A DNA stretch of 36,676 nt from Candidatus Altimarinota bacterium (GTDB lineage: Bacteria > Chloroflexota > Chloroflexia > Chloroflexales > Chloroflexaceae), in assembly GCA_012031775.1 (NCBI GenBank), contig JAAUTF010000001.1, forward strand, positions 1 through 36,676, written 5' to 3'. A program made the translations under genes and the position numbers. Positions within the stretch are counted from its first letter, which is position 1. Each line of letters begins with the position of its first letter. Below, one piece after another: positions 1 to 36,676 of this stretch. Under the pieces are notes generated by a model, which was not told the origin of the DNA, ran no database searches, and was given only the letters and a program-made list of their open reading frames with translations.

Positions 1-1
1 C

Positions 2-3000
2 CGCGTCACCGTCGCGGTCGGCGATGCACAGTCAAACCCCGAGTCCGAGAGCCATCGCATCAATATTGAAGGTGTGAATGCGATTAACGCCTTTGTCCCC
101 TCTGGCGGCAATGGCAGTGCCGATCGCCACACCAGTGCCACGCTCACCGTCAATCTGACCGATGGGCGCTTGACGATCGATGCGCTCGGCGGTACCAACA
201 CCAAGATTAACTATGTCGATATTCGCAGCAACGAACCCGCTGTTACGGCTGTTACTCCTGCCGATGGCGCGACCAACGTTTCGCGCGACATCGACATTGC
301 AGCTACGGTCGATCTGCCGAACGGCGCGATCGACGGCCCAACGTTCACCGCTAGCAGTGTGCGCCTGATCAAGGTCAGCGACGGTAGCCAGGTCGATACC
401 TTCTTCAATACCTCCGGCGGTGGCGATGTCATTCAGATGAACCCGGTGAACGACCTAGAGGCCAATACCCGCTATCGCTTCATCGTTACCGACCAGCTTA
501 AAGATGTGAGCGGGCGCGGCTTTTTGCCGTTTACCAGCGAATTTGTCACCGGTACGAGCAGCGGCGGCGGCGGCGGCAATACAAACGTCACCTTCCAGCA
601 GGTGAAGAAACTTGCTGGTGGTGTTGGCGGCCTCTTCAGCAGCCTGGCGATCGGGCCTGACCGCAAGCTCTATGTCACGACGCTAACCGGCGAGATCCAC
701 CGCTTCGCGATCAACGCCGACGGCACGCTCGGCGCGCAAGAGACGATCAATACGATCAAGACTGCCGAGGGCGGCAATCGCGCCATTATCGGCATCGCCT
801 TCGACCCGACGGCGACTGCAGCCAATCCTGTGGCCTGGGTTACGCACAACGGCCCCTATATTCCTAGCGGTGCCGCAGACTGGACGGGCAAGATCTCTCG
901 GCTCAGCGGCGCAAATCTTCAGACCCTCCAGGATTATGTTATCAACCTGCCACATTCTTTTAAAGACCACATGGTCAACAGCCTGGCCTTCGGCCCCGAC
1001 GGCAGGCTCTATGTGAATATCGGCAGCAACAGCGCCATGGGTGCTCCCGATAGCGCCTGGGGCCAGCGCCCCGAGCGCCTGCTGAGCGCGGCTGTGCTGC
1101 GGGTTGATACCGCCGCTATCACGACCCCGCCGCTCGATGTGAAGACCGAGGAGGGCGGCAGCTATAACCCTTTTGCTGCCGGTGCTGCGGTGACGATCTA
1201 CGGCAGCGGTGTGCGCAACGCCTACGATCTCGTCTGGCACAGCAACGGCCAGCTCTATGTGCCGACGAATGGTTCGGCGGCGGGCGGCAACAGCCCCGCT
1301 ACTCCCGCCGGCTTCGCCTCATCAGCTGCCTGCCAGAATCGTGTCGATGATCCCATCAACGGCGATTACACCGCCCCGACAGTGCCAGCTATGAACAGCG
1401 GCCCCACCCAGAAGGACTGGCTATTCCGCGTGGTTAACGGTGGTTACTACGGCCATCCTAACCCGCTGCGCTGCGAGTGGGTGCTTAACGGCGGCAACCC
1501 TACCGCAGGCACCGATATTGCCGAGGTGGCGAAGTACCCCGTCGGTACACAGCCCGACCGTAACTATCGCGGCGCGGCCTTCGACTTTGGCGTTAACAAG
1601 TCGCCCAACGGTGTGATCGAGTACAAAAGCGGTGTGTTTAATAACGCGCTGAAGAACAAGCTGCTTGTCGTGCGTTATAGCGCCAACGACGATATCGTTG
1701 TGCTGACGCCGGGCGGCCCCACGCTCGATATCGTTGCCAGCGAGGAAGACATCCCTGGCTTTACCGGGCTGAATAATCCGCTCGACCTGATCGAAGATAC
1801 GCTTAACGGCAATCTCTACGTCATCGAGTTCGGCTCGCCCGGCAGCGTCCCCAGCAGCCTCACCTTACTGCGCCCGCTCACCGGATCGGTGCCGCAGATC
1901 GAGCTCTCGCTGCCGCTGCTCACGTTCTCCGATGTGGTTGGCGGCGGGGCCAGCGCTAGCCAGCCGCTGACGATCCGCAACACCGGCACCGGTGCGCTGA
2001 GTATCGCGTCGATCACGGCCACCGGCGGCGACGCTGCGCAGTTTCCTATCCTTACTTCGCCGCTGCCCACCAGCATCGCGGCAGGCGGCAGCGCAACGAT
2101 CGAGATTGCCTTTAACGCGGGTAGTGCCGGCCCAAAGTTCAGTACGCTACGGGTGAGCAGCAACGCTGCCAATACACCCCAAGCCGATGTCGCCCTACGC
2201 GGCCTTGGCGCAACCGGCACCGGCGGCACCGGCGAGCCCGCCCTGCAGTGGATTCTCGATACCTACCAGATGGGTGTGAATGTCGGCGACGATAACGCTG
2301 CCACCGCTGTTATCCACAGCCAGGATAGCCAGCAGCGCGCCGCCCTGCTCGGCGAAGAAGTCAGCCTGCAAGTTTTTGAGCGCGCCGACAACGCCAACCC
2401 GGTTCAAGTCGAGCCGATCGCGGTCTATGCGCCTGCCACCGCCGATCCGATCGCGCGCTTCGGCTTTTACACGGCCGGCAATGCTTCTGCGCGCACCGAG
2501 CTGTTCAGCATCTCCAATACGCCCGCGACCAATGGGCAGCGCCTGGCACCGCCGGTTAATTCTGGCGGTGTCTTCAGCTTCGACCCGGGCACGGGCGCTT
2601 TCGGCTTCTTCTCGCAGTGGCCGATCTTTAGCAATCGCCTGGTCTTCACCGAAGACAATTTGAACACCTTCACCGGCGCTATTCCGCATAACGTGCGCGT
2701 CTACCCGCTGAAGCAAAACGGCATTACGGTGCCAAACTCGTACGTTGTCGCCTTTGAGGAGTTTACCAGCGCCTTCGACTTCCAGGATCTGGTGGTGATC
2801 GTGCGCAATGTAAAGCCCTTCGGCTCCATCAGCGACACCACGCCACCGCCCGCGCCCACCGGGCTCAGTGCCACCGGCGGCGATGGCCAGATCGCCTTGA
2901 GCTGGACGGCGAGCAGCGCCAGTGACCTCGCGGGCTATCGTGTTTACCGCAGCACTAGCGCGCCGGTGAACACCAGCGGTATTCCGCTCGCCACCCTGAT

Positions 3001-6000
3001 CGGCACCAGCTACACCGATAGCAGCGTGACCAATGGCACGCCGTATTATTATGTCGTCGTTGCTTTCGATACCAACAGCAACACTTCGGCAGCTTCCAAC
3101 TCAGCCACCGCTATCCCTGGTGCTGTTGGCGGCACGATCAGCGTCGATAACCTCGACAAGGTGCCCTTCTTCGACCGGCTGGTCTTCAGCCGTGTGAACG
3201 TCCACAGTGGCCAGTGGCAGAATTTGCGCTCGCACGACGCGGTGAAGCTGCGTATCACAAATAGCGCCGCCACGCCGCTCTCGGTCACGGCGCTGAATAT
3301 CAGCGGTTCCGGCGCGAGCTTCTTCTCCGTGGCCGATGCCAGTAATCCCACGCTGCCGTTCCTTGTTGGTGCCAATCAATCACGCGACATCACGGTACGG
3401 TTTGTTGCCGGCACCAACCCTTCCACCAAGGGCCTGCGCGAAGCGACCTTGCAGATCAGCTCCAGCGACGCCGTTCAGCCCAGCGTTAATGTCCAGCTCG
3501 CTGGTTTTAATATGGGCTTCCCCGAAGGCAATAATGAGCCGCAGCTGCAAGATATTGTCAATACGTTTGGCTACAAAACGATCATCTACGCTAACGGCAC
3601 CGAACGCGATTTGATGGAGGGCGGCTTCTATCGCGCCGTCGGCGACGAGGTGCTGTCGCCCACATGGCTACGCGCCAACTCGGCGCTGCCGGTCTATGTG
3701 CGCCAGTTGGCCTCGTACCGCAGCTGCTGTGCTGGCAATAACCGCCAGTCCTTCCAGATCACCGGCACCGGCGGCGGTAGTTTCACCCAGGCCGAGATCG
3801 ATGGCCAGTCGATGCTGCCGCTTGAGCATAATAGGACGACGCCCGCCGAGCGTTAACTTCAACCCCGCTGGTTCGTTCAACGTGGTGATCGGCGGCTACA
3901 ACAGCAATCGCGGTGCTAACGGTTTGCCGCACGCAGTGCGCTTCTGGGCGGCCCGCGACCGCAACGGCCAGCTTATCCCCAATAGCTATATCGTTGCGAT
4001 GGACAACGTGCGCAGCACGTTCGATGCCGGTGCGAACTACGACTACCAGGACAATGTGTATCTCGTCACTAATATTCGCCCGACCGATACGACCCAGGAT
4101 CCGAACATCCCCGGCGTGCTGCCGGCGCGCCTGGCCTGGTGCTCGAATTCGATCGCGATACCTACCCCGGCACCCTCGTTGACCGCGACAACCAGACGAT
4201 GGGCTTCCCCGATACGCAGCGCAATGTCGACGATATTCGTTACCCGCAGAACCCGCCGGTCGAGTCCTACAACAAGAACTTGCTCGACCTGAACACTGCC
4301 GGTCAGGGCACGCTGACCATGCAGACAACCGTCGGCACCAACCTCAACGCGCTGCCGAACGATCTGGTCAACGGTCTCTGCCTGCCCTTCGACGGACGCA
4401 GCGCGCCCTGGGTGATCAGCACCCGTGTGATGGGGCCGGTCAATTATCTTAACCAGCGCAGCCAGGGCTTCGGCATTCTATTCGGCCCCGACTACAATAA
4501 TTACGTGCGTATGAGCTTCGGTGTTGAGAGCACCGGCCAGCCGGCGCAGTTCCGCTTCCTGCGCGAGTTCAACGGCGGCGTTGCCTCGATCGGTAGCTGG
4601 GCTAACCTCGCCAATCAGGGCAGTGTGGGCACCGTCGACCTGTTCATTTTCGGTGATCCGGGCACGGCAAGCTCGAAGCCGGCTACCGCATCGACGGCGG
4701 CACTATCGTCAAAATCAATAACTCGATCACGCTCACCGGCACGAATTACCAGCGCTTCTTCGCCAAGCAGAGCCAGGGCTGTATTATGGCGACGCACAAC
4801 GGTGCGACAAGTGGCGTGAGTGTGGCCTTCGACCGCTTCGCGATCACACCGCCGCTGAGTGCGACGCTGCCCAAGGAGGCGATCACACGCGTCAACGCGG
4901 GCGGCCCGCAGTATACCGATCTTGCTGGCAATGTTTGGTCGGCTGATACCGGCCTCTTCAGCCCGAGCGGCGCGCCCGCCGAGGGCACCGGTACACCCGA
5001 AATCGTCGGCACCGACGATGATACGCTCTATCGCAGTTATCGCGGTCGCCCACGCACCGGCACCGTGCCGCTCGTCGAGCGCGAGATTACCTATAATCTG
5101 CCGATCAGCCAGTCGCAACTGGTGGATGTGCGCCTGCACTTCGCCGAGCTGTTCTGGGGTGTGCCGGGTGGTGGCAGCGGTGGGGCCGGTAGCCGCGTCT
5201 TCGATGTTTATGCCGAGGGCGTGCTGGTGCTGAATGACTTCGATATCACCGCCGCAGCTGGCGGTGGGCGCACGGCGATCGCCGTGCCGCTCGAAGATAT
5301 TAGTGTTACCGATGGCGCGCTTACGCTACGTTTTAAGGCCGAGATCGATTTCCCTGCTATCAGCGCGATCGAGGTCTTTAAGCAGCCTGGCTCGGTTAAT
5401 CTGCCGCCGACACCGAATGCCGGTGCCGACCGCTTTGTTGCCCCTGGATCGAACGTCACGCTTACCGGCCTCGGCGGTGACCCCGACGGCAATACGCCGC
5501 TCGCCTATCTCTGGCGGCAAACTGGCGGTTCGCCGACGGTGACGCTCAGCGGTAGCGGTACTAACCGTACCTTTGTCGCGCCGAGCGCTAGCACTGTGCT
5601 GACATTTACCTACACTATCACCGATAGCCTTGGCGCGGCAGCCAGCGACAGCGTGCGTATCACCGTCGACTTCGGCAGCGTCAGTGGCGTCACGCTCACA
5701 TCGAGCAGCCCCACCAGCAACCCGCGCCTGGTCAATCAGACTGTCTTCTTCACCGCCACGGTTGCCACCGGTGCTGGTATCGGCTATAGCTGGGAATTTG
5801 GCGACGGCACGACCAAGACGACATCCGGCCCGACGACGACGCACGTCTACAGTGCTGCCGGTACTTACACTGCCCAGGTGACGGCGACCAACCCGAACAA
5901 TAGCGCCAGTGCAAGCACGACGGTGAAAATCGAGCAGCCCACCGTGTCCTTCGCTCGCATCAACGCCGGTGGCCCGGCGCTGACAACCGTTACCGGTGCC

Positions 6001-9000
6001 TGGTCGGCCAATACCTATGTGAGCGGCGGCAGCTCCGCAACCTACAACGGCACCGGCGAGATCCGCAATACGCTTGAGGAAGATCTGTACAAGACCTTCC
6101 GCCAGGCCGGCACCAGCGGTACGAGCAACTTTAGCTACAATGTTCCGGTGGTCAACGGCCAGTATCGTGTCAAGCTGCACTTTATCGAGACGACGAAGAC
6201 GGCTGCCAACCAGCGCCGCTTTAACGTCAACATCGAGGGCGGTGCAAATGAATTGACCAACTTCGACATCTTCCAGGAGTCCGGCGGCCTGCTCTTTGCG
6301 CTGGTCAAGCCGTTCGATGTCACCGTTACCGATGGCACGCTCAATATCGTCTTCACCAACGCCAACAGAGATCGCGCCGTCGTCTCGGCCATCGAAGTCT
6401 TGCAGCTCACCGACAACGCTCGTCCTGTCGCTACGGCACCTGTCGACCGCACGGTCGATGTCGGCACGAGCCAAACCCTCGCCGGCAGCGCCAGCGATCC
6501 CGACGGCGATCTGCCGCTGACCTACGGCTGGCGTCAGACGGCTGGTACGCCGGTGACGCTCAACAACGCGACAAGCGCGAGCACAAGCTTTACCGCGCCG
6601 AGCACGCCGGGTGCGCTGACCTTCTCCTTCGTTGTTACCGATAGCCGTGGCCTGGCCAGCCTCGCCGATACGGTCGTGGTGACGGTGCGCGATCGCACGA
6701 TTACCGGCTTGAACGCCACCAGCAACAGCCCGACGCCGCTTGGGCGCACAACCTTCTTCACCGCGACGACGACAGCCGGCTCCAATGTCGTCTATACCTG
6801 GAACCTGGGCGATGGCACGACGAAGACCGGCGCGAATGTGAGCCACGTCTATGCCACCAGCGGTACGTTTAATGTGACCGTAACGGCGGCCAATGGGCGC
6901 AATAGCCTGACGACAAACCTGAGCGTCGTCGTCTCCAACGGTGGCCCAGTGGTCAACGCTGGCCCCGATCAGGAGGTCACGGCGCGCACGCCGGTTACGC
7001 TCAGCGGCAGCGCCAGCGACCCCGATACACCCTTGACGTACAGCTGGGCGCAGACAGGCGGGCCGAGTGTTTCGTTAAGCGGTGATAATACCGCAACTGC
7101 GACCTTCAACGCACCGAGTACGCCAACTGTGCTGACGTTCACGCTGACGGTGAGCGACAAGTTTAACGCCAGCAACAGCGATACCGTAGTGGTGCGTGTC
7201 GTCGATAGCTCGGTGAGCGGCCTCAGCGCCAACAGCAGCAGCCCGACGGTGCTGGGAGATACCACCTTCTTCACCGCGACAGCGAGCGGCAGCAACCTGA
7301 GCTACAGCTGGAACCTCGGCGATGGCACGCTCAAGAGCGGCGCGTCCGTCAGCCACAGCTACGCCGCTGAGGGCAGCTACACCGCGATCGTCACTGCCAC
7401 CAATTCGCGCGGCAGCGCTAGCCGCTCGCTGATTGTGCTCATCACCAATGCCGCACCCGTGGTCAATGCCGGTGCCGACCAGATCGCCTTTGTCGGTGAA
7501 AACGTTGCGCTGGCCGCCAGCGCGAGCGACCCAGATGGGCATACGCCGCTGAGCTACAGCTGGCAGCAAACAGGCGGGCCGACCGTAACCCTGATTGGGG
7601 ACAACACGCTCAGCCCGAGCTTCGACGCGCCGAGCACGCCGAGCGTGCTGACGTTCACGCTGACGGTGGCCGATAGTTTTGGGAAAGAAAGTAGCGATAC
7701 CGTAGTTGTGAGCGTGCGCGATGTGCCGGTGAGCGGCCTCAGCGCCAACAGCAGCAGCCCGACGGTGCTGGGAGGTACCACCTTCTTCACCGCGACGGCG
7801 AGCGGCAGCAACCTGAGCTACAGCTGGAACCTCGGCGATGGCACGCTCAAGAGCGGCGCGTCCGTCAGCCACAGCTATGCTGCCGAGGGCGTCTATACCG
7901 CCACCGTCACCGCGAGCAACGCTGGCAGCAACCAGAGCCGGTCGATCACGGTACTGGTGACCAACGTTGCGCCGAATGCCAGCGCCGGTGCCGACCGGAC
8001 GGTCTTTGTCAGCGACAATGTTGACCTTGCGGGCAGCGCGGGCGACCCGGATGGCCACTTGCCGCTGAGTTATAGCTGGCAGCAGACGGGTGGGCCAACC
8101 GTGAGCCTGAGTGCCGCCGACACGCTCACCCCCGGCTTTACTGCGCCAGGTACGCCGGTTGTGCTGGAGTTCACGCTTATCGTGACCGATAGCTTTGGCA
8201 AGGCTAGCAGCGATACGGTAAAGGTCACCGTGATCGATACCAATGTCGAAGGCGTCTTCGCTGGCAGCAGCAGCCCGACTGTGTTGGGCCAGCCAACTAG
8301 TTTTAGCGCGACGGCGAGCGGCAGCAACCTGAGCTACAGCTGGGACTTCGGCGATGGTACTACCGTGAATGGGGCCAACCTAAGCCATACCTATGCGGCA
8401 GCAGGCGTCTATACCGCTACCGTCACCGTGCGCAACAACGAAGGGGAGCGTAGCACCACAACAGTGGTGACGGTAACGAACGATACGCCAACCGTGAACG
8501 CCGGTGCCGACCAGGTGGTGGTGGTCGCCAGCACGGTTGTGCTCAACGGCACGGCCAGCGATGCCGATGGCCACCTGCCACTGAGCTATAACTGGCAGCA
8601 GACAGGTGGGCCGAGTGTGGTTCTGGCAGGGCTGATACGCCGGGGGCGACGTTCACCGCACCGCCCACCACCGCCGTCCTGACCTTCTCCCTTACTGTGA
8701 GCGATGCCTTCGGCGCGAACAGCAGCGACAGCGTAACCATTACTGTCGAGGAAGTGGCGATCAACGACCTTGTCGCCAGTAGCAGCAGCCCGACCGTGCT
8801 GGGCCAGTCAACCAGCTTTAGCGCGTCGGCAAGCGGCAGCAACCTGAGCTACAGCTGGAGCTTCGGCGACGGCGCCACGGCGAACGGGGCGAACGTGAGC
8901 CATAGCTATGCGGCGGCAGGTGTCTATACCGCTACCGTTACGGTGCGTAATAGCCAGGGTTCACGCAGTGTTGATGTGGTGGTGATGGTGACAAACGATG

Positions 9001-10370
9001 CGCCGACCGTGAATGCTGGTGCCGATCAGCTAGTGTCGGTCGCTGACACGGTGGTGCTCAATGGCACGGCTAGCGACGCCGACGGGCATATGCCTCTAAG
9101 TTATAGCTGGCAGCAGGCGGGCGGCCCCATCATTACACTTGTGGGCGCCGACACCGCCGCGCCGACTTTTGTTGCCCCTGCAACGGCCACCGTGTTGACA
9201 TTTACGCTGACAGTGACAGACGCCTTTGGCGCGTTGGGCAGCGATACCGTGGTTGTGACAGTTCGGGAAATCGGGAGCGGTGACCTGATTGCCAGTAGCA
9301 ACAGCCCGACGGTGTTAGGCCAGGCGACGAGTTTCAGCGCGATAACGAACGGCAGCAATGTGAGCTATAGCTGGAGCTTTGGCGATGGTGCCACTGGCGA
9401 GGGCGCAAATGTCAGCCATACCTACGCCGCTGAAGGCACCTATACCGCTACGGTGACGGTGCGGAACAGTGAGGGCACACACAGCGCCGCGCTGACGGTG
9501 CTCGTCACCAATCGTGCGCCACTGGCTGATGCAGGCGTAGACCGCAACGTACAGGCTGGCACCGAGGTGCTGTTGACCGGCCTGGGCAGCGACCCGGATG
9601 GCCACATGCCGCTGAACTATCGCTGGCGTCAGACAAGCGGAACCAACATCGAACTGAGCAACATCGGTGGCCCCGCCCTGCGCTTTATCGCACCGAGCGT
9701 GGCCGGTGTGCTGAGCTTCGAGTTGACCGTAAGCGATGCCTACGAGAAGAGCACCACCGATACGGTTCGGGTTATTGTGGAACAGGCTACGCCGGCCGGA
9801 AGCACGAAGATTTACCTCCCGATCGTGGGCAATCGTGCTGGCAAGCCGACCGAGCAGAAGGCGGCAGACCTTGTTGTGACGCGGTTTACGGTCAATCCGG
9901 CGCAGCCCCAGGCCGGTAAACCTGCTGAAGTGATCGTCGAAATCACCAACCAGGGTGAAACAGCAGCCGCACCGTTCTGGGTCGACTTTTATATCAACCC
10001 GAGCGCACCACCGACGCAGGCTGGCCAGATCTGGAACGAGCGCTGTACCCTGTCGCCCTGCTACGGCATCGCCTGGGCCGTAAGCCAAGGCCTGCAACCC
10101 GGCGAAAAGATCGTACTGCGCTCGACGCCCGATAGCTACGATGCAGGCTCGACGAATTGGCCGGGCTACTTCGCCAGCGGCACCCGCAGCCTCTATGTCT
10201 ATGTCGATAGCTGGAATGGCAGCGACCCGGCTGGCAATGTTGAGGAGAGCGACGAGACCAATAACCGCGCCGAGATCCTCGACCCTTGCCGTACTGGTGC
10301 GCTGCCTGCTGCACAGAGCAATCACGATGCTGTGCTGGAGTTGGCACCACGCCGCTCCTTAGGCCGCTAG
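2..10370 (+). CDS. Giant secreted multidomain protein (sugar-dehydrogenase propeller, malectin-like, PKD repeats, CARDB); 5' partial, four apparent frameshifts
   Basis: The reading frame is open from base 2, so the true start lies upstream of the window. The order of modules is: the end of a malectin-like domain (to about 235); an SbsA-type Ig-like domain (about 235-550); a glucose/sorbosone-dehydrogenase-like beta-propeller (about 590-1880); an ASH-type Ig domain; a DUF4114-like module ending FDFQDLVVIV (about 2240-2820); FN3 (about 2840-3110); a second ASH domain; a second DUF4114-like module (YDYQDNVYLV, near 4050); a lectin-like stretch; malectin-like 1 (about 4885-5380); a PKD pair; malectin-like 2 (about 5950-6400); tandem PKD pairs to 9790; then the motif KIYLPIV and a CARDB domain (about 9865-10290). 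Frame changes occur near 3845 (2 to 3), 4130 (3 to 2), 4667 (2 to 1) and 8627 (1 to 3). Sequence similarity continues across each one. It is probably a cell-surface or matrix protein that binds glycans. Whether the propeller is an active PQQ enzyme is not visible. Confidence 0.85.
5401..9790 (+). repeat. Tandem PKD/Ig-like pair repeats inside the giant secreted protein
   Basis: A module of about 172 residues (about 516 bp) occurs roughly 7.5 times. Each copy is an Ig-like half, with VNAGADQ, DPDGH.PLSYSWQQTGGP and VLTFTLTV.D motifs, followed by a PKD half, with SSSPTVLG, YSW.(L/F)GDG and SHSYAA.G.YTATVT motifs. Unit 1 (about 5401-5940) is separated from the rest by the second malectin-like domain. 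Units 2-7 run back to back from about 6415 to 9512, and a final Ig-like half ends near 9790. Bases 7212-7361 and 7728-7877 are nearly identical, with two differences seen in 150 bases, which indicates recent duplication or gene conversion. Confidence 0.85.
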
Positions 10371-10397
10371 ATGAACAGGAGGCAATAGCTAGTATCT

Positions 10398-10425
10398 GAG
10401 CGGGAGGGCCATCGCCCTCCCGCTC
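10398..10425 (+). terminator. Hairpin after the giant secreted protein gene (terminator-like, no T tract)
   Basis: Bases 10398-10409 pair perfectly with 10414-10425 (12 bp, very GC-rich) around a 4-base loop, 28 bases after the stop codon. No run of T follows, so intrinsic termination is plausible but not certain. The rest of the 283-base gap before 10654 holds a possible -10 element, TATAAC at 10518-10523, without a convincing -35. Confidence 0.5.
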
Positions 10426-10653
10426 CTGTATGTAAACCTTAGTATGAGTAGCATCGTACGCATAGGGCTAACAGTGCTCAGGACTATTGGGTAATGGCGC
10501 GATCTGGCCCAATCCGGTATAACATTGGAGGTGAGTAAAAGTAAAAAATCAGTTAAAACAACACATTTCCCAGCGTTGGGGGTAGACGCACGAGAGCACA
10601 ATCTCGCGGCGACTACCCTCTTCTCTTGCACAGCACTTAACCAGGAGGGATGA

Positions 10654-12125
10654 ATGTTCGCACGTCGGCTTCGTCTGAGTTTGCTTGCCATAGTCGTTAC
10701 TACCACCGCATTTTCGCACGCGCATCTCGCAGCACGACCGGCCTTTGCCGAGGGTAAGTTGACCGGACAGACCTTTCTGGAGACCTTCGATGGACAGCCA
10801 GAAGGGCCGGACGCCTGGTTACCCGACGATTGGGACGTTACGATCCACTCGCGCAACCGTGAGACCCATTACAGCCTTGAGCCGATGGACGCCATGCACG
10901 GCCCCGACTGCTCGGCCCCGCCTGCTACCCACCGGATTACGAACTACGAGGACGCAGTTTTTAATTGTCGCGATCACTTAATGACGGCGATCAAAGGGAC
11001 TGGCTATGCCATGATTTATCTGACGCCGAACCATATGGTCGATTTCGGCAAACAGACTGGCGTCATCAGCTTCGATGTCTCGACGCTGCGCGGCTCGACC
11101 CGCGATTGGTTCGACATCTGGATCTCTCCCTTCAACGATAATCTTCAGCTAGCGCTCGACGACGGTTTCCCTGATGTTGCCGGTGAACCGCGCCGTGGTA
11201 TCAACATCCGGATGGACGAGTTCAATGAACGAACGGTCTTCCGTGTCGACCAGGTCACCGATCATAAGGTTACGAAGCTCACCAATAATTCGCTGGCTGG
11301 TCTGGCCGATATCGTCGTGCCCGATGCCAAGCGCCGCGATCGTTTCGAAATTCATATTTCGCGTACGCACATTAAATTCGGCATGCCCGAATACGGTGTC
11401 TGGTGGTTTGATGGCGAGATCGAACCGCTCGATTGGACACAGGGTGTTATCCAGATCGGCCACCACTCCTACAACCCGTTGAAGAACTGCCCGGAATGCC
11501 GTGCCAACACCTGGCATTGGGACAATGTCAGCATTACCCCAGCTGTACCGTTCACCATGCTTCGTGGCGATAAACGCTCCATGAGCGCGTCGTTGGGCGA
11601 CACTATCATCTTCGAGCGGCCCGCGCCGAACTACTCCTACCTCCGTTTTAGCGGTATCGGCGATAATATCGAGCTAAGCTACGACAATGGCAAGAGCTGG
11701 AATAAGGCGCGCCTGCAGATGCAGGAGGAGTTTAAGTTCAAAGACGAACACTTCAAGTCGTATTTCACGCCGATACCGCAGGGCGTGAGCAAGGTGAAGT
11801 TTCGCGGCAAAGATTGGTTCGGCGGTGAATGGTTGGTGCGCGATGTGACTATCTGGAGCAATAATAACAAGCAGTGGTGCGGTAGCGCGACATCTACCAC
11901 CGCCAGCGAGCGCACCACGAGTGCTGCTGCCCCCAGGCTGAGTATATGCTCTACCTACCGGCGATTATGTCGCGCACCGACAACTGTATGGAGACGGCCG
12001 CTACCCAGACAAACGGCCAGCCCGCTGGTGCGCCTTTAACCAAAGCGCCCGCAGCCCTGCCCGCTCGTCGCCTCTTTGCAGAGCCCGTTCTCGATCGCTC
12101 ACCTTTCTACTGTGAGCTAAGTTAA
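10654..12125 (+). CDS. Secreted protein of unknown function, copy 1 of a two-member family; one apparent frameshift near the C-terminus
   Basis: The ATG follows a strong ribosome binding site (AGGAGG at 10643-10648). An N-terminal hydrophobic signal sequence ends near an AFA motif, giving a secreted product. Conserved blocks shared with 18482-19755 are FxxTFDG, MHGxDCxxPPATH, YxMIYLTPNxMVDF, (K/R)RDRFE and C..CxxNTWHWD, with a C-terminal segment like GKxWFGGEW. The overall form suggests a beta-rich, concanavalin-A-like or carbohydrate-binding fold, but I do not recognise a named family. The first frame stops at 12039. Shifting by one base in the CCCCC run at 11930-11934 gives a coherent tail containing EYMLYLPAIMSR and ending at 12125, similar to the IYLPIV linkers of other secreted proteins here. 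The gene sits alone between a hairpin and a strong terminator, just upstream of the polysaccharide genes, so a role in polymer binding or processing is an inference. Confidence 0.75.
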
Positions 12126-12144
12126 GCGCTAACAGGTTTTAATG

Positions 12145-12198
12145 AAAGGTCGGGTGGGGCGCTGGTGACGCATTCGCCAGCGCCCACCCGACCTTTTT
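12145..12198 (+). terminator. Strong rho-independent terminator
   Basis: Bases 12145-12165 pair with 12177-12196 as a 20-bp stem with a single bulged G and an 11-base loop, and the stem runs into TTTTT at 12194-12198. It lies 20 bases after the reconstructed stop at 12125. It separates the secreted-protein gene from the polysaccharide genes. Confidence 0.88.
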
Positions 12199-12575
12199 GT
12201 GCGATCGAATTGCTTGACACCCAGACTGTAGGAGATAGCATGCTGTCTTTTACGGCGCGGATGTTTTGTAATGAAGATACTTTTATGCTCTGTTTACCCA
12301 TCTTAACGCCGTCTCAATAAAACTATAGCTAATAGTATCTGCCTGTTCCCTTTTACAGATGCGCTAGAAGGCTGCTCCTGCGTATAGGGTGCCGATTCGC
12401 CCTATGACAATTTCGACACATAGCTACTCATAGAATTCGTACCCTGAGCGGCTATGATACATTTGGCTCAAAGCGGGCGTTGCCGTATCATCCTGGTTCC
12501 TGCTGGATAGCCTGAAACGACCGCGGTTTGACAGTACCTTCGCGGTGCGGTCAACGAGCAGTGGAGAGACACGCA
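12199..12575 (+). other. Intergenic leader upstream of the polysaccharide genes
   Basis: These 377 bases carry no supportable gene and are AT-richer than their surroundings, as expected for a control region. They contain a promoter candidate (12214-12241), a small dyad (ATAGGG at 12384-12389 against CCCTAT at 12400-12405), and a second -10-like TATGAT at 12453-12458 without a good -35. If transcription starts near 12250, the leader would be about 320 bases, long enough for post-transcriptional control. I recognise no riboswitch class. Confidence 0.5.
12214..12241 (+). promoter_or_regulatory. Candidate sigma-70-type promoter for the polysaccharide genes
   Basis: A perfect TTGACA at 12214-12219 is followed after 16 bases by TAGCAT at 12236-12241, which matches four of six consensus -10 positions. 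It lies just after the terminator and ahead of the Wzz-like gene. No transcript data can be seen, so this is a sequence match only. Confidence 0.4.
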
Positions 12576-13664
12576 ATGATTCGCTTAGTTATTCTACGAA
12601 TCCTGGAGAGCTACTTTCGCCACCGCTGGCTGTATCTCGTCCCCCTGGTGCTGATGACAGCGGTGGCCGGTGCCTATATCTTCACCTCCGAACGCGACTA
12701 TCTTTCGTCTGGTACGATGTATGTTCAGACACGAACGCTGCTCTCGACGCTCAGCGGCGATAAAGCTAGCTATTCGTACCGCACACCAGCCCAGATCACC
12801 AGCAACGAGATTCGCGAGCTTTTGCAGACCGAAGCGTTTGTGCGCTCGGCCATCCAGCAGACGAGCCTCGAAAGCCGGATGTCGTCTGGCCCCGATACCG
12901 TTGAAGAGACGCTTAAGCACTTCACCGACGCGGTCTGGGCGACGCCGGCCGGCGATAACCTGATCGTCTTTGGTGCCACCGATAAAGACCCGACGCTTGC
13001 CCAGCAGATGGCGAACGCGCTGGTGAACACCTACATCCAGTGGAATAAGAACAGCGGGCGGCAGGAAAGTGTTGTCGCGCAGACGTTTTTTGCCGATCTG
13101 ATCACTCCCTATCAGCGCGAGCTCGACAGTGCCCGCCAGGAACTGCGCGACTATCTGCGTAAGCACCCGCTGCCGGTGCGCGGCGAGCGACCGGCCGAAG
13201 AGCAACTCGAGATCGACCGTATGCAATCGGCGGTGAATGAGGCTTCCGATCGGCTCTCCAGCGCGCTTGAGAAAGAAGAAGCGGCGCGCCTGTCTATGAA
13301 GAAATCCGATAGCATCACCGATCAGGCGTATACCGTAGTAGATGCGCCGCAGGTTCCGCTAAAGCCTAATACCTCTCTGCGCAGCCTGGCCATTGAAGGT
13401 GCTATTTTTGCCACTATCGGCGCTGTTTTGAGCCTTGCGGCGGTGCTGGGCGGTGCCCTGATGGACCGCAGCTTCCGCTTTCCGCTCGATGTCCATCACG
13501 GTTTGAATTTGCCGGTGTTGGCTATGGTTCCGCAGGTGAAGACGCCGCGCCGCAAGCGCACACCTGCCCCAGAGAAGCAGCGCAAGGGAACGACCGAGAA
13601 CCCGGATAGCGAGGTTGTCGGACAGCCTGCCATGGCCGCAAGCAGCGACACGCCGCTGGCCTAG
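12576..13664 (+). CDS. Wzz/CapA-type polysaccharide chain-length determinant (co-polymerase)
   Basis: This 362-residue protein has a transmembrane segment at about residues 18-37, a long extracytoplasmic helical region with coiled-coil character (about 180-260), and a second membrane segment at about 271-296 followed by a basic cytoplasmic tail. That is the standard two-helix layout of Wzz/YwqC-type co-polymerases, which set polymer length together with Wzy. I chose the ATG at 12576 because GGAGAG at 12563-12568 sits seven bases upstream; the frame is open further upstream but lacks that signal. No tyrosine-kinase domain is fused to it. The separate CpsD-like protein at 15221 is probably its cytoplasmic partner, although that protein has lost its P-loop. 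The gene heads the flippase/polymerase block. Confidence 0.88.
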   Translation: MIRLVILRILESYFRHRWLYLVPLVLMTAVAGAYIFTSERDYLSSGTMYVQTRTLLSTLSGDKASYSYRTPAQITSNEIRELLQTEAFVRSAIQQTSLESRMSSGPDTVEETLKHFTDAVWATPAGDNLIVFGATDKDPTLAQQMANALVNTYIQWNKNSGRQESVVAQTFFADLITPYQRELDSARQELRDYLRKHPLPVRGERPAEEQLEIDRMQSAVNEASDRLSSALEKEEAARLSMKKSDSITDQAYTVVDAPQVPLKPNTSLRSLAIEGAIFATIGAVLSLAAVLGGALMDRSFRFPLDVHHGLNLPVLAMVPQVKTPRRKRTPAPEKQRKGTTENPDSEVVGQPAMAASSDTPLA

Positions 13665-13715
13665 CCTCGCCCTGATCGAACGCTCACAGACGCACAGCAG
13701 GAAAGCGAACACGGT

Positions 13716-15207
13716 ATGAGTAACACGCGCACCACAATCGTCAAAAATGCCGGCGTGTTGGTGGCAACCCAGGTTGTCACCTGGGTGCTGACTCTCTTCC
13801 TCACGATCTTTTTACCGCGCTATCTTGGCCCTGAGGCGATGGGTTCGCTTGGTATCTCCTGGGCGATCTGGGCGATTGTGACAGTGCTGGCGAAGTTCGG
13901 CATGAACGTGCTGCTCTTCAAAGAAGTAGCCCGCGACCACGAACGCGCCCCTGATCTGTTGGGTGCCTCGCTGGTTTTACGCGTGCTGTTTTTTATCGTC
14001 GGTTATGGTCTGGTTTTAACCTATCTTCAGTTCGTGGATTACTCACCGCTCACTGTCTCTGTGGTGATGGTGATGGGGTTCTACCACCTTTCGATCCTGC
14101 TCTACGAAGGCTATCAGTTTAGCTTGCAGGGCATGGAAAAGATGCAGTATGTTTCGTTGGCTAGTATCGGCGGTAAGGTCATAAACACCGTCGTCGGCAT
14201 CAGTGTACTGCTGCTCGGCTATGGCATCTTCGCCATTACCAGCGTTTATATCGCCTCCGGCGTGGTGACACTGCTGCTGATGGCGTTATTTTTTGCACCA
14301 GTTCTACCGCCCGCGTCTGACCTTCAACGTAGCCAAGCTCTGGAGTACAGTTAAAGCCAGCTTGCCCTATCTTTTCTCTGGCTTTGCACTTGTGCTCTAC
14401 ACCGAAGTCGACGTTGTGGTGATCTCGTTGTTGGTCGACGAGCAGACCGTCGGTTGGTATGGTGCCGCCGACCGGCTTTTTGGCACAACGCTCTTCCTGC
14501 CGGTGGCGATTATGGCCTCGCTCTTCCCAACGCTGACGCGTACGCACAAACAAGCGCCGGAAGAACTGCCGCCGATGTTCCGGCGCGCCTTCGACATTAT
14601 GTTGCTTTTCGCCGTGCCGATCGGCCTCGGCATGATCGTGATCGCCGAGCCGCTGGTAGCACTGCTCTACGGGCCGGCCTTTGCACCCACCGCGCCGGTG
14701 CTCGCGATCAACGGTTTGGTCATTATCTTCACCTACATCACGATCCTGATCGGCCAGTATCTTGTGTCCACCGATCGTCAGCGTACCTGGGGTACGGTGA
14801 TCTTGCTGATGACTGCGCTCACCATTCCGCTCGACCTAATGTTGATACCCTGGGGCGTGCAGAATTTTAACAACGGTGCTATCGGCGGCGCGATGAGTTT
14901 TGTTGTGACCGAGTTGATTATGCTGACGATCGGCTTCCGTATGCTGCCCAAGGGTGCCCTTGGCTGGTCGACGCTGCGTAGTGCCGCGCTGATCGGCCTG
15001 GCAGGGCTTGGTATGGCCGCAGTGGCCTGGTATTTGCGCCCCTATTTTATCGCTGTTCCCATTCTTGCTGGTGCTATTACCTACATTAGCTTGGTGCTGC
15101 TACTACGTGTTATCCCACGCGCCGATCTCGATCTGATCTTGGGTATGGGGCGCCAGGCTGTAAACAAAGTACGCCGCAAAGTTTCGCGCTCGCCCAGCGC
15201 AATCTAG
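13716..15207 (+). CDS. Wzx-type polysaccharide flippase (MATE/PST superfamily); one apparent frameshift
   Basis: The product would be about 497 residues with many hydrophobic helices. It begins with the typical amphipathic start (KNAGVLVATQVVTWVLTLFL) and an early LPRYLGPEAMG motif characteristic of O-antigen/teichoic-acid exporters. It would move lipid-linked repeat units across the membrane. The first frame ends at 14354 and the second half continues from about 14293 in the next frame (YRPRLTFNVAKLW...). The shift coincides with the six-T run at 14287-14292, and removing one T joins the halves cleanly, so an indel artefact is likely. The gene lies 51 bases after the Wzz-like gene and just before the CpsD-like gene. 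Confidence 0.87.
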
Positions 15208-15220
15208 GAGATCTACTATT

Positions 15221-15994
15221 ATGCTCGGACTGCTGCGCAAAAAAGAGACGCTTGTCGTCGATGCCAGTCTCGATATTCGCACTCCGGATGGTACAACGCT
15301 GCTGAGCATTCCTTCCGAGGTGATCAGCGTGTTTCGCCGTATGATCACCGGGCTACAGTTCCGCGAAACGCTGCCCGCCTGCACTGCGTTGACGGCCACC
15401 CTTCGCTTCGAAGGCGTTACATACAACACCCTGGCGCTGGCGACAACGCTGGCGAGCGATACTGGAGCGCGTGTGTGTGCGGTCGAGACGAATTGGTTGG
15501 CACCGGGTATGTATCAGCAGTTGGCGTTCGAGCCGCAGCCCAAGCGCCGTCGCAAAGACGAAGCGCCACCCGTGGCACGCTTCGCCGCTACCCCCGGCCT
15601 CGCTGGCCTGATCGATGGCAGTGCGACACTCGACGAAGCGCTGATCGCTACCGAGCACCAGAATTTGAAGCTGCTGCCCGCCGGTACCCTGGCCCCCGAA
15701 CGACGCCCTGGCCTGGTGCGCAGCGCAACCTTACGCGAGACGCTGGCCAACCTGAGCGAGCATTTCGACTATGTACTGCTCGATGTGCCGGCAGTGTTAG
15801 CCAGCAGCGACGGTATCGCTCTGGCCTCGCTTGGCGAAGCCTGCTGTTTTATCGTTCGTCAGGGTGTGACGCCGAGCACACAGGTGCAGCAAGCACTGGA
15901 TGAAGTTAAACATCTGCGTATGCTCGGTGTTGTGCTGAACCAGGTGCAGATCCACACGCCGCGTTTTATCCGTAACTTCATCCCGCAGGAGTAA
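15221..15994 (+). CDS. CpsD/CapB-like (BY-kinase family) protein lacking the Walker A lysine
   Basis: This 257-residue protein keeps the length and order of the cytoplasmic tyrosine-kinase partner of Wzz proteins. An N-terminal E.....R......F region (about 33-47) is followed by a P-loop-like position at residues 59-70, an A'-like segment at 86-95, a recognisable Walker B (YVLLDVPAVLASSDG, from about 183) and a GVVLNQ motif near the end. The expected GEGKST is replaced by FEGVTYNT, and the A' aspartates by ETNW, so ATP binding looks lost. No C-terminal tyrosine cluster is seen. It may act as a structural or regulatory partner of the Wzz-like protein. A GGAG motif precedes the ATG, and the gene starts 13 bases after the flippase stop, consistent with one operon. 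Confidence 0.75.
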   Translation: MLGLLRKKETLVVDASLDIRTPDGTTLLSIPSEVISVFRRMITGLQFRETLPACTALTATLRFEGVTYNTLALATTLASDTGARVCAVETNWLAPGMYQQLAFEPQPKRRRKDEAPPVARFAATPGLAGLIDGSATLDEALIATEHQNLKLLPAGTLAPERRPGLVRSATLRETLANLSEHFDYVLLDVPAVLASSDGIALASLGEACCFIVRQGVTPSTQVQQALDEVKHLRMLGVVLNQVQIHTPRFIRNFIPQE

Positions 15995-15998
15995 TGCG

Positions 15999-16142
15999 AT
16001 GAAGTTCTTTTTGCTCTTTTTATTTGTGAGTTTTGTCGTTGGTATCGCACTGCGTAAGCATAAACTGCAGTGGAGTATGCTCACGTTGTTCGGCCTGGCC
16101 TGCTTTATCGCTTTCGGCTACTTCTTTTTGCGTCAAATTTGA
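15999..16142 (+). CDS. Small membrane protein, 47 residues
   Basis: A short frame begins MKFFLLFLFV and ends FFLRQI. It has two hydrophobic segments (about residues 2-17 and 26-44) separated by a basic turn (RKHK). A good ribosome binding site (CAGGAG at 15986-15991) lies seven bases upstream, inside the end of the CpsD-like gene whose stop is at 15994. I do not recognise a family. Its position between the Wzz/Wzx/CpsD-like block and the polymerase suggests a small accessory subunit of the assembly complex, which is inference. Confidence 0.6.
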   Translation: MKFFLLFLFVSFVVGIALRKHKLQWSMLTLFGLACFIAFGYFFLRQI

Positions 16143-16219
16143 TGGTTTAAAAGTGTGACACTGCGTATACTGGGGGAGCCCTGACGCGCAGAGTCACGTT
16201 TTATAGGCCATTTCACGGT

Positions 16220-17778
16220 ATGGCAATCAATACCTTACCTATTCACAAAGATATCTACCGTGTCGATGCTCAGCAGCGTCGCGCTGGCATCGCCTGGTGG
16301 CTCTGGTTTGCGCTGATCGCAGGCCTCAGCGCCTTGCTCGGCGCACGTATGTTGCTGCGCGGCCCTGATGCTGCCTTGATCGCCTGGCTGCTCTACCTCA
16401 TCGGTATCGCGGCGATTATTTACCAGCCCCGGTTCGGGATCTACCTTACGCTGCTCTGCGGTCTCGTGGCGGATACGCGGCTTTCTGCCTGGTATCCTTT
16501 TCTGAAGAATTTTTCCGCTCGTGAGTCGATCTTTTTCGTTCACGATCGTCTCATTATCAACGCTGCCGAGTTATATCTAGTGCTCACGGCGCTGGTATGG
16601 CTTGGCCGTGGCCTGATGCAGCGCAAGCTGACCTTCCATCGCGGGCCGCTTTTCTGGCCGGCGCTGATCTTTCTTGGCTTTGTTAGCTACGGGGTGATCT
16701 ACGGCATCGTCCTTCGCAATGGTGATGTTAATATTGGCCTCTGGGAGGCGCGGGCGATTTTTTATCTGCCCCTGATGCTGCTGCTGGTTACGAATCTTAT
16801 CGAGCGCCGCGAACACGTCAGCGTGCTGCTCTGGTGCGCTGCCATCGGCATTTTTATCGATAGCATCGCCGGTGTCGCCTTTGTTCATGGTACCTTGGGC
16901 TGGGACATCGCCTCTGTCGATCGTATTCAGGATCACGCTGGCTCTATTCACGCCAATACGGTCTTTATTATGCTGGTTGGCATGTTGATGTTCCGTGTGG
17001 CGTATCGTCAGCGGCTCGCCTTGTTGCTGATTTTGCCGACGATCGCGATCGCTTATCTGGCTAACCAGCGTCGCTCGGCATACCTGACTCTAGGCATCGC
17101 GCTGCTGCTCGTGATGATTTTGCTCTACTTCGAGCGCCCGCGCGCGTTCTGGTTCATCACCCCGATTGTCTCTTTATTTGGTTTGGCTTACCTGGCAGTA
17201 TTCTGGAACGCCAGCGGTATCTTGGCGCTGCCGGCCAGCGCGGTTAAATCGGTGCTCGCGCCCATGGTGCGTCGGAGGATTATCAGTCGAACCTCTATCG
17301 TATCATCGAAAATATGAACACCATGTTCACAATTAAGACAGCACCGTTTCAAGGTGTGGGCTTCGGCAAAAAGTTCTTCATTGTGCGCCGTATGCCCGAC
17401 ATCAGCCACTTCGTCTGGTGGGAATATATGACCCACAATTCGATCATGTGGATGTGGATGAAAACCGGCCTCGGCGGCTTTCTTGCCATGCTTGTGCTGA
17501 TCGGCGCGGCGCTGATCAACGGCGTGCGCTGCATTTTCCGTATGCCTGGCGATATGATGAGCGTGGCGGCGCTAGTGGCAACGCTCTATGTGGTGATGCA
17601 TTTTATCTACGCCTACGTTGATATTTCCTGGGATAGCCAGAGCATGATCTATATGGGCGCGATGATGGGCCTGATCAACTGCCTGGAACGCATCGTCGAT
17701 ACGCCAGCACCGCTCGCTGAGCGCCGCTGGCCCTGGCAACCGCATCCGCAAGCACAGCCTGGTCTGCGACCACTCTAA
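16220..17778 (+). CDS. Wzy polymerase / O-antigen ligase-like membrane protein; one apparent frameshift
   Basis: The reconstructed protein of about 519 residues has ten or more predicted membrane helices. The region after the hydrophobic N-terminal half matches the Wzy_C/WaaL pattern: NQRRSAYLTLGIAL, then a soluble loop with GVGFGKKF and an HNSIMWMWMKTG motif holding the conserved His-Asn pair. The first frame stops at 17317 and the frame carrying NLYRIIENMNTMF takes over at about 17266, so one base appears missing near 17255-17266. It would polymerise the exported repeat units or ligate them to an acceptor; sequence alone does not separate the two. The upstream ribosome binding site is weak. 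Poor promoter-like elements lie in the 77-base gap (TATACT at 16166-16171). Confidence 0.82.
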
Positions 17779-17794
17779 CCAGCAGGAGACACCG

Positions 17795-18391
17795 ATGACG
17801 CAGCTTGAACAGCAGATCGCGCCCGTCGAAACAGCGCCGGCCCAGGGAAACAAGATTTTGCGCGTTTTGCGCGAAGAGACGAATAATGTCCATCCTCGGC
17901 TTTTGTTTGCCCAAATGATCTGCGCGCTTTTGCCGGTGCATACCGGCTATCGCGTGCGCGCCGCCGCGCTACGTATGGTCGGTTTTCAGATCGGTCGTGG
18001 TACGATGTTCTACGATCTGCCCGCGATCAGCGGCAGCGACGAACTGCATAATCATCTGGTGATCGGTAAGGCCTGTCGCTTTAATCTGCGCACTTCGCTA
18101 GAACTTGGCGCGCGCATCACCATCGGCGATAACGTCGGCGTCGGAGCCGAGACGATGTTTCTCACCACTTCGCACGAGTTCGGCCCTGCCGAGCGCCGCT
18201 GTGGCCCGCAGCGTAAGGGGCCGATCACCATTGGTAACGGTGTCTGGATCGGTGTGCGCTCGACGATCTTGCCGGGTGTAACCATCGGCGATGGTGCGGT
18301 TGTGGCTGCTGGCTCGCTCGTCAATCGCGATGTCGCGGCGAATACGCTGGTCGCCGGTGTTCCGGCCAAACAACTTAAGGAACTGGCCTGA
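17795..18391 (+). CDS. Hexapeptide-repeat acyltransferase (WcaF/maltose O-acetyltransferase type)
   Basis: This intact 198-residue protein has left-handed beta-helix repeats from about residue 85. These include LVIGKACRFN, ITIGDNVGVGAE and GPITIGNGVWIGVRSTILPG, ending in the typical GSLVNRDVAANTLVAGVPAK. The histidine in TTSHEFG occupies the usual acetyl-CoA-dependent catalytic position. It would acetylate a sugar of the repeat unit. A strong ribosome binding site (AGGAGA at 17784-17789) sits five bases before the ATG, and the gap after the polymerase stop is 16 bases, so the two genes are probably cotranscribed. Confidence 0.88.
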   Translation: MTQLEQQIAPVETAPAQGNKILRVLREETNNVHPRLLFAQMICALLPVHTGYRVRAAALRMVGFQIGRGTMFYDLPAISGSDELHNHLVIGKACRFNLRTSLELGARITIGDNVGVGAETMFLTTSHEFGPAERRCGPQRKGPITIGNGVWIGVRSTILPGVTIGDGAVVAAGSLVNRDVAANTLVAGVPAKQLKELA

Positions 18392-18413
18392 TTTTTCGTT
18401 TTGTGGATGATTG

Positions 18414-18461
18414 CGCCGGTGCCGATCGGTGGCGTTGCAGCCACCCCTCGTAGCACCGGCG
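18414..18461 (+). terminator. Nested GC-rich hairpin (terminator or structured leader)
   Basis: CGCCGGTGC at 18414-18422 pairs perfectly with GCACCGGCG at 18453-18461. Inside it, GGTGGC at 18428-18433 pairs with GCCACC at 18440-18445. The structure starts 22 bases after the acyltransferase stop, 20 bases before the next start codon, and is followed by TCGTTATCTTT. It could end the upstream transcript or shape the leader of the next one. Confidence 0.5.
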
Positions 18462-18481
18462 TCGTTATCTTTCAAACTACT

Positions 18482-19755
18482 ATGTTTAAGAATTTCACAA
18501 TCGTCATCCTGGCCTTGTTAGTGCTGGGGTTGAGCGCTGCGCTCTTTCAGGTGCAGCGCCAGCCCGGGCCGGTTGTCGCCGAGCAGCAAAGCTCAGCCGC
18601 CCCACGCCCCACGCTAGGGGCAACGGCCACGCCGCCGCCGCCCACCGGCACGGCCAGTGCCGACGGTGCTTTTGTCGCCACCTTCGACGGGCGCCGGCAG
18701 CGCCACAGCCCTGGCAGCCCGCCACCTGGGATGTCACCATTCACTCGCGCGATAAAGCCAACCGCGAGACACTCGACCCGATGGCAGCCATGCATGGCCA
18801 CGATTGCGCCGGCCCGCCCGCAACGCATCAGATGTCGCAGTATGAACAGGCTGTCTTTCTCTGTAACGACCATGTGATGACTGCCCTGAACGCCGATGGC
18901 TACGGCATGATTTACCTGACCCCGAATCAGATGGTCGATTTTAGCGCTGGTGAGGCGGTTGTTAGCTTCGATCTCTCTACCGAGCGCACCTCGCTGCGCG
19001 ATTGGGTCGATATCTGGATCACGCCCTACGAAGAAAATGTGCAGCTTGTGCTTGAAGATCGCCTGCCCGATGGCAACGGCGAGCCGCGTAATGCGATTCA
19101 CATCCGTATGGATCAGTTCGACGGCAAGACGATCTTTCGCGCTAGCGTGGTGCGCGATTTTGTCGCTGAGCGCGTCGCGCAACACCCAGAGAGTAAGCCT
19201 TACGAGGCCGTGCTGGAGCCGAGCGCGAAGAAGCGCGACCGCTTCGAATTACGTATTTCGCGCGACCATCTGAAGTTCGGTATGCCAGAGCATGATCTCT
19301 GGTGGGTTGATGCGCCGATAGCACCGCTCAACTGGCAGAACGGCGTGGTGCAGTTCGGTCACCATTCATACAATCCAACTAAATGCGACGGCTGCACGCC
19401 TAATACCTGGCACTGGGATACGATCGCCATCAGCCCAACGCGCCCGTTCACAATAATGGGGCTTGGCCCGGCGCTGCTCCACGCCGATGCAAGTACCCGC
19501 CTGATGTTGCCGCAGCCCGCGCCAGCGGCGGCTCATCTGCGGTTCACCGCGATCGGCGAGCAGATCGAGCTGAGCTTCGACGGTGGTACGACCTGGCAGG
19601 CAGCACAGAGCCAGCGTATTGAACAGCGCGCCGATGAACGCTTCACCTCGTATTGGCATCCGTTGCCGCCAGGGACGCGCGAGGTGCAGCTGAGAGGCAA
19701 ACCTTTTTGGGGCGGCGATTGGTACGCACGTAATTTTAGCGTCTGGGCCAAATAA
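18482..19755 (+). CDS. Exported protein of unknown function, copy 2 of the two-member family; one apparent frameshift
   Basis: This is a paralogue of the 10654-12125 product. It begins MFKNFTIVILALLVLG, a signal anchor or signal peptide, followed by a Thr/Pro/Ala-rich linker and the family core: FDG, TWDVTIHSR, MAAMHGHDCAGPPATH, YGMIYLTPNQMVDF, KKRDRFE, CDGCTPNTWHWD and the closing GKPFWGGDWYARN. The frame changes near 18690 (one G apparently missing from a GGG run), which joins FDG to APAAPQPWQPATWDV. Unlike copy 1 it lacks the YLPAIM tail and ends soon after the core. No clear ribosome binding site precedes 18482, so the start is uncertain. Its place inside the polysaccharide operon suggests that the family acts on, or binds, the exported polymer. 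Confidence 0.72.
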
Positions 19756-19787
19756 CAAGACGCAGGCCTAGCCTACTCCATCACATC

Positions 19788-19825
19788 TTCGTGGTGTGGC
19801 AGCTTTACTGTGACACCACCACGAA
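19788..19825 (+). terminator. Imperfect hairpin between the exported protein and acyltransferase genes
   Basis: TTCGTGGTG at 19788-19796 pairs with CACCACGAA at 19817-19825, with partial pairing inside. It lies 32 bases after the stop at 19755 and has no T tract. It could be a weak terminator or a processing site. Confidence 0.35.
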
Positions 19826-19880
19826 CTCCTGCAAATGAGCGACTTGAGAACTTGAGCGAAGCGACCGTAAGGAGAAACTA

Positions 19881-20500
19881 ATGTCTACGCCCTATACTAC
19901 GGACGATAGGCACGCGGCGTTGGGTCGCGGAACGCTCACCCGGGTGCGCGAGGCGATGGCGAAATACAATCTTTCCCAGATCTGCACGACGGCCGCGCCG
20001 TGTTGGCTGCGCGCTGGGCTTTTCGCGGGGCCGATCGCCTTGGCCCCAAAGTGCGGCTCTGGGGCCGCGCTTTTGTGCGCAATGATGGCACAATGCACAT
20101 TGGCGACCGCTGCCGCCTCACGGGCACGATCACGCCCTTGCAGATCGTGGCTGGTAATGGGGGCACGCTCGAAATAGGCGAGCAGGTTGCGATCAACTAC
20201 GGCACATCGATCGCGGCAAGCATGCTCGTTCGTATCGGTGCGCGATCGCGTATGGGAACCTACTGCCTCTTGATGGATAATAATTTTCATCATCTTGAGC
20301 CAGAACGCCGTAACGAACGCCCGCCCTCACGTCCGATTATTCTCGAAGAAGACGTATGGCTGGGCGCGCGCGTCATTGTGCTTCCGGGCGTTCATATCGG
20401 TGCCGGTAGCGTGATCGGGGCGGGCAGTGTGGTTACGCGGGATATTCCGCCGCGCACGCTCGCAGCAGGGTTGCCAGCTAAGGTAATTCGAGAAATTTAA
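19881..20500 (+). CDS. Hexapeptide-repeat acyltransferase; one apparent frameshift
   Basis: A strong ribosome binding site (AAGGAG at 19870-19875) precedes the ATG. The first frame gives MSTPYTTDDRHAAL to about AKYNLS. The sense then continues in another frame from about 19979 (DLHDGRAVLAARWAFRGADR) to the stop at 20500, so one base appears missing near 19972-19979. The C-terminal part is a left-handed beta-helix with VRLWGRAFV, GTLEIGEQVAINYG, VWLGARVIVLPGVHIGAGS and the typical end RTLAAGLPAKVIREI; MDNNFHH carries a likely catalytic histidine. It is probably an O-acetyltransferase acting on the polysaccharide repeat unit. The short size (about 206 residues) is normal for the family. Confidence 0.8.
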
Positions 20501-20518
20501 ACGTTTTAACCAATAGCC

Positions 20519-20548
20519 GGGCGAGTAGTCAACGGCGACTACCCGCCC
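20519..20548 (+). terminator. Terminator-like hairpin after the acyltransferase gene
   Basis: GGGCGAGTAGTC at 20519-20530 pairs with GACTACCCGCCC at 20537-20548 with one G-T wobble and a six-base loop, 19 bases after the stop codon. No T run follows. It may separate the first half of the locus from the glycosyltransferase genes. Confidence 0.45.
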
Positions 20549-20580
20549 ATTGTCGTCGCAGCAGCGGAGCGCGCTTTTTA

Positions 20581-21588
20581 GTGCGTAATTCATGTATGAC
20601 ATCAATGGTTGAGTCGGCAATGGTGGACATCGTCATCCCTACCTGTGGGCGGGGGGACTTGGTGGAAACAGCTATTGCCAGTATTCGTAAAAGCGTGTGG
20701 ACAGCGTTTTCGCTTTGGGTTGTTGATCAGAGCGATGATGATACAACCGAGCAAGCGGTGATGCGCCACGCGCAAGAAGACCAGCGCGTTCACTACATTC
20801 ATATTGGTGAGCGCGGCGCAAGCCTAGCGCGGAATATCGGCGCATCGGCCGGGAGCGCTCCGTACATTCTTTTTACCGACGACGACTGCCGTGTCCGTGA
20901 AGACTGGATCGGCGCGATGGTCAACGAGTTGCGCTGCGGCGAAACCTGGGCGGTCTTCGGCCAGGTGGTGCCGGATGAAAGCTTTCCGCAGCCGAGCATC
21001 CGCGACGCCCAATCGGTCAACGAGAGCATCACGATCGCAGTGAAGGTGAACCCCAACCGCGAGGTATACGAGGGGCAGCGTTTCAACCTGGGTTTTGGCC
21101 ATGGCGCAAATATGGGCATGAGCCGCCACTACTACGAGCGGCTAAACGGTTTCGACGAAGAATTAGGCGCTGGCGGCCGGTTCCGTGCCTGGGAAGACCG
21201 CGATATCGGCTACCGCGTTTTAGCCCAGAAGGGTCGCATTATCTATACACCGCGTGCTATTATTTATCATCGGCACTGGCGGCAGTGGAACGAAGTGCGC
21301 CGTACCTATCGCAACTATGCGATCGGTGCAGGGGCCACGGCGGCGAAATACCTCCGCTGCGGCGACCTTGGCGGGGGTTATTTGCTGCTCGAGTGGCTGC
21401 TTGATCAAGGGGTGCGGCAGGTGCTCTCGGGCATTATCAAGTGGCGGAGCTGGCAGAAAGTGACGATTGGGATGCTGCAACTTGTCTATCCGTGGGTAGG
21501 GGTTGCACAGAGTTTACGCGCTCAGGTTGATCCTGCGGCCAAGCGTTATCTTGGCACTGCTACCGAAACAATTCAATCGCACGTATGA
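20581..21588 (+). CDS. Family 2 glycosyltransferase (GT-A fold)
   Basis: This 335-residue protein has a GT-A core: VDIVIPTCGRGD (about residues 15-26), WVVDQSDDDT, ASLARNIGASAG, the metal-binding FTDDDC at about 98-103, and the acceptor-side WEDRDIGYR near 204 that supplies the catalytic acid pair. The C-terminal 100 residues are hydrophobic and amphipathic, suggesting membrane association. It would add a sugar from an NDP-sugar to the lipid-linked intermediate; the specificity cannot be read. The start is uncertain: GTG at 20581 has a distant GGAG, and in-frame ATGs lie at 20596, 20605 and 20620. Its end overlaps the next gene by four bases (ATGA), which indicates translational coupling. It resembles the product of 31575-32495. 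Confidence 0.88.
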   Translation: MRNSCMTSMVESAMVDIVIPTCGRGDLVETAIASIRKSVWTAFSLWVVDQSDDDTTEQAVMRHAQEDQRVHYIHIGERGASLARNIGASAGSAPYILFTDDDCRVREDWIGAMVNELRCGETWAVFGQVVPDESFPQPSIRDAQSVNESITIAVKVNPNREVYEGQRFNLGFGHGANMGMSRHYYERLNGFDEELGAGGRFRAWEDRDIGYRVLAQKGRIIYTPRAIIYHRHWRQWNEVRRTYRNYAIGAGATAAKYLRCGDLGGGYLLLEWLLDQGVRQVLSGIIKWRSWQKVTIGMLQLVYPWVGVAQSLRAQVDPAAKRYLGTATETIQSHV

Positions 21589-22556
21589 TCAGTATTAGCT
21601 TTGTTATTCCCACGTACAATCGGCTGGAGCGTCTGAAACAGGTGCTTACTGCGCTTGAAACGCAGACAGTGCCGTGCTCGGCGTTTGAAGTTGTTGTTGT
21701 CTCCGATGGGTCGAATGACGGCACCGATACATATTTGCGCGATCTTACAACACCGCTGCAGCTGCGCCCGATCTTTCAGCCCAACAGCGGTGTGGCAGCT
21801 GCCCGTAACAATGGCTTCCGCCATGCTCAGGGCGAGCTGATTGTCTTTCTCGATGATGATGTTGAGCCTACCCCCAACCTACTTGCCGAGCACTTACGTG
21901 CGCACGGCGACTGCTTCGATCGCTCTGTGGTGCTTGGCCCAATGCTCACCCCGCAGAATTTTGCGATGAAACCCTGGGTGGCCTGGGAACAAGAGATGCT
22001 GATGAAGCAGTATCGGGCGATGGAGCAGGGTGAGTGGCAGCCGACAGCGCGCCAGTTCTATACCGGCAATACCTCGCTGGCCCGCCGTCATCTGATCGAC
22101 TCAGGCGGTTTCGATGAGCGCTTCCGCCGCGCCGAGGATGTTGAACTCGCCTACCGCCTGGCCAAACAGGGCCTGAACTTTATCTTTAATAGCGCGGCCA
22201 TCGGCTATCACTACGCCGACCGTAGCTTTCGCTCCTGGATCGAGATCCCCTATGTCTATGGGCGCAATGATGTCATCTTTACGCGCGACAAGGCGCAAGA
22301 TTGGCTACTGCCCAAGGTCTGTAGCGAGTTTCACGGCCGTAACCTGCTGGTGCGTACCCTGGTCTGGCTCTGCCTGAGCCGGCAGCCATTAACAGATAGC
22401 GCACTGCTTGGCTTGCGAATGGCCGCTGATACTGGTGAGCGCTTAGGCAGCAAGATGCTGTCGCGTTTTGCTCATAGCGGCATGTTCAATCTGCGTTACT
22501 ATCAGGGCATCGCCGACGAGCTCGGCGGGCGTAAGCAATTCCTGGCGAGGCTGTAG
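21585..22556 (+). CDS. Family 2 glycosyltransferase (GT-A fold)
   Basis: This intact 323-residue protein shows the classic GT2 motifs: ISFVIPTYNR, VVVSDGSNDGT, NSGVAAARNNGF, the metal-binding LDDDVEP at about residues 89-95, TGNTSLARR, and the RRAEDVELAYR segment around E184-D185. It is predicted to work on the cytoplasmic face of the membrane in repeat-unit assembly. The ATG overlaps the previous gene's TGA, and its own TAG is followed directly by the ATG of the next gene. The three genes 20581-23141 therefore form a tightly coupled unit. Confidence 0.9.
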   Translation: MISISFVIPTYNRLERLKQVLTALETQTVPCSAFEVVVVSDGSNDGTDTYLRDLTTPLQLRPIFQPNSGVAAARNNGFRHAQGELIVFLDDDVEPTPNLLAEHLRAHGDCFDRSVVLGPMLTPQNFAMKPWVAWEQEMLMKQYRAMEQGEWQPTARQFYTGNTSLARRHLIDSGGFDERFRRAEDVELAYRLAKQGLNFIFNSAAIGYHYADRSFRSWIEIPYVYGRNDVIFTRDKAQDWLLPKVCSEFHGRNLLVRTLVWLCLSRQPLTDSALLGLRMAADTGERLGSKMLSRFAHSGMFNLRYYQGIADELGGRKQFLARL

Positions 22557-23141
22557 ATGACGATCTGGCATGAATTTCTGATGGATGCGGCCCGTTGGGT
22601 TCAGCCGGGCAAAGTAGTGCCGATCGCAACGATTACGCCGCTGCGCCTGCTCGGGCTGCTGTGGCGCTATCTGCCGTTGCAGATCATGGCGTGGTTTCGT
22701 TTCGGCAGTTGGTGCAAACGCAGGCGTATTCCCGGCGCGGTGACGATCATCCAGCAGGTGCTCTACCTGATCTACGGGGTGCAGATCCGGGTCGGTGCGC
22801 CGATCGGCGGCGGCCTCTATATCGCGCATCCGATCGGCTGCGTGATTGTGCCGGAGCGGATGGGTACGAATTGTAGCATCATCGCCGCCTGCACCATCGG
22901 TATGCGCAACGAATGGGAGTTTCCGCACTTCGGTAATGACGTTTTTGTTGGTGCCGGTGCCCGTGTTCTTGGCGCTGTCAGAGTCGGCGATAGCGCTAAA
23001 ATCGGAGCCAACGCGGTTGTGATCGACGATGTGCCGACCGGCGCGACCGTGGTCGGCGTGCCGGGCCGTGTAAAAAGTAAGGCCGTTCCCGCTGTCATCG
23101 CTGCTACCACCAACCCCCCCAGCAACGGCCACCATAGTTAG
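22557..23141 (+). CDS. Serine acetyltransferase-like hexapeptide transferase
   Basis: This 194-residue protein has an amphipathic N-terminal half followed by SAT-like left-handed beta-helix turns. They include VQIRVGAPIGGGLYIAHPIG with the family's catalytic His, GNDVFVGAGARVLGAV, IGANAVVIDDVP and VVGVPGRV. Such proteins in polysaccharide loci usually acetylate sugars rather than serine, and no cysteine-synthesis gene is near. The start codon directly abuts the stop codon of the upstream glycosyltransferase, which implies translational coupling. Confidence 0.85.
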   Translation: MTIWHEFLMDAARWVQPGKVVPIATITPLRLLGLLWRYLPLQIMAWFRFGSWCKRRRIPGAVTIIQQVLYLIYGVQIRVGAPIGGGLYIAHPIGCVIVPERMGTNCSIIAACTIGMRNEWEFPHFGNDVFVGAGARVLGAVRVGDSAKIGANAVVIDDVPTGATVVGVPGRVKSKAVPAVIAATTNPPSNGHHS

Positions 23142-23235
23142 TGGAGCTACGGTATGTGTCTACGATCGCCTCTGCGACGCCCTGTGCGTCTTTTGGGGTC
23201 AGGCACTGCGGTGCCTGCCTCTTTTCTTCCGCCCG

Positions 23236-24001
23236 GTGTTGCGCACCTTTCCGCTGATTCTGATAGCGTTGACCCTTGTTGCATGTGGTACAAGCGAAGC
23301 GCCGCTTGCAGCACAAGCGCCGCCCACGCCAACCGTCAGCGCGTTGTTCAACGCCGTGCCAACCAGCACGCCGCTACCGGTGGCCTCGACATCGACCAGC
23401 GTTCCCGAGCCGGTTGTGATCGAGCGCGCCCCGGTCGCCGAGGTGATCGGCGAAATCGTGATCTACGATGACGCCTTGGCCGCCGATTGGTCGCTCGACG
23501 AGAGCTGGAGCACAACGCTCGCACTCGACGATGAGGCTACCGTCTTCGCTGGCGCTGAGGCGATCGCGGTTACGCCACAACGCGAAACGTGGGGCGATCT
23601 TTTTTACACTAGCGGAGGACGCCGACGCGCCAATACGCCGCGAAGATGTGTTGGGGCTCAGCTTTCGGATCAATGGCGGGGCCGATTACATCGGCAACGA
23701 CGAACTGGCGGTGAGCGTGATCGGCAGCAATGCAGTGCCCTATTTCACCCGCGACAAGACGACAGCCCAGGAGCGCGCCGATGCCGACCTGGAGTTCTCC
23801 GAAACGCGGCTCTATTTTCTCGATATTAACACCGATATTCCGCCCGACACATGGGTCGAGGTGGTTGTCTGGCTCGACAACCTGATATTCGACCCCGACT
23901 ACAAATATGTTACGGGGTTCTATATCAAAAATGCGCCGAGCTTCCTTAATACGTATTACATCGACGAAGTCAAGCTGCTGGTTCAACAATCGCTCGAATA
24001 A
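23236..24001 (+). CDS. Lipoprotein with possible carbohydrate-binding domain; one apparent frameshift
   Basis: GTG at 23236 begins MLRTFPLILIALTLVAC, a textbook lipoprotein signal with the lipobox cysteine, followed by a Pro/Thr/Ser/Val-rich linker of about 60 residues. The remaining 150 residues form a beta-rich domain (WGDLF, LGLSFRINGG, LAVSVIGSN, VEVVVWLDNL, YYIDEVKLL) resembling galactose-binding or CBM-like jelly rolls. I do not recognise a named family. The frame changes at the six-T run near 23600-23605, and one extra T explains it. The start is open to doubt: ATG at 23154 has a better ribosome binding site (GGAG at 23142-23145) but is in another frame. A 7-bp hairpin (23200-23217) lies just upstream. 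It may anchor the polymer at the surface. Confidence 0.65.
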
Positions 24002-24030
24002 TACGTGCGGCGCGGTGGCAGCGCTTGGCA

Positions 24031-24048
24031 GTTCACATATGCGTGAAC
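24031..24048. promoter_or_regulatory. Candidate operator dyad upstream of the initiating sugar transferase
   Basis: GTTCAC (24031-24036) and GTGAAC (24043-24048) form a dyad with a six-base centre in the 147-base gap before 24149. The size and symmetry fit a dimeric regulator's site. I see no matching regulator gene in the window, and the dyad could be chance. Confidence 0.3.
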
Positions 24049-24148
24049 TAATCTTCATTGAGTTTTCAGGCGGTGTAAGCAAAAAGTTCATACATGGCTG
24101 CTATTGTCAATCCGGTAGGCAAAAACGAGCCGGCTAGAGAGGAAGCGA

Positions 24149-24889
24149 ATGGAACTCAGCAGCCCATCCCGACAAAACGATCCACGTGCCGACCGAATGC
24201 TGAACATCTTCGCGAGCCGTCGTTTTCGCAGCGTTCGCGCTAACCGGCGGCTGCAGATGACACTTCTACTGTGGGTGATCCGCAACAAGATTCTCGGCTC
24301 ACTCAAGCGAGCGCTCGACCTGAGCGTGGCGATTGTGGCCCTGATTATCGCCTCGCCGGTGATGGTGATGACCGCCATCGCGATTAAACTTGACTCGCCT
24401 GGCCCGATTTTCTTCCGCCAGACGCGTGTAGGCAAGTGGGGCGAACATTTTGGCTGCTATAAGTTCCGGTCGATGTACATCGACGCTGAAGAGCGTATCC
24501 GTGAGCTAGCGAAACATAACGAGGCGGACGGGCCGGTCTTCAAGATGAAAAACGACCCGCGTATCACCCGTGTAGGGCGCATCATTCGTAAGCTCAGCAT
24601 CGATGAGTTGCCGCAATTCTTCAATGTACTCAAAGGCGAGATGAGTGTCGTCGGCCCACGTCCGGCGCTACCCCGCGAAGTTGCGTTGTACACCTACGAT
24701 CAGGTTCATCGCTTGAACGCCATCCCCGGTATTACTGGCCTGCAGCAAGTGTCAGGGCGCAGCGATATCGATTTCAAGCGTTGGGTCGAGCTTGATCTGC
24801 AGTACATCGCCGAGCAGAGTGTCTGGAAAGACATTGAAATTCTGCTAAAGACCATCCCGGCAGTGCTTTTCAGCAAGGGCGCGTACTAA
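24149..24889 (+). CDS. Initiating sugar-phosphate transferase (polyprenyl-phosphate glycosyl-1-phosphate transferase)
   Basis: This is a short, 246-residue monotopic enzyme of the bacterial sugar transferase family (WcaJ/EpsL/PglC core). One membrane segment lies at about residues 57-80, followed by the family signatures IFFRQTRVGK, KFRSM at 105-109, the catalytic Asp-Glu pair in IDELPQFFN at 152-153, MSVVGPRP at about 165-172, and PGITGLQQVSGR. All key residues are present. It transfers a sugar-1-phosphate from a UDP-sugar to undecaprenyl phosphate, the first step of repeat-unit synthesis. AGAGGAAG precedes the ATG. The intact active site contrasts with the degenerate copy at 26619-28319. 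Confidence 0.93.
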   Translation: MELSSPSRQNDPRADRMLNIFASRRFRSVRANRRLQMTLLLWVIRNKILGSLKRALDLSVAIVALIIASPVMVMTAIAIKLDSPGPIFFRQTRVGKWGEHFGCYKFRSMYIDAEERIRELAKHNEADGPVFKMKNDPRITRVGRIIRKLSIDELPQFFNVLKGEMSVVGPRPALPREVALYTYDQVHRLNAIPGITGLQQVSGRSDIDFKRWVELDLQYIAEQSVWKDIEILLKTIPAVLFSKGAY

Positions 24890-25041
24890 CTCAGTTTGCA
24901 GTGTGGCCCCAGCTTCCAGCGCAGCGCAGCTCTGTGAAGCTCAAACGGGCTGCACTGTCGCACTGAGCGATCTCCGATCAGCGTTCGCCGTACGGCTCTA
25001 TTGTCGAAGTACCGCTCATCTCACATAAAAGGCGGAGAAGC

Positions 25042-26533
25042 ATGCGTAAGCTGTTGATAATCCTGGGTGTGCCGATCGACGATCTGACAATGGATCAGGC
25101 GCTTGAGCGCATCGACGACTTTGTTCAAACTGGGCGCTCGACCGGCAAGACGCATCAGGTGGCGACGATTAACGCAGATTTTGTCGTCAATTCACTGCAC
25201 GATCCAGAGCTCCAGCGGATCTTACAAGAGTCGGATATGGCTACGGCAGACGGGATGCCGCTGGTGTGGGGGGCGCGCCTATTGGGCGTGCCGCTCGAAG
25301 ACCGTGTCACGGCGCGGATCTGGTACCGGCATTGGCCAAGCGGGCAGCCGAGCGTGGGCATGCGCTCTTTTTGCTCGCGCGCGCCCCGGCGTGGCCGCGC
25401 AGGCAGCCGAGGTATTGATGGAGCGCCATCCGGAGTTGAAGATCGCCGGTGTACTCTCGCCGCCACAGAGCTCGGTGCTGGAGATGGATCCGTCGATCGT
25501 CGAGACAGTGCGGGCAGCGCGCCCCGATATCCTGCTGGTTGCGTTCGGCAACCCGAAGCAAGAAAAATTTATTAATATGTACGCCCGTGAGCTGCAAGTG
25601 CCGGTGATGATCGGCGTGGGCGGTACCTTCGATATGATCGCGGGTGTGACGCGGCGCGCACCGCAGTGGATGCAGAAATCTGGTCTGGAATGGGTGTATC
25701 GGCTAGCCCAGGAGCCACAGCGCCTCTGGAAGCGCTATGTTCACGATATGCTCTACTTCGGCTCGTTCTTTGTGCGCCAGTGGTGGGAGATGCGTAAAGG
25801 CCATACTATTGCGCCGGTGCTGCCGGCCGGCGAGGCGGTGCTCGTCGAGAACAGCGTTGTGCTGAACCTGCGCGGTCGGCTTGATGTCACCAATCGTGAG
25901 GCCTTTGTTGCACGCGCTGAAGCGGCGTTGAACGAGAACCCCAACCTGGTGATCAGCCTTGATGGCTGCGAGTTCCTCGATAGTTCGGCGCTGGGGGCGC
26001 TGGTGGTGCTGGCGAACAAAGCGCGTTCGGGCGGTGGGGCGCTGACGCTTGTTGCCGTGCCGCCGCCGATCATGCAGATCCTAAATGTGACGCGCCTCGA
26101 TCGCTTCTTTAACATCGAAGAGGATGTCGATGCGGGGCTGCACGCGCGCCATAATAGCACCCCTGTCGTCGAGCCGACACGTGATAAATCTGGGTGGCAA
26201 GTCATCAAGATGCCGCGACTGCTGGATGCTGGCAATGCCCCCGACCTGATCGCTACCTGTGAGCAGTTGCTGGTTCGCCAGCCGCGCTTGGTGCTCGACT
26301 TTAGCGAGACGCACTTCCTGTCGAGCGCTGGTCTGGCCGCCATGATGCGCCTTGACCGCCAGGCACGCGAGCTTGCGGGCGGCCTACGCATTGCGGCTTG
26401 TTCGCGCGATGTATTGCGCAGCATCCAACTGGTGAAGCTTGATACGCTTATACCAGTTTTTAACGATGTTCAGCAGGCTACCGGTAACGTCACCCCCACG
26501 CTCGAAGTTCGTCAGGTAGGAAGCCAGATATAA
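25042..26533 (+). CDS. WecG/TagA-type glycosyltransferase fused to two STAS domains; two apparent frameshifts
   Basis: The reconstructed protein of about 497 residues begins with a WecG/TagA/CpsF (GT26) domain (about residues 1-245): INADFVV, TADGMPLVWGARLLG, VTGADLVPALAKRAAERG, FGNPKQEKFIN, GVGGTFDMIAG and SGLEWVYRLAQEPQRLWKRY. GT26 enzymes add the second sugar to the lipid carrier. After a linker come STAS domain 1 (about 266-365, with FLDSSALGAL carrying the phosphorylatable Ser) and STAS domain 2 (about 383-482, with FLSSAGLAAM, where the usual Asp is Ser). Frames change near 25308 and near 25375; adding one base at each restores VTGADL and LFLLGARPG. GGCGGAG precedes the ATG. The STAS domains suggest that its activity, location or partners are set by the HATPase kinase and PP2C phosphatase encoded at 28851-31082. 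Confidence 0.85.
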
Positions 26534-26553
26534 GCTGCGATCGATATGGTGGA

Positions 26554-26581
26554 CGACAAAAGGCTGCGGCCTTTGCTGTCG
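26554..26581 (+). terminator. Hairpin between the WecG-STAS gene and the next gene
   Basis: CGACA plus AAAGGC (26554-26564) pairs with GCCTTT and TGTCG (26569-26581) around a TGCG loop, with a two-base bulge. It begins 21 bases after the stop codon and is followed by GGGC, not a T run. It may terminate or stabilise the upstream message. Confidence 0.45.
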
Positions 26582-26618
26582 GGCACCGCTAGCTCAGCGC
26601 TGCGAAACTATACACAAT

Positions 26619-28319
26619 ATGCAGATCCTACTCCTTGCAACCGACGAGCAAACTGCACCTGAGCCGCTTAGCGACACCTTTGCGGCACCGATGGTGCCTG
26701 TAGTCAACCGCCCGGTGATGGCGACGGCGATCGAAGTTCTGGCACGCGCAGGCCACAAAAAGATCATGGTTGCGCTGTGGCGTCGTGGTGGCAGCGTGGC
26801 AGCGTATTTCGGTAGCGGCCAGCGCTGGGGTGTGCAGCTCGAATATGTGACTCTGCGCGAGGCGCTTGGGAGCGCAGGAGCGCTCAAGTGGGCGGGCAAC
26901 CTGATCAGCGAGACGACGCTGGTGCTGCCTGCCTCGACGGTGCTCGATCTTGATATCGAGGCAGCCCTCGCCTTTCATCGGGCACACGGCGGCCCGCTCA
27001 CGCTGATCGCCCACGCATCGCGCGGCGATGTCCCACATCTTCCGCTCGAAGTCAACGAGCACGGTTTGCTCGAGTCGAAAGCCGATGACGCTTCGTGCCT
27101 GAGTTATACCGGCGCGTATATCGCTGAACCGGCAGTGCTCGACCTTATTCCGGCACGTCGGGCGACCGATCTCTACGCCGACATGGTACCGGCGCTGTTG
27201 CGCCAGGAAAGCGCCGTTCACGTCTATCTCTGCACAAGCTATTGGAACCCGCTGGTTAGCCTCGACGCCTATCAGGAAGCGCAGGAAGTTTTTCTGTACA
27301 GCGCCTACAATGCGGGGCGCGGCGACCAGCCCGAGCTGCGTGTGGATCTGCCGCAGGTACGCTATCCCTCGATCGAGGGGCGGCAGATCGCGCCCGGCAT
27401 CTGGGTTGGCCACGATCCGCTGATCCACCCGGCAGCGCGGCTGGCGGCACCGGTGGTGATCGGCAATAATAGCTGGATCGGGCGCGATGTAGAGCTTGGG
27501 CGCGGTGTGGTGCTCGGCCCGAATGTGATTGTAGACGATGAAGCGACTGTCAGCGAGAGCACGGTGCTGGCTAGCAGCTATGTTGGCCAGCTCGTCAACG
27601 TCCATCGCCGCGTTGTAAACCAGGCCGCTATGGGCGACCCAGCCACCGGCGAAACCATCCGGGTGACCGATCCGTTTTTGCTTTCGCGGGCGACGCCGCA
27701 CTTCGAGCAGAACGGCAGCCGACTTAAACGAACGCTCAGTTCCTTTGTCGCGGTTGTTGTTTTGCTGGTGCTCTCACCGCTGTTACTGCTGATAGCACTG
27801 TTGAGCCTGATCCTCAACGGGCGCATCTTCGAGCCTGCCGAGCGCATAAGCTACCGCCGCACCGGGCCCGATCAGCCGGTTGAGGCGCAGCCATTTCGGC
27901 TCTGGCGCTTCGCTACCAGCCGTCGCGATGGCACATCTACGGCGTATGGCCGAGTACTACGGCGTATGGAATTCGAGCGCTGGCCCGAGCTCCTCAATAT
28001 TCTTGGCGGCGATCTAGCCCTTGTCGGCGTCAAACCGCTCACTATTGCTGAAGATGCCACACTGCTTGAGGAATGGCAACAGCGCCGCCGCGAGGCACCA
28101 GTCGGCTTTACTGGCCTGTGGTATACGCAGTGCCCTCCCGACGCCGACCTTGACAACATCCTGGTTGCCGATGCCTACTACGCGGCCACCCGCAACTGGC
28201 GCGAGGATCTTCGGTTGTGCTTGAAGACGCCACTGTCGTGGTTACGCCGCCGCCGCGCACGGAGCGCAGCGCAATCCTCGTCCACAGACTATATGCTTTC
28301 TGAAGAATCGATCGCATAA
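26619..28319 (+). CDS. Three-part fusion: nucleotidyltransferase-like, left-handed beta-helix and sugar-transferase-like domains, both catalytic ends degenerate
   Basis: Residues about 1-225 follow the sugar-nucleotide pyrophosphorylase fold (MVPVVNRPVM, WAGNLISETTLVLPAS, YTGAYIAEPAVLDLIP). However, the signature GxGTRLxPxT...PK loop is absent, and the usual GD metal site reads PAST. Residues about 260-335 are hexapeptide turns (APVVIGNNSWIGRDVELGRG). A membrane helix lies at about 376-398, and residues 400-545 resemble a bacterial sugar transferase. There the catalytic DELPQ reads ERWPE (E453-R454), GPRP reads GVKP, and KFRSM is missing. The frame is intact over 566 residues, so it is a maintained gene rather than decay. 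It is probably a membrane scaffold or regulator of the initiating step. A divergent enzyme using other residues is the alternative. Confidence 0.8.
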   Translation: MQILLLATDEQTAPEPLSDTFAAPMVPVVNRPVMATAIEVLARAGHKKIMVALWRRGGSVAAYFGSGQRWGVQLEYVTLREALGSAGALKWAGNLISETTLVLPASTVLDLDIEAALAFHRAHGGPLTLIAHASRGDVPHLPLEVNEHGLLESKADDASCLSYTGAYIAEPAVLDLIPARRATDLYADMVPALLRQESAVHVYLCTSYWNPLVSLDAYQEAQEVFLYSAYNAGRGDQPELRVDLPQVRYPSIEGRQIAPGIWVGHDPLIHPAARLAAPVVIGNNSWIGRDVELGRGVVLGPNVIVDDEATVSESTVLASSYVGQLVNVHRRVVNQAAMGDPATGETIRVTDPFLLSRATPHFEQNGSRLKRTLSSFVAVVVLLVLSPLLLLIALLSLILNGRIFEPAERISYRRTGPDQPVEAQPFRLWRFATSRRDGTSTAYGRVLRRMEFERWPELLNILGGDLALVGVKPLTIAEDATLLEEWQQRRREAPVGFTGLWYTQCPPDADLDNILVADAYYAATRNWREDLRLCLKTPLSWLRRRRARSAAQSSSTDYMLSEESIA

Positions 28320-28353
28320 TAAAACAGTCTTACGCGCATTTGGCCAATAGCTC

Positions 28354-28388
28354 TGTGGGTACCGACGCGTTTGCCGCCAGTACCCACA
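28354..28388 (+). terminator. Terminator-like hairpin ahead of the regulatory cassette
   Basis: TGTGGGTAC at 28354-28362 pairs perfectly with GTACCCACA at 28380-28388 around a 17-base loop, 34 bases after the upstream stop. No T run follows. Downstream, an AT-rich stretch with TATGAT at 28444-28449 may be the -10 of a promoter for the STAS gene, but no good -35 is seen. Confidence 0.45.
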
Positions 28389-28480
28389 TAAACTACTTTA
28401 CAAACCTGTTGCGGCAATCTACAATCCGAAATCTGTAATCGATTATGATGTAAGGTGCCCGCTTGTTCAGGAGCGACGAA

Positions 28481-28819
28481 ATGGAAATGCAATCTCGCGT
28501 AGTTGGAGATGTGGAAGTGCTCGCGATCAAAGGTCGTTTCGATAATACAACAGCACCTGCGGTCGCCGAGTGGCTGGAAAAAAATATTGGGCATCCTCGT
28601 ATCCGTATGGTCGTAAACCTCTCGGGCACCAACTTTGTGGACTCGACAGCGCTGGCTACGCTCGTACAAGGCTTGAAGCGCTGCCGCCAGCAGAGCGGCG
28701 ATCTGCATTTGTGCAGTATGGAGCGCCCGGTTTATATGATTTTTGAGTTGACGCGCCTCGACAAAGCTTTCAACATTTTCGTCGATGAGGCCCACGCTAT
28801 TCAGGCGTTTGCAAGTTAA
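28481..28819 (+). CDS. STAS-domain anti-sigma-factor antagonist (SpoIIAA/RsbV type)
   Basis: This 112-residue single STAS domain has the order VEVLAIKGRFDN, MVVNLSGTNFVDSTALATL with the conserved phosphorylation-site Ser (about S55) after Asp, and RPVYMIFELTRLDKAFNIF at the end. In this family the unphosphorylated form binds a HATPase kinase and releases that kinase's other partner; a PP2C phosphatase resets it. Both partners follow immediately. CAGGAG at 28468-28473 fixes the ATG at 28481. It resembles the STAS domains of the WecG fusion, which share a TRLDRFFNI / TRLDKAFNI ending. Confidence 0.92.
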   Translation: MEMQSRVVGDVEVLAIKGRFDNTTAPAVAEWLEKNIGHPRIRMVVNLSGTNFVDSTALATLVQGLKRCRQQSGDLHLCSMERPVYMIFELTRLDKAFNIFVDEAHAIQAFAS

Positions 28820-28850
28820 ATGCGGTGTAATAGAGGGGAGCGAACGAGGC

Positions 28851-30581
28851 GTGAGTGTCAGACATTTGGCATCACTACGCAGCATAGGTGGCTCGCACCG
28901 GCAGCCGCGACAGCTAAAGAGCAACGCTCTTCTGGCGCGCGCACGGGTTGTGCGGCCCTTTAAGATGACGGTGTTGTCAGAATCAGTGCAATTCCATTCA
29001 CCTTCGCTCGCTTACGAGACGCAGCCGCCTGTTCAGAATGTAGAGCGCATGTTAAGTGTCGTTGTAAGCAGTCATCACAACCAGCTCACCGCGATCGCCG
29101 ACGTTTGGCTGTCAGAAGGCGCAAGCTCGTTCAGCATCTGGCAGCGCGGTCAGCTTTTGCGCTCGTGGCCTGCGGTGCCGGGCGATACCCGTGAGGTAAT
29201 GCTCACGGTGCCGATCTGCATCGACGAAAACATCGTTGGTGAATTACGCGTCAGCGGCACCAACGGCAGCAAGCAGGCAGCGCGCCTCGCCGCCGATGCC
29301 GACCTCGTCGCCGCGCTAGTTAAGCTCGAAGACGAACTTACCCTGATGACGGCTGAACTGGTCAATAGCCAGGATCAACAGGTGGCGCTCTACCGCCTGA
29401 CACGCTCGATGAGCGGGATGGTGTCGGTCGAGGAGACGCTGAACTCTTTGCTCTGCGAGGCGATACGTCTTTCTCATGCAAGCGGCGGCTACGTTGTGTT
29501 TATGCCGGCAAGCGGCGCGCCACTGGTGCTGCACCGCCCCGAGGTAATGCTCAGCGAGGCGAATATCTGGCAGTGCTTCTGGCAGGCGCAGATGGACGAG
29601 CAAGAGATCATCGTTACGCCAACCGATCGGAGCGGCACCCGGCTTGCGCTGGCGGAAGTGCCGAATATGCTGTTTATTCCGCTACGCACCCGCGGCGTGG
29701 TGAATGTTGGTCTCGGCTTGCTTAAGCCAGTACACGAGAGCTTTTCCAACCCCGACATTAAGCTCATGCGCGCTATTTGCGACCACGCCAGCGCTCAGGT
29801 AGAGAAGGCGCTGCTCTACCAGGAGAGCTTTGAGCAGGCACGGATGCGCACCGAGATGGAACTTGCGCGGCGTGTCCAGCTCGATCTGTTGCCGCGGCAT
29901 CTGCCGCTTGTGCCCGGCCTCGACATCTATGCCCATACACGACCGGCAATGCACGTCGGCGGCGACTTCTACGATTTTATTCAGCACGCCCGACGCCCGT
30001 TCTTCTTTACCGTCGGCGATGTCACGGGTAAGGGGCTGTCTGCTGCGCTTTTGATGACCATGACGCGCACCGCCATCCATAGCAAAGCGAGCTTTATGCC
30101 CGACCCGACGCCGGAGACGGTGATGCGCCAGTCGAACGCCGACCTCTACGATGACTTTACGCAAGTGGGGGTTTTTGCAACCGCGTTTATCGGCCAGTAT
30201 CTTGCTGCAGAACGGCGTATCCGTTATGCTAACGCGGGCCATTCGCCGGTGATCTATCGGCCCCGCGAAGGCCCGGCGACTATGTTGCGGGCGGATAGCA
30301 CCGCGATCGGTGTTCTGCCTGCAAGTTCGAGTCGCAATTATACGCTGCGTATCACCGAGGGCGATCTCTTGATTGTCGCTACCGACGGCTTCAGCGATGC
30401 TCGCGACCATAACAATGAACGTTTCGACTACGATCGCCTGCTGGCGCTTACCGAGGAAGTGGCACAGCGCTCTGCGCGTGAAATTGTCGACGCCATCTAC
30501 GAGGCTGTAGATACTTACGGCTCGGGACGCCCCCAGGACGACGACCAGACGATTCTGGTTATCAAAGGAGCAAGCTTGTGA
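28851..30581 (+). CDS. GAF-PP2C (SpoIIE/RsbU-type) serine phosphatase
   Basis: The protein is about 576 residues from GTG 28851, chosen for AGGGGAG at 28834-28840; the frame opens earlier and ATG at 28965 is an alternative. A divergent sensor-like region is followed by a GAF domain (about residues 180-325), a short coiled-coil linker (EQARMRTEMELARRVQ) and a PP2C phosphatase domain. The latter has metal-binding GGDFYDF (about 369), GDVTGKGLSAALLM, NAGHSPVIY, ATDGFSDARD and QDDDQTILVI, so all metal-site acids are present. It would dephosphorylate STAS proteins in response to a GAF-sensed or other input. Its end overlaps the next GTG (GTGA), implying coupled translation with the kinase. Confidence 0.92.
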   Translation: MSVRHLASLRSIGGSHRQPRQLKSNALLARARVVRPFKMTVLSESVQFHSPSLAYETQPPVQNVERMLSVVVSSHHNQLTAIADVWLSEGASSFSIWQRGQLLRSWPAVPGDTREVMLTVPICIDENIVGELRVSGTNGSKQAARLAADADLVAALVKLEDELTLMTAELVNSQDQQVALYRLTRSMSGMVSVEETLNSLLCEAIRLSHASGGYVVFMPASGAPLVLHRPEVMLSEANIWQCFWQAQMDEQEIIVTPTDRSGTRLALAEVPNMLFIPLRTRGVVNVGLGLLKPVHESFSNPDIKLMRAICDHASAQVEKALLYQESFEQARMRTEMELARRVQLDLLPRHLPLVPGLDIYAHTRPAMHVGGDFYDFIQHARRPFFFTVGDVTGKGLSAALLMTMTRTAIHSKASFMPDPTPETVMRQSNADLYDDFTQVGVFATAFIGQYLAAERRIRYANAGHSPVIYRPREGPATMLRADSTAIGVLPASSSRNYTLRITEGDLLIVATDGFSDARDHNNERFDYDRLLALTEEVAQRSAREIVDAIYEAVDTYGSGRPQDDDQTILVIKGASL

Positions 30582-31082
30582 TAGCGCAGTCTCTTTCCCT
30601 GCCTGCAATGACGCCAGTGACTGCACGCCATGCACGGCGAAGGAACAGCCTCATGTCAACGTGGGATGCAGATGTGATCCGTCTCGAACTGCCGGCGACG
30701 TACTACTACCTCTCATTAGTGAGTACCACACTCGCCGAAATGTTGAAGCGGCTCGACAGCAGCGGTGGCGACTGGGACACATTGCTGTACAATGTACAGC
30801 TTGCCACGCACGAAGTCTGCACAAATATTGTCGACCATGCCTACAACGAGCGCACCGATGGGCGCATTGTGCTGACGCTGACGCTCGATCGCGAGCCGGC
30901 ACGGATCACCATGACCTTTCGATACCGGTATTTCGTTCGATGTAGCGAAGGTCGCCGCTCCGAATCTTGATGAGGCCCAGGAGCAAGGGTATGGCTTGTT
31001 CCTGATCTACAACCTGATGGATAGTGTGAACTATTCCCCCTCTAGCGGCGGGAACCACTGGACTTTGGTGAAATACCTCTAA
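30578..31082 (+). CDS. HATPase serine kinase / anti-sigma factor (RsbW/SpoIIAB type); one apparent frameshift
   Basis: The GTG at 30578 overlaps the phosphatase stop and has an excellent AAAGGAG (30564-30570). An internal ATG at 30653 with AAGGAA fits the usual family N-terminus and may be used instead. The N-box THEVCTNIVDHAY carries the catalytic Glu and the Mg-binding Asn. The first frame stops at 30970, but removing one T from CCTTTCG near 30918 continues it into DTGISFD (G1 box) and GYGLFLIYNLMDSVNY (G2 box), ending at 31082. The reconstructed domain is complete. It would phosphorylate STAS serines and sequester a partner. No sigma-factor gene lies in the window, so its output may be the STAS-fused glycosyltransferase. 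Confidence 0.85.
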
Positions 31083-31093
31083 GGCGGAGAATT

Positions 31094-31495
31094 ATGGCGA
31101 ACATTCTGGTTGTTGACGATTATTCACCAAGCCATCGGCTGGTGAGTTTTATCCTCCAGCAGTATAATCATCACGTGGTGAGCGCCTTTAATGGCGTGCA
31201 GGCGCTGGAACGACTCGCCGAAATCGATGTCGATCTCGTGCTGACCGACCTGGCAATGCCGAAGATGGACGGTATCGGCCTTTTGCAGGAGATGCGTGTC
31301 AGCGAGCGCCTGCGCCAGATTCCGGTCATTATGTTGACGGCGAGCGGCCAGCGTCAGGAGCGCGCCCGCGCCGAAGCGGCTGGCATCGAGATGTTCTTGA
31401 CCAAGCCGATCGAGTCCGAGGAACTGGTGATGGCGGTGGAGCAGGCGCTGGCTAGTCGTGCTGTTGCCCGGCTTTTCTGCAAATCGGCGGCGTAA
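31094..31495 (+). CDS. Single-domain response regulator (CheY-like receiver)
   Basis: This 133-residue receiver domain has no output domain. The phosphorylation pocket is complete: D8-D9 in VVDDY, D52 in LTDLAMPKMDG, T82 in MLTAS and K104 in LTKPI. A GGCGGAG motif precedes the ATG, 11 bases after the kinase stop, so it is very likely part of the STAS/PP2C/HATPase operon. No histidine kinase is encoded nearby. It probably relays a phosphate signal to the phosphatase or kinase by protein contact. Confidence 0.93.
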   Translation: MANILVVDDYSPSHRLVSFILQQYNHHVVSAFNGVQALERLAEIDVDLVLTDLAMPKMDGIGLLQEMRVSERLRQIPVIMLTASGQRQERARAEAAGIEMFLTKPIESEELVMAVEQALASRAVARLFCKSAA

Positions 31496-31574
31496 GTAGT
31501 AGACCGGTTACAGTGAAGGCGCGAGCACAAGTGTTGTGCGGCCCCACGCTGTATTGCGACCAAAAAGGCATGCA

Positions 31575-32495
31575 ATGCAGGCAGATTTTGTGAGTGTCGT
31601 GATCTGCACACGCAATCGCGGCGATGAAATTGTTTTGGCGCTCAAAACGTTGTTGGTGAACGAGTACCCGGCCTTTGAAGTGATCGTGGTTGATCAGAGC
31701 AGCGACGACCGCACCGCACAAGCAGTAGCCCCCTTTCGCAACGACGCACGCCTCCGGTATCTTAGCACTTCTTCCCGTGGTTCGAATACTGGGCGCCAGC
31801 TCGCCTGCGATATCGCGCGGGGCGAGTTCATCCTTATCACCGACGACGATTGCGAAGTGCCACGCGACTGGATCGCGACAATGGCTGGGCAACTGCAGGC
31901 CGACGTAGCGCTTGCCTGCGTGTTCTGCGAGGTGGTCGCGGCTCCGTTCGACGCGAGCAAAGGCTTTGTACCCGTGACGGGTGCGCTGGTCGAGACGACG
32001 ATCTGCGATCTTTATGCCTGGTGTACCAGCGGTGCTGGGCGCGTGATGGCCGCTGGTTTGGGTTTGCGGCGCTCGCTGCTACAGGAAATCGGCGGCTTCG
32101 ACGTTGTGATGGGGGCGAGCGAGCGCTTTCGCAGCACAGCTGATGCCGATCTCCCGCTGCGCGCCTTAGTCCACGGCTACCGCGTACAGCTTACGCAGCG
32201 TACCAGGGTTGTGCATCACGGTTTTCGTAGCTACGAACAGGGGCGCAAGCTGATGCGCGGCTACTTGATGGGCCTGGGCGCGGTGTACGCCAAGCTCATC
32301 CGCTGTGGTCACTGGCAACTGCTGCTGGTGGCTGGTTTCGAGCTCTGGCGCACTGTGATCGGGCCGCTGATAAGTAACCTCATCCGCCTGCGTCGCCCGC
32401 CTGTGCTCGGGCGCGCGCTCGGTTTTAGCCGCGGTTTTGCGCTGGGCCTACAAACACCGATCGACCACGCGCGCGAGGTCTTTCTGCCTAACTGA
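31575..32495 (+). CDS. Family 2 glycosyltransferase
   Basis: This 306-residue protein contains VSVVICTRNRGDE, VIVVDQSSDDRT, the metal-binding ITDDDCEVPRDW at about residues 88-99, and a GGFD motif near 173. The usual catalytic Glu-Asp of the acceptor motif reads TADADLPLR, so the Glu is replaced by Ala while one Asp is kept. The hydrophobic C-terminus suggests membrane association. It is similar to the 20581-21588 enzyme (shared DQS.DD and DDDC.V..DW motifs), implying gene duplication. ATG 31575 with AAGG a few bases upstream is preferred over the upstream GTG at 31536. Confidence 0.85.
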   Translation: MQADFVSVVICTRNRGDEIVLALKTLLVNEYPAFEVIVVDQSSDDRTAQAVAPFRNDARLRYLSTSSRGSNTGRQLACDIARGEFILITDDDCEVPRDWIATMAGQLQADVALACVFCEVVAAPFDASKGFVPVTGALVETTICDLYAWCTSGAGRVMAAGLGLRRSLLQEIGGFDVVMGASERFRSTADADLPLRALVHGYRVQLTQRTRVVHHGFRSYEQGRKLMRGYLMGLGAVYAKLIRCGHWQLLLVAGFELWRTVIGPLISNLIRLRRPPVLGRALGFSRGFALGLQTPIDHAREVFLPN

Positions 32496-32502
32496 ATACC
32501 AT

Positions 32503-32895
32503 ATGCTGTATCAACGCTTCCTCTTCGCCCTGCTTTTACTGCTCTCCGCCTGTGCCGGCAGCGCTGCGCCGACCGGCGATGCAGAGCGCGGGCGTCAGCT
32601 CTTTAACGGCGAGCAGAGCTTCACCTCGGCGAACGCGCCGGTTTGTGCGAATTGCCATTTTGTGCGCGCCGAAGACGGCGTGATGCTCGGTCCCAATCTC
32701 GCTGGAGTTGCTTCGGCTGCCGGAACGCGCGTGGTTGGTCAATCGGCCGAGCAATACCTGCGCACCACGCTGCTCGATCCAGATGCCTACCTCGTGGAAG
32801 GATTCCAGGAGGGTATTATGTATCGCGGTTACGAAGAAGCTCTCACCCAGCAAGAAGTGAGCGATCTGATCGCCTACCTGCTGACACTACAATAG
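32503..32895 (+). CDS. Lipoprotein monohaem cytochrome c
   Basis: The 130-residue product starts MLYQRFLFALLLLLSAC, a lipoprotein signal with the acylated Cys at about 17, then a class I cytochrome c domain. Haem attachment is CANCH at residues 48-52. The distal methionine is probably M106 in GIMYRGY, and the C-terminal helix is EVSDLIAYLLTL. It is predicted to be an extracytoplasmic, membrane-anchored electron carrier of the type found with terminal oxidases, but no oxidase gene is in the window. It starts seven bases after the glycosyltransferase stop; no clear ribosome binding site is seen. Electron acceptance from the PQQ-type dehydrogenase-like proteins nearby is possible but speculative. 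Confidence 0.88.
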   Translation: MLYQRFLFALLLLLSACAGSAAPTGDAERGRQLFNGEQSFTSANAPVCANCHFVRAEDGVMLGPNLAGVASAAGTRVVGQSAEQYLRTTLLDPDAYLVEGFQEGIMYRGYEEALTQQEVSDLIAYLLTLQ

Positions 32896-32947
32896 AGCTG
32901 CTGTGGTATAGTTGAAGCCATCCTCGCGGTTGTCTAGGGAGGTTGGC

Positions 32948-33670
32948 GTGTCGCTTTTTCAATTTCTGATCGATTATGTGATCTTTATGCTGCCGGCGCT
33001 TATTTTTTCGACCTATGCGCAGGCAAATGTGTACCGAACGTTTCGCCGCTATTCGACGCAACATAGCAGCTCGGGACTCAACGGCGTCGATGTTGCGCGA
33101 GCGATTGTTGAACGTCAACACCTCAACTTCCTCAAATTTCGGAAGATCCCCGGCAAGCTGACCGATCACTATAACCCCATGGATCGGTCGATCAACCTCT
33201 CTGAATCGTCGCTGGAAGGCACGTCGCTGGCATCGCTAGCGATTGTAGCGCACGAGTTGGCGCACGCCTGCCAAGACCGCGATGATTGGCACCTGTTCGA
33301 GATCCGCCAGCGTGCCGGCCTGCTCGCTATGCTTGGCTCATCGATCGGCTGGTGGCTCTTCTTGATCGGCCTGGTTGTCGTAGCCATCACCGGCGGCTCG
33401 CGTGGCCAATCGATCGCCGAGATCGGCGTGTTGTTGCTGTTTGGCGTCGTGATTTTCGCCATTATTACGCTGCCGGTCGAGATCAACGCCAGCCAACGGG
33501 CGCTGAAAATGCTCAGCGATTACCAGCTGATCACGCCAGCGGAAGAGCCGGCAGTACGCGCGGTGCTGGGAGCGGCAACGTTGACTTATGTTGCCGGTGT
33601 GGTGCAGGCTGTGTCGCAGTTCCTCTTCTATATTTTCTCGCTGCGTATCTTCGCCGGCCCGCCGCGTTAG
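32948..33670 (+). CDS. Membrane zinc metallopeptidase (YugP/Zn_peptidase_2 type)
   Basis: The protein is 240 residues from GTG 32948, which has GGGAGG at 32937-32942 six bases upstream. A membrane helix (about residues 8-25) is followed by a soluble part with NLSESSLEG and the zinc motif HELAH at 102-106. Two helices follow (about 130-150 and 158-180), then the EINAS segment typical of the family and a final hydrophobic helix. Its role is probably housekeeping cleavage of membrane proteins. Adjacency to the polysaccharide genes is the only functional hint. Confidence 0.88.
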   Translation: MSLFQFLIDYVIFMLPALIFSTYAQANVYRTFRRYSTQHSSSGLNGVDVARAIVERQHLNFLKFRKIPGKLTDHYNPMDRSINLSESSLEGTSLASLAIVAHELAHACQDRDDWHLFEIRQRAGLLAMLGSSIGWWLFLIGLVVVAITGGSRGQSIAEIGVLLLFGVVIFAIITLPVEINASQRALKMLSDYQLITPAEEPAVRAVLGAATLTYVAGVVQAVSQFLFYIFSLRIFAGPPR

Positions 33671-34051
33671 GGTTGATCGAGCAAGAAAAAAGACCTGTTT
33701 TCACCTCTAAGTACTATAGCAAGCCCCAATGAGTTGTACATGAAATGTCTACTGGGTGGCGCTGTAGCTGCTACCTCGCAGACATCCTTGTTCACAAACC
33801 CGTTAGGACTGCTATAGCAAGCCTCAATGAGTTGTCCATGAGCTGTGTGCTTGTCGGCGGCGTAGCTGCCACCTTGCAGACATCCTTGTTCACAGACCCG
33901 CTAGAGCTGCTATAGCAAGCCTCAATGAGTTGTCTATGAGCTGGGTGTTTACTGGCGGCTATGCCGTTACTAAACACCCGATCTGCTCACAAACTCGTTT
34001 GGGTTGCTCTATACGGTGCAGTATTCGCAGCTTAGGGAAGTGAGAACAGGT
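33671..34051. repeat. Intergenic region with three 98-bp tandem repeats, each with a hairpin-forming middle
   Basis: Units begin with CTATAGCAAGCC at 33714, 33812 and 33910, exactly 98 bases apart; the third decays near 34007. Positions 1-30 (with CAATGAGTTGT) are nearly identical in all three units, and positions 71-98 are well conserved in the first two. Positions 31-70 differ between units but remain self-complementary: GGTGGC/GCTACC in unit 1, GGCGGC/GCTGCC in unit 2, and GGGTGTTTA/TAAACACCC in unit 3. The unit ends include the palindrome GCTATAGC. No protein frame is convincing here. The array could be a repeat-family element, a binding array or a structured RNA. A possible ribosome binding site for the next gene is AGGGAAG at 34034-34040. 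Confidence 0.75.
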
Positions 34052-36676
34052 ATGGCATCACGGCACGGAACGTTGCGCGTGATCATTGTCGGTGTGCTGC
34101 TTAGCGTAATGGCCCTGACGGCTTTAGTACGACCGTTAACTACCGATGCTGCACTGGTTTTTTCACCGGAAGCGCCCGGTTTCACCCAAGAACTAGTGGT
34201 CGGCGGGCTGCCCTATGCGACGACGCTCGACTGGGCTCCGGATGGGCGCATGTTCGTAGGTCTGAAGTCGGGCATCGTGCGGGTGGTTGAGAACGGTAGC
34301 TTGCGGGCGACACCGTTCGTCGACATCAGTGCGCTCGTAAACGATAATCACGATCGCGGCATGCTCGATATCGCTGTCCATCCTGATTTCCCCACCACGC
34401 CCTATGTGTATCTGCTCTATACCCACGATCCGCCCGGAGCGCCCAATAACGGCAACCACGGTCGCGTCGCGCAACTGATGCGTGTGGCTGCTGACCCGGC
34501 GCAGGATTATAATGTTGCGCTTGCAGACAATGTGCCAGATCCATTGGGCAACCCCGATGCGCGGGTTATCTTGTTGGGAACGAATAGCACCTATGCCAAT
34601 ATCGGCAATATAACCAACGGGCGCGATATCACAAAAGCCTCCTGTATGGAAGGGCTCGATCCGAACGGGGCACCGATCGAGGATTGTATCCCGGCGGACG
34701 AGAACTCGCATACGATCGGGACAGTAGCGTTTGCGCCCGATGGCTCGCTCTTCATTAGCAATGGCGATGGCTCGAATTATACCGGCGTCGATCCGCGGGC
34801 GCTGCGCTCGCAGAACCTCGACAGTCTGGCTGGCAAGATGCTGCGCATCGACCCGCTCAGCGGCCTGGCGCTGGCGGGGAACCCCTTCTTCGACCACCTC
34901 GGCGACAACCCCGACGCCCAGTTGTCCGACGATCCGACCAGCAACCGCGCAAAGGTCTGGGCTTATGGCCTACGCAACCCCTTCCGCGTAGCCATTCACC
35001 CGCTGAGCGGGGAGCCGTACATCGGCGACGTGGGTTGGAGCAAATGGGAGGAGATCAACCTCGGCAAGGGCGCAAACTTCGGCTGGCCCTGTTACGAAGG
35101 CGCGATGGTGCGCAATCAGGGCAACGAGGGTGGCAATACGATCAGCACACGCCAGGCGAGCTACGAGACGGGCTCGACAACCAGTGCGGCCTGCCAACAG
35201 CTCTACAACCAGGGTCTGGGTGTTGTGCAGCGGCCGCTGTTCACCTACAGCCATACGAACGATGGCTACGGCAGCGGCGGCGGCGCCTCGGCGAACGCTG
35301 GTGCCTTCTATCAGGGCACGGCATATCCATCGTCGTACCGCAACGCCTTGTTCATCCTCGACTACAACCGCAAGTGGATTCGCTACCTGACCTTTGATGA
35401 TCTTGGCAATGCGACGGTGCGCAACTTCGCCAAAGAGAATGTGAGCGGTGGCCCGGTGCAGGTGCTGACCGGCCCCGATACGAACCTCTATGTGGTGATG
35501 TACAACGGCAATGGTAGCGAGGTGCGTCGTATTCGTTACACAGCGGGCGGCAACACCCCGCCGACTGCGGTTGTAAACGCTTCGCCGACGATCGGCGTAG
35601 CCCCGTTTGCAGTGCAATTCGACAGTATCGGCAGCTTCGACCCAGATGCCCAGCCGCTGAACTATAGTTGGGACTTTGGCGATGGTACATCATCGACAGA
35701 GGCTAACCCCAGCCATAGCTACACCGCATCCGGCGTGTACGATGCGGTCTTGACGCTTACGGAGGCGAGCGAGCCCTTTGCCAGCGGGAGCGCAACGGTG
35801 CGCATCACGGTGGGCAACAACCCGCCGCTGGCGACGATCAACAGCCCGCTTGATGGTTCAAGCTACCGCGTTGGCGATACGATTGTCTACTCCGGCAGCG
35901 GTAGCGCTGGCGGCATTCCTATCGATCCGAGCCAGCTCTCGTGGGAACTGCGCCTGCATCATAATGAGCACAATCACTACAATAGTATGGGTAGCGGTAG
36001 CGGCGGCACTTTCGAGGCCGACGATCACGGCGACAGCACCTATTATGAGATCTGCCTGACGGTAAACGCACCCGGCGATGTTCAAGATACGCGCTGTGTA
36101 GCGACATACCCGCAGAAGACGGCGATCACGCTCGCTTCTGTGCCGGTCGGTATGGAGATCATTTACCAGGATGAAGGTTATGAGGTGCTGGCACCGGGGG
36201 TGATCAACCCGATCGTCGGCTCAACCCAGACGATCGCAGCGCCCTCTATTCAGCGCAGCCACACCTTTGTCGGCTGGTCTGACGGCCTCGCGAATGCCGA
36301 GCGCAGCTTTGTTGTTGGTGAAACGGCCGAGAGCTATACGGCGATCTACGAGAACCGTGCGCCACTGCCACAGTTGAGCACGAGTGGCACGACAAACGGC
36401 TATGGCCCACTCACTGTGAACTTCGACGCTGCCGGATCGAGCGACCCCGAGGGCGATACCTTAAGTTACCTCTGGGACTTCGGCGATGGCACGACCGAGA
36501 CGGTGAGCACGCCACAGCACAGCTTTACCGCCCGGCGAACCTGACGAGGTCGCGCTTGACGGTGAGCGACCAGGCAGGCGGCAGCGCCAGCCAGAGCGTT
36601 TTTGTAACCGTTGCTACACCTGAGCCCACCAACACGGCGACGGCGAGCAATACGCCCACCAACACACCTACCAACA
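34052..36676 (+). CDS. Secreted sugar-dehydrogenase-like protein with PKD domains; 3' partial, one apparent frameshift
   Basis: ATG 34052 starts a signal peptide (basic MASRHGTLR, then VIIVGVLLSVMALTALV). Residues about 45-500 form a glucose/sorbosone dehydrogenase (GSDH) beta-propeller: LDWAPDGRMFVG, RGMLDIAVHPDF, HTIGTVAFAPDGSLF, WAYGLRNPFRVAIHP and GDVGWSKWEEIN. A PKD domain (YSWDFGDGTS) follows, then a segment with the His-rich LRLHHNEHNHYN, a further beta domain and a second PKD (YLWDFGDGTT). The frame shifts by one near 36530 and continues as LTVSDQAGGSASQSVFVTV into a Thr/Pro/Asn repeat linker that runs off the window. Family members oxidise sugars with PQQ outside the cytoplasm; activity here is unproven. 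It is related in its propeller to the giant protein at 2-10370. Confidence 0.87.

Follow-up and report, generated by a model that had tools for sequence, protein, structure and literature searches.

Partner switches with an enzyme as their output are already known, namely SiaABC-SiaD of Pseudomonas aeruginosa and BgrUVW-BgrR of Sinorhizobium meliloti (PMC7647112). Both combine, as does the locus described here, a PP2C phosphatase, a HATPase kinase and a phosphorylatable antagonist, and their reported output is the activity of a diguanylate cyclase and not a sigma factor, in the control of biofilm or polysaccharide (PMC7647112; PMC8457831). SypA/SypE in Vibrio fischeri and HmpUVW in Nostoc punctiforme are further partner-switch proteins without a known sigma target, associated with polysaccharide or motility (PMC8256260, PMC6495340). 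No direct target is known for them and, in contrast with the present locus, no STAS-glycosyltransferase fusion is described for those loci in the texts consulted. Such a fusion does occur in Anabaena, where all4160 is needed for the heterocyst envelope polysaccharide (PMC8256260, PMC4390870), but there the STAS domain is N-terminal and here it is C-terminal. The catalytic domain of the enzyme considered here shares its fold and residues with the wall teichoic acid glycosyltransferases TagA/TarA of family GT26 (PMC6493773); these carry no STAS, and TagA stops with its C-terminal appendage, the point past which the present protein continues into its STAS domains. Finally, the Bacillus systems RsbU-RsbV-RsbW and SpoIIE-SpoIIAA-SpoIIAB are built from these three protein families too, and the catalytic and phospho-acceptor motifs are conserved, but the SigB/F-type sigma gene was not found in the genomes searched here. 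No description of a WecG/TagA-STAS fusion together with a partner switch was found in the open-licence literature. While several sigma-free switches for biofilm or polysaccharide (SypA, HmpV) lack a known direct target, here the genome itself names a candidate, the glycosyltransferase, because a STAS domain is fused to it.

The window, i.e. the whole stretch of 36,676 nucleotides that was analysed, is contig C272 of a 5.85-Mb metagenome-assembled genome (MAG) in 780 contigs, 71% complete. The genes that matter for the argument are the following:

24149..24889, + strand: bacterial sugar transferase (initiating undecaprenyl-phosphate sugar transferase), gene 1 of the conserved operon; Pfam Bac_transf, 230 bits.
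25042..26533, + strand: WecG/TagA/CpsF glycosyltransferase with two C-terminal STAS domains; Pfam WecG, 152 bits, two STAS stretches, intact orthologues and a structure model.
26619..28319, + strand: nucleotidyltransferase-hexapeptide-sugar transferase fusion; Pfam NTP_transferase, Hexapep and Bac_transf.
28397..28425, + strand: possible sigma-70-like promoter (TTTACA-17-TACAAT) upstream of the cassette; weak evidence, agreeing with the consensus at 10 of 12 positions.
28481..28819, + strand: free single-domain STAS with the D-S-T/S phospho-acceptor motif; Pfam STAS, 60 bits, and alignment.
29049..30581, + strand: phosphatase with GAF, coiled-coil and PP2C (SpoIIE-type) parts; Pfam SpoIIE, 144 bits, and PDB fold matches.
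30578..31082, + strand: RsbW/SpoIIAB-type HATPase_c_2 serine kinase, frameshifted here; two HATPase_c_2 pieces.
31094..31495, + strand: orphan single-domain response-regulator receiver; Pfam Response_reg, 92 bits.
31536..32495, + strand: family-2 glycosyltransferase downstream of the cassette; Pfam Glycos_transf_2.

Pfam matches at each gene agree with the earlier note, made from the letters alone, in setting the genes for STAS, PP2C, HATPase kinase and receiver among those of a polysaccharide locus, and the STAS-fused glycosyltransferase that it saw upstream is the WecG gene ending at 26533, which has two STAS domains. The operon thus reads sugar transferase, WecG.STAS.STAS, NTP-/sugar-transferase, STAS, PP2C, kinase, receiver; in most relatives the NTP-/sugar-transferase fusion lies between WecG.STAS.STAS and the cassette, and in Chloroflexus a GT2 likewise comes after the receiver. 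The note also described the cassette as tightly packed, which applies to its second half, where the stop of PP2C and the start of the kinase share GTGA at 30578-30581 and an 11-base gap (31083-31093) precedes the receiver, but not to its first: the listed open reading frame of the phosphatase begins at 28785, the start common to relatives is the ATG at 29049, and hence about 230 bp separate STAS and PP2C. The promoter scan gave a single good site upstream of the free STAS, in a region that as a whole barely exceeds its shuffles. Apart from the genes listed, a flippase and one more gene on the contig also appear split.

The reading frame of the kinase is broken at about 30918, between the N and G1 boxes, so that the N part (30578-30917) and the G1/G2 part (30918-31079) lie in different frames, and the WecG-STAS gene shows two frame changes, near 25311 and near 25380. 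The kinase is unbroken in all relatives, and so are the WecG-STAS fusions of relatives. Since this MAG also has split RpoD-like genes, sequence error is probably the simplest cause of these breaks; a true kinase pseudogene is disfavoured on the same grounds, i.e. the frameshifted RpoD-like genes and the intact kinases of relatives.

The three Rsb/Spo-type components have the residues expected of them. The phosphatase is of the PP2C (SpoIIE) type, its GGDF, GDV/TGKG, TDG and DDDQT motifs are present, and the key metal-binding Asp is invariant in 11 homologues. Its model predicts coiled coils flanking an alpha/beta domain ahead of PP2C, and matches SiaA best among PDB folds, with RssB, RsbU and SpoIIE also matching. 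The GAF assignment proposed for it is carried by homologues, 6 of 11 of which match GAF models (E<=0.01); the window protein itself stays below the Pfam cut-off, although the alpha/beta domain of its model lies at this place. The HATPase_c_2 kinases of relatives have intact N, G1 and G2 boxes, and all complete free-STAS orthologues keep the D-S/T motif with its phosphorylatable Ser. The DD, D, T/S and K residues of the receiver are kept in nearly all aligned orthologues.

Concerning the fused enzyme, T42, D70, R221 and R228 do not vary among the 16 orthologues aligned, and provide the catalytic Thr/Asp and the appendage arginines of family GT26; alignment to TagA (7mpk) makes T42, D70 and R228 the equivalents of the catalytic Thr37, Asp65 and Arg221, whose roles have been described (PMC6493773). 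The first fused STAS domain (STAS1) has Asp323-Ser324 invariant in 16/16 orthologues, and in the second (STAS2) Ser439 is nearly invariant in the same set. In the model (mean pLDDT 73) each of these serines is predicted to open helix alpha-2 of its own domain, the position of the phospho-site in SpoIIAA and RsbV. Solved SpoIIAA and RsbV match the fused domains by sequence and fold, as TagA matches the catalytic domain, and the solved STAS chains matched are mostly SpoIIAA, RsbV and other single-domain antagonists. In Chloroflexota STAS2 has no Asp ahead of its Ser and, from this motif, may be non-phosphorylated. TagA is reported to pass from an inactive dimer to an active membrane monomer once its C-terminal appendage folds (PMC6493773). 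By analogy, the site just past the position of that appendage, where the STAS domains start, is a plausible place for control of the glycosyltransferase.

Close orthologues of the phosphatase are present in most of the 41 genomes of the family, which is taken as Chloroflexaceae since named hits bear the labels Chloroflexaceae/Chloroflexales. The cassette adjoins polysaccharide genes in 23 of 32 cassette-bearing Chloroflexia genomes (the window, G001, G003-G009, G011, G012, G014, G015, G017, G023, G025, G029, G030, G032-G034, G062 and G070); contig ends leave three uncertain (G010, G016, G031), and six are unlinked (G013, G024, G026, G027 and the split G039 and G040). The same order recurs in seven more MAGs labelled Anaerolineae or Chloroflexota (L153, L155-L160). 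Besides Chloroflexaceae, the order is thus found in a second family (G070, L138) and in these MAGs outside the class, and it persists across families and past the class where the proteins share about 50% identity. Recurrence in about 30 genomes is more than chance, and the random association that would have spoken against the earlier note is not seen. Some genomes keep the fusion at a different place, with the WecG-STAS gene located elsewhere in G014 and G015 and elsewhere in the genome in genus g5. Across 158 genomes of the class, 26 have both fusion and cassette, 5 the cassette only, 2 the fusion only and 125 neither (Fisher p ~1e-22, uncorrected for shared ancestry; G005 and G002 are perhaps contig-edge cases).

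The locus of genus g18 (G039, G040) is split between two contigs: one carries the sugar transferase, WecG.STAS.STAS, the NTP-transferase and the kinase orthologue, the other free STAS, PP2C and receiver. The kinase, directly 3' of WecG.STAS.STAS and the NTP/sugar transferase, scores 211 and 230 bits (G039 and G040, respectively) against the cassette-kinase profile, and its two tandem paralogues score at most 56; hence in this split locus the kinase travels with the STAS-fused enzyme. Four other genomes (G013, G024, G026, G027) have the cassette with no adjoining polysaccharide operon and no WecG-STAS at the search threshold. There it may be a remnant or serve another target; its being kept without the fusion means that the cassette may have other targets.

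The linked cassette type has one free STAS. A second, unlinked type, STAS-PP2C-kinase-STAS-receiver, carries a further STAS behind the kinase and lies apart from polysaccharide genes, and a hybrid histidine kinase lies 3' of the receiver in the three loci of this type checked (L082, L231, L232). Together with the conserved phospho-acceptor residues, this suggests the receiver as a separate, phosphorylation-dependent input, the second input put forward in the earlier note. Fused STAS1 and fused STAS2 are old clades, each its own. An origin of the fused domains from the second free STAS of the unlinked cassette was rejected, as all three form separate clades; judging from the trees, neither free STAS was copied recently to give the fused domains.

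We consider it likely, from sequence and from analogy with described systems, that the cassette is a sigma-independent partner switch in a polysaccharide operon and that it acts on the activity of the biosynthetic machine or on its assembly; the most likely target is the WecG/TagA-type glycosyltransferase, reached through the STAS domains fused to it. The main alternative is a transcriptional output, in which the kinase would sequester a non-SigB sigma (RpoD-like group 2 or ECF) encoded elsewhere, the linkage with polysaccharide genes reflecting the genes regulated. As the earlier note had it, a sigma-factor gene is absent locally, with no match to Sigma70 region 2 or 3 on the window contig. 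Further out, no SigB/F/G-type gene, and thus no cognate sigma of the Rsb/Spo type, exceeds the TIGR02980 cut-off in the 41 family genomes or in 11 outside genomes reached through outside loci (0/52 in all). One of 14 control genomes passes, presumably B. subtilis, a known carrier of SigB, SigF and SigG. Since cyanobacterial-type SigF can score under this cut-off, region 1.2 was also checked; it is found in 5/5 region-3 sigmas of C. aurantiacus and in nearly all others examined, and hence these are RpoD-like. Since every RsbW-like kinase of the family lacks a SigB/F target, this absence does not set the cassette apart. Possible kinase targets are RpoD-like or ECF sigmas: the MAG has about 22 Sigma70_r2 genes, C. 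aurantiacus has the five RpoD-like ones, and RsbW of Chlamydia is reported to act on the primary sigma (work cited in PMC8256260). However, in C. aurantiacus no region-3 sigma gene lies near the cassette or near any HATPase_c_2 gene, and a transcriptional output leaves both the glycosyltransferase-fused STAS and the g18 kinase linkage unexplained, which makes it unlikely.

A second alternative keeps the output outside transcription and places it on the free STAS, which would act like SypA or HmpV on one of the assembly proteins as its partner; WecG would then carry its STAS domains as scaffold or oligomerisation modules and not as kinase clients. The free STAS is indeed the most regularly kept part, also where WecG-STAS is missing, SypA and HmpV have been proposed as outputs with targets unknown (PMC8256260), and the two fused domains form their old separate clades; yet Ser324 of fused STAS1 is invariant, as a regulated site should be, and in g18 the fusion is linked to the kinase and not to the free STAS, so we regard this explanation as quite improbable. 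Least probable of all, and hardly to be expected, is that the cassette is a general stress module co-inherited with the operon and functionally untied to it. The four genomes with the cassette alone, and the related cassette type (STAS-PP2C-kinase-STAS-receiver-hybrid kinase) away from polysaccharide genes, would fit such hitch-hiking, but the order kept at about 50% identity across families and past the class, the co-occurrence of fusion and cassette, and a related arrangement in Verrucomicrobia argue against it. Because the arrangement is conserved in many relatives without the usual sigma target, the switch probably controls the enzyme directly. The earlier note's suggestion of an output on enzyme activity or assembly rather than on transcription is hence supported by the conserved order, by the absence of a SigB/F/G-type sigma and by the kinase-enzyme linkage in g18.

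Compared with SiaABC-SiaD and BgrUVW-BgrR, where the antagonist is a protein of its own that acts on a cyclic-di-GMP enzyme, the STAS domains are here covalently part of a glycan glycosyltransferase of the same operon, and their effect on its activity is predicted; by analogy with those diguanylate cyclase switches (PMC7647112), this enzyme is the most likely output. For the mechanism, we infer binding and phosphorylation of the fused STAS by the kinase, the involvement of a dimer, the signals and the sign of control as follows. The HATPase kinase would have two kinds of STAS client, the free protein and the fused domains. With the phosphatase off, the free STAS would be phosphorylated, leaving the kinase free to bind the fused STAS, to phosphorylate it, or both, and to hold the glycosyltransferase inactive, possibly by enforcing a dimer that masks the active site, as in TagA. 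On sensing a signal, the GAF/coiled-coil PP2C would dephosphorylate the free STAS, and perhaps the fused STAS too; the dephosphorylated free STAS would then take up the kinase and release the glycosyltransferase, with the receiver as a separate phosphorylation-dependent input. As to the sign, a glycosyltransferase that is on when free seems somewhat the better guess. If true, partner switching would gate a glycan-synthesis enzyme with neither a sigma factor nor a second messenger.

WecG-STAS fusions also occur in Verrucomicrobiota, Armatimonadota, Acidobacteriota and a Luteimonas. Outside Chloroflexota, an RsbW-like kinase lies within the retrieved stretch at 4 of 47 fusion loci and at 0 of 19 WecG loci in which no STAS was detected. 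We put forward only tentatively, at slightly less than an even chance, that WecG/TagA proteins with C-terminal STAS domains, in these groups as in Chloroflexota, are widespread direct clients of RsbW-type kinases, by which a glycan enzyme would be controlled without sigma or second messenger. A verrucomicrobial locus (L180) has a STAS, a kinase-phosphatase fusion, a receiver and WecG.STAS.STAS side by side, with D-S-T kept in both fused STAS domains, and at a further locus (L225) a hybrid histidine kinase and a receiver lie ahead of the fusion.

A second conserved kinase locus is found at 3.202-3.206 Mb in C. aurantiacus (L129) and on contig C338 of the window's own MAG (L132), and is composed of a WecG without STAS, an acyl-CoA carboxylase carboxyltransferase, a tandem pair of HATPase_c_2 kinases and a STAS gene, with no sigma gene seen at either of these loci. 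Judged from coordinates, the carboxyltransferase and the kinase pair also occur together in several other genomes of the family.

The cassettes located away from polysaccharide genes (L082, L231 and L232) follow the order STAS, PP2C, kinase, second STAS, receiver and hybrid histidine kinase, and the presence of this last gene after the receiver suggests where the orphan receiver lost its partner. Kinase and phosphatase can also be joined, as in the verrucomicrobial proteins at L173, L180 and L188, where HATPase_c_2 kinase and SpoIIE phosphatase form a single chain, encoded near WecG.STAS.STAS genes. An 812-aa Luteimonas panaciterrae protein (L193:8713-11148) also combines WecG with two STAS domains.

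In the Chloroflexia genome G013, which has no WecG-STAS fusion, the cassette PP2C at L080:9269-10835 and L235 is broken across two frames, reflecting either decay or sequence error. The window also contains apparent frameshift-split genes, which are likely assembly or read errors:

13716-15207, split gene
23236-24001, split gene
25042-26533, split gene (the WecG.STAS.STAS fusion)
30578-31082, split gene

PKD, malectin and Big_5 domains, together with GSDH domains (glucose/sorbosone dehydrogenase-like), occur in the large proteins on either side of the polysaccharide locus:

2-10370, flanking large protein region
34004-36544, flanking large protein, assigned by reading only
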